Assembly (NCBI RefSeq): GCF_002163875.1
Contig: NZ_CP019333.1
Coordinates: forward strand, 1,804,864 to 1,868,863
Reading direction: 5' to 3'
Length of the DNA stretch: 64,000 nt
Origin: Gilvibacter sp. SZ-19
GTDB taxonomy: Bacteria > Bacteroidota > Bacteroidia > Flavobacteriales > Flavobacteriaceae
Shown: positions 1-64,000 of the stretch, piece by piece
How the letters are laid out: each line of letters begins with the position of its first letter
Position numbering within the stretch: the first letter of the stretch is position 1
Notes under the pieces: generated by a model
Databases searched by the model: none
The model's input: the letters and a program-made list of their open reading frames with translations, nothing else
What the model was told of the DNA's origin: nothing
Program-made: the position numbers and the translations under genes

Positions 1-84
1 GTTTTTTGTGATTCGAATAGCTAATGGATATTGACCTTTAACGTTCGGTTTTTTACGAAGAACTATTTTTGCATTTGATGACAT
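1..84 (-). CDS. Tyrosine recombinase (integrase), N-terminal 28 codons only
   Basis: Reading the minus strand from an ATG at 84 gives an open frame to the window edge, beginning MSSNAKIVLRKKPNVKGQYP and continuing LAIRITKN. Short Lys/Arg-rich openings of the form 'hhLRKKpNxKGxyPLhhRIt' are typical of the arm-type DNA-binding domain at the start of Bacteroidota phage-type tyrosine integrases. The reading direction is away from the tRNA-Leu fragment at 323-377, the usual arrangement of an integrase just inside the att site of its element. Only the first 28 residues are visible, so the catalytic Arg-His-Arg-Tyr residues cannot be checked. It could be a truncated relic. Confidence 0.6.
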   Translation of the reverse strand, partial: MSSNAKIVLRKKPNVKGQYPLAIRITKN

Positions 85-116
85 AATTGACCTTTTTTGA
101 GTACGAAAGTCAAATC

Positions 117-222
117 AGGTACAACATAGGTACAACATTGTGATTTTTGCTCAATTTTTGGTTTATACCTTTGATAAAGGTACGAAATTATTAGGCTTTT
201 TAGGTACAACATAGGTACAACA
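117..222. repeat. Direct repeats of GGTACAACA near the integrase start
   Basis: An identical 21-base unit, itself two tandem copies of AGGTACAACA(T), occurs at 117-137 and again at 202-222, giving four GGTACAACA copies between the integrase start and the tRNA fragment. A related AAGGTACGAAA lies near 178. Repeats in this position are the usual place for integrase arm-type or excisionase binding sites. That role is inferred from location only. Confidence 0.6.
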
Positions 223-322
223 AATGTTGATATTAACTGATATTAATTGACTTTAAATAAAATGATTAAAAACATAAATCATTGAAAATGAGCTGATTTA
301 TGTTTTATTGGTGCAATATATA

Positions 323-377
323 CCAGACTTAGGATCTAGTGCCGCAAGGCGTGGGGGTTCGACTCCCTTCATCCGCA
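323..377 (+). pseudogene. 3' part of tRNA-Leu(UAG): attachment-site duplicate
   Basis: The bases from 323 read as the 3' half of a tRNA-Leu: anticodon loop CTTAGGA at 328-334 (anticodon UAG at 330-332), variable arm GCCGCAAGGC, T loop TTCGACT, acceptor strand CATCCGC at 370-376 and discriminator A at 377. The 5' half (acceptor GCGGATG and D arm) is absent; AT-rich sequence sits in its place. The anticodon stem also has a mismatch (CCAGA against TCTAG). This is what is left at one end of an element that integrated into the 3' part of a tRNA-Leu gene. The intact tRNA would be at the other end, left of the window. Confidence 0.8.
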
Positions 378-380
378 CAA

Positions 381-411
381 AAGCTCTCAACCTAGTTGAG
401 GGCTTTTTTAT
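381..411 (+). terminator. Rho-independent terminator after the tRNA-Leu fragment
   Basis: AAGCTCTCAA (381-390) pairs with TTGAGGGCTT (396-405) around a 5-base loop and is followed by a T run. It is the normal terminator position for a tRNA-Leu transcript and was apparently carried with the att fragment. Confidence 0.75.
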
Positions 412-460
412 TTTCAATTAATCTTATTTTGTAGATCCCCTCAACGCCGGCTCCTCGCTA

Positions 461-482
461 AAAACATCCACAGGATGTTTTT
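461..482 (+). terminator. Hairpin AAACATCC/GGATGTTT with T run
   Basis: AAACATCC (462-469) and GGATGTTT (473-480) form a perfect 8-bp stem with a 3-base loop followed by more T residues. It lies between the two tRNA-3'-like fragments, so it is probably another terminator relic. Confidence 0.5.
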
Positions 483-496
483 TAAACGCTCGGCCG

Positions 497-510
497 CCCT
501 TCATCCGTAC
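497..510 (+). repeat. Second short tRNA-3'-like scar (CCCTTCATCCGTAC)
   Basis: CCCTTCATCCGTAC at 497-510 matches CCCTTCATCCGCAC at 365-378 with one change, and like it is followed by an A run and a terminator hairpin. It looks like a degenerate leftover of another tRNA 3' end or of an earlier insertion at the same target. Confidence 0.5.
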
Positions 511-515
511 AAAAA

Positions 516-545
516 AACCTTCAACGAAAGTTGGAGGTTTTTTTA
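516..545 (+). terminator. Terminator hairpin after the second scar
   Basis: AACCTTCAAC (516-525) pairs with GTTGGAGGTT (530-539), with one T-G pair, a GAAA-type loop and a following T run. It parallels the terminator at 381-411. Confidence 0.65.
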
Positions 546-850
546 TTATGGTACTTTTCCCATCGCGGCAAAAGTACCCAAAAGCGCTAGCCCCTTCCAA
601 GTCTGTTTCACCGCTCCTTCGTTAACAAAAAATACGAAGTCGCGCCGAACCATTCCCAAAATCTGAGTCGCGAGCTGCTACGCAGCATTATTGCGACATC
701 GAACCGATCTTTGGGAATATACAGACGCTTCGCGTGAAGGGACGGTTTTCGAATTACTTTTTAATTCGTGGAAGCTTTTTTAAGGTATTTGTTATTTTTA
801 CTTACTCCCCGGTAAATAGGTTAATTAAACTAACAACTCAGGTCTCTTAT
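546..850. other. Intergenic stretch with inverted repeats, no gene seen
   Basis: No convincing gene is present. GGTACTTTT (550-558) and AAAAGTACC (570-578) form an inverted repeat. TTCCCAAA near 652 and TTTGGGAA near 710 are also complementary. The sequence looks like element-boundary debris upstream of the type IIG gene. The open frame of the next gene extends back to 734, but that part has no protein-like features and is treated as non-coding here. Confidence 0.4.
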
Positions 851-3800
851 ATGCCCTTATTTCAAGCTTCTGTTCTAAAGAAATACCTAAACCTACAAGA
901 TAAAGCACTTTTAGAACGGCAATTCAAGCGGTTCAGTAAGTATTTTCTAGATGCCAAGATCCAGGAGAATATTAAGAACTCTAAAGAAGAGGAGTACCAA
1001 GGTATTTTCTTGACAGAACTATTCGTGAATGTTCTGGGCTATACTTTAAAGCCTAAGGAGCCATTTAACCTTGTCGCCGAGTACAAGAATGAGACCAATG
1101 CCAGAAAGGCCGATGGCGCCATTTTAAAGGATGACAGTGCTATTGGTGTTATTGAGCTAAAAAGCACCAAAACCAAAGACTTGGAAAGTATACGCAGGCA
1201 GGCTTTTGATTACAAGGCCAATCAGAAGGATTGTGTGTACGTGATCACTTCAAACTTTGAGAAGTTACGATTCTATATTAATGATGCCACCGAGTTCATT
1301 GAGTTTGACCTTTTTAACCTCAGCCATGACCAATTTGAATTACTGTATTTGTGTTTGGCCAAGGAAAATATATTCTCTAACCTCCCATTAAAAATCAAAG
1401 AAGACTCTTTAGCTCAAGAGGAGGCTATTACCAAAGAGTTTTACAAAGACTATTCTGTCTTTAAAAGAGAGCTTTACCGCGATCTTGTAAAGCGCAACGG
1501 CAAACGCCTTAAAGAAGAGGCCAAGAGTATGCTCAGCGATCATGCTACCGATGATGTGGTTAAGGCAGAGTTACAGCGCATAGAGAAGAACGTAAAGCTG
1601 TCGCTCTTTAAAAAATCACAGAAGTTAATAGATAGGTTGCTTTTTATCTTCTTTGCTGAGGACAGAGGCTTGCTACCACCCAACTCAACCCTGCTGATAC
1701 TGGAAGAATGGAACAAGCTTAAAGACCTAGATGTGAATGTGCCGCTATACGAGCGTTTTAAGCTCTATTTCAAATACTTGGACGAGGGCAGAGAAGGCAC
1801 GGACAAGAAGGCAGAGATCTATGCCTATAATGGAGGTTTATTTAAGCCTGATACTGTTCTGGATACTATTGAGCTAGACGATGAGCTGCTCTACAAACAC
1901 ACCTTAAAACTGGCTAACTATGACTTTGAGAGCCAGGTAGATGTAAACATACTGGGGCATATCTTTGAGAACTCTTTGAACGAGATAGAGAGCGTTAATG
2001 CCGAGATAGAAGGCGGGGAGTTCGATAAGCAAAAGAGCAAGCGCAAAAAGGACGGTGTATTCTATACCCCAAAATACATAACCAAATACATAGTAGAGAA
2101 TACCGTTGGCAAGCTCTGTGAAGAAAAGAAACAAGAGCTAGGTTTTAAAGAAGAGGAGTACTACAAAAGCCGCAAAGGGCGGCAAAAAGCTACTTTAGAG
2201 CGCCTGCGTGATATACTGGATGAGTACCGCGAGTGGTTGCTGCAAATAACCATTTGTGACCCTGCCTGCGGCTCTGGGGCATTTTTAAACCAGGCTTTAG
2301 ACTTTCTGATAAGCGAGCATAATTATATAGATGAACTTAAAACAAGGCTTTTAGGCGGCGGCTTGCAGTTCCCGGATATAGAGAACACGGTTTTAGAGAA
2401 AAACATCTTTGGGGTAGACCTTAACGAGGAGTCTGTAGAGATAGCCAAGCTGTCTCTGTGGTTGCGTACTGCACAACCGAGAAGAAAGCTCAATGATTTG
2501 TCAAACAACATTAAGTGCGGTAATAGTTTAATAGACAGCAAAGCCGTGGCAGGCGATAAGGCTTTTAACTGGCAGGAAGAGTTTCCAGAGATCTTTGCTA
2601 AAGGTGGGTTTGACGTGGTTATTGGGAATCCGCCTTATGTGTCGAATAAAGATATGCATAGACATGGTATGCAAAATCAAATATCTTATTGGAATAACAA
2701 GTTTAAGAGCACTGAGTCAGGGAATTATGATATTTTCATACCTTTTATTGAACAAGGATTACATTTGCTAAATACTCATAAGAGGCTTTCTTTTATTATT
2801 CCTAATAAATTTTTAATTGCAAAGTATTCAAGGAGTTTGCTTGAACTCATTTGTGAAAAATATAACTTCGTTGAGGTTATAGATTATTCCAACGTGAAGG
2901 TGTTTCCAGGAGCTTCGGTTTATCCAATTATAATAACGGTTTTGAAGGAAACTAAAAGTACAATAGATAATTCAACCGTTGACAGGGTTATAGTGGATCA
3001 AGGTGCCTTTGAAGAATTTGGGATTCGCAGAAAATGGGACTTCGTTAATCTGAAATTTCTCGACTCAATAGATTCGGAGAGTGATTCTGTAATATTCAAA
3101 ATAGAAAATTCAAATAATCTATTGAATGATGTATTGAGTTTCGAACCGGGTATAAATGGCTTTCAATTTACAAATTACGCTAAGTGCGTCACGGAGGGAA
3201 GAGTTAATTCAGATTCAAAAAAGTTAATAGTTACAGGTACTATTGACCCTCATATTTTCAATAACAGCATAACCAGATACAAAAAGAAGGATTACAAAGA
3301 ACCATTCATAACCTATGATTCCGAGATAATCTCAGAAGGTAAGTGGGCGTTATTCAGCAAACCAAAAGTAATGGTTGCAGGAATGACAAAAGTTCTTGAA
3401 GCTTCGTTAGATATTAATGGTAGTCATGCTCCAGCTGTCAGTGTGTATAGTATTTGTGGACACCCAGATGATTTGTACCATGTTCAATTGATTATAAATT
3501 CAAAGCTTATCAATTGGTTTTTCAGATATAAGTTTTCAGATAAGCATATGTCTGGTGGTTATATTAGCGTGAATAATCAACTCTTAAAGCAAATACCCTT
3601 TAAACGATTTGAAAATTTAGATATAATTAAAGAGCTAGTTCTTAACGCTAATGTAAAGCGTAAACATCTTGAAGGGATATTGACTCGGCTAATTGATTTG
3701 ATAAAATCAAAGTTTGAACTTAAAAAGACTTCCAAAAAACTACAAAACTGGAATAAGCTCAAATTTTCTGAATTTATAACTGAGTTGAATAAAGCAAGAA

Positions 3801-4006
3801 AGGCGTTGGCTAAAGAGCGTGGAATTGAATACCATAAACTTTCTTTGATGCAAGAGTCAGAATGGATGGAGTATTTCAATGAACAAGTACGATCAACTAG
3901 ATTACTCGAGGCGGACATTAAAGAACTTGACATGCAGATTGACCAAATGGTTTACGAGCTTTATGGATTGACAGAGAAGGAAATTGCTATTGTGGAGAAT
4001 AGTTGA
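851..4006 (+). CDS. Type IIG (Eco57I-like) restriction enzyme/DNA methyltransferase
   Basis: A single 1,051-residue polypeptide predicted to both cleave DNA and methylate adenine with S-adenosylmethionine. In the N-terminal part, D88 followed by E102-L-K104 fits a PD-(D/E)xK nuclease site. The middle has the SAM-binding motif I DPACGSG (470-476) and the N6-adenine motif NPPY (593-596), preceded by a FYTPKYITKYIV segment typical of N6-adenine methylases of this group. The C-terminal third should hold target recognition. The start at 851 (MPLFQASVLKKYL) is chosen over the in-frame ATG at 734, whose extra 39 residues look like translated intergenic DNA. There are no separate R, M or S genes beside it, as expected for type IIG. 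Its place next to the att scars suggests it is cargo of an integrated element. The recognition site is unknown. Confidence 0.85.
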   Translation: MPLFQASVLKKYLNLQDKALLERQFKRFSKYFLDAKIQENIKNSKEEEYQGIFLTELFVNVLGYTLKPKEPFNLVAEYKNETNARKADGAILKDDSAIGVIELKSTKTKDLESIRRQAFDYKANQKDCVYVITSNFEKLRFYINDATEFIEFDLFNLSHDQFELLYLCLAKENIFSNLPLKIKEDSLAQEEAITKEFYKDYSVFKRELYRDLVKRNGKRLKEEAKSMLSDHATDDVVKAELQRIEKNVKLSLFKKSQKLIDRLLFIFFAEDRGLLPPNSTLLILEEWNKLKDLDVNVPLYERFKLYFKYLDEGREGTDKKAEIYAYNGGLFKPDTVLDTIELDDELLYKHTLKLANYDFESQVDVNILGHIFENSLNEIESVNAEIEGGEFDKQKSKRKKDGVFYTPKYITKYIVENTVGKLCEEKKQELGFKEEEYYKSRKGRQKATLERLRDILDEYREWLLQITICDPACGSGAFLNQALDFLISEHNYIDELKTRLLGGGLQFPDIENTVLEKNIFGVDLNEESVEIAKLSLWLRTAQPRRKLNDLSNNIKCGNSLIDSKAVAGDKAFNWQEEFPEIFAKGGFDVVIGNPPYVSNKDMHRHGMQNQISYWNNKFKSTESGNYDIFIPFIEQGLHLLNTHKRLSFIIPNKFLIAKYSRSLLELICEKYNFVEVIDYSNVKVFPGASVYPIIITVLKETKSTIDNSTVDRVIVDQGAFEEFGIRRKWDFVNLKFLDSIDSESDSVIFKIENSNNLLNDVLSFEPGINGFQFTNYAKCVTEGRVNSDSKKLIVTGTIDPHIFNNSITRYKKKDYKEPFITYDSEIISEGKWALFSKPKVMVAGMTKVLEASLDINGSHAPAVSVYSICGHPDDLYHVQLIINSKLINWFFRYKFSDKHMSGGYISVNNQLLKQIPFKRFENLDIIKELVLNANVKRKHLEGILTRLIDLIKSKFELKKTSKKLQNWNKLKFSEFITELNKARKALAKERGIEYHKLSLMQESEWMEYFNEQVRSTRLLEADIKELDMQIDQMVYELYGLTEKEIAIVENS

Positions 4007-4190
4007 TAGCGATTTCGCTTTGCCAAATGAGTATAAGCCTTATCCTTTATAAAAGGTTTATAGGTTGAAAAACAGTACATTAAACTACATAAATACGGTT
4101 TAAATAGTACATAAATCGGAGGATTTTGTTGCGCAAAAGCGGATAGAACTGCCCGAAATTTGCCTTGTATTTAATTGTTAATACACGCTT

Positions 4191-4748
4191 ATGAAGAACA
4201 GAAAATTCTATCCGAGTATTTGGCAGACCTTTCCAAACAGTTTGGACCTCGCTGCCCATTGGGACACGCAACGTGCGCACACCCTTAATTTAAGTTTGAC
4301 ACAAAAAGAGACCGACCCGCTAAAAATAGCGGAGATGTCTCTAAACATAAACGGTTTTGCTTTAGTAGATACTAATGGCAACGCCACCAGTATTGAATCC
4401 TTTACGCAACAGACCCGTTTACAACTTAAAGGTCAGCATACCGGGCTTTTTATAAAGACCCGCGAAGCAGTGACCTTGCCAGAGGCCGTTTACACCAAGG
4501 TTCGTTTTTACCTCAAAGCATGGGACAACTCTTTTGTCTTAAATGACTACACCAAAAAGGAGGTATTCGATACACCTTATTTGGATTTTGACATTCAAGG
4601 TGCTTATGCGGTTTCAAGTAAAAACCCTCAAGAGCTGCGCTTGCAGTTCAATTTTACTCCTTACAGTGTAGCAGGGATTTTACGTTGGTTAAAACACCGA
4701 ATCTTCGGTAAGGTTAAGCCAAAAATGGCTTACCGCTTTGCCCACTAG
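4191..4748 (+). CDS. Hypothetical protein, 185 residues
   Basis: I do not recognise this protein. It has no signal peptide or membrane segment. The first 100 residues include Thr/Asn-rich stretches that look beta-strand forming, and the C-terminus is basic (HRIFGKVKPK region). It follows the type IIG gene after a 184-base gap and ends just before a strong terminator, so it may be a separate transcription unit. It could be element cargo or the first chromosomal gene past the island. The complete frame with a plausible start and a terminator close behind supports its being real. Confidence 0.6.
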   Translation: MKNRKFYPSIWQTFPNSLDLAAHWDTQRAHTLNLSLTQKETDPLKIAEMSLNINGFALVDTNGNATSIESFTQQTRLQLKGQHTGLFIKTREAVTLPEAVYTKVRFYLKAWDNSFVLNDYTKKEVFDTPYLDFDIQGAYAVSSKNPQELRLQFNFTPYSVAGILRWLKHRIFGKVKPKMAYRFAH

Positions 4749-4772
4749 GGTTAATTTTACACTTAAAGCAAG

Positions 4773-4797
4773 AAGCAGCCTCCGGGCTGCTTTTTTT
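4773..4797 (+). terminator. Rho-independent terminator
   Basis: AGCAGCC (4774-4780) and GGGCTGCT (4784-4791) form a GC-rich stem with a 3-base loop and then a run of T. It ends the transcript of the preceding hypothetical gene and isolates it from the sugar locus. Confidence 0.85.
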
Positions 4798-4853
4798 GTG
4801 GGCAGCAACTAACACATTTCTATTATCTTAGTGGCACAACTAAGTAAACATCC

Positions 4854-6395
4854 ATGCGATATCTCTCTTTTTTCCTTTTTGTATTGCTTGTGGGATGCAA
4901 AGACGCTTCGCAAAATACTGCGGAGGTAGCTCCGCAATTCACCTCCAATTATGATGAACCTTATCGCCTACAATATCATTTCTCACCACCTGCCAAATGG
5001 ATGAACGATCCCAACGGCTTGGTATACAATGATGGCGTTTATCATTTGTTCTATCAGTATTATCCGGATGATATTGTTTGGGGGCCGATGCATTGGGGCC
5101 ATGCCACCAGTACAGATATGGTGCATTGGGAGCACAAGCCCATTGCCTTGTACCCCGATGAGCACGGACTCATTTTCTCCGGAAGCGCTGTGGTAGATCA
5201 CAACAACACTTCAGGCTTCGGAAAAGACGGTATAGCACCACTGGTCGCTATTTTCACCTACCACCTCATGGAAGGCGAACAAGCCGGTAGAACAGATTAT
5301 CAGACCCAAGGTATTGCCTACAGTTTAGACAATGGCGACACCTGGACCAAATACGAAGGCAATCCTGTTATTGGCAACGACGGAATTAAAGATTTTAGAG
5401 ACCCAAAAGTATTTTGGGACAAGACCACCGAGCAGTGGGTCATGGTTCTGGTGGCTGGAGATCATGCTAAATTTTATAGATCTTCCAACTTAAAAGATTG
5501 GATACACATGAGCGATTTTGGCAAAGACAAGGGCGCTCACGGCGGAGTTTGGGAATGTCCAGATCTGTTCAAGCTTCGCATTCAGGGTTCTTATGATGCA
5601 CGCTGGGTATTGCTTATCAGTATAAATCCCGGGGCACCAAACGGAGGTTCAGGCACCCAGTATTTTATTGGCGATTGGGACGGAGAGACCTTTACCACAG
5701 ATCAAGAAGAACCCCTTTGGATAGACTACGGTACAGACAACTATGCGGGCGTTACCTATAATAATGAGCCTAATCAGGAGCGACTATTCATAGGCTGGAT
5801 GAGCAATTGGAATTACGCGCGCAACACCCCAACTGAAGTATGGCGCAGTTCTATGACCTTGCCGCGCAGCCTTAAACTTAAAGAATTTAAAGAAGGGCTT
5901 CGCCTAACCAATTATCCTTATGACAAGGTAGATACCTTGGTCTATGATCGCGAACCGGTTTATGCTGCAGATGCTCCAGGGCAAGTCTACTTTGACTCGG
6001 TTCCATTGAATCAGCATAGAATTCAGTTTAAGGCTCCTGCCAATGAGACGACCTTCTTTATTTTAAGCAATGACAAACGCGAAGAGATAGAACTGGGTTT
6101 CTTTCCACAAGACAGTCTCATGACCTTTGATAGAACCCAAAGCGGTCTTGTAGACTTTGAGCCTTCTTTTGGGGCAGAACGCCACAGCCAACCCTTTACT
6201 CCCAATGGAGAAGAGATGGATGTTACGGTCTATATCGATGCTTCTTCCATTGAGGTTTTTGTGGACTGGGGGCGCTATGTCTTTACCGAACAAATTTTTC
6301 CCACCATACCTTATGATGAGGTGCAGGTGGTTAACCAAAGCAAGTCCGGCATACGAAACTTTCGGATAGATTCCATTCCAAGCATTTGGAAATAA
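4854..6395 (+). CDS. GH32 beta-fructosidase lipoprotein (levanase/invertase type)
   Basis: Predicted to hydrolyse terminal beta-fructoside bonds in sucrose, levan or inulin-type oligosaccharides. The three GH32 signatures are present: WMNDPNG with the nucleophile D52, RDP with transition-state stabiliser D183, and EC with acid/base E234. They lie in the N-terminal beta-propeller, and the last 150 residues form the usual beta-sandwich. The N-terminus MRYLSFFLFVLLVGC is a lipoprotein signal with Cys15 as the lipid site, so the enzyme is probably anchored in the outer membrane or periplasm. Length (513) is normal. It is followed after 19 bases by a sugar permease and then a fructokinase, which fits hydrolysis outside, fructose import and phosphorylation inside. 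Endo against exo action and the exact substrate cannot be told from sequence alone. Confidence 0.92.
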   Translation: MRYLSFFLFVLLVGCKDASQNTAEVAPQFTSNYDEPYRLQYHFSPPAKWMNDPNGLVYNDGVYHLFYQYYPDDIVWGPMHWGHATSTDMVHWEHKPIALYPDEHGLIFSGSAVVDHNNTSGFGKDGIAPLVAIFTYHLMEGEQAGRTDYQTQGIAYSLDNGDTWTKYEGNPVIGNDGIKDFRDPKVFWDKTTEQWVMVLVAGDHAKFYRSSNLKDWIHMSDFGKDKGAHGGVWECPDLFKLRIQGSYDARWVLLISINPGAPNGGSGTQYFIGDWDGETFTTDQEEPLWIDYGTDNYAGVTYNNEPNQERLFIGWMSNWNYARNTPTEVWRSSMTLPRSLKLKEFKEGLRLTNYPYDKVDTLVYDREPVYAADAPGQVYFDSVPLNQHRIQFKAPANETTFFILSNDKREEIELGFFPQDSLMTFDRTQSGLVDFEPSFGAERHSQPFTPNGEEMDVTVYIDASSIEVFVDWGRYVFTEQIFPTIPYDEVQVVNQSKSGIRNFRIDSIPSIWK

Positions 6396-6414
6396 CTAAC
6401 TAACCAACAACAAA

Positions 6415-7764
6415 ATGAACAAAATTGTAATATGGTCGGTCACAGTGGCCTTGGCCGGTTTTCTCTTCGGATTCGATACCGTTGTGATCAGTGGAGCGAA
6501 CAAACCTATCCAAGAACTTTGGAACACCTCACCCTTATTTCACGGAACCTTTATCATGTCTATGGCATTATGGGGCACCGTTTTGGGTTCCCTTACCGGA
6601 GGGATCCCCACCAAGAGATTAGGTAGAAAAAAGACCCTGTTTTGGATCGGGGTGCTGTTTTTTATCTCGGCAGTAGGAAGCGCCTTGGCGGCCGATCCGT
6701 ATTCGTTCTCGTTCTTTAGATTTATTGGTGGAGTTGGCGTAGGAGTATCTTCCGTTGCTGCACCGATCTATATTTCTGAGATCACCTCTGCAAAGAACCG
6801 CGGTAAGATGGTAGCCCTATACCAGTTCTGTCTGGTTTTTGGAATTTTGGTCGCCTTTATTTCCAATTGGTTGCTCAAAGGCTTCGATGGTGCCAACGAT
6901 TGGCGTTGGATGCTCGGGGTAGAAGCCTTGCCGGCCTTGTTGTATACCATCATGGTATTAAAAGTGCCCAACAGTCCGCGTTGGTTGGCCATTCACAAAA
7001 AGGACGACCAAGGCGCTCTAGGCATTTTAGAAACTATCTACTCCGCAGCAGATAAGGCAAAAAATGTCTTACAAGAAATAAAACAAGATCTGCTTCAGCC
7101 CAAAACCAGTGAAAAACTGTTTCAGAAGAAATACAAGCGTGTACTTTGGTTAGGCTTCTTGATCGCCTTTTTTAACCAACTCAGTGGAATCAACTTTGTG
7201 CTGTACTATGCGCCGCAGATCTTGGAGCAAGCCGGTTTAGGAGGAGAAGAGTCGCTATTTAACTCCATCGCCATAGGGATCGTGAATTTGGTCTTTACCC
7301 TTATAGGAGTTCGTCTAATAGATAAACTAGGACGCAGACAACTCATCATTATAGGTTCCATAGGTTATATTGTTAGTTTGATCATGGTCGGATGGTGTTT
7401 CTATTCAAATGCTTCTCCAGCCATGCTGCTTACCTTTATATGTATTTTCATCGCTTCGCATGCTATTGGACAGGGTGCGGTAATTTGGGTTTTCATTTCA
7501 GAGATCTTCCCCAATCGCGTTCGTGCATACGGGCAGAGTTGGGGCACGAGTACCCATTGGGTGTTTGCCGCATTGATCACGCTGATCACCCCATTCTTTA
7601 TCGATGAACAAGAAGGAATTCTCAGAGATTCCTTATGGTATATCTATTATTTCTTTGCCGGTATGATGGTCTTGCAATTGCTCTGGGCGATCTTTAAAAT
7701 GCCAGAGACCAAAGGCGTGTCTTTAGAAGACTTGGAGAAAAAGCTTGTAGATGAAGAAGCCTAA
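6415..7764 (+). CDS. Sugar-porter family MFS transporter (probable fructose/hexose importer)
   Basis: A 449-residue inner-membrane protein with about 12 hydrophobic segments. Sugar-porter hallmarks are visible: GRKK after TM2, NQLSGINFVLYYAP in TM7, GRRQ between TM8 and TM9, and PETKG at the end of TM12. The family comprises proton symporters or facilitators for hexoses and related sugars. Its place between a GH32 enzyme and a fructokinase makes fructose the likeliest substrate. It overlaps the next gene by 14 bases, so the two are probably translationally coupled. Confidence 0.88.
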   Translation: MNKIVIWSVTVALAGFLFGFDTVVISGANKPIQELWNTSPLFHGTFIMSMALWGTVLGSLTGGIPTKRLGRKKTLFWIGVLFFISAVGSALAADPYSFSFFRFIGGVGVGVSSVAAPIYISEITSAKNRGKMVALYQFCLVFGILVAFISNWLLKGFDGANDWRWMLGVEALPALLYTIMVLKVPNSPRWLAIHKKDDQGALGILETIYSAADKAKNVLQEIKQDLLQPKTSEKLFQKKYKRVLWLGFLIAFFNQLSGINFVLYYAPQILEQAGLGGEESLFNSIAIGIVNLVFTLIGVRLIDKLGRRQLIIIGSIGYIVSLIMVGWCFYSNASPAMLLTFICIFIASHAIGQGAVIWVFISEIFPNRVRAYGQSWGTSTHWVFAALITLITPFFIDEQEGILRDSLWYIYYFFAGMMVLQLLWAIFKMPETKGVSLEDLEKKLVDEEA

Positions 7765-8638
7765 TACACCCAATGTGGTTTGCTATGGAGAGATTCTCTG
7801 GGATTGTTTCCCGGACCGTGAAGTATTGGGAGGAGCTCCATTTAACGTAGCTTTTCGCCTTCATAGGCTCGGTGCAGAAGTACAACTTATAAGCGCTGTG
7901 GGAAATGATGCCAGAGGGCATGAAACCTATTTTGCTCTCGAAGAGCTCGGGCTAGACACCACTTGTATCTATCCGCATAAAGAGTTGGCAACGGGTTATG
8001 TCAATGTGGAACTTGACCAAGCAGGTGCAGCCACTTATACCATAGGCCAGCCGGTAGCTTGGGATCATATTCCAGCACCTGAAATTTTAGTTGATAATCC
8101 CATCTTGGTTTTTGGTAGTTTGGCCTTGCGCGAAGCATTCAACCTGAGCCAGCTTCACAAATTAGTGGAGCGTTGCGATACCGTGGTTTTCGATATCAAC
8201 CTCAGGCCACCACATTATCAAATGAATCAGCTGATTCCGTTAATGGAAAAGGCTAGTTGTATCAAGCTCAACGAAGATGAGCTTCCTTTGGTACTTAAGG
8301 AGTTAGATATTACTGCGGATGCATTAGAGCAACAACTTCATTTACTCGCTGCCGAAACTCAGACAGAAACGCTCTGTGTAACTTTAGGCGAGAACGGCGC
8401 CGTTGTTTTACATCGCGGAGAATTCTACAGCCAAAAAGGGTTTCCTGCCCAAGTAGTGGATACTGTAGGTTCGGGAGACGCTTTTCTAGCGGCTTTTATT
8501 TACGGTTTCTATTTGTTGCAAGAAGGTCCGCAAGCTGCTTTGAAACGAGGCTGTGCACTCGGGTCATTAGTAGCCGCAACGGCTGGAGCAACTGCAGAAA
8601 TTCCAATGACCGAACTCGAAGCTCGTTTAAAGAATTAG
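7751..8638 (+). CDS. PfkB-family fructokinase
   Basis: Predicted to phosphorylate fructose with ATP. The 295-residue ribokinase fold has the N-terminal GGAPFNVA substrate-binding loop and the C-terminal DTVGSGDAF signature, with D243 as the catalytic base. It begins inside the 3' end of the MFS gene (14-base overlap). It ends convergently against the LacI gene, the two stop codons overlapping by 4 bases. Neighbouring GH32 and hexose permease make fructose much more likely than ribose or adenosine. A second PfkB kinase lies at 35949-36890. Confidence 0.88.
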   Translation: MKKPNTPNVVCYGEILWDCFPDREVLGGAPFNVAFRLHRLGAEVQLISAVGNDARGHETYFALEELGLDTTCIYPHKELATGYVNVELDQAGAATYTIGQPVAWDHIPAPEILVDNPILVFGSLALREAFNLSQLHKLVERCDTVVFDINLRPPHYQMNQLIPLMEKASCIKLNEDELPLVLKELDITADALEQQLHLLAAETQTETLCVTLGENGAVVLHRGEFYSQKGFPAQVVDTVGSGDAFLAAFIYGFYLLQEGPQAALKRGCALGSLVAATAGATAEIPMTELEARLKN

Positions 8639-9684
8639 GACTCGGCGGTAAGGGCTACTTTGCTTACCATAGAAGAGCCTCTGCCTATGACCTTGGTTGG
8701 CATAGCTATGGTCTCTGGAGGCAAGAGCTGCCCGTTCTTTTTGGCTTGCAGTTCCTTAAAGAGCCTTTTGAATACTTTTTTGCCCATTTTAACTCCGTCT
8801 TGATCTACGGTGCTCAAAGTTGGGGTCATGGCAGAGGAGATGAACCAATTGCTAAAACCGATGATCTTGAGTTGCTCCGGAACCTTAATGCCTCTTTCGT
8901 TAAATACAGAAAGTGCACCAATGGCTACCATATCTGTATTGGCAAAGATCCCATCTATATCCATTCCTTGATCTAAAAGCGCGGCTGCGTGTTCGCGTCC
9001 CTTCTCGTATATGATAGGATCGCATAAGAAGACATGTTTGGAATTGTACTCAAGTCCGTGATCTTCTAGGGCCTTTTTATATCCGAGGAATCTATCGATG
9101 GAGTTTTGTGGTAGGAGCGGGCCTCTAAAGTGAGCGATCTTGGTACATCCCTGATCGATGAGGTGTTTGGTTGCTTCGTAGGCCGCTTTGCGATCGTCAA
9201 TGATGATCTTGGAACAAGGGACCAACTTAGAGATCTTGTCGAACATTACTAGTGGAATGCCCAAACGCATCACCTTTTGTAAATGAGAGATGTCTACCGT
9301 GTTGTTCGCCAAAGAGATCATTATCCCGTCAACTCGTTTGCTGATCAGCAGATCGATCTGTTTCTTTTCTAATTCTGGATTGTCATCGGATTGTAGAATG
9401 ATCACCAAATAACCTTTCTTTTCCGCTTGAGTGATAATTGCTCGAACAATATTTCCGAAGAAGAAGTGTACTACCTCCGGTATAATGAGTCCGATGGTCT
9501 TGCTCTCTTTGGTACGCAGGTTGACCGCAAAACTGTTGGGTTGGTAATTGAGCCTTTCCGCTTCGGCCTTTACTAAGGCTTTTGTCTTTTGGCTTACATC
9601 TGGATAATCTTTTAAGGCTTTAGATACAGTAGCAATAGAAATGCCTAGATATTCCGCAATTTGTTTAAGGGTAACTTGTTCCAT
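8635..9684 (-). CDS. LacI-family transcriptional regulator
   Basis: N-terminal helix-turn-helix (VTLKQIAEYLGISIATVSKA) followed by a hinge and a periplasmic-binding-protein-like sugar-sensing domain, about 349 residues in all, a normal LacI length. Start chosen at the ATG at 9684 (MEQVTLKQIAE); a GTG 15 bases upstream is in frame but adds nothing conserved. It is convergent with the GH32-MFS-fructokinase genes and divergent from susC. A perfect LacI-type palindrome lies at 9925-9938 in the shared upstream region, and a near copy is at 31183-31196 before the SLC45 transporter gene. The inducer is probably a sugar or sugar phosphate from this pathway (inference). Confidence 0.92.
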   Translation of the reverse strand: MEQVTLKQIAEYLGISIATVSKALKDYPDVSQKTKALVKAEAERLNYQPNSFAVNLRTKESKTIGLIIPEVVHFFFGNIVRAIITQAEKKGYLVIILQSDDNPELEKKQIDLLISKRVDGIMISLANNTVDISHLQKVMRLGIPLVMFDKISKLVPCSKIIIDDRKAAYEATKHLIDQGCTKIAHFRGPLLPQNSIDRFLGYKKALEDHGLEYNSKHVFLCDPIIYEKGREHAAALLDQGMDIDGIFANTDMVAIGALSVFNERGIKVPEQLKIIGFSNWFISSAMTPTLSTVDQDGVKMGKKVFKRLFKELQAKKNGQLLPPETIAMPTKVIGRGSSMVSKVALTAES

Positions 9685-9876
9685 AGGGTCTGCCGACACT
9701 CGGGGAGATTAGTGGTGGTTATTATAGTTGGTTGTTGTTAGTCATAAGCCAGTAGCAGCTTTAGGGCTACCATTAGTAAAAAAGACATTCGAGCATCTAC
9801 GAAAATCGAAAAATATTTACGAAAATTTACGCCTGTAAAGATTAAACAAAAACCTTGCTTAAGACTACAGCTCACA

Positions 9877-9884
9877 CGTTTTCG
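9877..9884. promoter_or_regulatory. LacI half-site CGTTTTCG
   Basis: CGTTTTCG at 9877-9884 equals one half of the full palindrome at 9925-9938 and lies 48 bases from it, on the lacI side. It may be an auxiliary operator. Confidence 0.4.
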
Positions 9885-9924
9885 TTAATTTTTCGTTCTA
9901 TGCCGTTTTCAGGAGTCGAAAATA

Positions 9925-9938
9925 CGAAAACGTTTTCG
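9925..9938. promoter_or_regulatory. LacI-type operator CGAAAACGTTTTCG
   Basis: Perfect 14-base palindrome with central CG, the classic LacI/GalR operator form, in the intergenic region between lacI and susC. It probably controls susC/susD and perhaps lacI itself. Confidence 0.75.
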
Positions 9939-10549
9939 GTTATGAAAACCGCGTTTTTAAGAGTGTTTATTTTTAATAATCAAAAAAAAAGTAAATATTA
10001 GCCATTAAATTAAGACAACGTTAAGAAAATAAGGCGTTAATGTTGTCTGACTTCAAATCGAAAGATTGCAACCAAAGTCTCTCGATATCAGGAAGTTAAT
10101 GAACATGATAGTGCAGAAATTAAGCTCAGACCGCAGAACTGAACAGGCCGTTTATGGTGGGTACAAACCATACACGAGCCCGTTTTCTATATATATAGGT
10201 GAGCAATCTGCCGCAGTTCAATCACACAACCATCGAAACAGTACAGTTAATTTTGGAGATCAATCCCCTCGGGAAAATGCAACGGCCACAGCGGTAAAAG
10301 TACACGACAAAACAGCAGGTGAACACTCTCAGCGGGGGCAGCGAATTAGCCATCACTGGAGGGGAATTGATTTTTCTTTAACTGAAGCTCATAGTATAAA
10401 TTCATCAACCGCTTTATTGGTGAAAAAGTCGTATCTTATCACTTTAAAGCGTAATAGACTAAAAATAATAGCAGCAGCCTGAGCGATCAGTGTTGTTGCC
10501 GAATCTTTAAACAATTTGAAATTTTAATTAATCTAAACCAAATAACTGT

Positions 10550-13500
10550 ATGAAAAACAAATTACTAATGAGACTTTTTCTACTTCCGATGTTTGCGCTA
10601 CTCGGGAGTACAGTTTACGCTCAGATTAGCGTCTCGGGTACGGTGTCTGATGCAACAGGACCGCTACCAGGGGTGAATGTTCTTGTTAAGGGAACATCTA
10701 ATGGAGCTCAAACAGATTTTGACGGTAACTATTCGCTTAGCGACGTTGATCCTAACGCCACTATCGTGTTTAGTTATGTTGGATTTGTTACATCTGAAGT
10801 TTCAGTAAACGGACAGACTACTATCAACTTTGTGATGCAGGAAGACACTGAAGCACTAGAAGAGGTAGTTATTATTGGTTATGGTTCTACGACTGTGAAA
10901 GACGCAACTGGTGCAGTTACGGCGGTTACATCGGACGACTTTAACCAAGGGGTTATCGCTTCTCCAGAACAATTGATCCAAGGTAAGACTGCCGGGGTTC
11001 AGATTTCTCAGGATTCTGGGGAACCAGGTTCTGCAGTGGCATTTAGAATTCGTGGTTCGAACTCTATCCGCTCTAACAACAACCCGCTTTTCGTAGTTGA
11101 TGGTGTGCCATTAGCCAACGACACAAGTTTGGAGCTGTCAGGAACTACTTTCGGTTCTGCTGGAGCTCGTAACCCGTTAAACTTCTTGAACCCTAACGAT
11201 ATCGAGAGCATTTCTATCCTTAAGGATGCATCTGCAACTGCTATCTACGGTTCTCGTGGTGCGAACGGGGTTGTGATCATTACTACCAAGTCTGGTCGTA
11301 GTGGACGCGGAGGTTCTTTCGAGTTGAGTTCTACTTTCTCTGTAGCTGAGGCTGCAAACGAGTACGACCTTCTTGATGCTCCTTCTTATTTAGCTGCTTC
11401 TACTGCCAACGGTTTTGACATCGCTGAACGTAACTTCGGAGCAAACACGGACTGGCAAGATGTTGCTTTCAGAAGAGCTACTTCTACTACAAACAACTTG
11501 TCTTACACTAACAATTACGGTGATGGTAACATCCGTGCAAGTTTTAGCTACGGAAAGAACTTCGGTATCGTAGAGAACTCTTCTCTAGAGCGTGTTACTG
11601 GACGTTTGAACGCACAGCACCGTTTCTTAGAGGACAAACTTAAATTAGGATTACAGGCTTCTTACGGTCGTACTAACGACGAGTTTGCACCACTTTCTGG
11701 TTCTGCCGGATTTAGAGGTGACTTACTTGGTTCTGCTTACTCAGCAAACCCAACTTGGCCAAATGATCCTGACTTTACAGGTACTGGTGGTCTAACTTCT
11801 CCTGCTGCTTTGTTGGCTTACACAGAGAACTTAGGTAACACTGACCGTATCCTTGTTAACTTCTCAGCTGAGTATGATGTTACATCTGAGCTTTCTGCAA
11901 AAGTTAATTTAGGTTATGACTATACTGACACTTTCTTAAGCAGTGCTACAAGTGCTAAGGCGCTTAACGTAGACCAAGGTGCATTCGGAAACGGTGTGGC
12001 TGGTGTTTCTCAGCGTGAGGCTACTAACACTCTTTTGGAAGCTACTTTGAACTATAAGAAAGAATTTGAGAATAGCTCATTGGATGTTCTTGCTGGTTAC
12101 TCTTACCAAAAATTCGATCGTAACGGACGTAACCTAAGTGGTTTCGGATTCTTTACGACTCAATTGGGTGACATGATCGATGATCTTGTAAGTTCTGCAG
12201 ACGCAGTTGAGAGCCAGATCACCGGATCTTACCAGCAGTATGGATATGCTCCTAACATCAACGGAACTTTCGTAAACCGTCTTTTCCCAGAGATTCTTCA
12301 GGATAACATCGGGAACACTACTGGTGCGCGCACTCGTTCTTTGTTCGGAGACACTTTTGATAGCTTTGACGAACTACAGTCTTACTTTGCTCGTGTGAAC
12401 TACACACTAGCAGATAAGTACTTATTCACTGCTACTATGCGTGCGGATGGTTCATCTACTTTTGGTGATGATAACAAGTACGGATACTTCCCTTCTGCAG
12501 CAGTAGCATGGAAGATCAACGAAGAAGACTTCATCGGAGACAACGTTTCTACGTTAAAACTTCGTTTGAACTGGGGTATCACTGGTAACCAAGATGGTCT
12601 AGGATACGGTAACTTCCTTCAGCGTGAGCGCTTTGGAGGTGGAGACGTGATCAACGACGGTGGTGATATCAATATCCCAGGTACTTCTTCTCAGTCTTTT
12701 GCTAACCCTGACTTGAAGTGGGAGGAAACAATGCAATTCGGTGCTGGTATCGACTTTGGTGTGAACAACGACCGTTTCACGGCTACTGTTGACGTATACC
12801 GCAAGTCTACTACAGACCTATTACTACGTACTATTTCTGCTCAGCCAGCGGCTCAGCCATTCGTATTCTTGAACTTGCCAGATTCTGAGGTAATCAACCA
12901 AGGTATCGAGATTGCTCTTGGATACGATATCGTAGATCAGGAAGACTTTAGCTGGAACGCTAACTTCCAATTGACTTACAACGAGAACGAGATCACTAGC
13001 CTACAGGGTCAATTCCCAGCAGGTACTATTCGTGGTCAAGGTCTATCTCTTGCATTTGCTCAGCAGCTGCAAGAAGGTCAGCCACTTTTCTCTTACTTCT
13101 TGAGAGAGTTTGGTGGATTCGACGCTACTACAGGACAACCATTGTATCCTGAAGGAGACGTACAAAAATTCGTAGGAAAGAGTGCTTTACCAGATATTAC
13201 TGCTGGTCTCTCTACTACAGTTGCTTATAAAAACTGGACGTTATCGGCATTCTTTAACGGACAGTTCGGACACTACATCTACAACAACACAGCAAACGCA
13301 TTCTTTACGGCTGGTGCATTTAGAGGGGGCCGTAACGTATTGCCAAGCACACTTACTGCTGGTGAATCGTTTGACGCTGCTGCAGATGTTTCAACAAGAT
13401 TCCTAGAAGCTGGGGATTTTGTAAGACTTCAGAACGCGACGTTGTCATACAACGTGCCGATGGAAGAAGATGGATTGTTTGACGCGCTACAATTGTCGCT

Positions 13501-13669
13501 AATCGGACAGAACCTATTCGTGATCACTGACTACTCTGGTCTTGATCCTGAAGTTTCTGTATCACCAGGTGGTGGAGATCTATTGAACGGTTTCCCTGTA
13601 TACGGTATCGATTACACGGCTTTCCCTAGACCGAGAACAATTTCATTTGGTATAAATGCTAAATTCTAA
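10550..13669 (+). CDS. susC: SusC/RagA-family TonB-dependent outer-membrane transporter
   Basis: A 1,039-residue outer-membrane receptor expected to import oligosaccharides with energy from TonB. A cleavable signal peptide ends near STVYAQ (residue 25). Next come a carboxypeptidase-regulatory-like beta-sandwich (about 27-105), a SusC-type link (EEVVIIGYG), the plug domain with repeated GSxG/GANGVV motifs, and a 22-strand-type barrel ending in an aromatic residue (INAKF). SusD follows 7 bases downstream. Given GH32, fructokinase and LacI on one side, the cargo is probably a fructoside or other small glycoside (inference). The gene is rich in CGT, GCT, TCT and AAC codons, which suggests high expression. 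Confidence 0.95.
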   Translation: MKNKLLMRLFLLPMFALLGSTVYAQISVSGTVSDATGPLPGVNVLVKGTSNGAQTDFDGNYSLSDVDPNATIVFSYVGFVTSEVSVNGQTTINFVMQEDTEALEEVVIIGYGSTTVKDATGAVTAVTSDDFNQGVIASPEQLIQGKTAGVQISQDSGEPGSAVAFRIRGSNSIRSNNNPLFVVDGVPLANDTSLELSGTTFGSAGARNPLNFLNPNDIESISILKDASATAIYGSRGANGVVIITTKSGRSGRGGSFELSSTFSVAEAANEYDLLDAPSYLAASTANGFDIAERNFGANTDWQDVAFRRATSTTNNLSYTNNYGDGNIRASFSYGKNFGIVENSSLERVTGRLNAQHRFLEDKLKLGLQASYGRTNDEFAPLSGSAGFRGDLLGSAYSANPTWPNDPDFTGTGGLTSPAALLAYTENLGNTDRILVNFSAEYDVTSELSAKVNLGYDYTDTFLSSATSAKALNVDQGAFGNGVAGVSQREATNTLLEATLNYKKEFENSSLDVLAGYSYQKFDRNGRNLSGFGFFTTQLGDMIDDLVSSADAVESQITGSYQQYGYAPNINGTFVNRLFPEILQDNIGNTTGARTRSLFGDTFDSFDELQSYFARVNYTLADKYLFTATMRADGSSTFGDDNKYGYFPSAAVAWKINEEDFIGDNVSTLKLRLNWGITGNQDGLGYGNFLQRERFGGGDVINDGGDINIPGTSSQSFANPDLKWEETMQFGAGIDFGVNNDRFTATVDVYRKSTTDLLLRTISAQPAAQPFVFLNLPDSEVINQGIEIALGYDIVDQEDFSWNANFQLTYNENEITSLQGQFPAGTIRGQGLSLAFAQQLQEGQPLFSYFLREFGGFDATTGQPLYPEGDVQKFVGKSALPDITAGLSTTVAYKNWTLSAFFNGQFGHYIYNNTANAFFTAGAFRGGRNVLPSTLTAGESFDAAADVSTRFLEAGDFVRLQNATLSYNVPMEEDGLFDALQLSLIGQNLFVITDYSGLDPEVSVSPGGGDLLNGFPVYGIDYTAFPRPRTISFGINAKF

Positions 13670-13676
13670 AATTATT

Positions 13677-15224
13677 ATGAAAAGAAACATTTTGATGAAC
13701 ACAAGATCGCTTCTAGCGATGGCCCTCGTTTCTCTTTTGGCAATTTCTTGTACCGACTTAGAAATTGAGGCAACTGACTCTGTTCTTACTGACGAATCTG
13801 TTGGTTTTGACGGGGTAAATGCTGAGGCTGCTCTTAACAACGTATACAATGACGTTTACGGGCAACTTGGTGATCAGGCGAACTTCTTCGCTTTGAACGA
13901 AGTATCAACTGATGAGACCCTAGTACCAACTCGTGGTACTGACTGGGGTGATAACGGAATCTGGCGTACGCTTCACGCGCACACTTGGTCTCCAACACAC
14001 CAGTATATTTTGAACACTTGGAACAACTTGAACCAGAACGTATTCCGTGCTTCGGAAGTTATCGACTCTCGTTCAAGCCCAACTCCACAGCAAGCTGCTG
14101 AGGCGAAGTTCCTACGTGCTTTCAGTATGTATTTCGTAATGGATTTCTGGGGAGTTGCTCCTTTCAGAAATGTAGATGACGGACCAGAGGTAAACCCTAC
14201 TGTACTTACATCTGCTGAGGCTTACGATTTCATTCTTAACGATTTGACAACTGCATTGCCAGATCTTCCTGCTACAGGACCTAGTGCAGAGACCAACCGC
14301 GCTTCTCGCGCTGCTGCTAACTTTATGTTGGCTAAGTTGCATCTTAACGCTGAGCGTCACAAAGGTTCTATCGACAATACAGACTATCAAGCGGTAATCG
14401 ACGCTGTTGATGCTATCGCTGCTGATGGTTTTGCATTGCAAGCTGGATACTTTGATCTGTTCAAGCAAGATGTAGATAACGAAACCATCTGGTGGGCTGT
14501 TACTTCTGTTGGTAACCGTATCTGGAATGGTATGCACTACAACATCAATGCTCCTGACAACGCCGGTGGTGGTTGGAACGGATTTACTACTTTGGCTGAG
14601 TTCTATGACTCTTTCGAAGGAGATCCAAACTCTAACTACGTAGGTGACGGTCAAGAAGAGCGTCGTGGTTGGGTGCCAGATGCATCTAATGCAGACGACA
14701 CTAACTTAGGTATTGGTTACGGATTCTTGATCAACCAACAGTACAACGAAGACGGTACTAAACTTAAAGACCGTCCTGGAAACGACTTAGTATTTACTAA
14801 AGAGCTTCCTGGTCTTCAAGGTAACGGCGAGGCTACTGGTGTACGTATGATCAAGTATCACCCAGTAAACGGATCATTTACTTCTCACGAGATCGTATTC
14901 CGTTACGCAGATGCTCACTTGATGAAAGCTGAGGCTATGATGCGTATGGGCGGAGACGCTACTGCTATGGTTAACGAGCTTAGAGCACTTCGTGGAGCTT
15001 CTCCACTTGGAAGTGTATCAGAAGCTGATATGTTAGCTGAGCGTGGTCGTGAGCTATGGTACGAGTTCTGGAGACGTAACGATATGTTGCGTTTCGGACA
15101 GTTCACTCGTGACTGGGAATTCAAAGATCCTGCTTCTGTAGGCGCTAGCTTCAGAAACTTGTATCCTATTCCAATTAACGCACTTCTTTCTAACCCTAAC
15201 TTGGTTCAGAACGAAGGTTACTAG
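13677..15224 (+). CDS. susD: SusD/RagB-family glycan-binding lipoprotein
   Basis: Surface lipoprotein that acts as the lid and glycan-binding partner of SusC. The 515-residue protein starts MKRNILMNTRSLLAMALVSL and has its lipobox at LAISC (Cys25). The early part is helical TPR-like (LNNVYNDVYGQ...), with the C-terminal ...RGRELWYEFWRRNDMLRFG and YPIP region typical of SusD. Start 13677 is preferred over the ATG at 13656, which lies inside susC and would put extra residues before the signal peptide. Codon use matches susC and differs from the ASPIC genes downstream. A terminator follows at once, so susCD seems to be one unit. Confidence 0.94.
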   Translation: MKRNILMNTRSLLAMALVSLLAISCTDLEIEATDSVLTDESVGFDGVNAEAALNNVYNDVYGQLGDQANFFALNEVSTDETLVPTRGTDWGDNGIWRTLHAHTWSPTHQYILNTWNNLNQNVFRASEVIDSRSSPTPQQAAEAKFLRAFSMYFVMDFWGVAPFRNVDDGPEVNPTVLTSAEAYDFILNDLTTALPDLPATGPSAETNRASRAAANFMLAKLHLNAERHKGSIDNTDYQAVIDAVDAIAADGFALQAGYFDLFKQDVDNETIWWAVTSVGNRIWNGMHYNINAPDNAGGGWNGFTTLAEFYDSFEGDPNSNYVGDGQEERRGWVPDASNADDTNLGIGYGFLINQQYNEDGTKLKDRPGNDLVFTKELPGLQGNGEATGVRMIKYHPVNGSFTSHEIVFRYADAHLMKAEAMMRMGGDATAMVNELRALRGASPLGSVSEADMLAERGRELWYEFWRRNDMLRFGQFTRDWEFKDPASVGASFRNLYPIPINALLSNPNLVQNEGY

Positions 15225-15247
15225 AATTTTCCTTTTTCAAGATAGAA

Positions 15248-15278
15248 ACAGGCTCCTTTTGGGAGCCTGTTTTTTTAT
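15248..15278 (+). terminator. Strong rho-independent terminator after susD
   Basis: ACAGGCTCC and GGAGCCTGT form a 9-bp stem around a short T loop, followed by seven T. It separates susCD from the ASPIC operon. Confidence 0.9.
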
Positions 15279-15340
15279 ACCCGAATAATGAATTTGAATT
15301 TTCATTACGCCTCCAAACTGCTTTAAAATATTTGTTCTAC

Positions 15341-15392
15341 TGCTTCTTTCGATTCTAACGTAGCCCAACTACGATAGAATCTCCAAAAAGCA
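15341..15392. repeat. Long imperfect inverted repeat
   Basis: The centre is GATTCTAACGTAG against CTACGATAGAATC, flanked by TGCTT and AAGCA arms. Weaker pairing continues outward through AAAATATT-type tracts to about 15320-15412. It stands between the susD terminator and the ASPIC operon. It could be a dispersed palindromic repeat or a second processing/termination structure; copy number elsewhere in the genome is unknown. Confidence 0.6.
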
Positions 15393-15497
15393 ATATTTTC
15401 TTGCATTTTAAAGGCTCATTCTAAAAATTCTCCTCCATTATGCGGGTTGATTTTTCGCATATTTCTTTGCGAAATCGTACATTTCGGTCACGTTCCA

Positions 15498-18400
15498 ATG
15501 AAGCTGCGATCCTCCATATATTCTTCTTTTCTGCTCGGTTTTACCGGTCTAATTTTGCTATTGTTGGTCGCTTGTGAATCCAAACCAGAAGAACCAAAAG
15601 ATTATCGTTTTGAAATCGTCGCTGCAGACAGTAGCGGGATCGATTTTGAAAACAGGCTACTCAGTCGTCCGCAGCGAAATATCCTCAATTATATTTATTA
15701 CTACAACGGGGGTGGTCTAGCAGCTGGAGACTTTAATAACGACGGGCTGATCGATCTTTATTTTACCGCTAATGAGGGCCCGAATGCACTTTACTTGAAC
15801 CAAGGGAATTTTAAGTTTACAGAAGTCACTGAAGTGGCAGGAGTCCTAGATGATACTGGCTGGACAACTGGCGTAACCACAGTAGATATTAACAACGATG
15901 GTCTACTAGATCTCTATGTCTGTAAAGTGGCACCTTTGGCTCCGGAGGCCGGAGGCAACAAATTATTTGTAAATCAAGGAGTTTCTGATACCGGCGTTCC
16001 CAGCTTTAAAGAACAAGCTTCTTTGTATGGTTTAGACTTTAAAGGCTATTCAACCCAGGCTACTTTTTTCGATTATGATGAGGATGGTGATTTGGATATG
16101 TACCTCATGAATCACACCGTAAATCCTAATAGCAATTACGGGCGAGGGAACAAACGCAAACAGATCGATTCCCTGTCAGGAGATCGACTTTACGCCAATG
16201 AAAGTGGTTTTTATCGCAATATTTCAGAAGAGGCTGGTATCTATCAAAGCCCAATAGGGTATGGTCTTGGTTTGGGTCTTGGATATTTGAACCACGACCG
16301 TTTGCCTGACATTTATGTTGGGAATGATTTCTTTGAGAACGATTACCTCTATCTCAATAACTTCAACGGAGTATTTACCGAGCAGATCAGCAGCGATCAA
16401 AATCCTTTAGGGCATACATCTCACTATACCATGGGCGTTGATCTGGCCGATCTGAACAATGACGGACTCACCGACATTCTATCTGTGGACATGCTCCCAG
16501 AAGATCTACAAACCTATAAATCCTCCGGGGTGGAATTCGGTTATTCTACCTATAGCAATTATCTGCGCAACGGCTACGCACCTCAGTATATGCAAAACGC
16601 CTTGCATTTCAATCAAGGGAATATGCGCTTTAGCGAGACCGCATTTTTAAGTGGAATTTCTGCCACGGAATGGTCTTGGGCACCCTTAATTGCAGATTTT
16701 GATAATGACGGCCTCAAAGACATCTTTATCAGTAATGGAATACTTGGTGCTACCAACGATATGGACTTTATCAATTTCATTGCCGATGAGAGCATTCAAA
16801 AGCGTTTGGGCAAGGGAATGACCGAAGAAGACATGAGTTTTGTTGCCAAGATCCCGGAAAAGAAAACCCTAAATTACTTCTACAAGAACGAGAATGGAAC
16901 ACAATTCTCGGACCGCTCAAAGACCTGGGTCATGGGTGAGCCGAGCTTTAGCAATGGTAGTATTTATGCGGATTTAGACAATGACGGAGATCTAGATATA
17001 GTATCCAATAACGTGAATCAAACCGCTACGGTCTATAAGAACCTGACCCGTGAAAAAGATTCCACAAATTATTGGCAGCTCCAAGTGCATGCCTACAATG
17101 ATACGAGTAAATCAGATAGTATTGGCAACGGCCGCGTTATAGGGGCTCGTGTTCGCCTTTACACGCCTTCTGGAATGCAGTATCAAGAGTTTTTCCCAAC
17201 ACGAGGCTATCAGAGCGCCATAGATGCTAGTATGCATTTTGGTTTGGGTAGCGATACCAAGATCGATTCTGTTGTAGTCTCTTGGACAGGAGATCAACTT
17301 GGAAATACGGTTTTATACCAACCCGACATCAATAAGATTTACCGCCTTTCGCTCGACAGTAAATTCACGCATAGTCGTCTGTCATCGGCTAGCGGTACCT
17401 CATTCATAAAGCCTATCCAAAAGGACTTGTTCTCCCACAAAGAGAACGCCTCCTTAGAATTCAACTTAGATCCACTCATAGCCTATGCAAGTACCAATGA
17501 GGGGCCTGGGCTAGCCGTTGGCGATGTCAATGCAGATGGTTTGGAAGATGTGTTTTTCTGCGGAGCCAAGGGGCAAGCGTCGGTTTTAAAACTACAGCAG
17601 CCGGACGGTAGTTTCTCTGACTATACCGAGCTCGATTTTGAAGCGGATAAGCTTGCAGAAGATGTCGATGCCGTTTTCGCTGATCTAAATGGTGACTCTC
17701 GTTTAGATCTAGTAGTGGTTAGTGGAGGAAACGAATTCACCAATGGTAAGACCATAAAGCCTCGTTTGTATTGGAATACTGCAAACGGCTTTGTGAAAGA
17801 TCAAGACGCTTTTGCTGCTGTTGCGGTCAATGCCGCCGGAGTGGCTGTGGTAGATTTTGATAGGGATGGGGATCTAGACCTAAGTATTGCTGTAGATGGC
17901 GTAGCCAAGCAATTTGGTTCCAGTGCTACACAGCTTTTGTTATCCAATGATGGGCAGGGAGGTTTTAGCGATGTTACGGCGAATGTTGCTCCATCTTGGA
18001 CGGACTTGGGCAAAGTCAAGCAAATCCTCTGGAACGATTTCAATAATGACGGATGGCCGGATGCCTTAATAGTTGGACATTGGATGCCATTGCAATTATT
18101 CATAAACAAGAAAGGCCAATTGGAAAAGCAGGATATGTCGGCTTTCAAAGCCAACTCGGGCCTTTGGGAGACTGCTGTAGTAGCGGATTTTGATGCAGAC
18201 GGAGATCTCGATATCGTTGCCGGTAACTGGGGGCTTAATTCTCGTTTAACGGCTTCAGAAGAAAATCCGTTGCGCCTGTACCGCGGAGATTTTAATGGTA
18301 ACGGATCCGCAGAAACGCTTATCAGCTATAATTACATGGAAAAAGAGGTCTTGCTGCCCTCTAAAGACGAGCTGGCAAAGCAGATACCGCAACTCAACAA

Positions 18401-18884
18401 GAACTATTTGTCTTATGCAGCCTTTGCTGCCGCCACCAAGGAAGAACTCTTTCCAGAATCTCAATGGGAAGCCGCTAAAGTAAAGGAAGTGACTAATCTG
18501 GCGAGTACCTATTTTGAGAACCTCGGTAGTGGTAACTTTAACACAAGTTCCCTGCCATTTTCTGCGCAAATATCCACGGTGAATGATATCTTTGTAAAGG
18601 ACTTTAATTCAGACGGTTTTCCAGATATTTTCTCAGTTGGGAACCGCACTGATATCAGCACCCAAATAGGGCGCTTAGATGCCTCAAAAGGAAGCATTAT
18701 GCTCTTTGATCCGCAAACTGGTTTTAAAGCAATTAACGATCCGAATCTGAATGTAAGCGGAAGCTGCAGAGCAATACAACCAATAACAATAAACAACAAG
18801 CCGCATCTCATTGTGACGCGAAACAATGGTAAAGCGGTAGTTTTAGAAATAACAAATGATCTTATTCAAATACCCGATGAATAA
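15498..18884 (+). CDS. FG-GAP/VCBS repeat, ASPIC/UnbV (CRTAC1-like) lipoprotein 1
   Basis: A 1,128-residue lipoprotein (lipobox LLVAC, Cys26). It has many FG-GAP-type calcium loops of the form DxNNDGLxDLY or DxDxDGDLD in two propeller-like blocks (about 70-550 and 680-1000). Between them is an ASPIC/UnbV segment (IGARVRLYTPSGMQ ... GYQS ... HFGLG, about residues 540-610). The family is associated with extracellular binding or adhesion; no enzymatic activity is established for it. The start is set at 15498 (MKLRSSIYSS) since the upstream in-frame ATG adds residues before the signal peptide. It is first of five coupled genes and overlaps the next by 8 bases (ATGAATAA). Confidence 0.9.
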   Translation: MKLRSSIYSSFLLGFTGLILLLLVACESKPEEPKDYRFEIVAADSSGIDFENRLLSRPQRNILNYIYYYNGGGLAAGDFNNDGLIDLYFTANEGPNALYLNQGNFKFTEVTEVAGVLDDTGWTTGVTTVDINNDGLLDLYVCKVAPLAPEAGGNKLFVNQGVSDTGVPSFKEQASLYGLDFKGYSTQATFFDYDEDGDLDMYLMNHTVNPNSNYGRGNKRKQIDSLSGDRLYANESGFYRNISEEAGIYQSPIGYGLGLGLGYLNHDRLPDIYVGNDFFENDYLYLNNFNGVFTEQISSDQNPLGHTSHYTMGVDLADLNNDGLTDILSVDMLPEDLQTYKSSGVEFGYSTYSNYLRNGYAPQYMQNALHFNQGNMRFSETAFLSGISATEWSWAPLIADFDNDGLKDIFISNGILGATNDMDFINFIADESIQKRLGKGMTEEDMSFVAKIPEKKTLNYFYKNENGTQFSDRSKTWVMGEPSFSNGSIYADLDNDGDLDIVSNNVNQTATVYKNLTREKDSTNYWQLQVHAYNDTSKSDSIGNGRVIGARVRLYTPSGMQYQEFFPTRGYQSAIDASMHFGLGSDTKIDSVVVSWTGDQLGNTVLYQPDINKIYRLSLDSKFTHSRLSSASGTSFIKPIQKDLFSHKENASLEFNLDPLIAYASTNEGPGLAVGDVNADGLEDVFFCGAKGQASVLKLQQPDGSFSDYTELDFEADKLAEDVDAVFADLNGDSRLDLVVVSGGNEFTNGKTIKPRLYWNTANGFVKDQDAFAAVAVNAAGVAVVDFDRDGDLDLSIAVDGVAKQFGSSATQLLLSNDGQGGFSDVTANVAPSWTDLGKVKQILWNDFNNDGWPDALIVGHWMPLQLFINKKGQLEKQDMSAFKANSGLWETAVVADFDADGDLDIVAGNWGLNSRLTASEENPLRLYRGDFNGNGSAETLISYNYMEKEVLLPSKDELAKQIPQLNKNYLSYAAFAAATKEELFPESQWEAAKVKEVTNLASTYFENLGSGNFNTSSLPFSAQISTVNDIFVKDFNSDGFPDIFSVGNRTDISTQIGRLDASKGSIMLFDPQTGFKAINDPNLNVSGSCRAIQPITINNKPHLIVTRNNGKAVVLEITNDLIQIPDE

Positions 18885-21800
18885 ATTATTCTTTTGTGCA
18901 GGCCTATTGAGCCTTGTGCTGATCTCTTGTAAAGACACCCCTGAGAACGAGCAAACAGAGGAGCTAGCCGCTACGCTGTTCACCAAGACAGACCCGGCAG
19001 AAACAGGATTTGACTTTACCAATACGGTGGTCAATCAGAAAGACTTCAATATTTTCAAATACCGCAACTTTTACAATGGTGGTGGGGTTGCCATCGGCGA
19101 TATCAATAACGATGGTTTAGCAGACATTTACATGACTGCCAATATGGGGCCCAACAAGCTTTTCTTAAACGAAGGAAATTTTAAGTTTAGAGATATAACC
19201 GATAGCGCTGGAGTTGCCGGAAACAAGCCTTGGTCTACTGGAGTAAATATGGTAGACATCAACCAAGATGGACTATTGGATATCTATGTGAGTAATGCCG
19301 GAAATATGGAAGGCGACAATCACGACAATGATCTTTATATCAACAACGGCGATTTGACCTTTACCGAAAAGGCAGAAGCATTCAATTTGGCAAAAACAGG
19401 TTTCAGTACGCATGCTACCTTCTTTGACTATGATAAAGACGGTGACCTTGATGCCTATATTTTGAACAACAGTAACATACCAGTGACCTCACTAGGCTTT
19501 GCGCATCAACGCGATGTTAGAGCGCAAGACTGGGACGTGCCTAAGATCTTTCGCGGAGTTGGTGATATGCTGCTTAGAAATGACGGCGACACCTTTACCG
19601 AGGTTAGTGAAGAGGCTGGTATATACGGAAGCCTCATCGGCTTTGGACTTGGAGTTATGGTCACCGATATTAACAACGATCTTTGGCCAGACATCTATGT
19701 TTCCAATGATTTTTACGAGCGCGATTACCTCTACATCAATAATCAAGACGGAACTTTTACGGAAGACATCAAGAACTGGATGAACCACCTTTGTCTGTCC
19801 GCCATGGGAATCGATATGGCAGACATCAACAACGACGGAAACCAAGATATCTTTATCACAGATATGCTACCCGATGGCGATCAGCGTGTAAAGTCCGTAA
19901 TGGAGTTCGAAGGCTACAATGTTTTTAAGTTGAAGCAGAGCAAGGATTTCTATCAACAATACATTCAGAATACACTACAGCTAAACAACGGAAACGGAAG
20001 TTTCTCCGAGATCGCCTATTACAGCGGAGTGTCTGCTACAGATTGGAGCTGGTCTGGCCTGATGTTCGACATGGACAACGACGGCTTCCGCGATATTTTT
20101 GTGACCAACGGGGTAAACCACGACCTTACCGACCTTGATTTTGTAGACTTCTTTGCCAACGAGATCATTCAAAAAATGGCCTTGACAGGAAAAAAGGAAG
20201 CTATAGACAGTATTATAGATAAGATGCCTGTGGTGCCAATTCCTAACTATGCGTACCACAATCAGAGAGATCTGACCTTTGACAATAAAGCCAACGCTTG
20301 GGGCCTGGGCGAACCAGGCCTGTCTAACGGTGCCGCTTATGGTGACTTGGACAACGACGGAGACTTGGATCTGGTGGTCAACAATGTGAACATGCCGTCT
20401 TTCCTGTATAGAAACAATTCCGAACAATTAAATAACAACTACGTCAAATTGCGTTTTAAAGGAACCGATAAGAACCGTTTTGCCGTTGGGACTCGTGTTC
20501 GGATGTATTATGACGGACAAGAAGTGTTGCAAGAGTTGATTCCGTCTAGAGGATTTCAATCGTCTATGGAACATCCAATGACCATTGGCCTAGGGGATGC
20601 CACCAAGATAGACTCGTTGCGAGTGATCTGGCCCGATGATCGCACAGAGTTGCGTACCGATCTTGCTGCAAACAGCACTTACGATTTTGATATGAATGCG
20701 GCTACCTTGACCTATCAGCCACCAAAACCGGTAGAACGCAAGACCTTGGTCACTGAGATGGCAACTTCTCTAGAACCCCATAAAGAGAACAATTACGAGG
20801 ACTTTGACTACGAAGGGATGATCTACAAAAAGGTCTCTCAAGAAGGTCCTGCGCTAGCTGTTGCAGATGTAAATGGCGATGGACACGAAGATGTTTTTAT
20901 TGGCGGAGCGAAAGGACAATCCGGCATGATCTATCTGCATTCAGGAAACGGCAATATGCGTGAAAGCAAACAACCAGCGCTCATCGCCGATATGGAATTA
21001 GAAGATACTGCGGCGAGCTTTTTTGATGCCGATGGCGATGGTGACCTGGATCTGATGGTCGGCTCCGGAGGGAATCAAGTGAACGAGAAAACCTCGGTCA
21101 CTGCTCGTCTGTATGTGAATAACGGCAACGGCATATTTCAAAAGTCTAGCTTAGCCTTACCTCCTGGAACCACCAATATCTCTTCTATTGCACCTTACGA
21201 CTACGATGGCGATGGCGATATGGATGTATTTTTAGGAGCTCGTTCTGTAATTGGTATCTACGGAATTGATCCTTCGTCTGTCTTTTTAGAGAATATGGGT
21301 GGCGGACAGTTTCAGATGGCTTCGGCCAAGGTGCTTAAAAATCTTTCCCGTCTGAGTGGAATGGTTACCGATGCCCAATGGATCGATCTTTTAGGCGATG
21401 AAACCAAGGAATTACTCACCATTTCAGACTGGGGTGCACCTATGGTATACGAGCTCAAAGATGGGGCTCTAAACATGGTTACTACAGATCTTGAAAACTT
21501 AACAGGTTGGTGGAATGCAGTAGAAGCTGCAGATCTAGATGGCGATGGAGACCTCGACCTGGTACTGGGTAACCAAGGAGAGAACTTGCACTACAAGCCT
21601 AGTGCCGAGCAACCCATGAAGATCTGGATCAGCGATTTTGACAATAATGGAACCATAGAACAACTAGTGACACAAAGACTAGATGGGCGTGATATGCCGA
21701 TCCATCAGAAGAAGGAGATCGTTAACCAAATGGTATTCCTAAAGAAAGAGAATTTACGAGCATCTGAATATGCCAAAAAGAGCATTCAGGAGCTCTTCAC

Positions 21801-22215
21801 TCCAGCAGTATTGGGCAGGGCTTTGGTAAAAGAGGTGGTGACCTCACAGAATACGGTTGCTATTAACGAGGGTAACGGAAGCTTTAAGTTTGTTGCTTTG
21901 CCTGCACGTGCTCAGCTTTCTTGTGTTTGTGGGATTCAATGCACCGATCTCAACAACGATGGTGCTCTAGACCTGCTCTTAGGAGGGAACAACTACGAGT
22001 TCAAGCCGCAGTATTCTCGTTTGGATGCCAATTACGGATCCGTATTGCTAAACGACGGTTCTGGGAATTTTGCTTGGCAAGATTATGCAGACTCTGGCTT
22101 CTTTGTAAAAGATGAGATCAAACATATGCAGATCTTTAAAGATGCCAACGGCAATCGCTTTATGATCACTGCTATCAATGATTCCGAACCTAAAATCCAT
22201 CGTTTGAATGACTAA
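18877..22215 (+). CDS. FG-GAP/VCBS repeat, ASPIC/UnbV lipoprotein 2
   Basis: Paralogue of the preceding gene: 1,112 residues, lipobox LISC (Cys18), Ca-binding loops such as DINNDGLADIYM and DYDGDGDMDVF, and a central ASPIC/UnbV segment (AVGTRVRMYYDGQ ... RGFQSS ... TIGLG). Sequence likeness to its neighbours is high in the first 450 residues (FYNGGGVAIGDIN, MGPNKLFLN, ATDWSW). Start 18877 (MNKLFFCAGL) is chosen because it gives a proper lipoprotein signal; it overlaps the previous stop by 8 bases. Surface or periplasmic location, partner and ligand are unknown. Confidence 0.9.
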   Translation: MNKLFFCAGLLSLVLISCKDTPENEQTEELAATLFTKTDPAETGFDFTNTVVNQKDFNIFKYRNFYNGGGVAIGDINNDGLADIYMTANMGPNKLFLNEGNFKFRDITDSAGVAGNKPWSTGVNMVDINQDGLLDIYVSNAGNMEGDNHDNDLYINNGDLTFTEKAEAFNLAKTGFSTHATFFDYDKDGDLDAYILNNSNIPVTSLGFAHQRDVRAQDWDVPKIFRGVGDMLLRNDGDTFTEVSEEAGIYGSLIGFGLGVMVTDINNDLWPDIYVSNDFYERDYLYINNQDGTFTEDIKNWMNHLCLSAMGIDMADINNDGNQDIFITDMLPDGDQRVKSVMEFEGYNVFKLKQSKDFYQQYIQNTLQLNNGNGSFSEIAYYSGVSATDWSWSGLMFDMDNDGFRDIFVTNGVNHDLTDLDFVDFFANEIIQKMALTGKKEAIDSIIDKMPVVPIPNYAYHNQRDLTFDNKANAWGLGEPGLSNGAAYGDLDNDGDLDLVVNNVNMPSFLYRNNSEQLNNNYVKLRFKGTDKNRFAVGTRVRMYYDGQEVLQELIPSRGFQSSMEHPMTIGLGDATKIDSLRVIWPDDRTELRTDLAANSTYDFDMNAATLTYQPPKPVERKTLVTEMATSLEPHKENNYEDFDYEGMIYKKVSQEGPALAVADVNGDGHEDVFIGGAKGQSGMIYLHSGNGNMRESKQPALIADMELEDTAASFFDADGDGDLDLMVGSGGNQVNEKTSVTARLYVNNGNGIFQKSSLALPPGTTNISSIAPYDYDGDGDMDVFLGARSVIGIYGIDPSSVFLENMGGGQFQMASAKVLKNLSRLSGMVTDAQWIDLLGDETKELLTISDWGAPMVYELKDGALNMVTTDLENLTGWWNAVEAADLDGDGDLDLVLGNQGENLHYKPSAEQPMKIWISDFDNNGTIEQLVTQRLDGRDMPIHQKKEIVNQMVFLKKENLRASEYAKKSIQELFTPAVLGRALVKEVVTSQNTVAINEGNGSFKFVALPARAQLSCVCGIQCTDLNNDGALDLLLGGNNYEFKPQYSRLDANYGSVLLNDGSGNFAWQDYADSGFFVKDEIKHMQIFKDANGNRFMITAINDSEPKIHRLND

Positions 22216-25200
22216 ATGGGCTTTGCTTGCCGGACTCTTCGTGTTTTGGTCCTGCGCAGAGCAAGACCAAAAACAGCAGACGGCCTTTAGTTTGCTCTCT
22301 GCCGAGCAAACGGGTATTTCCTTTGAAAATACTTTGGTAGAGCGCGACAGTTTGAACATATTGGACTATCTCTACTTTTATAATGGTGGTGGATTGGCTG
22401 TAGGCGATGTCAATGCAGATGGTCTCCCAGATGTCTATGCCACGGCCAATATGGGGCCTAACAAGCTCTATTACAACAAAGGAGGTTTTCATTTCGAAGA
22501 GGCTCCTGCTTCTGCAGGAGTAGCAGGAAATAGCAGTTGGAACACTGGTGCTGTAATGGCCGATGTCAACGCCGATGGCTTATTGGATATCTATGTGTGT
22601 GCAGTAGTTGGGATCAACGGCTTTACCGGCGGGCATGAACTCTTTATCAATCAAGGAGACGGGACCTTTAAAGAAGAAGCAGCCGCCTATGGATTGGATG
22701 CCCAGACCTATGGAACCTCTGCAGCCTTTCTAGACTATGACTTAGATGGAGATTTAGATGTCTATTTGCTGAACCATGCTGTGCATACCCAAGGTTCCTT
22801 TGGCCGATCCTCACTTAGAGAAAAGCGCAACGAAAAGACTGGCGATCGCCTGATGCGTAATGATAATGGAGTGTTTACCGATGTAAGCGAAGAAGCTGGA
22901 ATCTTTGGAGGTATTAGTAGTTACGGCCTTGGAGTGGCAGTGGCAGATTTTAATCTAGACGGATATCCCGATCTGTATATCGGCAACGATTTCCACGAAG
23001 ACGATTACTATTATCTCAACAATGGCGACGGCACCTTTAGCGAACAGCTACGCGATGCCTTTGGGCATGTTTCTCGTTTTTCTATGGGTAATGATGCTGC
23101 GGATATCAATAATGACGGGAGACCAGACCTGATCACTTTAGATATGCTGCCCGAAGACGAAACGGTTGTCAAAGCTTCAGAGGGTGACGAGAATTTCCAA
23201 ACCCAGCGCATGCGACTCTTGCAATACGGCTATCACTATCAGTTTAGTCGGAATATGTTGTTTTTGAATCAGCCAGATGGCAGTTTTATAGAAACAGCCT
23301 TAATGAGTGGAGTAGCTGCTACGGATTGGAGTTGGGCTGCATTGTTTCACGATTTTGACCAAGACGGTTATCAGGACCTCTGGATCTCAAACGGGATCCC
23401 AAAGCGTCCGAACGACCTTGATTTTATTCGATTTTTATCTGCCCAGGCCATAGATGAAAGCCGCGAGAGTAAAAAGCTTGTCGATCAAAAGGCTTTAGAT
23501 ATGATGCCTTCTGGAGCGGTTTCCAACAAGGTTTTTCGCGGTAGTGCTAGCATGCAATTTACCGATCAGACCCAAGCTTGGATCGGGCAGGATGCTCAAA
23601 TTGCTGGAGCTACCGCATTGGCCGATCTCGATGGAGATGGCGATATGGATGTGATAAGCAACGCCTTGAATGCACCGCTTTTGGTATATCGTAACGATCT
23701 GGACGCCAATGGAAATTATCTCCAATTGGAGCTAAAAGGTAGCGCCGCGAATCCATTCGCAATAGGTGCAAAGACCTATGTATATCAGCAAGGGAAAACC
23801 TATTACAAGGAACTGTATACGGCTCGGGGCTTTCAGTCCAGTAGTGAACCCCTTATTGAATTTGGGCTGCAAGACAGCAGTGCCATAGACTCTCTAGTTA
23901 TTGTTTGGCCAGAAGGAGAGGCTCAAGTACTTAAAGCAGTAAAGCCAAATCAGCGGCTGCGGATCAATAAAAATGATGAAACGCAGCAGTGGACTTTTAG
24001 CAAATCCAACCATACAACACTGTTTAGAGAGGCTAGTTCAGAACTTGGATTAGACTACACACATAAAGAAGATAATTACCTAGATTTTAACCGTCAAAAA
24101 CTCTTGCCTTACCGTTTGTCTGACAGAGGACCAGCTGTAGCCGTGGGCGATTGGAACAATGACGGGCAGCAAGAGCTGTTCATTGGAAGTTCCAAATTCG
24201 AAGAGCCGGCTTTATTTGAGTTAGGGGAAAGAGGTATGACAAAATTGGAAACACCTCTTTTAGCCCAAGACAAGGTTTATGAGGAAGTCGCCGCTGCTTT
24301 TGCAGATTTGGACGGTGACGGCACAGAAGAGCTGATTTTAGGTGCGGCTGGAGCCGATTTTAGTGGTCAGGCGCCTGCTTTGTTAGAAAGAGTGCTAACG
24401 GCAGATTCGGAGCAGTCAAGCGTTTTAGAGCAGACCTATTCTAACGCGAGCGTCGTTGCTCCTTTTGATTTTGATAACGATGGCGATCTGGACGTATTTG
24501 TGGGCGATTATGCCGTAACCAACGATTTTGGGAAGCAGCCTGAATCTTATTTGTTGGTCAATGAAGGCGGAGCATTAAAGCGCAGTGTACCGGCAGCATT
24601 TTCTTCTCTGGGGATGGTAACCGATGCCATCTGGCACGATTTTGACCAAGATGGACAAAAAGACCTTATTGTTGTTGGTGAGTGGATGGCTCCTGTCTTT
24701 TTAAAAGTGCAAGCTGGCTCCTTTACTCAAGTCGATCCGGTCAAATTCAACTTAAACGGATTATGGCAATTTATTCTGCCATTTGATATCGACGCCGATG
24801 GCGACTTGGACCTAGTATTGGGCAATTGGGGCTTGAATGCAAAATTCAAAGCTAGTGAGAGCGAACCGCTTTTGATGTATTATGCAGATTTTGACAATAA
24901 CGGGGCCACAGAAACAGTTTTGGCCCAATCTAGAGCGGGGACTTATTATCCACTATTGCCCTTAGACGAACTCGCAGGCCAAATGGTCAGCCTTAAAAAG
25001 AAGTTTCCAAATTTTGCTGACTTTGCAGGTAAATCCATAGAAGCAGTAATGGGTCGAGATGCTCTTGAAAGTGCTAAACGCTTTGAAGTACATCAATTAG
25101 CTTCTGGTTATTTGCGCAATGATTCTGGGAGTTATAAATTTATTCCCTTCGGGATGCAATTGCAGTTGGCGCCGCTTAAAGATGCCGTTGCTTTCGATTT

Positions 25201-25468
25201 TCTAAATCGAGGCGATGACCAATTGCTTTTAGGTGGGAACTACGACGGAGTGATCCCCTTTCATGGGCGCTATGACTCCCAGCCGGGAACCCTAATACTT
25301 CCTGGAGCGGATCCGCAGATAATTTGGCCGCAAGAATTGCAGTTTTTACGAAAATCCTTGCGACATTTGGAACTCATAAAATTAGGGAACAAGCCGTACC
25401 TGTTGGCTGTGTTCAATAACGACAAAACACAGATCTATGAAATACGCAGCTATGATAAAACCAATTAA
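22208..25468 (+). CDS. FG-GAP/VCBS repeat, ASPIC/UnbV lipoprotein 3
   Basis: Third paralogue, 1,086 residues, with a short lipoprotein signal (MTKWALLAGLFVFWSC, Cys16). FG-GAP loops are present (DVNADGLPDVY, DFDNDGDLDVF, DFDNNGATETV), with a central ASPIC/UnbV segment (AIGAKTYVYQQGKTY ... RGFQSS ... EFGLQ). It shares the landmarks YFYNGGGLAVGDVN, MGPNKLYYN and ATDWSW with copies 1 and 2. It overlaps copy 2 by 8 bases (ATGACTAA) and the next gene by 17-32 bases, so all are probably translated from one message. Confidence 0.9.
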   Translation: MTKWALLAGLFVFWSCAEQDQKQQTAFSLLSAEQTGISFENTLVERDSLNILDYLYFYNGGGLAVGDVNADGLPDVYATANMGPNKLYYNKGGFHFEEAPASAGVAGNSSWNTGAVMADVNADGLLDIYVCAVVGINGFTGGHELFINQGDGTFKEEAAAYGLDAQTYGTSAAFLDYDLDGDLDVYLLNHAVHTQGSFGRSSLREKRNEKTGDRLMRNDNGVFTDVSEEAGIFGGISSYGLGVAVADFNLDGYPDLYIGNDFHEDDYYYLNNGDGTFSEQLRDAFGHVSRFSMGNDAADINNDGRPDLITLDMLPEDETVVKASEGDENFQTQRMRLLQYGYHYQFSRNMLFLNQPDGSFIETALMSGVAATDWSWAALFHDFDQDGYQDLWISNGIPKRPNDLDFIRFLSAQAIDESRESKKLVDQKALDMMPSGAVSNKVFRGSASMQFTDQTQAWIGQDAQIAGATALADLDGDGDMDVISNALNAPLLVYRNDLDANGNYLQLELKGSAANPFAIGAKTYVYQQGKTYYKELYTARGFQSSSEPLIEFGLQDSSAIDSLVIVWPEGEAQVLKAVKPNQRLRINKNDETQQWTFSKSNHTTLFREASSELGLDYTHKEDNYLDFNRQKLLPYRLSDRGPAVAVGDWNNDGQQELFIGSSKFEEPALFELGERGMTKLETPLLAQDKVYEEVAAAFADLDGDGTEELILGAAGADFSGQAPALLERVLTADSEQSSVLEQTYSNASVVAPFDFDNDGDLDVFVGDYAVTNDFGKQPESYLLVNEGGALKRSVPAAFSSLGMVTDAIWHDFDQDGQKDLIVVGEWMAPVFLKVQAGSFTQVDPVKFNLNGLWQFILPFDIDADGDLDLVLGNWGLNAKFKASESEPLLMYYADFDNNGATETVLAQSRAGTYYPLLPLDELAGQMVSLKKKFPNFADFAGKSIEAVMGRDALESAKRFEVHQLASGYLRNDSGSYKFIPFGMQLQLAPLKDAVAFDFLNRGDDQLLLGGNYDGVIPFHGRYDSQPGTLILPGADPQIIWPQELQFLRKSLRHLELIKLGNKPYLLAVFNNDKTQIYEIRSYDKTN

Positions 25469-26786
25469 ACGCGCAGCTGCTAGCAGTTTGTTACTGCTGA
25501 GCTTATTTGCCTGTAAAGAGGCAGAACCTTTAGCTGTTTCCGCTAATGATTTTCAGGCTTCGGTAGAGAAGGTGACCCAAGTTATGGTACACGATATTTT
25601 CTCTCCACCGGTTGCCAGTAGAATCTATGCTTATCCTAATATTGCCGCTTATGAGATCATGGCGCAGCGTGATTCTCAATACAATTCTCTTGCTGGGCAA
25701 TTGCCTGGGCTAACGCCTATTCCTGCACTGAGGGATGAGCAGGTCAATGCTGGTGTAGCCGCATTGGTTGCTCATATGGAAGTGAGTAAGTCACTTATCT
25801 TTTCAGAAGATATGATGCAGTCATATGCAGATAGTATATACGCCCGTTGGAAAGAGATCAATCCGCAGCAATTCGAAGCCTCTAAAAACTATGGCTTGGC
25901 CGTGGCCAATCATATCAAAGCATGGTTAGACGGAGACAACTATAAGCAAACCCGTACCATGCCAAAGTTTACGGTAGATATTGATGATCCGGCGCGTTGG
26001 CAACCTACTCCTCCTGCTTATATGGAGGGAATAGAGCCGCATTGGAACAAGATCCGACCTATGGTGTTGGACTCTGCTGCACAGTTCAAGCCTATCAGTC
26101 ACCCAGCGTTTTCGTTAGAACCAGACAGTGATTTTTACAAAGAGCTGAAAGAGGTTTACGACATAAGCGAAAAGATCACTGCAGCTGGAGATAAATCCGA
26201 AGAGGTAGAGATCGCACAATTTTGGGATTGTAACCCTTATGTTTCGGTTACTCGTGGACACTTGATGTTTGCCACCAAAAAGATCACTCCTGGCGCTCAC
26301 TGGATGGGTATCACTAAGATTGCCTGTAAGCAAGCCGAGGCCGATCTGAACAAGACCATTTACGCCTACACTAAAACGGCTATCGCTTTGTTTGATGGAT
26401 TTATCAATTGTTGGGCCGAGAAGTACAGATCTAATCTAGTGCGTCCGGAAACACTCATAAACAAACATATCGACGAGAACTGGGAGCCGATTTTACAGAC
26501 GCCTCCCTTTCCTGAGTATACCAGCGGTCACTCCGTGATCTCTAATGCTGCTGCAACAGTGCTTACTGATATCTTTGGAGACGACTTTGCCTTTTTGGAC
26601 GACACAGAGTTGCCGTATGGCCTCCCGGTGCGTTCTTTCGAATCTTTTGATGCTGCAGCCAGAGAAGCCGCTATTAGCCGTATGTATGGTGGAATTCACT
26701 ACCGTGCCGCTGTTGAGAATGGGATAGATCAGGGCCAGCAGGTAGGTAATCTTGTAATTGAAAAACTAAACATGATCAATGAATAA
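25452..26786 (+). CDS. Vanadium-haloperoxidase-like PAP2 lipoprotein
   Basis: A 444-residue lipoprotein (lipobox LFAC, Cys21) with the three PAP2/vanadium-haloperoxidase motifs: K324-x6-R331-P, then SGH360, then S409-R410-x5-H416. These residues bind phosphate in acid phosphatases and vanadate in haloperoxidases. The long helical N-terminal part and motif spacing resemble the vanadium-dependent haloperoxidase-like group rather than short PAP2 phosphatases. Start 25452 is preferred; an ATG at 25437 is also in frame. Coupling to three ASPIC lipoproteins suggests the enzyme works with them outside the inner membrane. Whether it is a phosphatase or an oxidase cannot be decided from sequence. Confidence 0.82.
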   Translation: MIKPIKRAAASSLLLLSLFACKEAEPLAVSANDFQASVEKVTQVMVHDIFSPPVASRIYAYPNIAAYEIMAQRDSQYNSLAGQLPGLTPIPALRDEQVNAGVAALVAHMEVSKSLIFSEDMMQSYADSIYARWKEINPQQFEASKNYGLAVANHIKAWLDGDNYKQTRTMPKFTVDIDDPARWQPTPPAYMEGIEPHWNKIRPMVLDSAAQFKPISHPAFSLEPDSDFYKELKEVYDISEKITAAGDKSEEVEIAQFWDCNPYVSVTRGHLMFATKKITPGAHWMGITKIACKQAEADLNKTIYAYTKTAIALFDGFINCWAEKYRSNLVRPETLINKHIDENWEPILQTPPFPEYTSGHSVISNAAATVLTDIFGDDFAFLDDTELPYGLPVRSFESFDAAAREAAISRMYGGIHYRAAVENGIDQGQQVGNLVIEKLNMINE

Positions 26787-27693
26787 AAGTGGACTTTGGA
26801 CGGTATTGGCGCTTGCTTTAGTGCTGCTTTTGTCCTGGCACTTTTTGATCAAGCCCTACAATTACCGCATCAGTTTTGAAACCAAGGACCCGGCAGGATT
26901 GGTATATAGCAATCTTGGGGCTTGGATGGCCGTTAAAGGCGATGCAGACAGCTCGGCTGTAGAACTAATATCAAGGGTACCGTATTCGAGCTATCTACAA
27001 CGAGTACAACTCAAAGATTCCCTGTTTGAGTATCGATGGGAAATAGAACCGACATCAGATAGTACTACCAAGGTAACCGCCTACATTACCGATCTGAACA
27101 ATAAGTGGATCCAGAATTTCTATGCGCCTGTATACAAAACTGATTTTGTAAAACGCAGTATCCGCACAGTAGAAGATCTGGCCAAGGAGTGGGTTGATTA
27201 TCGGGAGCGCTATCGGGTAGGTCCGGTAATGCAAGCTGAGGTAAGTGGCCGCTATTGTGCTTATGTCTCAGTGCGAACCACGGCAAAACAAAAAGCCCGA
27301 ACCATGTTGGGCAATATTGCCGATGTCATGGGATACATCAACTCCAACAATTTGGAATTGCAAGGCGATCCTTTCTTGCAAGTCACGCAGTGGGACCAAA
27401 AGACAGACAGCATAGCTTTCGACTTTTGTTTCCCCATAAAGGCCTCAGACAGTTTGCCGCCATCCGAAGTAGTTAAGTTCAAAGAGGTTCAGGCTTTTAG
27501 CGGAATAAAGACTATTTTTAATGGGAATTACAGCATCTCTGACAAATCTTGGTATTGGTTGTTAAGACATGCTGAGAATAACAATATCGAGGTGGATCCC
27601 TTGCCTTTTGAGGTGTACAAGAACGACCCACATATGGGAGGAGACGCACTCCAATGGGAAGCAGAAGTTTATCTGCCTATCAAAAATCAATAA
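26779..27693 (+). CDS. Membrane-anchored SRPBCC/GyrI-like domain protein
   Basis: A 304-residue protein with one N-terminal membrane segment (about 7-24), a possible START/SRPBCC-like middle, and a C-terminal part resembling the GyrI/AraC effector-binding fold (pattern W..LL.HAENN....DPLPFEVYKNDP near the end). Proteins with GyrI-like domains bind small molecules; here the anchor puts the domain outside the cytoplasm. It overlaps the haloperoxidase-like gene by 8 bases (ATGAATAA) and is the last gene of the five-gene operon. Ligand unknown. Confidence 0.6.
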   Translation: MNKSGLWTVLALALVLLLSWHFLIKPYNYRISFETKDPAGLVYSNLGAWMAVKGDADSSAVELISRVPYSSYLQRVQLKDSLFEYRWEIEPTSDSTTKVTAYITDLNNKWIQNFYAPVYKTDFVKRSIRTVEDLAKEWVDYRERYRVGPVMQAEVSGRYCAYVSVRTTAKQKARTMLGNIADVMGYINSNNLELQGDPFLQVTQWDQKTDSIAFDFCFPIKASDSLPPSEVVKFKEVQAFSGIKTIFNGNYSISDKSWYWLLRHAENNNIEVDPLPFEVYKNDPHMGGDALQWEAEVYLPIKNQ

Positions 27694-27788
27694 TAAATGA
27701 AATGAGCACAAACAAATTTAATTACTTGTATATCCGCCTGAGGAATTAAATTTTTTGTGCGAAAGCGAAGCGGTTGATCTATGCAGAT

Positions 27789-27825
27789 AATTTTTATTTG
27801 CTTGATAATCGTAGAAATAAAAATT
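27789..27825. promoter_or_regulatory. Inverted repeat just before the GH97 gene
   Basis: AATTTTTATTT (27789-27799) and AAATAAAAATT (27815-27825) form an 11-bp perfect stem with a 15-base spacer, ending 9 bases before the ATG at 27835. It could be a leader hairpin covering the ribosome-binding region or an operator. Confidence 0.4.
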
Positions 27826-27834
27826 TTTAAATAG

Positions 27835-29970
27835 ATGAAAAGTACTATGCGCTTGTTAGTCATGATATTTGCCGTGGCAATTGTTAGCATTTCTTGTTCT
27901 GAAACCGAGTTGCAAAGCAGTGTGAGTTCTCCGGATGGTAATCTGGTAGTTAACACTGGATTAAACGCGGCCGGGACCCCAGTGTATGCTGTGACTTTTA
28001 AAGGGAAAACTATAGTAGATACCTCTGCTGTTGGGTTCGAATTTAAAGACATGGAGTATCTAGGCAGGAACATGACCCTCACCGGAGCGAGTAGTAGTAC
28101 AATGGACGAAACCTGGGAAATGCCCTGGGGCGAACAGCGTTTGGTACAAAACACCTATAATGAGCTTAAACTGGACTACAGTGAACAAGGAGATGCTGCC
28201 AGAAAGTTTTCTATCGTGATTAGAGTTTATGACGACGGTCTGGGATTCCGATTTGAGTTCCCGGAACAAGAGCATATGAAGGAGGTGCTATTACTAGATG
28301 AAAACACAGAGTTTGCCCTTACGGGAGATCACAAGGTTTGGTGGTTACCCGGAGACTGGGACATATATGAGCAGTTATATACCAATTCAAAATTCAGTGA
28401 GATCGACGCCATTAGCATGCGCGACCATCCGGCACTTGTCGCCACTTATATTCCGGAGAATGCTGTGAACACTCCAGTGACCATGAAGACAGACAGCGGA
28501 TTGTATTTGAGCTTTCACGAGGCCGATCTGACCAACTATTCGGGCATGACCTTAAAGGTCGATACCCAGACCTATAAAATGACTTCTGAATTGGTAGGTT
28601 CTGAGCGTTTAGGTGGCAAGGCCAAATTAACGGTGCCTTTCAATACGCCGTGGCGAACGCTGCAGGTGGGAGAATCCGCAGGAGACCTCATTGAATCCAA
28701 TCTTATCGTAAATCTGAACGAACCCAACGAAATTGGCGATGTAAGCTATTTTACGCCTATGAAATATGTAGGGATCTGGTGGGAGATGCATATTGGTAAA
28801 TCCACCTGGGACATGGAAGGTAGCCAAGACATGAACACCTATATCGAAGGTGCTAAAAATTCATCTAGACACGGAGCTACCACAGAAAACGCCATGCGTT
28901 ATATAGACTTTGCCGCCGCCAATGGTATTAAAGGACTTTTGGTAGAGGGCTGGAACACGGGCTGGGACCAATGGATCAATACCACAGACAGAGAAGGAGT
29001 GTTTGACTTTATGACCCCTTATCCGGATTACGATTTTGACGCCGTAATGGCCTATGCAAAAGAAAAGGGAGTGGAAGTGATCATGCATCACGAGACCTCT
29101 GCAGCTCCGCGCACCTACGAAAAGCAAATGGAAGTGGCTTATAACTTTATGAAAGAGAATGGCATGAACTCGGTAAAGACGGGATACGTGGGTAAGATCA
29201 TTCCAGAAGGCGAATACCACCACGGCCAGTGGATGGTGAATCACTACCACAAGGTCTTGACCGAAGCAGCCAAAAAGAAGATTGCTATCAATGCGCATGA
29301 ACCCATTAAGGCTACTGGGAAGCGCAGAACATATCCGAACGCAATTTCCAGAGAAGGATTGCGCGGCCAAGAATTCAACGCTTGGTCACCTGATGGAGGC
29401 AACCCTCCGAGTCATTTGCCTACAGTCGCTTTTACCCGGATGCTTTCCGGACCAATTGACTTTACCCCTGGGGTTTTCAATATTAAATTCGACGAGTACA
29501 AGACTTCTAATCAGGTAAACACCACCTTGGCGCAACAATTAGCGCTTTATGTTGTGATCTATAGCCCGATCCAAATGGTTGCAGACCTGCCAGAACACTA
29601 TATGGTCAATGGCGAGATACACCCGGCTTTCCAATTTATTCGCGATGTGGCTGTAGATTGGGAACAGTCTATCGTTTTGGATGGAGAAGTGGGCGATTTT
29701 GTTGTAATCGCCAGACAAGAAAAAGGCAGTGAGAATTGGTTTGTCGGTGGAATCACAGGCGAGACTGTCCGAGCTCAAGAAGTTAGTTTTGATTTCTTGC
29801 CAGAAGGAAAGACCTATACAGCGACCATTTACAAAGATGGTGAGGGTGCTCATTGGAACGACAACCCCACAGCTTACGCTATAGAGACCATGGAGGTAAC
29901 TAAAGATACCAAAGTGACCATTGCTATGGCTGCTGGAGGAGGATTCGCGATTAGCCTTATGGCCAACTAA
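27835..29970 (+). CDS. susB: GH97 alpha-glucosidase, SusB-like (inverting type)
   Basis: A 711-residue lipoprotein (SISC lipobox near residue 21) predicted to release glucose from alpha-glucosides in the periplasm. The N-terminal beta-sandwich, central TIM barrel and C-terminal sheet are of family length. Candidate acidic residues are E371 (VEGWNTGW), E420 (HHETSA), E489 (NAHEP) and E513 (RGQEF). The spacings E420-E489-E513 (69 and 24) equal those of E439, E508 and E532 in Bacteroides SusB, which uses Glu as base and is calcium dependent. This argues against the retaining alpha-galactosidase branch. It starts a second glycosidase/transport group; the next gene begins 7 bases after its stop. 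Confidence 0.9.
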   Translation: MKSTMRLLVMIFAVAIVSISCSETELQSSVSSPDGNLVVNTGLNAAGTPVYAVTFKGKTIVDTSAVGFEFKDMEYLGRNMTLTGASSSTMDETWEMPWGEQRLVQNTYNELKLDYSEQGDAARKFSIVIRVYDDGLGFRFEFPEQEHMKEVLLLDENTEFALTGDHKVWWLPGDWDIYEQLYTNSKFSEIDAISMRDHPALVATYIPENAVNTPVTMKTDSGLYLSFHEADLTNYSGMTLKVDTQTYKMTSELVGSERLGGKAKLTVPFNTPWRTLQVGESAGDLIESNLIVNLNEPNEIGDVSYFTPMKYVGIWWEMHIGKSTWDMEGSQDMNTYIEGAKNSSRHGATTENAMRYIDFAAANGIKGLLVEGWNTGWDQWINTTDREGVFDFMTPYPDYDFDAVMAYAKEKGVEVIMHHETSAAPRTYEKQMEVAYNFMKENGMNSVKTGYVGKIIPEGEYHHGQWMVNHYHKVLTEAAKKKIAINAHEPIKATGKRRTYPNAISREGLRGQEFNAWSPDGGNPPSHLPTVAFTRMLSGPIDFTPGVFNIKFDEYKTSNQVNTTLAQQLALYVVIYSPIQMVADLPEHYMVNGEIHPAFQFIRDVAVDWEQSIVLDGEVGDFVVIARQEKGSENWFVGGITGETVRAQEVSFDFLPEGKTYTATIYKDGEGAHWNDNPTAYAIETMEVTKDTKVTIAMAAGGGFAISLMAN

Positions 29971-29977
29971 AGCAACT

Positions 29978-31162
29978 ATGTTAGCAGGGCAGCAAAGAAT
30001 AGCACACCAACTCCTGACCGATCTGGCTACTCTCAACGGATTTTTGGCCAGTACCCTAGACGAGGACAACTACAAGCGTATTTGGTCCAGAGATTCTATG
30101 GTCTGTGGTCTGGCGTCTTTGATAACCAAAGATGCTAAGCATTTAGAAGCTTTCAAAGCCTCCTTGCTCACCCTAGCCGAACATCAATCCGAAGCGGGTA
30201 TGATCCCATCTAATATTGATCCTCGCAGCGGAGAAGTGTCATTTGGGTCATTGGCCGGACGTATTGATGCCCATACTTGGTTTGTTCTGGGAGCTTGTCT
30301 CTATTACAAACACACTGGGGACGAAACCACTTGGAAAGTGCTAGAGCCTAAAGTGCTTAAAACTCGTGCGTATTTGGTCAACTTAGAGTTCAATAATAAA
30401 GGATGGATCTACACGCCCTTAAGTGGCAATTGGGCAGATGAATATCCTGTTCACGGCTATACACTTTACGATAATTTACTGCGGATGTTTGCCGAGAAGG
30501 CACTTTCAGATCTGGGCCTCGATATTGGGTTCGATATAGATCGTAAAACGCAGCTCAATTTTTGGCCAGAAGCCTCTAATTCAAATAAGGCTTACCACAA
30601 GGCGGGTTTTAAAGATGCTTTAGATAAAGGGGTAGAAAATTTCGCCGCCTTTCTTCTGCCGGGTTATTACGACCTGCGCTTTGACGCTGGCGGAAATGCC
30701 TTAGCCTTGTTGTATTGGCGCTTAAGCGCTGCACAAAAAGATGCATTGCGTAAAAAGGTCTCTTCTTTTAAAAGTGAAACAGGCGCAGCCTTGATACCCG
30801 CGTTTTGGCCTGTCATTACCGAGGACTCCTACGATTGGAATCTGCTCAAAACAAACTATTCCTACAGCTTTAAGAATCATCCGGGTGATTTTCACAACGG
30901 AGGAGTATGGCCCGTATGGATGGGACTTTTTACCCTCGGCTTAGCAGCACAAGGACAGACCGACTTAGTCGAGCAGCTCGTAACTGCCTTTGAAACCGAA
31001 ATAGCTACCAAACCTAACTGGGCTTATCAAGAGTATTTCAACCCTATTAGCAAGACTTTAGGAGGTAAGACACAAATGGGATACAGCGCCTCCGGAGTGA
31101 TCTTTATGCAAGAAGCGCTACGAATGGTAAAGGCTGAGCAAAGCAGTACCCTCTTCGATTAA
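29978..31162 (+). CDS. (alpha/alpha)6-barrel glycosidase, GH100 invertase/debranching-like
   Basis: A 394-residue protein without a signal peptide, so cytoplasmic. Motifs YKRIWSRDS, GRIDAHTWFVLGACLYYKHTGD-like helix, NWADEYPVHGYTLYD (D154) and FHNGGVWPVW (HNGG at 306-309) resemble the alkaline/neutral invertase family GH100 and, more distantly, glycogen-debranching amylo-alpha-1,6-glucosidases. D154 is a candidate acid. The start is placed at 29978, right after the GH97 stop. Beside an SLC45-type sugar importer, a cytoplasmic sucrose or alpha-glucoside hydrolase makes sense. The precise family and substrate are uncertain. Confidence 0.62.
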   Translation: MLAGQQRIAHQLLTDLATLNGFLASTLDEDNYKRIWSRDSMVCGLASLITKDAKHLEAFKASLLTLAEHQSEAGMIPSNIDPRSGEVSFGSLAGRIDAHTWFVLGACLYYKHTGDETTWKVLEPKVLKTRAYLVNLEFNNKGWIYTPLSGNWADEYPVHGYTLYDNLLRMFAEKALSDLGLDIGFDIDRKTQLNFWPEASNSNKAYHKAGFKDALDKGVENFAAFLLPGYYDLRFDAGGNALALLYWRLSAAQKDALRKKVSSFKSETGAALIPAFWPVITEDSYDWNLLKTNYSYSFKNHPGDFHNGGVWPVWMGLFTLGLAAQGQTDLVEQLVTAFETEIATKPNWAYQEYFNPISKTLGGKTQMGYSASGVIFMQEALRMVKAEQSSTLFD

Positions 31163-31182
31163 AAAGCTAGGGAAACATCTTT

Positions 31183-31196
31183 CGATAACGTTTTCG
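31183..31196. promoter_or_regulatory. LacI-type operator CGATAACGTTTTCG
   Basis: Thirteen of 14 bases match the palindrome at 9925-9938. It lies 90 bases before the SLC45-type transporter gene, in the only sizeable gap of this gene group. It suggests that the LacI regulator, or a related one, also controls the transporter-trehalase-kinase set. Confidence 0.65.
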
Positions 31197-31286
31197 TTGC
31201 CTATATCTCAATTTCTGGTAACGATTCTTAGAAATGCCTAAAAAATTGCGGATATTAGGTACTAATTCGCAACTAAATAAACAGGT

Positions 31287-32813
31287 ATGAGTATCATTTC
31301 TAAGATTCCGAAGCCGCAACTATCTTTTTGGCAGATCTGGAACATGAATGTAGGATTCTTTGGGATCCAGTTTAGCTTTGGATTACAGCAAAGTGCGGTT
31401 AATCCGATCTTTGAATTCCTAGGCGCGCATCACGAAGAACTTCCACTACTCAACTTGGCGGGTCCAGTAACGGGTTTATTGATCCAACCAATTATTGGAG
31501 CGATATCTGACAAGACCTGGTCGCCAAAATGGGGTCGAAGAAAACCTTTCTTCCTCATAGGAGCCATCTTGGCCAGTTTGTGTTTGTTTGCGTTCCCGTT
31601 TAGTCCGGAACTATGGTTCGCCGTAGGATTACTTTGGCTCTTAGACGCGGCAAACAATACTGCCATGGAACCCTACCGTGCTTTTGTGGGTGATAAATTG
31701 CCTGAAAAACAATACACTTTTGGTTATCAAATGCAAAGCCTGTTCGTTGGGGCAGGTATTACCATTGCTAACTTTTCGCTTTTCTTGTTCCAAGATTGGT
31801 TTGGCGGTGGCGCCGAGGCTGCTGCTAGCGGCTCCAGTATTCCAACTTGGGTGTACTATTCGTTCTTTTTAGGCGCATTCGCCTCTATTGCCACTGTCCT
31901 ATGGTCGGTCTGGAAAACACCGGAAATACCACCTACAGACGAAGAATTGGCCGAGATCAGGGAATTCAATGAAGGTAAACCACATCCGCTGATTCAGGTT
32001 ATTAGTGCCTTAGTAGTAGTGCTTTCGGTGCCTGTTTTACTTGGGCTGGGAATCGCATACTTTTGGCCATACCTGAACGAGAATTACAATTTATTGGTTA
32101 TCATAATGCTGGTGATTGCCTTATTCTGGCTATCCTTTTTATATCGTCTTATCAAGAACAATCCAGACAATAAGAGTATCAAAAAATTTGGCGATCTTCT
32201 GGTCCCGCTCATGGAGACCTCCGAAGCCATCAAGGATATGCCCAAGTTCATGTGGAAACTATCTGCGGTCTACTTTTTTCAATGGTATGCCTTGTTCATT
32301 TATTGGCAGTTTATTTCTCCAATGCTCAAAGCTTCGCTTCCGGGACTTACTGCGGATGAGGCCTTAGCGCAAGTTGGACTAATGAACGGAACCTACAATT
32401 TTGTGACCATGATCGTAGCACTAGCTTTAGTGCCTTTTGCCAAGAAATTTGGTTCCAAAAAAGTATATGTGATCAGTTTATTCTTTACAGGTTTGGCGAT
32501 GTTGGCGCTGCCTTACATAAAGAACGAATATGTACTTCTCTTACCAATGATTCTATTTGGTATTGGTTGGGCTGCTATGATGGGAATTCCATATGCTATG
32601 GTTTCTAAAGTGATCCCTGCGGACCGTCGAGGTGTGTATATGGGAATCGTGAACATGATGATCGTTATTCCAATGCTTATTCAAACCGTATCCTTTGGGC
32701 CACTCATTGAATTTGCTTTAGGCAATAGTGCTATTAATGCCATTCTGTTTGCCGGAGTCTTTTTTATTATCGCTGGAGTTTTAGCCATGAGGCTTAAGGT
32801 ACAGCAAGACTAG
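31287..32813 (+). CDS. SLC45/GPH-type MFS transporter (sucrose/alpha-glucoside importer)
   Basis: A 508-residue membrane protein with about 12 segments. The N-terminal NPIFEFLGA region, D-K-T...KWGRRKPF loop between TM2 and TM3 and AANNTAMEPYRAFVGD resemble the SLC45/plant sucrose-proton symporter group within the GPH/MFS superfamily. Bacterial relatives carry sucrose, maltose or other alpha-glucosides. Flanked by a GH100-like enzyme, trehalase and fructokinase, it probably imports a disaccharide (sucrose or trehalose). A LacI-type site lies upstream. The next MFS gene starts 18 bases downstream. Confidence 0.82.
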   Translation: MSIISKIPKPQLSFWQIWNMNVGFFGIQFSFGLQQSAVNPIFEFLGAHHEELPLLNLAGPVTGLLIQPIIGAISDKTWSPKWGRRKPFFLIGAILASLCLFAFPFSPELWFAVGLLWLLDAANNTAMEPYRAFVGDKLPEKQYTFGYQMQSLFVGAGITIANFSLFLFQDWFGGGAEAAASGSSIPTWVYYSFFLGAFASIATVLWSVWKTPEIPPTDEELAEIREFNEGKPHPLIQVISALVVVLSVPVLLGLGIAYFWPYLNENYNLLVIIMLVIALFWLSFLYRLIKNNPDNKSIKKFGDLLVPLMETSEAIKDMPKFMWKLSAVYFFQWYALFIYWQFISPMLKASLPGLTADEALAQVGLMNGTYNFVTMIVALALVPFAKKFGSKKVYVISLFFTGLAMLALPYIKNEYVLLLPMILFGIGWAAMMGIPYAMVSKVIPADRRGVYMGIVNMMIVIPMLIQTVSFGPLIEFALGNSAINAILFAGVFFIIAGVLAMRLKVQQD

Positions 32814-32831
32814 TATTCAAAAAACAGCTGT

Positions 32832-34067
32832 ATGAAAGGACTCGGAATTAAAATAGCCCTACTGCTCAATTACTTTGTATTTGCCATCTTACTCAATAGC
32901 GTAGGGACTGTTATTTTACAGGTACAACGCAATTACGATATCACTAAAGATGCCGCTAGCGTATTAGAAGGGTTTAAAGACCTGCCCATTGCCATTACGT
33001 CATTTTTATTGGCCTCTTTCTTGCCAAAGATCGGTCTTAAAAGGTCCATGATCATTGGGTTGATCCTGGTTGCAGCCTGTTGCTGTTTAATGCCTTTTAC
33101 CGATGCATTTTGGTACTTCAAGGTGCTTTTTATGGCCATTGGAATTTCTTTTGCGTTGATCAAGGTCTCGGTATTTGCTACCATTGGATTGGTCACCGAC
33201 GATGCCAAACAACACGCCAGTTTTATGAGCGTTTTGGAGGCCTTTTTTATGGCCGGAATTCTAGTGGGGAATGTAGCCTTTAGTTTATTTGTGGACGATT
33301 CCAATCCGAAGTCACAAGAATGGTACAATATGTATTGGTTCTTAGGCGGATTGTCGCTTTTGGCCTTAATTGTATTGTGGTTCTCAAAACTAGATGAAAG
33401 TGCTGCCAAGATAGAATCACGCAGTTTAAAAGAAGATTTCTACGAGATGTTCAGGACCATCGCCAAACCTTTGGCCTTGGTCTTTATAGTGAGCGTTTTC
33501 TTGTACGTACTTATAGAACAAAGTTTCCAAACCTGGTTCCCGACCTTTTATAAAGATATTTTAAGCACGCCATCGTCTATGGCAATTCAGGCTGGAGCTG
33601 TTTTAGGTGGAGCGACCATGATTGGGCGTTTTGCCTCCGGAGCTGTTTTGGCCAGAATCAAATGGATTTATGTGCTATCGGTTTGTCTAATAACAGTTGC
33701 GGCTATCATTTTACTCGCCTTGCCTTTAGCAGGGACTAGTGAAGTTAGTGGCGATATCAGTTGGACCAATGCACCATTGGTAGTATACCTAATGCCATTA
33801 TTGGGCTTTTTCTTGGCGCCTATCTATCCGACAATAAACTCTACGATATTAAGCTCACAACCCAAGTATATGCACAGCTCCGTTTCTGGTTTGATCGTGA
33901 TCTTCTCTGCTTTAGGTGGAACCACAGGATCTATTATTACCGGCCATGTTTTTGAGGCCTATGACGGAGCAACTGCGTTCTATTTTGCTTTGGTTCCGGT
34001 GACTTTGATCTTAATTGCGATCTGGATCTTTTATCGAATGATCCAAAAGCAGGCATTGACTGCATAA
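32832..34067 (+). CDS. MFS transporter, substrate unknown
   Basis: A 411-residue, 12-segment MFS protein of a different subgroup from the preceding gene (N-terminus MKGLGIKIALLLNYFVFAIL; conserved LLASFLPKIGLKRSM loop 2-3). The overall look is like FHS-type or Bacteroidota sugar MFS permeases. It sits between an SLC45-type importer and a trehalase, with gaps of 18 and 16 bases, so it is one operon. It may import trehalose or export a product; I cannot tell which. Confidence 0.75.
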   Translation: MKGLGIKIALLLNYFVFAILLNSVGTVILQVQRNYDITKDAASVLEGFKDLPIAITSFLLASFLPKIGLKRSMIIGLILVAACCCLMPFTDAFWYFKVLFMAIGISFALIKVSVFATIGLVTDDAKQHASFMSVLEAFFMAGILVGNVAFSLFVDDSNPKSQEWYNMYWFLGGLSLLALIVLWFSKLDESAAKIESRSLKEDFYEMFRTIAKPLALVFIVSVFLYVLIEQSFQTWFPTFYKDILSTPSSMAIQAGAVLGGATMIGRFASGAVLARIKWIYVLSVCLITVAAIILLALPLAGTSEVSGDISWTNAPLVVYLMPLLGFFLAPIYPTINSTILSSQPKYMHSSVSGLIVIFSALGGTTGSIITGHVFEAYDGATAFYFALVPVTLILIAIWIFYRMIQKQALTA

Positions 34068-34083
34068 TTTAGCCGTACCACTC

Positions 34084-35949
34084 ATGGAGTTCAGACTAGA
34101 CATAGCTGCAACACTAGAAGCGCTCTTGGCCCAAGAAGACACCGATGGAGACAAAAAGATCACTATCAACGATAAGGGACCTAAGGCGTTTAAACTAAGC
34201 AATACAGCTGGCGAGGCCTATATGCTTAAAGGAACATATTTCCTGTCCAATCTTTTGCAGGAACTGGTTATTGCCCAACGAGAAGGGGCTAGCCAGACAG
34301 TGATTCCATTGAGCAAATTAGAAGAGCCTCCTGCCGATAGGGTTTCGCGTATGATCCGAGATTACTTTTGGGACGGTCTTACCCGCAGCCTAGATGCCGA
34401 TGGGATCGCCGCTTTGATCTCCGATACTAAGAATGAGTTTTTGGCGGAACAAGCCCTAAAGGTCTATGTGCCCTTTGGAGATAAGACCGCTTTAGAGTAC
34501 TATAAAGCGCTTGAGGCAGCTCATCCTGTTGAGGTGGTACAATTGCCAGAAGATATTACTCCAGAATATGTAGCTAGCTTGAATGAGCAACCCGGAATTC
34601 TCGCTTTGCGGCTTTACAAGCAAGAAGATACATTGCGAGGTGCGCCTTTTGTTGTTCCCGGTGGACGTTTTAACGAAATGTATGGCTGGGATTCCTATTT
34701 TGAGAGCATAGGTTTACATATTGACGGTAAGACGCATTTGGCGCTCTCTATGGCCGATAATTTTCAATACCAGATTCAGCATTACGGTAAGATCTTGAAT
34801 GCAAACAGGTCTTACTACCTCACCCGAACACAACCACCTTTCTATTCGAGTCAGATCCGAGAAGTATTTGAGAAGACTGGGGACGTCCAATGGCTGGCTT
34901 CCCATTTGGCCACGGCTATCACAGAATACGAAACTGTTTGGATGGTTCCGGGTAAACGTCTAACAGCTATCGGGCTTAACCGATTCTTAGCAGAAGGCAT
35001 TGGAATCACTCCAGAGGCAGAATCCGGTCATTACGATTCTGTGATTGGTCCGCACGCCCAGCAGGCTGGCATCAGCATACAAGAATACATCGACCAGTAC
35101 GCTAGTGGCACTATAAAGAATAAGGCTTTGGATACCTATTTTGTTCATGACAGAACGGTACGCGAGTCTGGCCACGATACTTCATACCGTCTGGAAGGAC
35201 GTTGTGCAGATCTGGTCTTGGTAGAACTCAATGCCTTTCTCTATAAATACGAAACCGATTTTGCCTATTTGATAAAAGAGGTTTTTGACGATCATTTCGT
35301 TCTTGGCGATAAGGTGTATCACAGCGGGCAATTCACAAGAGCTGCTGCAAAGAGAAAAGAATTGGTAGACCGTTATTTATGGAATGAGCCGGCAGGTACT
35401 TATTTAGATTACGACATCAACATCAATGAACAAGTAGCTTTTAATTCTGCAACCGCATTAACGCCACTTTGGTGTGGAATGGCTTCCCAGCAGCAAGCAC
35501 AGGCTTTAATAGAAAATCTGCTACCAAAACTCATGGAGCAAGGAGGAATTGCTTCTTGTGATGCAGCAAGTAGAGGAGCTATCGGGCCAGAGCGACCGCA
35601 GCGTCAATGGGATTACCCTAACGGTTGGGCTCCGCATCAGATGATGATCTGGAAAGGTTTACAAGCCTATGGTTTTCACAAGGAATTGCAGGAGGCCGTT
35701 TACCGATGGCTTTATATGATAGTGCGAAATGCTGCGGACTACAACGGTACTATTCCGGAGAAATACGACGTGGTAAAGGCCACGCATCTGGTCTTTGCAG
35801 AATACGGCAATGTAGGAACCGAATTTGAATATATTACCACAGAGGGCTTTGGGTGGATGAACGCCTCCTACCAATATGGCCTTACTTTTTTAAACGATCA
35901 ATTACGGGAGGAACTAAACCAACTCACGCCTCCAGAACAACTGTTTTAA
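34084..35949 (+). CDS. GH37 trehalase with fungal-type calcium-binding N-terminus
   Basis: Cytoplasmic enzyme (621 residues, no signal peptide) predicted to split trehalose into two glucoses. Trehalase signature 1 is PGGRFNEMYGWDSYF (192-206); signature 2 is QWDYPNGWAP (D510). RESGHD at 360-365 gives the probable acid D365, and E580 in GTEFEY before the GFGW block is the probable base. The N-terminus holds an EF-hand-like loop D19-T-D21-G-D23-KKITIN-D30 followed by KGPKAF, matching the calcium-binding head of fungal neutral trehalases. This is unusual beside ordinary bacterial TreF/TreA. The stop overlaps the next start by one base. Confidence 0.9.
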   Translation: MEFRLDIAATLEALLAQEDTDGDKKITINDKGPKAFKLSNTAGEAYMLKGTYFLSNLLQELVIAQREGASQTVIPLSKLEEPPADRVSRMIRDYFWDGLTRSLDADGIAALISDTKNEFLAEQALKVYVPFGDKTALEYYKALEAAHPVEVVQLPEDITPEYVASLNEQPGILALRLYKQEDTLRGAPFVVPGGRFNEMYGWDSYFESIGLHIDGKTHLALSMADNFQYQIQHYGKILNANRSYYLTRTQPPFYSSQIREVFEKTGDVQWLASHLATAITEYETVWMVPGKRLTAIGLNRFLAEGIGITPEAESGHYDSVIGPHAQQAGISIQEYIDQYASGTIKNKALDTYFVHDRTVRESGHDTSYRLEGRCADLVLVELNAFLYKYETDFAYLIKEVFDDHFVLGDKVYHSGQFTRAAAKRKELVDRYLWNEPAGTYLDYDININEQVAFNSATALTPLWCGMASQQQAQALIENLLPKLMEQGGIASCDAASRGAIGPERPQRQWDYPNGWAPHQMMIWKGLQAYGFHKELQEAVYRWLYMIVRNAADYNGTIPEKYDVVKATHLVFAEYGNVGTEFEYITTEGFGWMNASYQYGLTFLNDQLREELNQLTPPEQLF

Positions 35950-36890
35950 TGGATCAAAAACAACAACTCGATATCATTTGTGCAGGGGAAACCCTAATCG
36001 ATTTTATAGGAAATCAAAAAGAGCGACCTATAGCAGAGATAAAAGACTATCACAGATATTTAGGTGGGTCTCCAACAAATGTTGCTATGAATCTGGCTCG
36101 CTTTGGCTTAAATGTAGGCCTGATCGCCGCCATTGGTAAGGACGGCTTTGGCACCTACATCAAAGAGCGGTTTGAGGAAGCAGACATAAATCTCAATGGT
36201 TTGCAAGAAGTAGAAACGCACCCAACAACGGTCATCTTTGTGTCAAGAACCGAAGGTAGTCCAGAGTTTATACCTATGCGGGCCGCAGATTATCAGATTA
36301 GTGCCGAGCGGCTTCCTTTAGAAGATCTCAAAAGAACTCGACTTTTTCACTGTAGTTGTTTTGGACTTAGCCGTCAACCGGCAAGAGAAAGTATATTACA
36401 AGCAGCACAAATTGCCCATAGCGCTGGAGCTACGGTGAGCATTGATATCAATTACGCACCTTCTATTTGGCCAGATAGAGCAGAGGCTCTAGAAGTGGTA
36501 AAGAAATATTGTGCTTACGGCGCCCTTATAAAGGCAAGTCTAGACGATGTAGAACGTATTTTTGGCTATGTGCTCGAACCGAAAGAACTCTTTAAGACCT
36601 TACACGATTGGGGTGCTAAAATGATCTGTCTTACCCTAGGTAAAAAAGGGGCGATGTTATCGCAGCCGGGTGTAGAACCTATCGAATTGCCGGCAATGAA
36701 AGTAGAGAAGATCATGGATGCTACAGGAGCTGGAGATGCTTTTTGGAGCGGATTCCTATTTGCTTATTTAAAAGAGATGTCTCCCAGAGATTGTATGAGT
36801 ACAGGTCTTAAGACAGCAGCTATCAAACTTCAAAACGTGGGCCGTATTCCGGATTATGCAAGCATGCTGCACACGGTGCTAAATCTTTAG
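35949..36890 (+). CDS. PfkB-family carbohydrate kinase (fructokinase-like)
   Basis: A 313-residue sugar kinase of the ribokinase fold: N-terminal CAGETLIDF, GGSPTNVAMNLARFG substrate loop and C-terminal DATGAGDAFWSGF with the catalytic Asp. The GGSP/N form and length are typical of fructokinases. Start at 35949 (MDQKQQLDII), where ATG overlaps the trehalase TAA by one base; upstream in-frame codons lie inside trehalase. It probably phosphorylates the fructose released from sucrose by the cytoplasmic GH100-like enzyme. It is distinct from the kinase at 7751. Confidence 0.87.
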   Translation: MDQKQQLDIICAGETLIDFIGNQKERPIAEIKDYHRYLGGSPTNVAMNLARFGLNVGLIAAIGKDGFGTYIKERFEEADINLNGLQEVETHPTTVIFVSRTEGSPEFIPMRAADYQISAERLPLEDLKRTRLFHCSCFGLSRQPARESILQAAQIAHSAGATVSIDINYAPSIWPDRAEALEVVKKYCAYGALIKASLDDVERIFGYVLEPKELFKTLHDWGAKMICLTLGKKGAMLSQPGVEPIELPAMKVEKIMDATGAGDAFWSGFLFAYLKEMSPRDCMSTGLKTAAIKLQNVGRIPDYASMLHTVLNL

Positions 36891-36893
36891 AGC

Positions 36894-38126
36894 ATGGAGG
36901 CATTGACCTATGATGTGGTCGTAGTTGGTGGCGGTGCTGCCGGATTTTTCTGTGCCATCAATTTGGCCGAACAAAGGCCAGATCTCAAAATTGTCATTTT
37001 AGAGAAATCAAAGTCTGTTTTGCAAAAGGTGCGTATCTCTGGAGGTGGACGTTGCAATGTTACTCATGCTGAGTTCGATCCGAAGTCATTGACAGCCTAC
37101 TATCCCAGAGGAGAGAAAGAATTGTTAGGGCCTTTTCACAAGTTTATGACCGGCGATACGGTAGCATGGTTTGAGTCACGAGGCGTACCGCTAAAAATAG
37201 AAGAGGATGGGCGGATGTTTCCCATATCAGACAGTTCTCAAAGCATTATTTCTTGTTTCGAAGAGGCCGTGAACCGTTTAGGAATCGAGATCTTGCTACA
37301 ACAGAATTTGGTAGATCTGAAACCAACTGACGCTGGATTTGAGCTAAACACTACTACCTCTAATTTTAGAGCTAAGGCGGTTGTTATTGCTGCAGGAAGC
37401 AGCAAGAAGATCTGGCAATTACTGGCCGATAAGGGACATACCATAGTCCCGCCAGTTCCATCGCTTTTTACCTTTAATATAGACAATGAGGCCTTGTTAG
37501 CCTTACAAGGATTGAGTCAACCCGCCACGGTAGAACTACTTAACGAAACCGGGAAAGCATGGCAAAGTCAAGCGGGTCCGGTTCTGGTAACACATTGGGG
37601 GCTTAGCGGGCCAGGAGTTCTGAAACTTTCAGCTGTTGCCGCCAGAGAACTTGCCGCTTGTGACTATAAGTTTAATATTCGGTTGGCTTGGTTGGAGTTG
37701 CAAGAGCAGGAGCTCTTTGAGCATTTAAAGTCATTGCGCCTTAAGCGAGCCAAGCAACAATTACAGAATGGTTACGAGTTGGATATGCCCAAGCGTTTGT
37801 GGAGCTATCTTTTGGACCGAGCTGGACTTAATCCCAAAGCCTTGTGGAGTGACCAATCCAATACTAAGCTGCAGCAATTGACAAACACTGTGCTCAAGGA
37901 TGTGTATAAGGTCACAGGAAAAAGCACATACAAAGATGAGTTCGTTACAGCTGGCGGTGTTGCGCTGAGTGAGCTCAATTTTAAAAACTTTGAAAGTAAG
38001 GTCGTCTCAAGGCTGTATATGGCCGGAGAGGTGATCAATGTCGATGCCTTGACCGGAGGTTTCAATTTTCAAAACGCGTGGACAGGAGCTTACCTAATTG
38101 CTCAAGATCTCAGCGATACTATTTAA
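36894..38126 (+). CDS. HI0933/BaiN-like flavoprotein
   Basis: A 410-residue FAD-binding protein with the Rossmann motif VVVGGGAAGFFCAINLAE at the N-terminus, KVRISGGGRCNVTHAEF (the family hallmark) near residue 45, and GEVINVDALTGGFNFQNAWTGA near the C-terminus. Members are annotated as NAD(P)/FAD-dependent oxidoreductases (YhiN, BaiN); the physiological substrate is generally unknown. It starts 3 bases after the kinase, perhaps by read-through from the sugar operon. Its end overlaps the convergent TetR gene by 8 bases. Confidence 0.87.
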   Translation: MEALTYDVVVVGGGAAGFFCAINLAEQRPDLKIVILEKSKSVLQKVRISGGGRCNVTHAEFDPKSLTAYYPRGEKELLGPFHKFMTGDTVAWFESRGVPLKIEEDGRMFPISDSSQSIISCFEEAVNRLGIEILLQQNLVDLKPTDAGFELNTTTSNFRAKAVVIAAGSSKKIWQLLADKGHTIVPPVPSLFTFNIDNEALLALQGLSQPATVELLNETGKAWQSQAGPVLVTHWGLSGPGVLKLSAVAARELAACDYKFNIRLAWLELQEQELFEHLKSLRLKRAKQQLQNGYELDMPKRLWSYLLDRAGLNPKALWSDQSNTKLQQLTNTVLKDVYKVTGKSTYKDEFVTAGGVALSELNFKNFESKVVSRLYMAGEVINVDALTGGFNFQNAWTGAYLIAQDLSDTI

Positions 38127-38679
38127 ATAGCGCATCAACTGCAGCATTTAAAAAGAGTTCTGGACTGTTCCAGGCTTGATCGTGTGGATGCTCGAAATGA
38201 AACTTCACATGACTACAAAGCAGGTCGAAAAAGAGAATCCCAGCTCCTTTATTTGAAAAATTCTTGAGTAGTAATTGGGTTTTTCCAACTTCCATGCGCT
38301 GAGCTAGAGCGGATTCGAATTCGTGCTGCGCATCCGCCGCGAGGCTAACATAATTGTTCAGTTCTCGTAATTGCAAGAACAATTTAAAACGGGTCTTGTC
38401 TTTTCTCATGAATTCCGAAAGGCCAGTATAGATCTTCGAAATAAGGATGTTAAAGTCGTCTTCGGCAGTTAAGTCAGAGAGGCTTATAGTTAAATCTTTG
38501 TAATAATCTGCCAGCAATTGACCGTAGAGTAAATCTTTGGAGGGGTAGAATTGATAAATGGTGCCTACGGCGATGTTCGCGTCCTTGGCAATAGCTTTCA
38601 TAGGGGTAGCGTGCAGGCCAAGCTGGTCTGCTAAGTATGCTGCGGAGCGATGTAGTCTTTCTTTTTTGTTGTTTATCAT
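38119..38679 (-). CDS. TetR/AcrR-family regulator
   Basis: A 186-residue regulator with an N-terminal helix-turn-helix (TPMKAIAKDANIAVGTIYQF, about 24-43) and a helical ligand domain. A perfect palindrome AATGAACGTTCATT lies 9 bases upstream of its start and is probably its own operator. It is divergent from the mevalonate decarboxylase gene and convergent with the flavoprotein. Its ligand is unknown. Confidence 0.9.
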   Translation of the reverse strand: MINNKKERLHRSAAYLADQLGLHATPMKAIAKDANIAVGTIYQFYPSKDLLYGQLLADYYKDLTISLSDLTAEDDFNILISKIYTGLSEFMRKDKTRFKLFLQLRELNNYVSLAADAQHEFESALAQRMEVGKTQLLLKNFSNKGAGILFFDLLCSHVKFHFEHPHDQAWNSPELFLNAAVDALFK

Positions 38680-38687
38680 TAATTATG

Positions 38688-38701
38688 AATGAACGTTCAT
38701 T
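38688..38701. promoter_or_regulatory. TetR-type operator AATGAACGTTCATT
   Basis: Perfect 14-base palindrome between the TetR gene (starts 38679) and the divergent mvaD gene. TGAACGTTCA is a common operator core for TetR/AcrR proteins. It is well placed for autorepression. Confidence 0.75.
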
Positions 38702-38771
38702 TTATAAATGTACAAAAAAATAATCGTATGGATCTTCGGGCATTCTAAACAAATGAAATGCTACCATTCAG

Positions 38772-38779
38772 TATCTTTG
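38772..38779 (+). promoter_or_regulatory. Bacteroidota-type -7 box (TATCTTTG) before mvaD
   Basis: TATCTTTG fits the TAnnTTTG -7 element of Bacteroidota and ends 5 bases before the ATG at 38785, giving a near-leaderless message. No clear -33 TTG is seen at the right distance. It supports the start at 38785. Confidence 0.5.
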
Positions 38780-38784
38780 CACTC

Positions 38785-39870
38785 ATGGCTACACTACATC
38801 AGGAATTTTTACCTTCTGCATACACCAATACAGTGACTTCTGGTTCTGTCGCTTGGAAGTCACCCAGCAATATCGCCTTGGTGAAATATTGGGGGAAACA
38901 CGGGCAACAACTGCCCAAGAATGCATCCATTAGTTTTACCTTAGATCACTGTGCTACTTCTACACGCTTAGAGTTTAGCCAAAAGGAGTCAGCTGGTTTT
39001 GATATTACCGTCCTTTTAGATGGTAAGGTTCAGGAGGATTTTGTGCCAAAGATCGAGAAGTTCTTTAACGTAGCTAAGCCTTATTTGCCCTTCCTGGAGC
39101 AGTACAGCTTTACACTACATACCAGCAATAGTTTTCCGCATAGTAGTGGGATTGCTTCTTCGGCTAGTGGTATGAGTGCCCTTGCGCTATGTCTCCTGGA
39201 CTTGGAAGATCAATTAAGAGATGCTCCAATGAGCGCAGCTGCTTTCAATACAAAGGCTTCTTTTCTTTCTCGTTTGGGCTCTGGTAGTGCCTCACGAAGT
39301 ATAGATGGAGGCTTGGTGGTCTGGGGGGAACATCACGAAGTTGAAGGCTCTAGTGACCTTTTTGCGGTGCAATATTCAGAGGAGGTTCATCCTGTTTTCC
39401 AAGATTATTGTGATACCGTTCTTTTGGTGGATACTGGCGAAAAGGTGGTTAGTAGTACTGTAGGACATGGCCTTATGCACGGGCATCCGTTTGCAGAGCA
39501 GCGATTTGCTCAGGCCAATGCCAATCTAAAGGCTATAAAACCTATACTAGCAAAAGGTGACCTTGAAGCCTTTATGGCATTAGTAGAATCCGAAGCCTTG
39601 AGTTTGCATGCTATGATGCTTAGTTCTTCACCTTATTTTATACTGATGAAACCAGCTACCTTGGCCATCATTAACCGAATATGGAGTTTTAGAAAAGAGA
39701 CGGGTGTTCCTGCGTGTTTCACCTTAGATGCCGGTGCCAATGTGCATCTGCTTTATCCTGCTGCACATAAAGAAGCTGTTCACAACTTGATCGATTCTGA
39801 GCTTAAAGCCCATTGCAAAAATGGAGCCTATATACACGATGGTGTCGGGAAAGGCGCGGTAAGGCTTTAA
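38785..39870 (+). CDS. mvaD: Diphosphomevalonate decarboxylase
   Basis: A GHMP-fold enzyme (361 residues) that makes isopentenyl diphosphate from mevalonate diphosphate with ATP. The N-terminal APSNIALVKYWGK-type motif appears as SPSNIALVKYWGKHGQ, followed by the phosphate loop SSGIASSASGMSAL, LSRLGSGSASRS and, near the end, FTLDAGANVHLLYP. Start at 38785 (MATLHQEF), since the upstream ATG at 38758 lies in promoter sequence. With the mevalonate kinase next door it shows that isoprenoids are made by the mevalonate route. Confidence 0.93.
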   Translation: MATLHQEFLPSAYTNTVTSGSVAWKSPSNIALVKYWGKHGQQLPKNASISFTLDHCATSTRLEFSQKESAGFDITVLLDGKVQEDFVPKIEKFFNVAKPYLPFLEQYSFTLHTSNSFPHSSGIASSASGMSALALCLLDLEDQLRDAPMSAAAFNTKASFLSRLGSGSASRSIDGGLVVWGEHHEVEGSSDLFAVQYSEEVHPVFQDYCDTVLLVDTGEKVVSSTVGHGLMHGHPFAEQRFAQANANLKAIKPILAKGDLEAFMALVESEALSLHAMMLSSSPYFILMKPATLAIINRIWSFRKETGVPACFTLDAGANVHLLYPAAHKEAVHNLIDSELKAHCKNGAYIHDGVGKGAVRL

Positions 39871-39923
39871 TAGCCAGTCTTTTATTTAGGTAGGATTTTA
39901 CTCTTTAAGTGAAAATCATGTTG

Positions 39924-39931
39924 TATTTTTG
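39924..39931 (+). promoter_or_regulatory. -7 box (TATTTTTG) before the mevalonate kinase gene
   Basis: TATTTTTG at 39924-39931 fits TAnnTTTG and lies 55 bases before the ATG at 39986. It marks a possible separate start for the kinase-prenyltransferase-nitrilase unit. Confidence 0.4.
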
Positions 39932-39985
39932 TAATACTAAAGTAGGATGTAACATTTTTACCTACCTTACGCCCAATACAGTATC

Positions 39986-40924
39986 ATGAGAGGACCTCTT
40001 TTTTACTCTAAAATCTTGCTCTTTGGTGAATATGGTATCATCAAAGATTCTAAAGGTTTATCTATCCCTTATAACTTTTATAACGGAGCCCTAAAGATAG
40101 ACGAGCATAAGACTGTAGCCACACATCGTTCCAATCAGAGCTTAAAACGCTTTGCCGGACATTTAAAGCAATTGCAACAAGAACAACCAGAATTGGTTCA
40201 ATTTGACATTGCAGCACTAGAGGCCGATATCGAAAATGGACTCTACTTTGATTCTAGTATTCCAGAGGGGTACGGTGTAGGAAGTAGCGGTGCTTTGGTA
40301 GCAGCGGTCTATGATAAATACGCTACAGACAAGATCACGGTTCTAGAGAACTTCACTCGTGAAAAGCTGCTGCAACTCAAGCAGATCTTTGGTGCCATGG
40401 AATCATTCTTCCACGGAAAGTCCTCTGGATTGGACCCACTAAACAGTTACTTGAGTCTACCGATCTTGATCAATTCTAAAGACAGCATTGAACCAGCAGG
40501 TATTCCTTCTCAACACCAGGCCGGAAAAGGAGCTGTATTCTTGCTCGATAGCGGAACAACTGGCGAGACTGCACCTATGGTACAGATCTTTATGGAGAAT
40601 ATGAAGCAAGAAGGCTTCAGAAAAATGCTAAAGGACCAGTTTGTAAAGCATACCGATGCCTGTGTAGAAGATTTCCTCAAAGGAGATGTGAGTTCGCTTT
40701 TCCGCAACGTTAAGCATTTATCTAAGGTGGTATTGGATAACTTTAAGCCGATGATCCCTAAAGAATTTCACACCTTGTGGAAAAAGGGAATCGAGACCAA
40801 TGCCTACTACTTAAAATTATGTGGTTCCGGCGGTGGCGGATATATGCTAGGCTTTACCCAAGACATGGAAAAGGCCCAGCAAGCCCTACAAGGTCATAAG
40901 TTAGAAGTGGTCTACACCTTTTAA
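39986..40924 (+). CDS. GHMP kinase, probable mevalonate kinase
   Basis: A 312-residue GHMP kinase: KILLFGEYGIIKDSKGL at the N-terminus, phosphate loop GYGVGSSGALVAAVYD (about 92-107) and the C-terminal LCGSGGGGYMLGF glycine-rich motif. In Flavobacteriaceae this gene beside mvaD and a UbiA prenyltransferase is regarded as mevalonate kinase, which phosphorylates mevalonate. Phosphomevalonate kinase is less likely by context but not excluded. Confidence 0.8.
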   Translation: MRGPLFYSKILLFGEYGIIKDSKGLSIPYNFYNGALKIDEHKTVATHRSNQSLKRFAGHLKQLQQEQPELVQFDIAALEADIENGLYFDSSIPEGYGVGSSGALVAAVYDKYATDKITVLENFTREKLLQLKQIFGAMESFFHGKSSGLDPLNSYLSLPILINSKDSIEPAGIPSQHQAGKGAVFLLDSGTTGETAPMVQIFMENMKQEGFRKMLKDQFVKHTDACVEDFLKGDVSSLFRNVKHLSKVVLDNFKPMIPKEFHTLWKKGIETNAYYLKLCGSGGGGYMLGFTQDMEKAQQALQGHKLEVVYTF

Positions 40925-40960
40925 TCTGGACTCCTTTAAGAATCCTTAGTTCACAACACT

Positions 40961-41866
40961 ATGTTGTCTCGCAAAAACAAACTGCTCATCACCAAGGCGC
41001 TGAGCTTGTTTTCTGTTGTTCGAGGCTACAATATCCTGGTCATTGTCATAGCACAATACCTCACTTCTATTTACATTTTGGCACCACAACTTCCGCTGGG
41101 CGATGTGGTCTTTGATCCTAATCTGCTCATGTTGGTGTTGGCCTCAGCCGTGGCAATAGCGGGAGGTTATATAATCAATAATTTTTACGACAGTGAAAAG
41201 GACCTGATCAACCGACCTAGAAAATCTATGTTAGATCGTTTGGTAAGTCAGCGGACTAAACTCAGCGTTTATTTTGTGCTCAACTTTATGTCTGTGGTCT
41301 TTGCAAGTTATGTGTCCTTTAGAGCCGTGATCTTCTTCTCGGCTTATATCTTCGGAATCTGGCTTTACTCTCACAAATTCAAGAGAATAACAGGCCTAGG
41401 AAATATCATTGCCGCCATGCTATCGGTAACTCCCTTTTTTGCGGTCTTTATTTACTACAGCAACTTCGATACGGTGATCTTTGTGCATGCCACTTTTTTG
41501 TTTTTATTACTGTGGATGCGAGAAGTTGTGAAGGACCTCGAAAACCTGAAAGGCGACCTTACCCTAAACTATAAGACCGTTCCGGTAGTCTTTGGAGAGA
41601 ATCCTGCCAAAGGCCTTATAACAGCGCTTTGCATTTCTACTTTGATACCTATCATTTTGCTGCTTACCTATTATGAGGTCGGTTATATGGATTATTACTT
41701 TTATGCTAGCGGATTGGCTTTAATAGGGTTTTTGGTGGTGCTATGGCGTTCCAAAAGAAAGCTACATTACTTAATTTTACACGGCCTGCTGAAAGGAATC
41801 ATTGTCCTGGGCGTCTTTAGTATAGTACTGATCAATGTCGATCTGATCTTGAAACGATTTTTATAA
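40961..41866 (+). CDS. UbiA-family prenyltransferase (geranylgeranylglycerol-phosphate type)
   Basis: A 301-residue integral membrane enzyme with about eight or nine segments. The first Asp-rich motif NNFYDSEKDLINRPRK (about 76-91) binds prenyl diphosphate through magnesium; a second lies at DLENLKGD (about 191-198). Relatives in Bacteroidota are annotated geranylgeranylglycerol-phosphate geranylgeranyltransferases, though the true acceptor is often untested. It sits after the mevalonate genes, which supply its prenyl donor. Its stop overlaps the nitrilase start (TAATG). Confidence 0.83.
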   Translation: MLSRKNKLLITKALSLFSVVRGYNILVIVIAQYLTSIYILAPQLPLGDVVFDPNLLMLVLASAVAIAGGYIINNFYDSEKDLINRPRKSMLDRLVSQRTKLSVYFVLNFMSVVFASYVSFRAVIFFSAYIFGIWLYSHKFKRITGLGNIIAAMLSVTPFFAVFIYYSNFDTVIFVHATFLFLLLWMREVVKDLENLKGDLTLNYKTVPVVFGENPAKGLITALCISTLIPIILLLTYYEVGYMDYYFYASGLALIGFLVVLWRSKRKLHYLILHGLLKGIIVLGVFSIVLINVDLILKRFL

Positions 41867-42822
41867 TGAGTAACCCGAACACCTTAAAAGTGGCCATGGC
41901 GCAGATCGCGCCAGTATGGCTCGACAAACAAGCGACTTTAGATAAAGTGGCCCATCAGATTGAACTGGCTACAAAAGAAGATACAGAGCTTATTGTCTTT
42001 GGAGAAGGCTTAGTGCCGGGTTATCCATTTTGGTTGGCCTTGACTCATGGCGCCGGATGGAATTTAGACATCAACAAGACCTTGCATGCTCATTATGTGA
42101 ACAATGCGGTTTGTATTGAAAAGGGTGAACTCGATGCCGTATGTGCTTTAGCTGCTAAACATCAAATGGCTGTTTATCTAGGCATCATAGAACGCCCTTT
42201 GGATAGAGGCGGTAAGAGCATTTACGCTTCATTGGTTTATATCGATCAGCAAGGAAAGATCCAATCGGTCCACAGAAAGTTGCAACCAACTTACGACGAA
42301 CGCCTAACTTGGTCCCCGGGAGATGGTCACGGTTTACGTGTACATTCCCTAAAGCGATTTACCGCTGGAGGCTTGAACTGCTGGGAGAATTGGATGCCAT
42401 TGCCTCGTGCTTCGCTCTATGCCCAAGGGGAAGATCTGCATATCGCTGTTTGGCCAGGAAGCGATCACAATACCAAAGATATTACGCGATTCATGGCCAG
42501 AGAAGGTCGGAGCTATGTGATCTCTGTTTCTGCTTTGATGCGTCCGGAAAACTTTCCTAAAGACACGCCCTATTTAGAAGAATTGCTTAAAAATGCTCCC
42601 GAGGTCTTGGCCAATGGAGGGAGCGCCATAGCTGGCCCCGATGGAGAATGGGTCATTCCTCCAGTATTAGACAAAGAAGGAAATATCTACGCGACCCTAG
42701 ATTATGAGCGTGTTTTGCAAGAACGACAGAACTTTGATCCGGTTGGGCATTACTCTCGTCCGGACGTGACTCAGCTTCAGGTAAATAGGCAAAGACAATC
42801 TACTGCAAGTTTTAACGATTAA
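41866..42822 (+). CDS. Nitrilase/carbon-nitrogen hydrolase
   Basis: A 318-residue member of the nitrilase superfamily with the catalytic triad E47 (FGEGLVPGYP), K138 (RKLQPTYDERLTW) and C172 (GLNCWENWMPLPR). The CWEN(W)MPL context is that of true nitrilases (branch 1), which turn nitriles into acids and ammonia, rather than amidases or carbamoylases. It is coupled by one base to the prenyltransferase, an unexpected partner. It has no signal peptide. The natural substrate is unknown. Confidence 0.88.
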   Translation: MSNPNTLKVAMAQIAPVWLDKQATLDKVAHQIELATKEDTELIVFGEGLVPGYPFWLALTHGAGWNLDINKTLHAHYVNNAVCIEKGELDAVCALAAKHQMAVYLGIIERPLDRGGKSIYASLVYIDQQGKIQSVHRKLQPTYDERLTWSPGDGHGLRVHSLKRFTAGGLNCWENWMPLPRASLYAQGEDLHIAVWPGSDHNTKDITRFMAREGRSYVISVSALMRPENFPKDTPYLEELLKNAPEVLANGGSAIAGPDGEWVIPPVLDKEGNIYATLDYERVLQERQNFDPVGHYSRPDVTQLQVNRQRQSTASFND

Positions 42823-42828
42823 AAATTT

Positions 42829-42854
42829 TTGCATTCACCTTTATACTATCTTTG
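42829..42854 (+). promoter_or_regulatory. Bacteroidota promoter, TTG...TATCTTTG
   Basis: TTG at 42829-42831 and TATCTTTG at 42847-42854 have the 18-base offset expected for -33/-7 elements. The ATG of the pseudouridine synthase follows 16 bases later. Confidence 0.65.
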
Positions 42855-42870
42855 CGGCAAATTTTAAGAC

Positions 42871-43680
42871 ATGCAGCGAGGAGGTAGAAAAGGCAATTCC
42901 AACAACAAATCCGCCAACTTTAAAAAAGGTCCGGCTAAAAAATCCGGAGCAAAGAAGTCGGCACCGAAAGAACAGTCGGGAATCAGACTGAACAAATACA
43001 TTGCAAACAGTGGGGTTTGTTCTCGTCGTGAGGCGGATATGTATATCGCTACCGGCCAGGTGATGGTAAATGGTCAAGTGGTTGACCAAATGGGCTATCG
43101 CGTTCAACCGGGTGATGAGGTAAAATTTGATGGCGCTCGAATTCAACCAGAGCCAAATGCTTATGTCTTGTTGAATAAGCCTAAAGGTTTTGCGGTGACT
43201 ACCAGTGCAGAAAAAGGTAATACGGTAATGGATCTTGTGGCTAAGAGTACCAAAGCCAACATCAAGCCAATTGGTCGCTTGGGGCGCAATGCCACAGGCT
43301 TATTGTTGTTCACTAACGATGCTGCTATCAACGCCAAGTTCACGAATTCTCCAAAGGCCCCAGGGCGGTTGTTTCATATCGAGTTAGACAAGAACTTAAA
43401 GGCCGAAGACCTCAGAAAGATCAAAGAAGGCTTTAAGATCGACAATAACGAGATCCAAGTAGAAGACATTTCTTATGTGGATAAGGCTCCTAAAAAAGAG
43501 GTAGGTCTAAAGATCAAACACACAGGAACCAGTATTGTGCGTACTATTTTTGAACACTTCGGATATCAGGTAGTTCGTATGGACTGTGTAACTATTGGGA
43601 GTCTGACAAAGAAAGATCTTCCTCGAGGGCGTTGGCGTCATCTTTCTGAGCAAGAAGTGGCTTATCTAAAGATGCTTTAG
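42871..43680 (+). CDS. RsuA/RluB-type pseudouridine synthase with altered catalytic motif
   Basis: A 269-residue protein with a basic, low-complexity N-terminal tail (1-36), an S4 RNA-binding domain (about 38-85, IRLNKYIANSGVCSRREAD) and a pseudouridine-synthase domain. The family motif GRLDxxTxGLLL appears here as GRLGRNATGLLL: position 138, where the catalytic Asp is expected, is Gly (codon GGG). The rest of the fold (KPKGFAVTT, LLFTND, RLFHIELDK) looks intact. It may be inactive as a synthase, use another residue, or serve as an RNA-binding factor. The 3' end overlaps the convergent glycosyltransferase gene by 89 bases. Confidence 0.85.
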   Translation: MQRGGRKGNSNNKSANFKKGPAKKSGAKKSAPKEQSGIRLNKYIANSGVCSRREADMYIATGQVMVNGQVVDQMGYRVQPGDEVKFDGARIQPEPNAYVLLNKPKGFAVTTSAEKGNTVMDLVAKSTKANIKPIGRLGRNATGLLLFTNDAAINAKFTNSPKAPGRLFHIELDKNLKAEDLRKIKEGFKIDNNEIQVEDISYVDKAPKKEVGLKIKHTGTSIVRTIFEHFGYQVVRMDCVTIGSLTKKDLPRGRWRHLSEQEVAYLKML

Positions 43681-45061
43681 GAGCTGCTTTAAAACCGATC
43701 CTCCACAAGTCCCAGATAAACACCGCTAATACCACTGTATACTCTAAGGCTACTAGGTATAGGTTTTCGTTAAAACCTTCATATCCGTAGGCGCTATAAG
43801 AAAAGAACACCATAAGTGACCATACCAGCGCAAAGCGATAACGCGTAAAAATGGATAGTACCAGTGGAGTGGCAATATACCACGGGTGGACCGTGGTAGA
43901 AAGTAAAAAGTAAAAGCTCACGGCCAATAAGAGTCCGCTCATAAGGTCTTTTGCGCTTCGAATTCTTCTAAACAAGCCCATCAAGACCAGTACACCAATA
44001 ATGATAAGGGGTAAGATCTTGCCCACATCGGCTATGATATTCCAACCCACTGTTTGATAGCCAATATAGCGGATAATATAGTAGACACTGGCATTGAATT
44101 CAAAGGTCTGAAACCACAAGCCTATGGATTGAGAAAAGTTGTCCAAAAAGTCAAGGGAAAAAAAGGCCATAAAACTCCCTGCGGCTAAGATAATGGCCAT
44201 GCCGTAGAACTCGTACATATTTCTAAAGCCACCTTGAAAGGTCTTCTTCGGAATAAAATACCTAAAGAAGAGCGGCAACAACATCAGCGGGATCAGTTTG
44301 ACAGAGATCGACATACCCACTAGACAAGCTGCCAAGACATGATGTTTTTTGATCAGTAATAAAACTCCCGCCAATAAAAAGAACAGCATACTGCCTTCAA
44401 AGTGCAGGTTGCCTGTTAATTCTATTATTATAAAAGGGTTCAGAAAGTACCAAAAGATACGTCTGGAATCGAGTCTTAAATGTTCTAACATCTTTTTTCC
44501 AACCCATAGGATCCCTAGATCTGCTAGTATGAGTAGTGCACGCATGGCTACTACCGTTCCTAAAATGGAACTTCCACCCAACCAAGCACTCAAGGCAAAG
44601 AATCCCTGATTCAGTGGTGGGTAATTGCTGTAATGACTGGCATTGAGATCGCCCATACCCGCGAACAAGACCTCGGCCTCAATGATTCTAATGGGTTCTT
44701 GGAATCGGCTTACGTATTGCTCGGTCAAGACTTCAAAGACGGTATAATCATAAGGGTTTAGTCCGGCCAATATCACCCGACCATCCCAGATAAAACGATA
44801 AAAGTCTTGAGAGAGGTTGGGTAAAACCAAGAGCAGCAGTAATCGGAAGCCCAAACCGATCCAAACCAATTTCCAAAAACTCAATTTGGGGTTGTAGGTA
44901 AGAATTGCGGCACAACCAAACAGCAACAGAACTCCTAGTATAAGGGTGGAGAAGTCTTCGCGCTCTAGGTGGTAGCCCATATAATAATAGGCCAGTAAAC
45001 TAAAAAGGATCGCCAGCACTGCTGCAAGCGATCCTTTTAGATATGTTTTAAGCGCATTCAA
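43592..45061 (-). CDS. Multi-spanning glycosyltransferase (GT87/mannosyltransferase-like)
   Basis: A 489-residue membrane protein with around ten or more hydrophobic segments and the pattern of GT-C enzymes that use polyprenol-linked sugars. After the first periplasmic loop comes RFIWDGRVILAGLNPYDY, and later FHFEG-like NLHFEGSMLF and STTVHPWYIATPLV, all typical of DUF2029/GT87-like mannosyltransferases. It starts 3 bases after the TolB-like gene, on the same strand. The last 30 residues are encoded antisense to the pseudouridine synthase and are hydrophilic, perhaps a read-through extension. Confidence 0.78.
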   Translation of the reverse strand: MNALKTYLKGSLAAVLAILFSLLAYYYMGYHLEREDFSTLILGVLLLFGCAAILTYNPKLSFWKLVWIGLGFRLLLLLVLPNLSQDFYRFIWDGRVILAGLNPYDYTVFEVLTEQYVSRFQEPIRIIEAEVLFAGMGDLNASHYSNYPPLNQGFFALSAWLGGSSILGTVVAMRALLILADLGILWVGKKMLEHLRLDSRRIFWYFLNPFIIIELTGNLHFEGSMLFFLLAGVLLLIKKHHVLAACLVGMSISVKLIPLMLLPLFFRYFIPKKTFQGGFRNMYEFYGMAIILAAGSFMAFFSLDFLDNFSQSIGLWFQTFEFNASVYYIIRYIGYQTVGWNIIADVGKILPLIIIGVLVLMGLFRRIRSAKDLMSGLLLAVSFYFLLSTTVHPWYIATPLVLSIFTRYRFALVWSLMVFFSYSAYGYEGFNENLYLVALEYTVVLAVFIWDLWRIGFKAAPKASLDKPLLAQKDDANALEEDLSLSDSQ

Positions 45062-45064
45062 GTC

Positions 45065-46198
45065 TTAGTCTTTCCACTCAGCGATAAACAAATTGGTGTC
45101 TCGCGTGCCGCCGTTATTTCTGTTAGACGAGAAGGCCAAATAGCGACCGTCATTAGAAAACACAGGGAATGCGTCAAAGGTCTTGCCATGGGTAATTCGC
45201 TCTAAGTTGCGACCGTCTAGGTCTATCATATAGAGGTTAAACGGAAATCCGCCGGCATTTTCGTGATTACTGGAAAAGATGATCTTCTCTCCAGAAGGGT
45301 GAAAGAAAGGACTCCAGTTGGCATTGCCTAAGTTGGTAAGCTGTCTTAGGTCCGATCCGTCTGCATTACAGATGTAAAGCTCCATTTCTGTAGGCTGTAC
45401 CAGGCCACGTGCCAAAAGGTCTTTGTATTCTTTGATCTCTGCTTCGGTTTTTGGACGACTTGATCGGAAAATGATCTTGCTTCCATCCGGAGAGAAAAAG
45501 GCTCCGCCGTCATAACCAAGTTCGTCTGTGATCTGCACCACATCACTACCGTCCAAGTTCATGGTATATAATTCCAGATCGCCAGAACGGGTAGAAGTAA
45601 ATACAATACGGTCTCCTTTAGGCGATACGGTAGGCTCGGCATCATAACCGGGTTCATTGGTCAATTGCGCAGTAATGTTCCCTTCTAGATCGGCAACAAA
45701 AATGTCAAAGGAATCGTAAACCGGCCAAACGTATTTACCGTTCTCACGCAGCGGTACCTCCGGGCAATTCTCGTCGACCAAATGGGTCGAGGCGTAGATG
45801 ATATGCTTGTTGTCTGGTAAGAAATACGAGCAGGTGGTACGTCCATTTCCGGTACTGATCATTGGTGGCTGTTTGTCCATTAGACTTTCGCCAACATTGA
45901 GTAAGAACATTTGGTCACACTCCACTCCCCATTTTCCGTAATCGGACTGGAAAATCATCTGTTTGTCGTCAAAACTCCAGTAAGCTTCGGCATTGTTGCC
46001 GCCAAAAGTTACCTGTTTAATGCTTTTAAAGTGCTTCTCCTCCGGATAGATAAGGGTGTCAGAACTCATCTCCATCATGTTAGGACGCTCTTCGGTTTTT
46101 GGTTGAGCATCGCTGAGATTCTCGGTTGGAGTCTCGCCTGTATTTTGCTTACAACCAATCAGTAATATTAGTAAAGCAAAGATTGGGATACGGATCAT
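45065..46198 (-). CDS. TolB-like/WD40 (PD40) beta-propeller lipoprotein
   Basis: A 377-residue lipoprotein (MIRIPIFALLILLIGC, Cys16) built of PD40-type propeller repeats: DAEPTVSPKGDRIVFTSTRSGDLELY, FFSPDGSKIIF, FFHPSGEKIIFSSNHE and FPVFSNDGRYLAFSSNR. Such proteins bind partners in the periplasm; enzymatic function is not expected. The start at 46198 gives the proper lipoprotein signal; the longer frame runs across the shared promoter. Divergent from the M28 peptidase, whose lipoprotein signal ends in the same LIGCK. Confidence 0.85.
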   Translation of the reverse strand: MIRIPIFALLILLIGCKQNTGETPTENLSDAQPKTEERPNMMEMSSDTLIYPEEKHFKSIKQVTFGGNNAEAYWSFDDKQMIFQSDYGKWGVECDQMFLLNVGESLMDKQPPMISTGNGRTTCSYFLPDNKHIIYASTHLVDENCPEVPLRENGKYVWPVYDSFDIFVADLEGNITAQLTNEPGYDAEPTVSPKGDRIVFTSTRSGDLELYTMNLDGSDVVQITDELGYDGGAFFSPDGSKIIFRSSRPKTEAEIKEYKDLLARGLVQPTEMELYICNADGSDLRQLTNLGNANWSPFFHPSGEKIIFSSNHENAGGFPFNLYMIDLDGRNLERITHGKTFDAFPVFSNDGRYLAFSSNRNNGGTRDTNLFIAEWKD

Positions 46199-46206
46199 TT
46201 TTGAAC

Positions 46207-46224
46207 TAATTTTGTGCAAAAATA
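46207..46224. promoter_or_regulatory. Back-to-back -7 boxes of the TolB-like and M28 genes
   Basis: TAATTTTG on the plus strand (46207-46214) precedes the M28 ATG at 46230, and TATTTTTG on the minus strand (46224-46217) precedes the TolB-like ATG at 46198. The two boxes are only two bases apart, so the divergent promoters interleave and the genes may be mutually exclusive or co-regulated. Confidence 0.5.
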
Positions 46225-46229
46225 CGGAT

Positions 46230-47459
46230 ATGAGGGCAATTATTGGCATCCTAATAGCAATCGCTTTGATCGGTTGTAAGAAAGAAGTTGAAAAACCAGT
46301 GAGTATGCAAGATGATGTGGCTTTTTTAGCTTCGGATTCACTCCAGGGAAGAGATACCGGAACGCCTTATGAATTGATGGCTGCGGATTATATCCAAAAG
46401 CGTTATGGAGCCTTAGGCTTGGAGCCCAAAGGAGCTGGTGGTTACTATCAGACCTTTACCTTTACGCCTTCTAACGATCCGCATCGCGAAGCCACCTTTG
46501 ACAGCATTGCCTCAGACGGAACCATTACAGGGACCAATGTGATCGGTTATTTAGACAATAATGCAGAAACTACCGTTGTTATTGGTGCGCATTACGACCA
46601 TTTGGGCATGGGCGGCGAGGGTTCGCTTTACCGAGAAGGGCAAGCCATTCACAACGGGGCCGATGACAACGCCAGTGGCGTGGCCGTAATGCTCAATTTG
46701 GCTAAAAAGGTGCAAGACAGCGCCCTTACCAAGAACAACTTTCTTTTTATCGCTTTTTCTGGAGAAGAACTGGGCCTTCTAGGGTCTAACTTCTTTGCTA
46801 AGAATCCAACCATAGACTTGGATAAGGTGACCTATATGATCAACATGGACATGGTGGGTCGACTCAACGAAGAAAAGCAATTGGCTGTGCACGGCGTTGG
46901 GACCTCTCCTGTTTTTAAGCAGACCTTGTTTGTGAACAATAACGACCGTTTTCAAGTATCTGAACACGAGTCTGGAGTTGGACCATCTGACCACACCTCT
47001 TTCTACCTACAAGATATTCCTGTCTTGCATTTCTTTACAGGACAACATGAAGATTATCACAAGCCCGGAGATGATGCTGAGAAGCTGAACTACGAAGGTA
47101 TGGAGGCTATTTCAAGCTATATTTTCGATATTGTCAAAGACCTAGGAAGTCAAGGAGAATTGGCCTTTAAGAAGACCAAGAATGAAAGCGAAGAGGTGCC
47201 GCGTTTTAAGGTTGGCTTGGGTGTAGTTCCAGATTATTTATACAGCGGAGAAGGGATGCGCATAGATGGAGTTTCAGAAGATCGTCCGGCCCAGCGAGCT
47301 GGTCTTGTCAAGGGTGATATCGTTGTAAAAATGGGCGATTCAACCGTGACAGATATGATGAGCTATATGCGCGCTTTATCGTCCTTTGAACAAGGACAAA
47401 AAACCAAAGTGATCGTTCAGCGTGACGGAAAAGAAGTGACCGTAGAGGTTGAATTCTAG
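46230..47459 (+). CDS. M28 family aminopeptidase-like lipoprotein with PDZ domain
   Basis: A 409-residue zinc peptidase lipoprotein (MRAIIGILIAIALIGC, Cys16). M28 metal ligands are visible in GAHYDHLG, NGADDNASG (bridging Asp), SGEELGLLGS (catalytic and ligand Glu), NMDMVG and a late HFFTGQHEDYH region. A C-terminal PDZ domain (about 320-409, DRPAQRAGLVKGDIVVKMG) may bind substrate tails. It probably trims peptides in the periplasm. Its end overlaps the convergent GT2 gene by 4 bases. Confidence 0.9.
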   Translation: MRAIIGILIAIALIGCKKEVEKPVSMQDDVAFLASDSLQGRDTGTPYELMAADYIQKRYGALGLEPKGAGGYYQTFTFTPSNDPHREATFDSIASDGTITGTNVIGYLDNNAETTVVIGAHYDHLGMGGEGSLYREGQAIHNGADDNASGVAVMLNLAKKVQDSALTKNNFLFIAFSGEELGLLGSNFFAKNPTIDLDKVTYMINMDMVGRLNEEKQLAVHGVGTSPVFKQTLFVNNNDRFQVSEHESGVGPSDHTSFYLQDIPVLHFFTGQHEDYHKPGDDAEKLNYEGMEAISSYIFDIVKDLGSQGELAFKKTKNESEEVPRFKVGLGVVPDYLYSGEGMRIDGVSEDRPAQRAGLVKGDIVVKMGDSTVTDMMSYMRALSSFEQGQKTKVIVQRDGKEVTVEVEF

Positions 47460-48946
47460 GCGCGACTAAAGAGACTTTTAAAGAACACGTAGCCAAAGCC
47501 TATAAAGAGCATCAGGTGGAAAGGGAACAATCCGAAGTCACCCCCCTGATCTCCCACCACAAAGGCAGAGTACATTCCAAAGCCAAAGTAGAGCATCAGT
47601 AGTCCTTCTACTATGATGTTAGGCGATAGATTCTTTCTGAGGTATTTATTGCCCTTCCAGCTGTCCTTTAAACTGCTGATGTTGAATTTAGGTGTTCTGA
47701 TAAATTCGCTCTTTTTCCCAATATGACCTTCTAGAACTGCAATTGAATTGTGCAAGGAGAAGCCCATGGCAACAGAGAAGAAGGTAAAGAACATGCCTAT
47801 ATATTCTAAGAAGTTCTTCCAACCACCACCATATATATTGCGGTAGGTGAACCAATAACAAATAAAGAAGATCACCGTGCTGATAACAAAGAAACTCATC
47901 ACGATGAAATACACCTTCAAGTGTTCATACTCGTTTTTTATGTAGAGGATAGGGATACTCAAAATCGCTACAATGAGCACGTTCAAGAACATGGTACTAT
48001 TTAACAAATGCAGTATTCCATGCACTTTGGTCTTTGCAGAAATGTTCTGACTCTTAAGTAGCCTGGAAAGCATCTTTCTAAAGTTTTCTGCACCGCCTTT
48101 GTTCCAACGGAATTGCTGTGAACGTGCTGCAGATATGACCACTGGTAACTCCGCAGGAGTCTCCACTTCTTCCAAATACTTGAATTTCCAATCCTTGAGT
48201 TGGGCGCGGTAAGACAGGTCTAAGTCTTCTGTCAAGGTATCGCCTTCCCAGTTCCCCGCATCGATGATACACGCCTTGCGCCACACCCCGGCGGTTCCGT
48301 TAAAATTTATAAAGTGCCCTTTAGAATTGCGCCCCACTTGTTCTAAGGTAAAGTGCGCATCCAAGGCAAAAGCTTGAACTCTTGTAAGTAGAGAATAGTC
48401 TCTGTTGAGATGCCCCCAGCGGGTTTGCACCACTCCGATCTGCTCGTCTTTAAAGTAAGGAATGGTCTTTTTTAGCCAATCGGGTTGGGGTAAAAAGTCT
48501 GCATCGAATATGGCGATATATTCTCCTTTTGCAGTTTTAAGCCCCTCTTTTAAGGCCCCTGCTTTAAAGCCCACACGATCTTCTCGGCTCAAGTGAACAA
48601 TGTCTAGACCTGACTTCTGCAACTCGGCGATCTGTGCAGCCGTTTTCTCAAAGGACTCGTCGGTAGAATCATCCAGTACCTGAATTTCTAATTTGTCTTT
48701 GGGATATTCGAGCTTCGCAATATTGCTCAAAAGACGCTCCATAACATAGAGCTCATTGTACACGGGTAATTGAACCGTCACAGCAGGAACCTGTGTGGGG
48801 TCGCTTAAGTCGAATTTTGGAGAATTGCGTTGGGTTCTTCTGGCACGCAGATAGTTGAACAACAAATTCAGCTGCGCCAAAGCATACATGAATATCATGA
48901 TCAGCGCTGCCGAATAAATGATCAATATGAGCGTTTCGAGTATCAT
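47456..48946 (-). CDS. GT2 processive-type glycosyltransferase (CESA-like)
   Basis: A 496-residue inner-membrane glycosyltransferase: one N-terminal segment, a GT-A domain with FDADFLP (DxD, about 120-127), TEDLDLSYR (TED) and QQFRWNKGG (QxxRW), then four or five C-terminal membrane segments. This set is typical of cellulose-synthase-like enzymes making beta-linked polymers or glycolipids. It overlaps the upstream DPM1-like gene by 4 bases (ATGA), forming an operon with it and the MORN-type protein. The product is unknown. Confidence 0.85.
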   Translation of the reverse strand: MILETLILIIYSAALIMIFMYALAQLNLLFNYLRARRTQRNSPKFDLSDPTQVPAVTVQLPVYNELYVMERLLSNIAKLEYPKDKLEIQVLDDSTDESFEKTAAQIAELQKSGLDIVHLSREDRVGFKAGALKEGLKTAKGEYIAIFDADFLPQPDWLKKTIPYFKDEQIGVVQTRWGHLNRDYSLLTRVQAFALDAHFTLEQVGRNSKGHFINFNGTAGVWRKACIIDAGNWEGDTLTEDLDLSYRAQLKDWKFKYLEEVETPAELPVVISAARSQQFRWNKGGAENFRKMLSRLLKSQNISAKTKVHGILHLLNSTMFLNVLIVAILSIPILYIKNEYEHLKVYFIVMSFFVISTVIFFICYWFTYRNIYGGGWKNFLEYIGMFFTFFSVAMGFSLHNSIAVLEGHIGKKSEFIRTPKFNISSLKDSWKGNKYLRKNLSPNIIVEGLLMLYFGFGMYSAFVVGDQGGDFGLFPFHLMLFIGFGYVFFKSLFSRA

Positions 48947-49638
48947 CCTTTTATACTGTATTTAAAAATCCACCCCAAGATTTTTACGCCTGCAAAGATA
49001 GCACCTTTTACTGTTCCAGAAACCTTGGAAACCCCAATTCTATTGCGATATTTGACCGGTAACTCCCGGTAGCTGTACTTCTTTTTCAGCGCTTTTAGTT
49101 GCATTTCCACTGTCCAGCCATAGGTCTTGTCTTCCATGTTCAGGGCTAACAACTTGTCGTACTTTATGGCTCTGAACGGTCCAAGATCTGTAAATGTCGA
49201 TCTAAAAAAGACCTTCATTAAAGTAGTGGCTAACCAGTTGCCAAATATTTGCGGCCCGGTCATAGAACCAGCCTCTCGCAATTCCGGAACGCGCGCTCCT
49301 ACGACAAAATCAATATCGTCTTCTACAATTGGGGCCACAAGTTTAGTGAGTTCTTCTGGGTAATCGCTGTAGTCTCCGTCTAAGAAAACAACAATATCGG
49401 GCAAGGGTTCATTTGCGGCGATGTAATGCATCCCTTTCAGACAAGCATAACCATAACCTTTGCGCTGTTCTTGCAAAACAGTAGCTCCTGCCTCTTTGGC
49501 TTGCTGTTCCGTCGCGTCCGTTGAGTTGTTGCTCACCACTATAACCTCAGTAACAGTAGCAGGAATATCTCTAATTACCTTACCTATGGAATCTTCTTCG
49601 TTATAGGCAGGTATAATTACTTTTATAAGGGGATTCAT
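48943..49638 (-). CDS. GT2 glycosyltransferase, dolichyl-phosphate-mannose-synthase-like
   Basis: A 231-residue GT-A enzyme with VIIPAYNEEDSIG at the start, VVSNNSTDAT and the metal-binding FLDGDYSD. The family transfers mannose or glucose from a nucleotide sugar to polyprenyl phosphate; the lack of membrane segments suggests a soluble or peripheral form. It overlaps both neighbours by 4 bases. It may supply the lipid-linked sugar used by the membrane glycosyltransferases nearby. Confidence 0.85.
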   Translation of the reverse strand: MNPLIKVIIPAYNEEDSIGKVIRDIPATVTEVIVVSNNSTDATEQQAKEAGATVLQEQRKGYGYACLKGMHYIAANEPLPDIVVFLDGDYSDYPEELTKLVAPIVEDDIDFVVGARVPELREAGSMTGPQIFGNWLATTLMKVFFRSTFTDLGPFRAIKYDKLLALNMEDKTYGWTVEMQLKALKKKYSYRELPVKYRNRIGVSKVSGTVKGAIFAGVKILGWIFKYSIKG

Positions 49639-50129
49639 CGAAACGATATGTCGGGATTGTCTTTTTTAAACTCGCGAACCGAACTCCATTCTCCAACCTT
49701 TTTGTCGGCTATATATTTTTCGGCAAGTACGAGTTTGTTGCCTACATAGCGCAGACAATACCCGTTCTTTTGGTTGTTCTTGTATTGGAATTTACTCTTC
49801 TTTCGGCTGCCAAGTTCGTAAAAAATCCACCAATTCTCTATGCTTCCCCAGACAAAGTGTCCTTCTTTTTTTAACTGGCCTTGCGCATAGTAGAAGTGCC
49901 AGTAACCATGCATTGTATCTTCTTGGTAATGTCCTTTTGCCGCTACTTTCCCGTTGGGATGGTAATAGATCCAGAAATCGGTCTTTAGTTGGTTGGTCAA
50001 CCAGCCTTCGGCCTTGAGTTGTCCGTCTGGGAAGTAAGTCTTGTGGTAGGTCTTCTCTAAAGCAAATGTGACCTGCCACCCCAAAAGGAGTAACAAGCCA
50101 CTGCAGATTATTTTACTTTGTAATTCCAT
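49635..50129 (-). CDS. Secreted MORN-repeat/YwqK-like protein
   Basis: A 164-residue protein with an N-terminal signal (about 1-23) and repeats of the form YYPDGQLKAEGWLTN, YHPNGKVAAKGHYQ and YYAQGQLKKEGHFV, typical of the toxin_YwqK/MORN-variant family common in Bacteroidota. Such repeats form beta-hairpin sheets; function is mostly unknown. First gene of the three-gene set with two GT2 enzymes, overlapping the next by 4 bases. Confidence 0.78.
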   Translation of the reverse strand: MELQSKIICSGLLLLLGWQVTFALEKTYHKTYFPDGQLKAEGWLTNQLKTDFWIYYHPNGKVAAKGHYQEDTMHGYWHFYYAQGQLKKEGHFVWGSIENWWIFYELGSRKKSKFQYKNNQKNGYCLRYVGNKLVLAEKYIADKKVGEWSSVREFKKDNPDISFR

Positions 50130-50196
50130 TACACAGCTTTAGACGTTGCTGTGCTAATAGCCTAACGCTATCGCTGTGTTTTTTTGGAATTTTTTA

Positions 50197-51780
50197 TTAT
50201 TTCTGATTCACCAAGGCCATAAGGTCAACATCATTGCCCAGCAAAACATCTTTGGAGTTGATACGGCCCTTGGTGTCGGCATTTTCCAATTTAAGTACTC
50301 CACGAGGGCATACTGCGGAGCAGATCCCGCAACCCACACAGCTGGCGCGTACTATGTTTGCTCCTTTCTGAGCATAGGCACGAACGTCTATTCCCATTTC
50401 GCAATAGGTAGAACAGTTTCCACAAGAAATACATTGCCCGCCGTTTGTAGTGATTCTGAATTTAGAGAAAAGACGCTGCTGCAGGCCTAGAATAGCCGCC
50501 ATAGGGCAGCCCATTCTACACCAAACGCGGTTTCCAAAAATGGGGTAGAAACCTGTTCCTATCACACCACTGAATACAGATCCGATTAAGAATCCATAAG
50601 TAGATCGCACTTCGTGAGTTTGAAAGAGCAAAAGCGTATTGGTAGTTGAACTGAAATGCAAGCCTATTAAGGCCAAAATGATTACCAGGTAACCAATAGC
50701 TCCGTAACGAGCATCCTTTTTAAGTTCGTGTCTTTTGTATTTCCAGATCAATCCAAAGATCAGTGTTAGAACAACTCCAACGCTAATTAAAAAAGTACTT
50801 TGACTAAACCAATATTTGCTGCCGTCTCCAAGGTAAGAGTGAATTACACCTGTGGTGGTCACTACTGCAAAAACCAAGACCGAATGTACTACCCAGCGCT
50901 CCACTCGCCAGGCCATTCTGGACTTATCACTGAGTTGTCTAAACGAATCTCCAGCCGTTTCTGCCAAGCCTCCGCAACCACAAACCCAGCTGCAATACCA
51001 GCGTTTTCCGTAACGGTAAGTGAGTATAGGGGTAATGACCAAGATGGAGGCAATTCCCCAGATAAGTAAGGTGAGGCCAAAACTGCCATTGATCAATAAG
51101 GCATCAACATTCCATTGATCAAACAGGTAATAGTTGAGAGGCCAAACGTTCTTAAGGTCGTAATAGGGTAGATCTCCATTAAGACGAGCCATGATCTCAG
51201 GGATCAAAAAGGCAAAGACCGTCTGAAAGAACATCACACTCCCGGTGCGGATCTTTTCGTAGGTATTGTGGCGGTATTTCCAGATGAATTTGATACCAAA
51301 GGCCAAAATGGCCAAAGTGTAAAGCGTTCCGTATACAAACCACTGGCTAGCAGGTTGGCCTTTTAAGGCGTAGCTCAAGGGGTCAAAAAGTCCAATAAGC
51401 CCAGTGTTTTCTGCACCACCACTGCCTTGACCTAACAGCTCTGCAAAGAAATACAAGACAATGTAAAATCCGGTTAAACTGATCCCGGCTACCCAAGCCC
51501 AAAAGCCTCGGTTGGAGATAGATTTTAACCATACGCCGTGGTTTTTTATTCCTGGTAAGGTGTCTTTATACAAGGATTTGCTATACACCAGGATACCAAC
51601 GCCTATAGACAGCAAGGCCAAGCTAAGCCACAAGCCTTGGTTGGGTAAACTCACATTAAACGTTGCCAAAGTGAGGATGCCCAAACCGAATAAACCGAGT
51701 AGGGTTCCTATTTTTTGTCCTGTTTTCATGGCTACCGGAGGCCCTCCAGCTAAGCTCATGGATTTATCGACTCTACTCAT
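50197..51780 (-). CDS. Membrane polyferredoxin, NapH/NosR/CcoG-like
   Basis: A 527-residue inner-membrane protein with about ten segments. It has cysteine motifs YCSWVCGCGG and VWCRMGCPMA in loops and two C-terminal 4Fe-4S clusters (CISCGNCSTYC and CVGCGICSAVC followed by PRG). This layout is of NapH/NosR-like electron carriers that pass electrons from quinol or a flavin across the membrane. It follows the FAD reductase by 2 bases, so the two probably act together. No terminal reductase is seen nearby, and the electron acceptor is unknown. Confidence 0.85.
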   Translation of the reverse strand: MSRVDKSMSLAGGPPVAMKTGQKIGTLLGLFGLGILTLATFNVSLPNQGLWLSLALLSIGVGILVYSKSLYKDTLPGIKNHGVWLKSISNRGFWAWVAGISLTGFYIVLYFFAELLGQGSGGAENTGLIGLFDPLSYALKGQPASQWFVYGTLYTLAILAFGIKFIWKYRHNTYEKIRTGSVMFFQTVFAFLIPEIMARLNGDLPYYDLKNVWPLNYYLFDQWNVDALLINGSFGLTLLIWGIASILVITPILTYRYGKRWYCSWVCGCGGLAETAGDSFRQLSDKSRMAWRVERWVVHSVLVFAVVTTTGVIHSYLGDGSKYWFSQSTFLISVGVVLTLIFGLIWKYKRHELKKDARYGAIGYLVIILALIGLHFSSTTNTLLLFQTHEVRSTYGFLIGSVFSGVIGTGFYPIFGNRVWCRMGCPMAAILGLQQRLFSKFRITTNGGQCISCGNCSTYCEMGIDVRAYAQKGANIVRASCVGCGICSAVCPRGVLKLENADTKGRINSKDVLLGNDVDLMALVNQK

Positions 51781-51782
51781 GA

Positions 51783-53087
51783 TTATGCGGTTTGTAATTG
51801 ATTGGCAAATGCCTGATTAATACTGTTTTCAAAATGTGCAAAGAACTCCGGGTCAAAGTTTGCTTGTTTGAGATTGGCCATCACGTAATCTACATCACGT
51901 GCTTCCGTCAGCCAGCGGTCAAACACTTCGTGTCTCATACGGATGCCAAAGGTGTTGATTCCCAAGAAGAGTCTACTGTCTTTGTGGTAGGCCACCGTGA
52001 TGCATTTGGTATCATCTTGGTGGGCCCAATGAAAATGTTGCTCGTAGTCTTTTTTGTTGCGTTCGCTAAAGACCCAGCCGTAAGTTTGGTATTCGATATC
52101 AAAGAACTTAGCCGAATTAAACCAATGACCGGGCTTGTACTCGGTTGGGTTGCCACAAAGGGTTTGCGCCAAAGCTTCGCCCATCATGCGGCCCGTGTAC
52201 CACACGGCTTCAATTGGGCGTCTGTTGCCTATGGCTTCACGCTGCTCCGCGCAGTCGCCAATGGCGTAAACATTCTTGGCCGAAGTTTCTAAAAGGCGAT
52301 TGACCTTAATACCCCGACCTAATTCAATGCCGCTGTCTTTTAAAAAGTCAATATTGGGAGAAACGCCTGCCGTAAGACCTACTAGGTCACAGGCTAGCTC
52401 TTCTCCGGTTTCTTCAATAACAACAGCGCGGGCACGGCCGTGCTCGTCCGATAAGATCTCCTTGAGGTTACTGGCAAGTCTTAGATCTATATGGTGATTT
52501 TTGATGTGTCTGTTGATCATTGCACTCTCCACGTTGGGTAATACACCATTCCAAAAACTATCCTCTCGAACTAAAAAAGTGACAGGAATACCTCGAGTAC
52601 TGAGCATTTCTGCCAGTTCTATACCTATAAGTCCTCCTCCAACTATAACAGCCCGTTTGCAAACTTCTTTGTTGGGAGCATTAACTTCTAAAAGGTCTAG
52701 ATCTTGCTTAGAATATAAGCCTTGAACTCCTTGCAGGTCTTGTCCGGGCCAACCAAACTTGTTCGGTTTTGAGCCAGTGGCTAACACCAGTTTGTCGTAG
52801 TTCAAAGAGCTGCCGTCTGCAAATTGCAAGCTCTTGTTTGCCGTGTCTACGGATTCCACAAAGCCGCGTTTAAGTTCAATTCGATTTTCCTTCCAGAACC
52901 AATCCTCGTAGGGTTTGGTGTGCTCGTATTTCATGTGTCCCATATAAATGTACATGAGCGCGGTACGTGAAAAGAAGTGGTCGGTTTCGGCAGAGATGAC
53001 GGTGATCTTATTATCCGATAATTTGCGCACATGTCGTGCGGTAGTAATGCCGGAGATCCCGTTGCCAATGATTACAATATGTTCCAT
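51783..53087 (-). CDS. NAD(P)/FAD-dependent oxidoreductase (pyridine nucleotide-disulfide class)
   Basis: A 434-residue soluble flavoprotein with an FAD-binding GxGxxG at the N-terminus (IGNGISGITTARHV), LATGSKPN, an NAD(P)-binding VGGGLIGIELAEML (about 150-163) and the C-terminal VYAIGDCAE FAD motif. It belongs to the rubredoxin/ferredoxin/nitrite-reductase-domain type. Placed directly before the membrane polyferredoxin, it probably feeds NAD(P)H electrons into it. Confidence 0.87.
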   Translation of the reverse strand: MEHIVIIGNGISGITTARHVRKLSDNKITVISAETDHFFSRTALMYIYMGHMKYEHTKPYEDWFWKENRIELKRGFVESVDTANKSLQFADGSSLNYDKLVLATGSKPNKFGWPGQDLQGVQGLYSKQDLDLLEVNAPNKEVCKRAVIVGGGLIGIELAEMLSTRGIPVTFLVREDSFWNGVLPNVESAMINRHIKNHHIDLRLASNLKEILSDEHGRARAVVIEETGEELACDLVGLTAGVSPNIDFLKDSGIELGRGIKVNRLLETSAKNVYAIGDCAEQREAIGNRRPIEAVWYTGRMMGEALAQTLCGNPTEYKPGHWFNSAKFFDIEYQTYGWVFSERNKKDYEQHFHWAHQDDTKCITVAYHKDSRLFLGINTFGIRMRHEVFDRWLTEARDVDYVMANLKQANFDPEFFAHFENSINQAFANQLQTA

Positions 53088-53192
53088 TCTGGTGAGTTAG
53101 TTGTGCGATCAGTCGTACTTAAAGTTAGCAACATTACACAGATCAGCAATATAGAATGGCTTTAAATTTTGTTGGTGACTGTAAGGTTTTGG

Positions 53193-53217
53193 AAATTCTT
53201 GTTTCAGAATTTTTTTT
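53193..53217. promoter_or_regulatory. Hairpin AAATTCT/AGAATTT with T run
   Basis: AAATTCT (53193-53199) and AGAATTT (53206-53212) with T residues after it, in the divergent gap before the DUF547 gene. It looks like a small terminator or attenuator on the plus strand although no plus-strand gene precedes it. Confidence 0.3.
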
Positions 53218-53284
53218 GGATTTCTGTGTAAGTAATCAAATCGAGGCTTCGACCTAAAGGACATCAAAACCAAAAAAATAGACT

Positions 53285-53995
53285 ATGATCTCGCTACGAT
53301 ATATCACTTTTTTATGGCTGATGCTACCGGGTCTATCGGTGGCGCAAACAGCCGATTTCTTTGCAAAGGCAGATGCTTTTTTTAATGCGCATGTTTCCAA
53401 TGGGAAAGTAGATTATAAGGGCATTGCTGCGGATGCGACCGAGCTAGATGCCCTACTGAGTCTTGCCGCTGACATCAGCGTGAACCCATCCGAAGCAAAT
53501 AACTATCAAGCCTTTTGGATAAACGCATACAATCTGGCTGTGATTAAGGGAATTGTTGCCAATTACCCCATCAATTCGCCGCTGGATAAGGCAGGATTCT
53601 TTGACAAGACCAAATACAATTTAGGTGGCGAAAAGATCACCTTGAACGATATCGAAAACAAAAAATTACGTGCTGTATTCAAAGATGCACGCGTACATTT
53701 TGTGCTGGTTTGTGGTGCCCAAGGATGCCCCCCACTGATCAGCAAAGCCTACACTCCAAATAATGTGGAATCTCTTTTACAACAGCAAACAGAGCTGGCG
53801 GTAAACAATCCGGATTTCATCAGAATAAAAGGAAAGAAGGTAGGCGTCTCTGAGATTTTTAAATGGTACCAGGAAGATTTTGTGACGCAGGAGCAAACCC
53901 TTATCGGGTTTTTGAACAAGTACCGAACTACCCCCATCGCGGAGGGAGCCAAAGTGAGCTACTACAGCTATGACTGGCGCCTGAACGCTCAATAA
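53285..53995 (+). CDS. Secreted DUF547 protein
   Basis: A 236-residue protein with a signal peptide (about 1-21, ending VAQT) and one DUF547 domain: YQAFWINAYNLAVIKGIV, IENKKLR and ARVHFVLVCGAQGCPPL (Cys pair) are the usual landmarks. Its biochemical role is unknown; the fold has been linked to transglutaminase-like proteins, but no activity is established. A paralogue occurs at 60712-61524 in the arsenosugar cluster. The next gene follows after 83 bases containing a hairpin. Confidence 0.85.
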   Translation: MISLRYITFLWLMLPGLSVAQTADFFAKADAFFNAHVSNGKVDYKGIAADATELDALLSLAADISVNPSEANNYQAFWINAYNLAVIKGIVANYPINSPLDKAGFFDKTKYNLGGEKITLNDIENKKLRAVFKDARVHFVLVCGAQGCPPLISKAYTPNNVESLLQQQTELAVNNPDFIRIKGKKVGVSEIFKWYQEDFVTQEQTLIGFLNKYRTTPIAEGAKVSYYSYDWRLNAQ

Positions 53996-54009
53996 TACAT
54001 TTTTTAAGT

Positions 54010-54059
54010 CTTCTGTGTGTTCAAGAGTTTGATACAATAACTCTTGAACCACAAGAAGC
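54010..54059. promoter_or_regulatory. Long inverted repeat between DUF547 and barrel genes
   Basis: GTTCAAGAGTT (54019-54029) and AACTCTTGAAC (54039-54049) pair perfectly over 11 bp; partial pairing (CTTCT/AGAAG) extends it to about 20 bp. The next gene starts 19 bases later. There is no T run, so it is more likely a leader or processing hairpin than a terminator. Confidence 0.5.
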
Positions 54060-54078
54060 ACAAACTAAAAGAACAACT

Positions 54079-54951
54079 ATGCAAAAGAAAATAATGCTAA
54101 CGGTCTTCTTAGGCCTGATTAGCCTTGGCTTAACAGCCCAAGACGACGAACAAACAGCGGGGTCTGTAATTCAAACCTTAACCCCATCAAAATTAATTGG
54201 AAAGGGTCAGTATGACCTCAAATGGTTCAACAACCTTTACACTCAAACAGAAAGTACCTTTACCGATGGCGTGGAACCTCGTGAAACTTTCTTCACTTCA
54301 ACCTTAGAAGCCTATACAGGTATCGGTGAGAACCGCCGTTGGAATCTGGGGGTGATCTTGGAATTTAGAAGTAATGTGATTGCAGATCGCGGCGCCTTAG
54401 AGGTCTTTCAGTTCGATGGAGAACGCGGAACGGCTCGCAGTGGTTTCACCTCCATTGCGCCTTCTGTGAAATTTGTACCGCTTAAGAATGTCAATAACTT
54501 CTCTATTCAGAGTTCCTTTTTTATCCCTTTGGTAGATAATGAGGTAGAAGAGGGTGTCTTTCTAGATCAAGACGGTTTCATCTGGCATAACCGTTTCTTT
54601 TACGACTATACCTTTGCGGGAGGAGATTGGCAGCTATTTACAGAACTCAACTCAGAATTGAATTTTGGAGACAAGGCAGACAGCTTTGCCAACAACAGTT
54701 TGCGGTTAACACCTGGAGTTTTCTTGAGTTATTTCCCAAGCAGTAAATTCACCGTACTTGCCTTGGCGCAACATTCGCAACTAATAGATCTGGGGAGTAA
54801 TTTTTCGCAAGACTTTACAGCGCTTGGTGGCGGACTAAAATACCAATTGACACAGGAGCTCAACCTAGAGGCCTTGTATACCAACTTTGTAAGAGGAAAC
54901 GACACCGGCCTTGGGGAAACCTTTAATATTGGGTTAAGAGCCGTGTTTTAA
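54079..54951 (+). CDS. Predicted outer-membrane beta-barrel protein
   Basis: A 290-residue protein with a signal peptide (about 1-20, ending LTAQ) and alternating hydrophobic residues with many aromatic strand ends, closing in ...NIGLRAVF with a terminal Phe, as in outer-membrane barrels. I do not recognise a named family. It stands between a DUF547 protein and a TIM-barrel glycosidase, upstream of a BamA-like barrel. Confidence 0.7.
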   Translation: MQKKIMLTVFLGLISLGLTAQDDEQTAGSVIQTLTPSKLIGKGQYDLKWFNNLYTQTESTFTDGVEPRETFFTSTLEAYTGIGENRRWNLGVILEFRSNVIADRGALEVFQFDGERGTARSGFTSIAPSVKFVPLKNVNNFSIQSSFFIPLVDNEVEEGVFLDQDGFIWHNRFFYDYTFAGGDWQLFTELNSELNFGDKADSFANNSLRLTPGVFLSYFPSSKFTVLALAQHSQLIDLGSNFSQDFTALGGGLKYQLTQELNLEALYTNFVRGNDTGLGETFNIGLRAVF

Positions 54952-54992
54952 CCGAGGGAGTTTTGTAAATTCATCTGCTAATAAAATTGCAG

Positions 54993-56006
54993 ATGACCCA
55001 TACGCTTAAAATTTTTATCATCGGATTGATAGGTGCTGTGACCTTGTCCTGCGCCCAGGAACAACGCAAATTAATTAACGGTGTTAGTTATGTAGCGGCA
55101 AGAAATCCGACAGACAATAGTGAGGTAAAGCACGTTTTAGATGTGAATGCCAATTTTGCTGCGGTGATGCCCTTTGGTTTCATCCGCAGTTTAGATACAC
55201 CAACTATTATCCACAATACCGAGAGGCAGTGGTTTGGTGAAACTCGGGCAGGAGCAACTCAGTATATAAAAGTGCTTAAAGAAAATGGCATAAAGGTCAT
55301 GGTCAAACCACAGATCTGGATTTGGCGTGGCGAGTTTACCGGCTTTATGAAGATGAAGACAGAAGCAGATTGGAAAACCTTAGAGGATTCTTACCGTTCC
55401 TTTATACTTGAGTATGCTCAAATGGCTGCAGAAACTGGAGCCGAGATCTTTTGTATAGGGACCGAGTTGGAGCAGTTCATTGTTAACCGACCTGATTTTT
55501 GGAATGGGCTAATAAAAGAGATCAAAGCGATCTATAGTGGTAAACTTACCTATGCTGCCAATTGGGACGAATACAAACGGGTGCCTTTTTGGAATCAACT
55601 GGATTACGTAGGTGTTGATGCTTATTTTCCGGTTTCGGAGAGTAAAACGCCAACCGTAGAAGAAGCCAAAGCCGGTTGGCAACGCTGGAAAGAGGAACTG
55701 GCTAGCGTTAGTGCTGCGGCAGGACGCCCTATACTTTTTACAGAGTACGGTTACCGTTCTACCGATTTTTCTGGGAAAGAGCCATGGGATAGCGATCACA
55801 CCAAGACCACGGTGAATTTAGATGCGCAAACCAATACCACACAGGCGCTGTTTGAGTCAGTCTGGTCAGAGAGCTGGTTCGCCGGAGGTTTTATCTGGAA
55901 ATGGTTCACCTTTGACGAGCGTATTAAAGGCACAGAAGACAGTCAATTCACACCTCAGAATAAACCCGTAGAAAAGATCATTCAACTACAGTACGCCAAA
56001 CAGTGA
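54993..56006 (+). CDS. GH113-like TIM-barrel glycoside hydrolase lipoprotein
   Basis: A 337-residue lipoprotein (lipobox TLSC, Cys20) with a GTA-type TIM barrel. E158 in CIGTELEQF and E251 in LFTEYGYRS fit the acid/base and nucleophile of GH113 beta-mannanases and relatives; GVDAYFPVSE lies between them. The ATG at 54993 is preferred to a TTG at 54987. Its stop overlaps the GTG start of the next gene (GTGA). It probably acts on a mannan or related glycan at the cell surface, but the substrate is unproven. Confidence 0.78.
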   Translation: MTHTLKIFIIGLIGAVTLSCAQEQRKLINGVSYVAARNPTDNSEVKHVLDVNANFAAVMPFGFIRSLDTPTIIHNTERQWFGETRAGATQYIKVLKENGIKVMVKPQIWIWRGEFTGFMKMKTEADWKTLEDSYRSFILEYAQMAAETGAEIFCIGTELEQFIVNRPDFWNGLIKEIKAIYSGKLTYAANWDEYKRVPFWNQLDYVGVDAYFPVSESKTPTVEEAKAGWQRWKEELASVSAAAGRPILFTEYGYRSTDFSGKEPWDSDHTKTTVNLDAQTNTTQALFESVWSESWFAGGFIWKWFTFDERIKGTEDSQFTPQNKPVEKIIQLQYAKQ

Positions 56007-57256
56007 GACCCTTAATCTGCATTGCAGTTCTTTTATTGTCGTTTAAAAGCTTCGCACAGGAGGTCTCTGAGATCATCTTTCAAGAAAACAAACGTTCTAA
56101 AACGGCTTTTTTGCAGAATTTGGTTGAGCTAAGACCGGGAATGACACTGGATTCCACGCAGCTAGAACGCGATGTGAATTTTATGATCCGCTTGGCGGGA
56201 GTTTCACATGCTTATTATCAGGTGCACCCTAAAGCAGATGGGACGTTAAAAGTAGTTTATGGCGTTCAAGACAATTTTACTTTAATTCCGCAGCTCAATG
56301 TTTACACAACTAACGACGATGAGTTTGCCTATCGTGTAGGACTATACGAATACAATTTTTTGGGCAGGAATATTACCATAGGTGGCTTTTATCAAGATGA
56401 TATTTTTTCTTCCTTCGGATTGAATTTTAGAGCGCCAAATCTCTTTTCACGTAAGTTTGGGCTTGCGCTCAACTATGGAGACATTACCACCCTAGAACCC
56501 GTATTCCTAGAATCTGGAGATGCAGACTACCGATACAACAACACCTCTGTAGAGGCCTTGGCGTTATACCAGTTTAATTTCTTTCATTCGGCCCAATTGG
56601 GGATCAATTTCTTTAATGAGGATTACGACTATGTGGAAGGCGCAACACAAGCTGGAATCCCCTTGGATTTTGACGTGGATAAGCTGCTCTTTAAGGGTAT
56701 ATATGAATACCGAAATGTCGATTTCTATTTCCAGTATTTAGAAGGCTTTCGCAGTATGCTCAATTTGCAATACGTGGTGAGTTCGGAAGCAGTTTTGCCT
56801 GACTTTTTTATTGGTTGGAACGATTTTATCTACTACAAACGCGTGGGTGAGCGCGGAAACTGGGCCTCGCGACTACGAGTTGGTCTAGCGTCAAATGACG
56901 AATCGCCTTTTGCTCCTTTTGCCGTAGATAATAACTTGAACATACGCGGGGTGGGGAATATCATAGATCGAGGTACTGGCGTTATTGTGCTCAATACAGA
57001 ATACCGCCACACCCTTATCGACAAAGACTGGTTCGTCTTGCAAGGAAATGTCTTTGTCGACAGTGGGAGTTGGCGTAATCCGGGGGGAGACCTAAGCGAT
57101 TTTGGCGATAGTCAGAACTTGAGGATATATCCTGGAGTCGGTCTTAGATTCATCCATAAAAGAATCTTTAATGCCATATTTCGTATCGACTACGGCTACG
57201 GGATAACCGATAAAGCCACCCGAGGGTTTGTGTTTGGGATAGGTCAATACTTCTAA
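56003..57256 (+). CDS. BamA/TamA-like outer-membrane surface antigen barrel
   Basis: A 417-residue outer-membrane protein with a signal peptide (about 1-18) and a POTRA-like N-terminal segment (FQENKRSKTAFLQNLVELRPG). A barrel follows, with NIRGVGNIIDRGTGVIVLNTEYRH resembling the bacterial surface antigen fold, and GQYF at the end. It is much shorter than BamA (about 800 residues), so it is not the essential assembly factor. It starts with GTG overlapping the previous TGA, so translation is coupled. Confidence 0.78.
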   Translation: MRPLICIAVLLLSFKSFAQEVSEIIFQENKRSKTAFLQNLVELRPGMTLDSTQLERDVNFMIRLAGVSHAYYQVHPKADGTLKVVYGVQDNFTLIPQLNVYTTNDDEFAYRVGLYEYNFLGRNITIGGFYQDDIFSSFGLNFRAPNLFSRKFGLALNYGDITTLEPVFLESGDADYRYNNTSVEALALYQFNFFHSAQLGINFFNEDYDYVEGATQAGIPLDFDVDKLLFKGIYEYRNVDFYFQYLEGFRSMLNLQYVVSSEAVLPDFFIGWNDFIYYKRVGERGNWASRLRVGLASNDESPFAPFAVDNNLNIRGVGNIIDRGTGVIVLNTEYRHTLIDKDWFVLQGNVFVDSGSWRNPGGDLSDFGDSQNLRIYPGVGLRFIHKRIFNAIFRIDYGYGITDKATRGFVFGIGQYF

Positions 57257-57822
57257 AAGCGATTCGGCAGACTCAGTTTTCCTTTTAAAGTGAACTCATC
57301 GGCAATGGCTTGATCTTTCAGCTTAGTGAAAAAACTGGGCGAATTGTACGTGATTCCATAGGCTGTTCTATCCAATTGTGCATCAAAGGTGATCGTGATG
57401 AGCTGGTCGGTAATATTTATCCAGGCTGGAATCTCCTCGCTCACGGCCTTATTCTTAATGGACATTACGCCTTGAAGTTTACAAGTGCCGTTAGCCAAGT
57501 CTACAGGATCTGTCAAGGTGAAAACAGCTTGAGGAAATACTTTTACATCAAAGAAGTCCTCGTTGCGCAAATGCTTTTCCAAACGTTTGTTCTCTTGGCT
57601 TAGGGTTTTCATATCTACAGCTACAACCAGCGCTGTGATCTGTCCATTCTCTATGGTGATAACCGCTTTTTCAACGTCTAGCGTACCTTCTGGAGCATAG
57701 CCACCCATGGCTGCTTTGCCTTGCCAAGTAAGGGGTTTGTTGTTGTTGAGTTCAACGGTTTGTTGAGCTGCAACCCAATAGGAAGTCAGCAGTAATGCCA
57801 GCAATAATAGTTTCGTTTTCAT
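57253..57822 (-). CDS. YceI-family secreted lipid-binding protein
   Basis: A 189-residue secreted protein (signal about 1-19, ending VAAQ) of the YceI lipocalin-like fold: GTLDVEKAVITIENGQ, HLRNEDFFDVKVFPQAVF and YGITYNSPSFF are typical. Members bind isoprenoid quinones or fatty acids in the periplasm. The start at 57822 (MKTKLLLLAL) is chosen since the longer frame lacks a signal. It lies 10 bases after the preceding hypothetical gene on the minus strand and overlaps the BamA-like gene's end by 4. Confidence 0.85.
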   Translation of the reverse strand: MKTKLLLLALLLTSYWVAAQQTVELNNNKPLTWQGKAAMGGYAPEGTLDVEKAVITIENGQITALVVAVDMKTLSQENKRLEKHLRNEDFFDVKVFPQAVFTLTDPVDLANGTCKLQGVMSIKNKAVSEEIPAWINITDQLITITFDAQLDRTAYGITYNSPSFFTKLKDQAIADEFTLKGKLSLPNRF

Positions 57823-57832
57823 AGTGTTTGTA

Positions 57833-58321
57833 TTAAGGATTGAGTAATTGATCGGTTGTGTGAATGCGCGCATAACCGCACACTTTTCTACCGTCAGGAG
57901 TTTCTGCAATAAAGTACCACAAGGCCCAACCTCCAAATAGCGAATCGCCTACACGCCAATTGTCTGCCCAAACATAAGGCTGACCTTGCAGCAGTTGTCC
58001 GTCTTTGATCCCAAAGCTTTTTTTAAGATCGCTTAAGGGGTATTTTCTGCGGAGGTTCCATTGGTCGTTGTAATAGAGGTAGGCGCCGTATTCTACAATT
58101 TTTACAGGAGCTTCGTTAGACATAATGGCCGTTGCATGCTTCCAATAATATTGGTCTTTGATCTTAACCGGGTGATTCACTTCTGGAAATTGCATCACAT
58201 CCAAGCTTTTTGGAATACCTTCCAGGGCCTCAGGAATTAATCCTTCTGGAGGAGTTCCGTAGTTGACCTGTCCCCAAGAGAGTGAAGCCAACAAAAGTAA
58301 AACGTATGCCAAGGCTCTCAT
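57833..58321 (-). CDS. Hypothetical secreted protein, 162 residues
   Basis: Signal peptide about 1-17 (MRALAYVLLLLASLSWGQ). The rest is rich in Trp and Tyr (IKDQYYWKHATAIM, YGAYLYYNDQWNLRRKYP) with no domain I recognise. Its start overlaps the stop of the upstream lipoprotein by one base, so the two are coupled and may work together. Confidence 0.7.
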   Translation of the reverse strand: MRALAYVLLLLASLSWGQVNYGTPPEGLIPEALEGIPKSLDVMQFPEVNHPVKIKDQYYWKHATAIMSNEAPVKIVEYGAYLYYNDQWNLRRKYPLSDLKKSFGIKDGQLLQGQPYVWADNWRVGDSLFGGWALWYFIAETPDGRKVCGYARIHTTDQLLNP

Positions 58322-58713
58322 TAGTCTTCGGTTTTAGTAGCGATCCATACGGCTAGAAAGTTCCTATCTATCGCGTGAGTACTACCGTAGAGCTTGCCGT
58401 CTTTTAAATAGAAACTGGTATTGTAAGAGCCGCTATTGTCTCCTGAAACCAAGGCCCCGTATACTATACCGCGTTGGGTATTCAGTTTTCCGTTGGTCAA
58501 CCGCACACCTTCACGGTAAAAAGTGCCTTCAAAACTATCGCCACTGATCTTCTCTATCCGCATCATGGCGAAGTTGTTGTCGGTGCTGTCCTGCGGGCTC
58601 ATGTCTAGTTTCCAGGTTCCTATCAGTTCTTGAGTTTCTTTAGATTCTTGACTGCAGGCTGCAAGTGGAATTAAGATGCAAATAATTAATAGGGTTTTTA
58701 AATTGTTTTTCAT
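58321..58713 (-). CDS. Small lipocalin-like lipoprotein, 130 residues
   Basis: Lipobox PLAACS (Cys20). The mature part starts QELIGTWKLDMSPQ and has beta-strand periodicity typical of small lipocalin-like domains in Bacteroidota. No specific function. It is first in the minus-strand set with the hypothetical secreted protein and YceI. Confidence 0.7.
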   Translation of the reverse strand: MKNNLKTLLIICILIPLAACSQESKETQELIGTWKLDMSPQDSTDNNFAMMRIEKISGDSFEGTFYREGVRLTNGKLNTQRGIVYGALVSGDNSGSYNTSFYLKDGKLYGSTHAIDRNFLAVWIATKTED

Positions 58714-58789
58714 CGGATTGAATTTTAAGCGATCACGTGGAGGTGATTCGAATTACAATCCAAAGGTGGGTTATCTGTCTCTAAGAATC

Positions 58790-58855
58790 GTCTCGTTTTT
58801 AGAAATGAGACCTTTTTGTACTAAAGGAAGAGGTGTCAATTTGATAATTGACACC
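58790..58855. promoter_or_regulatory. Two inverted repeats 3' of the AraC gene
   Basis: GGTGTCAATT (58832-58841) and AATTGACACC (58846-58855) form a perfect 10-bp stem with a 4-base loop; GTCTC (58790-58794) and GAGAC (58807-58811) form a smaller one. The larger hairpin lies 10 bases after the AraC gene's stop on the minus strand but has no T run. It could be a terminator-like structure or an operator for the divergently placed lipoprotein operon. Confidence 0.45.
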
Positions 58856-58865
58856 CTAGATGCCC

Positions 58866-59972
58866 CTATTTCAGGGCGCTTGGAGACTTGCCGGTTATTT
58901 TCTTCACGGCTCTGTTAAATGAGGCTTTAGAATTGAAGCCGGCTTCGTAAGCCAGACTTAAAAGCGTGTATTGTTCATTTTTTGGGTCGGCCAATAGGGT
59001 TTTTACAGCCTCAATGCGATAGCCATTGACCAAGTCGTTGAATTTGGTGTTGAGTACTGCACTGAGTGATTTGGTGATGAGGTAAGATTTAGTTTCGAGC
59101 AGATCTGCCAATTTTTTAACGCTCAGTTCCGGATCTCTGTAAAGTTGTTGTTCCACCATGGCAGCGGTGATTTTTTCTGCCAAGGGGCGGAGTTGTTCGA
59201 GCTCTTTCTCGGAGACAGTCGCACTGCTTCTAAAGGCGTCTTCATTTCTTCTGGAAAATCCTTCGAGACCTAACCAGTAGGTTATCGCAGCCATCCCAAC
59301 AAAAACCGGATGCCCATAGAACAAATTGCTGTTATAATTGAAAAAGAAGTAGTCAATACCAATGCCAATTAAGTACAAGGCTGTAAAGACCAATAAAACC
59401 TGAATAACGCGTTTTATCCAAACTACACGCTCAGGGATTATCCTAATCTGCGGATCGCTCAACGCCTGATTGAGTGCTTTGACAGCCTTGCGTGCGTAGA
59501 TGATGATCAGGGTGGCAGAAATGACAAACATGGTCGGGTAGTGCATCCAAACCACATATCCCCAATAGCCCAACCAACTCAGGCTTTCACGGGTACCGTC
59601 CCAATAGAAATTCTGGCTTTTGATAAAAAAGCTCCACAACACCTCTATCAGTACAGGGATAAAATGCAGTAAGTGGATCCGCTGTAATTTAAATTTTGGC
59701 CTAACATAACTCAGCACAAACAAATAGAGCAATGGGCCGTAAATCCAATTGTATTCCAACAGCACGTGATACCAGAAATCATAGCGCCCAAGCTCAAAGA
59801 TCTTCATGGTCTCAACAATGAGTCTGTAGGAGAAAAAGAAAAGAATAGCAGCCAAGAATCTATTGGCTAGTGGGTGCGGGCCTTTGCTCTTCCAGAGTAT
59901 TATGCCAAAGGTTATGCCTTGAATAGCTCCTGCACAGAGCAAAACGACCAATAATACTTCCAAGGCTTCCAC
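58866..59972 (-). CDS. AraC-family regulator with N-terminal membrane domain
   Basis: A 368-residue protein with about seven membrane segments in the first 240 residues, then a C-terminal helix-turn-helix of the HTH_18 type (LSVKKLADLLETKSYLITKS, then SLAYEAGFNSKASFNRAVKKITG). The start codon is GTG at 59972. It follows the TIGR04283 gene by 24 bases and may be the last gene of that operon. The N-terminal membrane sensor makes a soluble inducer unlikely. Confidence 0.85.
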   Translation of the reverse strand: MEALEVLLVVLLCAGAIQGITFGIILWKSKGPHPLANRFLAAILFFFSYRLIVETMKIFELGRYDFWYHVLLEYNWIYGPLLYLFVLSYVRPKFKLQRIHLLHFIPVLIEVLWSFFIKSQNFYWDGTRESLSWLGYWGYVVWMHYPTMFVISATLIIIYARKAVKALNQALSDPQIRIIPERVVWIKRVIQVLLVFTALYLIGIGIDYFFFNYNSNLFYGHPVFVGMAAITYWLGLEGFSRRNEDAFRSSATVSEKELEQLRPLAEKITAAMVEQQLYRDPELSVKKLADLLETKSYLITKSLSAVLNTKFNDLVNGYRIEAVKTLLADPKNEQYTLLSLAYEAGFNSKASFNRAVKKITGKSPSALK

Positions 59973-59996
59973 TTCCTTAAAGATAGGGAAGTTGGC

Positions 59997-60725
59997 TTAT
60001 TTTGCAAGGTGTTTCTGATAGTAAGCGTAAAGGTGATCTGGTCCGGCACCGCGTCTGTGTTTTAAGTAGATCATCCAGAAATGATACTGCAAACGCCAAA
60101 TACCTGTTTTTTCATAACGGCGACAAGAGGTAGTCAAGGTTTTTTGAATTACTGTAAACTCTCCCCGTTCGTATAAGGCGGCTATAAGCATATTGTCTTC
60201 AAAGATCCTGTACGATTCGTCAAAGCCACCAATACTTTCGAACAGTTCGCGACTTATAAATTGACTTTGATCTCCCCCGCGACAGATCTTCCAATTAAAG
60301 CGAGTAAACCAGCCCGCAAGGCGCAACCACCAATGCGAAGAATTGAACTGCATTCTAAAACAGCCGGCGCGATTGCCTTTTGCTATTTGTTCCAAGATCA
60401 ATGCGTCAAAACCTACCGGAGGAAAACTATCTGCATGTAAAAAGTAGAAGATCTCACCCTTTGCCCAGCGAGCACCGGTATTCATTTGCGCTGCTCTTCC
60501 TGTGGTTTGAGACTGGATCCATTCTACCCGAAACTCCGGATGTAACCCTTTATACCTGTCAAACTCCAGTTTGCTGTTATCGACACTGCCTCCATCGACT
60601 ACTAAGATCTCCGCTTGCAACGGAAAACTCATGTGCTGATACAAATGCTGCAGTAGGGTAAAGAGGTGTTCCTCTTCATTCAGCACAGGGATGATAATGC
60701 TTAATCTGGGCTTATTGCTGTTCAT
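59997..60725 (-). CDS. TIGR04283-type GT2 glycosyltransferase (arsenosugar cluster)
   Basis: A 242-residue GT-A enzyme, IIIPVLNEEEHLFTLLQHLY at the start, VVDGGSVDNS, GRAAQMNTGARWAKGEIFYFLHADS and GGDQSQFISRELFESIGGF. The GGSxD and FLHAD forms are those of the TIGR04283 family, found beside ArsM-type methyltransferases and thought to serve arsenosugar or related lipid synthesis. It overlaps the DUF547 gene by 14 bases. Confidence 0.85.
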   Translation of the reverse strand: MNSNKPRLSIIIPVLNEEEHLFTLLQHLYQHMSFPLQAEILVVDGGSVDNSKLEFDRYKGLHPEFRVEWIQSQTTGRAAQMNTGARWAKGEIFYFLHADSFPPVGFDALILEQIAKGNRAGCFRMQFNSSHWWLRLAGWFTRFNWKICRGGDQSQFISRELFESIGGFDESYRIFEDNMLIAALYERGEFTVIQKTLTTSCRRYEKTGIWRLQYHFWMIYLKHRRGAGPDHLYAYYQKHLAK

Positions 60726-61524
60726 TGAGCGACCAATCGTATTCTAAAAATTGCAGCTCGGTTTCTGGAGCGATCTTTACCTCACTGTAGTTATTTATGA
60801 ATTCTTTGACGCTACCCACTCCATAGACTAAATAGTCTTTGGCGTACCAGTTGAACAGCTGGGATACTTTGGCCTCGTTACTGCTAATCTGATTGCGTTC
60901 AGAATTGATGAACTCCGCAGTAACACGTTCTAACTGTTCATCTATACGAGCAGCGGTAAAAGCTTCATTGAGCAATTTTGGGCAGGAGAAAGAAGCGCAG
61001 TTTATAGCAAAGTGTATGCGCGGCTCATTCATCTTTCTAAGCAAACTGTTTTCAATACCTCCCAAGCTGAGCTTTTTATCACCTACGGGCACAAAGGCTT
61101 TTGTCCAAGGTCCGTCCAGATCTTTTATGCTCTTTGTAGGATAATTATCGACTATGAGTTTAATGGTATAGGCATTATACAGATTGATGTAATAGGCCAG
61201 TTGTTCCTGTACAGACCAAGTGTCATCTGGAACAAAGGTGGATAGGTAATTGCAATAGGTATTGAGCAAATGGCTGTCTTTCTTAAAGCCTTCGTAATCG
61301 ACAAATCCGGCTTCGTCCACGTGTTTTTTAAGCAATTCTGTCCAATTGCCGTGGTAGAGGTTTTGGGAGGATTGCACTGGGGCTGCTGTCAAGTTTGCCG
61401 GCGCTTTTTTGGCCGATAGTCCTTGTTTGCTCAGCCCCGCAGCGCTTAATAGTCCACAGGATTGAAAGCTCATGACCAAAAGGCCAAGCGTGGTAATTTT
61501 TAAAAGTAGGCGGGCAAATCTCAT
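60712..61524 (-). CDS. DUF547 lipoprotein (arsenosugar cluster)
   Basis: A 270-residue protein with a lipoprotein-like N-terminus (MRFARLLLKITTLGLLVMSF then QSCGLL) and a DUF547 domain: YINLYNAYTIKLIVDNYP, GGIENSLLRKMNEPRIHFAINCASFSCPKL and YDWSLNEQ. Paralogue of 53285-53995. DUF547 genes are frequent in arsenosugar clusters but their role is unknown. It starts 10 bases after the methyltransferase and overlaps the next glycosyltransferase by 14. Confidence 0.87.
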   Translation of the reverse strand: MRFARLLLKITTLGLLVMSFQSCGLLSAAGLSKQGLSAKKAPANLTAAPVQSSQNLYHGNWTELLKKHVDEAGFVDYEGFKKDSHLLNTYCNYLSTFVPDDTWSVQEQLAYYINLYNAYTIKLIVDNYPTKSIKDLDGPWTKAFVPVGDKKLSLGGIENSLLRKMNEPRIHFAINCASFSCPKLLNEAFTAARIDEQLERVTAEFINSERNQISSNEAKVSQLFNWYAKDYLVYGVGSVKEFINNYSEVKIAPETELQFLEYDWSLNEQQ

Positions 61525-61534
61525 GGGGTTCTAT

Positions 61535-62503
61535 TTAGCAGCATCCGCCGCCGTCGTAATGCCAAGTAGACTCGCTAATAAAAATATCGTCTCTACCTAA
61601 GGCTGCTAAATTTCCAGCAGTCTTATCACAAACGGCTATGGGTTGATTTTTAAGTAGGATATGTCCTTGTTTGTCGTCTAGATAATCTTCTTCTCCAAAA
61701 TAGATGGCAGCTTTCCCGGTAAAGACACAAGGGCCATCCGCAGGCATTGGGTCCTTAATGGCTGCAACTTCTATACTCTCTATGTAGATGAGTTCGTCTG
61801 TTGGATAGTTCTTCGGATCCAAAATGCGATACGGTTTGCGCGCTCTTATTTCAATAGTTCCAAAACCTGCATCCGTGAGGGCTTTGACATAGTCGGCAAT
61901 GGGCAAACTTCCGCTCAAGCAGAGCGCTCTTAGGCGCTCGTCATTGCGCAGGGTATCGTTCATGGGTTGCTCACAAGTAGGGTCACTCATCACCAAGCGG
62001 CCGTGTGGTTTTAGCACCCGATACATTTCTGCAATAGCCTTTTTAAGGTCTTCTTCTTTAAAGATGTTGAATAGGCAATTCTGAGCGGCCACATCTACAC
62101 TGTTATCTTCTAGTGGTAAATTCATAGCATCGCCTTTGCGCAATTCTACGAACTCACTTTTGAACCACGGATTCTGCGCTTCTGCTTCGACAAAATTCTT
62201 TTTAGAGGCTTCTAGCATTTCGTCTACCACATCGACACCAACTACGCCTCCTTTCTGACGCGAAAAATAACTGAACTGCAAAAGTTCCATTCCGCCTCCA
62301 ACACCTACATAAAGGATCTTCGGATTGTTAACCAGATCACGGGCATGAACGGTGCTTCCACAACCGTAGTTCATTTCTTGCATGATCTTGGGGATCTTAA
62401 GTCCCGGCAACTCCCAAATGGGATTGGTAGTACAGCATAGCCCAACATCAGGGGTTAAGGCTGCTTCTTTATATACATCGTGGGTGGTGTCTAAATAACT
62501 CAT
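61535..62503 (-). CDS. arsM: ArsM-like arsenite S-adenosylmethionine methyltransferase (arsenosugar type)
   Basis: A 322-residue SAM methyltransferase. The SAM motif is YVGVGGGMELLQFS (about 71-84) with VDVVDEM; an arsenic-type cysteine set is seen at LCC (22-24 region), MNYGCGSTV (near 50) and the C-terminal GGGCC. The N-terminal DVGLCCTT and YGCG are as in ArsM of arsenosugar producers, which methylates arsenite to dimethylarsenite. The C-terminal AVCDKTAGN ... WHYDGGGCC tail is typical of this subtype. A perfect 16-base palindrome lies just upstream. Confidence 0.85.
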   Translation of the reverse strand: MSYLDTTHDVYKEAALTPDVGLCCTTNPIWELPGLKIPKIMQEMNYGCGSTVHARDLVNNPKILYVGVGGGMELLQFSYFSRQKGGVVGVDVVDEMLEASKKNFVEAEAQNPWFKSEFVELRKGDAMNLPLEDNSVDVAAQNCLFNIFKEEDLKKAIAEMYRVLKPHGRLVMSDPTCEQPMNDTLRNDERLRALCLSGSLPIADYVKALTDAGFGTIEIRARKPYRILDPKNYPTDELIYIESIEVAAIKDPMPADGPCVFTGKAAIYFGEEDYLDDKQGHILLKNQPIAVCDKTAGNLAALGRDDIFISESTWHYDGGGCC

Positions 62504-62517
62504 ATCCGTTTTGATTA

Positions 62518-62533
62518 GAACCGAGCTCGGTTC
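62518..62533. promoter_or_regulatory. 16-base palindrome before arsM (GAACCGAGCTCGGTTC)
   Basis: Perfect palindrome in the 79-base gap between the phosphorylase stop and the arsM start, 14 bases upstream of the arsM ATG. It could be an operator or a small hairpin. No ArsR-family gene is present in the window. Confidence 0.55.
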
Positions 62534-62582
62534 ATTTTATGTCGATTATATTATTATATCCTTACTAAAGGATCGTTTTCTT

Positions 62583-63395
62583 TTAGAGTGTTTCAATTAG
62601 GCCTTTAAATAAGGCTATCATGTCTGGTTCGGCTTTCTCTGCCATGGCAATGATATCTGGAATATCTACTGGCTGTAAATTGTCCGGATCGCATTCATCG
62701 GTTAGTACAGAAACAGCAATGACCGGCAATCGCAAGTGATTAGCGACGATCACCTCTGGCACAGTACTCATTCCAACAGCGTCGGCACCAATAATCTTTA
62801 AATAACGATACTCGGCGCGGGTTTCCAATTGAGGGCCAACCACACTGGCATAAACGCCTTTGTGCAGTTGAATTCCACTTTGCTTGGCTAGCGATTCCAG
62901 GGTATTGTTCATGCCCTTGTCATAAGGGGCAGCCATATCTACAAAACGATCGCCCAATTGATCAACTCCGTTAAAGGCCAGGGGAGATCCGCCCTGCAAA
63001 TTGATATGGTCGTCAATAAGCATTAATTCTCCCTTTTTAAAGTTGAGGTTAATGGCTCCTGCGGCATTGGAAACCAATAGTCTTTTGATTCCTAGAGCAT
63101 GCATGATCCGAACGCCATAGGTTACATCTTGCAAGGTGTAGCCCTCATAAACGTGAAAGCGTCCTTGCATAACAATGACCTTTTTGCCGGCTAGTTTTCC
63201 GTAAAGCAGCTTCCCTTTGTGAAAGGCAACAGTAGCTGTAGGGAAATTGGGAATAAGATTGTAAGACACCTCGGCCTCTATAGCTATATGCTCCGGAAGT
63301 CGTTCCAAGCCTGTACCTAAAATGATCCCGATCTCTGGGTTTTCGAAACCTTTGGTCTTTAAAAATTTTGTGGTCTCTTCTATCAAATTGATCAT
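62583..63395 (-). CDS. Purine nucleoside phosphorylase
   Basis: A 270-residue trimeric-type PNP: GIILGTGLERLP (phosphate loop), MQGRFHVYEGY, SNAAGAIN and VGMSTVPEVIVANH (base-recognition Glu and catalytic region). It cleaves purine nucleosides with phosphate. In arsenosugar clusters the enzyme can remove adenine from the 5'-deoxyadenosyl-arsenical to give the sugar phosphate (inference from context). It overlaps the TIGR04282 gene by 4 bases. It could equally be the ordinary salvage enzyme. Confidence 0.9.
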   Translation of the reverse strand: MINLIEETTKFLKTKGFENPEIGIILGTGLERLPEHIAIEAEVSYNLIPNFPTATVAFHKGKLLYGKLAGKKVIVMQGRFHVYEGYTLQDVTYGVRIMHALGIKRLLVSNAAGAINLNFKKGELMLIDDHINLQGGSPLAFNGVDQLGDRFVDMAAPYDKGMNNTLESLAKQSGIQLHKGVYASVVGPQLETRAEYRYLKIIGADAVGMSTVPEVIVANHLRLPVIAVSVLTDECDPDNLQPVDIPDIIAMAEKAEPDMIALFKGLIETL

Positions 63396-64000
63396 AGCAA
63401 ATGTTTTGGTATAAAGGGTTTGAATTCTGGCTTGTCTTTTATGTCCTCAAAATAATCAATATCGTTGCGAACAGGCAATTTTCCCAGTTTTTTCTCCCCC
63501 AGATCGCTTAAGGTGTCTCTATAAACGGTGTCTGTGCCCCATTTTTTGTTTTTAAAGAGCTGCGGAAGCATTTTGGTCAGGCCCAAAAAATAGTAGCCTC
63601 CGTCTTGGGCAGGGCCTAAGACCACCTCGTGATCTTGTAGCATTTCCAAGCCTCTTATCAGATCTTCAGATCGCAGATCGAACAGATCACTGCCTATCAC
63701 CGCAACGCGAGAATAACCTTTGCTAAAGAGCAGTTCAAAAGCTGCTTGCATCTTCTGACCCAGATCTCCTGAGACCTGCACTTCTTTTTTAAATATTGTG
63801 TCGTTCCAGCGATCGTCTCTATGGAGCTGCTCCGAATAGAACACATACCGATCAAACGCCAGTTCTTCTGTAATAGCAACCGTGTGGTCTAGCAAGAATT
63901 TATAGACCTCTAAGGCATTGGCATCGCCAATGGTAGCGGCTAAACGGGTCTTACACTTTCCGAGTTCCGGATTACGCGTGAATATGATTAAAGCTGCATC
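63392..64000 (-). CDS. TIGR04282-type glycosyltransferase (arsenosugar cluster), 5' end beyond window
   Basis: The frame stays open to the right edge: the 36 codons upstream of the apparent TTG start at 63895 read DAALIIFTRNPELGKCKTRL then AATIGDANALEVYKFL, the usual N-terminus of the TIGR04282 family (LIIFtrnPxxGKxKTRLA). Further on are AVIGSDLFDL, VLGPAQDGGYYFLG and a KKWGTDTV motif. The family resembles nucleotidyltransferase/glycosyltransferase A folds and lies with ArsM and TIGR04283. The start codon is just outside the window. It overlaps the PNP gene by 4 bases. Confidence 0.85.
   Translation of the reverse strand, partial: DAALIIFTRNPELGKCKTRLAATIGDANALEVYKFLLDHTVAITEELAFDRYVFYSEQLHRDDRWNDTIFKKEVQVSGDLGQKMQAAFELLFSKGYSRVAVIGSDLFDLRSEDLIRGLEMLQDHEVVLGPAQDGGYYFLGLTKMLPQLFKNKKWGTDTVYRDTLSDLGEKKLGKLPVRNDIDYFEDIKDKPEFKPFIPKHLL

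Follow-up and report, generated by a model that had tools for sequence, protein, structure and literature searches.

A Bacterial Trehalase of the Fungal Neutral Type With a Predicted Ca2+-Binding Head in the Bacteroidota

Introduction

A trehalase gene in the genome of the marine bacterium Gilvibacter sp. SZ-19 raises the question of why a bacterial enzyme should carry an N-terminal head that resembles the calcium-binding head of fungal neutral trehalases, what this head may do there, and in which direction the enzyme may have moved between bacteria and fungi. The gene lies in a stretch of 64,000 nucleotides, here called the window and numbered from its first letter. Yeast Nth1 has been set apart from the prokaryotic trehalases by its regulation through calcium and 14-3-3 proteins (PMC10847541), and, in the available part of a review on bacterial trehalases published in 2023, TreA and TreF are the only types listed within bacterial glycoside hydrolase family 37 (GH37; PMC10969515). 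The trehalase of the window is an unexceptional representative of a bacterial neutral-trehalase branch that is not mentioned in the available parts of these two papers. Bacterial neutral trehalases are not described in the open-licence literature that we searched, nor did we find experiments on any bacterial member.

Results and Discussion

Family and Class of the Trehalase

The open reading frame extends from an ATG at position 34084 to a TAA stop (35947-35949). The protein starts with MEFRLDIAATLEALL (longer opening stretch: MEFRLDIAATLEALLAQEDTDGDKKITINDKGPKAF), and no signal peptide is apparent when this N-terminus is read. The family, head, lid type, catalytic residues, absence of a tail and gene order reported here (Table 1) were all obtained by computation. 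Membership of GH37 is evident from the PF01204 profile (447.4 bits; Pfam cut-off 21), from the predicted catalytic Asp and Glu (D365 and E559), which are kept in all 131 aligned GH37 proteins, and from both signature motifs, i.e., PGGRFNEMYGWDSY at residue 192 and QWDYPNGWAP at residue 508 (motif definitions PGGRF.E.Y[GY]WD[ST]Y and QWD[YF]P[NY][GA]W[PA]P, taken from the available part of PMC10969515).

TABLE 1. Position of the trehalase gene, its predicted functional elements and its neighbors in the window.
Feature	Position	Strand	Basis or remark
GH97 alpha-glucosidase-family protein	27835..29970	+	PF10566, PF14508, PF14509
GH100-like (alkaline/neutral invertase family) protein	29921..31162	+	PF12899, 52.5 bits
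Second MFS sugar transporter	31287..32813	+	GPH sucrose/proton symporter as best NCBIfam name, not reaching its cut-off
MFS transporter, probable disaccharide importer	32832..34067	+	PF07690; stop 16 nt before trehalase
GH37 neutral-type trehalase, 621 aa	34084..35949	+	PF01204, PF07492, PDB match Nth1
Ca2+-binding head (residues 11-38), predicted	34114..34197	+	PF07492 match
Codon 365, Asp, predicted catalytic acid	35176..35178	+	Aligns with Nth1 Asp478 in RESGHDT
Codon 559, Glu, predicted catalytic base	35758..35760	+	Aligns with Nth1 Glu674 in EKYD
Neutral-type lid loop and next segment, residues 573-593 (EYGNVGTEFEYITTEGFGWMN)	35800..35862	+	
PfkB-family sugar kinase	35949..36890	+	PF00294, 160.7 bits

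Within GH37, an ordinary TreF is ruled out by the NCBIfam models together with the tree discussed below: the TreF model reaches 204.7 bits, under its cut-off of 512, and the TreA models reach 171.6 and 167.0 bits against cut-offs of 941 and 560, respectively. The top PDB match is yeast Nth1 (584 bits; 44% identity over 634 columns); E. coli TreA, like a related periplasmic trehalase, scores ~144-146 bits over partial length. The resemblance to Nth1 spans residues 5-620, the range given in a preliminary description of this DNA (34084-34200) being that of the head alone. E. coli TreF and TreA share with the window trehalase the GH37 catalytic domain, the motifs PGGRF.E.Y.WDSY and QWDYP.GWAP and the catalytic pair, but they are ~30% identical to it over about two thirds of its length, lack the head, possess a lid of the GGEYPLQDGFGW type and form a separate clade (support 100/100). 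The PF07492 match, the lid loop and the placement in the tree are those of the Nth1 type, the 14-3-3 phospho-tail being absent. The gene product is probably a working cytosolic alpha,alpha-trehalase of this neutral type, as predicted from its sequence.

Outside the window, the same genome contains a further PF01204 match of low score (44.9 bits), in a 457-aa frame (G000:C1:2422054-2422641) that is probably another (alpha/alpha)6 glycosidase.

The Predicted Ca2+-Binding Head and the Lid Loop

The profile PF07492 ("Neutral trehalase Ca2+ binding domain") matches the N-terminus with 51.0 bits (cut-off 25; E 1.2e-13; profile positions 1-28 of 30), and because this is well above the cut-off, the DxDxD in the head is not a chance motif. 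The preliminary description had likened residues 19-30 (D-T-D-G-D-K-K-I-T-I-N-D) and the following KGPKAF to the head of neutral trehalases and had suggested a search with this profile, the outcome of which confirms the likeness. By analogy with Nth1, the Ca2+ site is predicted to be formed by D19, D21, D23, K25 (through its backbone) and D30. The four Asp residues align with D114, D116, N118, and D125 of Nth1, which we take to be its Ca2+ ligands; position 25, a backbone ligand, is Lys versus Gln in Nth1, and position 24 is frequently Lys.

Among the 103 full-length head-bearing bacterial proteins, D19, D23, and D30 are each present in 103/103 and D21 in 102/103 (one Asn); I26 (103/103) and T27 (102/103) are also conserved in this alignment, whereas head positions 12, 13, 35, 37, and 39 are variable. 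It might be argued that the head is a vestige without a present role that has been retained by descent. However, the predicted Ca2+-site positions are as strict as the catalytic residues in these 103 proteins, down to an overall identity of 44-50% and amid variable neighbors, which makes a mere vestige hardly credible. No loss of the head was seen inside the head-bearing clade. G390 and G410, unlisted for PF07492, had been taken as headless, and reading reveals a DTDxDKKIT site in both.

The lid region of the window trehalase is of the neutral type (EYGNVGTEFEYITTEGFGWMNAS). It is in this region that the preliminary description had pointed to a GFGWMNAS resembling fungal neutral trehalases, and indeed the lid AEYGN-G-F...EGFGW-NAS is common to Nth1 and the window trehalase. 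Six residues of the lid (E573, Y574, G575, N576, G578, and F581) do not vary among 36 sequences. The neutral-type lid (EYGN.G...GFGW) occurs in 103/103 head-bearing proteins, and 27 headless proteins (25 from Bacteroidota plus E. coli TreA and TreF) have a GGEY..QDGFGW lid and neither the head nor the neutral lid. The earlier remark that TreA and TreF enzymes lack the head thus holds for both E. coli enzymes and for the 25 short Bacteroidota trehalases. Head and neutral lid, more than 500 residues apart, always co-occur, but they do so within one clade and not in 103 independent cases; their coupling could reflect the shared descent of that clade rather than a mechanical need.

Distribution in the Bacteroidota

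The head occurs once in the genome containing the window (one contig, 3.1 Mb). PF07492 was detected in 6 of 60 near relatives and in 18 of 395 genomes drawn from the whole of the Bacteroidota, 136 of which contain any PF01204 match; in the order of G088 it is present in 3 of 114 genomes and in that of G432 in 9 of 20. A check beyond the Bacteroidota yielded PF07492 in none of 14 control genomes. A scan of genome contigs revealed at least 499 loci encoding relatives, possibly including some headless ones; the best 80 of these are all labeled Flavobacteriaceae or other Bacteroidota. The nearest relative among the matches listed derives from a Gilvibacter MAG (80% identity). Because of these counts and the number of related loci, the head-bearing trehalase is to be seen as an established bacterial form and not as an oddity of one genome.

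A search of viral contigs yielded no relative, and carriage by phages or other viruses was accordingly rejected. Carriage by plasmids was rejected as well: plasmid relatives are just ~30-35% identical, none covers 80% of the query, and the head is left uncovered.

Gene Neighborhood and Cellular Location

The ATG of the PfkB kinase overlaps the stop of the trehalase by 1 nt, and SusC/SusD, LacI, GH32, and another PfkB are also encoded around the trehalase. The coupled kinase and the neighboring GH32, GH100, and GH97 proteins mark the neighborhood as a disaccharide/alpha-glucoside utilization region. A homologue of the second MFS transporter occurs in 50 of 98 related loci. Three successive large FG-GAP/ASPIC-UnbV proteins (1145, 1119, and 1086 aa; 15447-25468 of the window) are encoded after SusC/SusD and before a PAP2-domain protein, and homologues of them are found near the trehalase in about one third of related loci. 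In 30 of 98 related loci, a 304-aa protein without a Pfam match (26779-27693) is encoded together with the PAP2 protein.

Export was called by a simple rule that asks for a hydrophobic stretch and for a Met located 32 or more residues ahead of the Ca2+ site; L115 was included on visual inspection. On this basis, at least 18 of the 103 head-bearing proteins have an export signal or a lipoprotein signal, those of Aquimarina and Salinimicrobium and the forms f29, f41, and f45, which branch deeply, being among them. Exported forms such as those of Aquimarina (L055), Salinimicrobium marinum (L079), L011, and L116 agree with the window trehalase in head, lid and clade, but differ from it in their signal or lipoprotein peptide and in the lack of an upstream MFS importer. 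The exported forms, which arose several times, keep an intact Ca2+ site; among them are L011, L055, L061, L072, L079, L117, L163, L164, and L177.

For the cytosolic type, a script detected a homologue of the MFS transporter that is encoded next to the window trehalase directly upstream in 82 of the 84 loci with enough flank. L015 is an 83rd such locus, its stop-to-stop frame extending into the MFS gene; L110 has its homologue farther away, 2.5 kb upstream. None of the 18 exported-type loci has one. The location of the enzyme switches at least four times on the tree and the importer follows in about four of four independent pairs (sign test, p 0.125, significance being unreachable at n = 4). 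This pattern supports a pathway in which trehalose is either imported and then cleaved in the cytosol or cleaved outside.

Structure and Possible Role of the Head

Nth1 of Saccharomyces cerevisiae (GH37 with PF07492; PDB 5n6n, 5jta) shares with the window trehalase the Ca2+-binding head, the catalytic Asp/Glu and the fold. It has, however, an N-terminal tail of ~95 residues with the 14-3-3 phosphosites Ser60 and Ser83, whereas the window trehalase has only ~4 residues ahead of the region aligning with Nth1 residue 100, so that the 14-3-3-binding phospho-tail is absent. Furthermore, the bacterial enzyme is encoded in an operon with an importer, and a profile search of its genome for the 14-3-3 family (PF00244) yielded no member. 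In yeast, binding of 14-3-3 orients the Ca2+-binding domain of Nth1 and stabilizes its lid (PMC9523730, PMC10847541), and Ca2+ increases the activity of the enzyme (PMC10847541).

An AlphaFold2 model of the trehalase, built with 36 relatives, has a mean pLDDT of 91.8 (head 88-96), and its sole stretch with a pLDDT below 50 comprises residues 573-582, i.e., the lid. It aligns over its residues 1-621 with the 14-3-3-bound Nth1 chain 5n6n_C (Z 54.3, 605 residues aligned, rmsd 2.0), whereas three Nth1 structures without 14-3-3 align just from model residue 81-82 onward; in 5jta and 5nis, the head seems to be disordered. The docked head in the model may hint that the head sits in place unaided, a weak indication because 5n6n (released in 2017) was probably part of the AlphaFold2 training data.

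From these data we derive the following scheme. Trehalose would probably enter the cell through the MFS transporter encoded immediately upstream and be cleaved in the cytosol into two glucoses by a trehalase to which the PfkB kinase appears to be translationally coupled. The head would hold one EF-hand-like Ca2+ site at the five positions predicted above and would brace the flexible active-site lid, as the Ca2+-binding domain does in Nth1. Because both the phospho-tail and, in this genome, 14-3-3 proteins are absent, the head would most likely dock alone, without a partner protein, with Ca2+ being mainly a structural ion rather than a cytosolic signal. The main argument for the latter is that the Ca2+ site is kept in the exported forms, where cytosolic Ca2+ signaling is irrelevant.

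The preliminary description had proposed instead that calcium controls the enzyme, which would make the head a true switch by which cytosolic Ca2+ turns a bacterial trehalase on and off. The conservation of the entire Ca2+ site and the increase of Nth1 activity with Ca2+ (PMC10847541) are consistent with such a switch. We nevertheless think it unlikely, since exported relatives retain the Ca2+ site through the repeated changes of location, and Ca2+ outside the cytoplasm is no bacterial intracellular signal; moreover, there is neither a partner tail nor a 14-3-3 protein, and control by gene expression is already possible via the importer. An importer-fed, cytosolic Nth1-type trehalase, the lid of which is braced by a Ca2+-stabilized head, is therefore the explanation that we consider, as a whole, to be fairly probable, although a modulation of the cytosolic forms by Ca2+ is still conceivable.

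A bacterial class that possesses the calcium head but not the 14-3-3 tail means that the two halves of Nth1 regulation come apart. It represents a classic 14-3-3 client in a naturally occurring form that is free of 14-3-3 and provides a simple system for asking what the calcium site does alone.

Evolutionary Origin

A tree of 85 proteins separates the headless group, including the E. coli enzymes, from the head-bearing group at 100/100, and the window trehalase joins Nth1 and not TreA/TreF with support of 100/98 to 100/100. A tree had been suggested beforehand as a check on the class, and it places the window trehalase outside TreF/TreA, as do the sequence and the lid loop. Nth1, the single fungal and the single eukaryotic sequence in all trees, falls within the head-bearing bacteria, beside L112 (G088) at 99/97. 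A tree of 37 proteins has it as the sister of L177 plus L112/L176 (98/92), and this placement is retained at 95/90 when the head columns and the long row of a Granulicella protein are removed.

The preliminary description had also considered the head a possible mark of horizontal exchange with a eukaryote. As an unusual or recent transfer into this genome, this is not borne out: the form is widespread in the Bacteroidota, Nth1 is nested in bacteria (with the one fungal sequence and mixed results of the AU test), and the G+C content of the gene (0.458) is like that of its flanks (0.445 and 0.438). Together with the conserved operon in relatives, the latter is the ground on which a recent transfer from a eukaryote into this genome was rejected. 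An acquisition of the enzyme by the Bacteroidota from a fungus or other eukaryote would agree with the AU test on all data, in which a clade of the 29 bacterial rows held together without Nth1 was not rejected (p 0.166), and the trees contain a single eukaryotic sequence. The nested position of Nth1 at 99/97, 98/92, and 95/90 (bootstrap 95-99), the rejection of the same clade in the set from which the head and the longest outgroup had been removed (p 0.031), the wide bacterial diversity, exported forms included, and a G+C content equal to that of the flanks argue against it, and we regard this direction as quite improbable. The value of p 0.031 is merely suggestive because the group was picked after seeing the first tree.

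A transfer from bacteria to fungi is thus the direction that we favor, as a reading of the trees and not as a result. It is conceivable, and we propose this tentatively, that the fungal 14-3-3-regulated neutral trehalase goes back to an enzyme of the Bacteroidota whose Ca2+ head served as a structural brace, which in some lineages lay outside the cytoplasm. With the phospho-tail as a fungal addition, docking of the head would have become conditional, and an element of stability would have turned into a switch. With the bacterial branch at hand, the source of the fungal enzyme becomes a testable question.

The Granulicella protein removed above is encoded on an acidobacterial plasmid (pACIX901 of Granulicella tundricola; L160:2755-4422). 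It is a headless trehalase with a third lid type and represents, on a very long branch, the nearest headless relative of the head-bearing clade.
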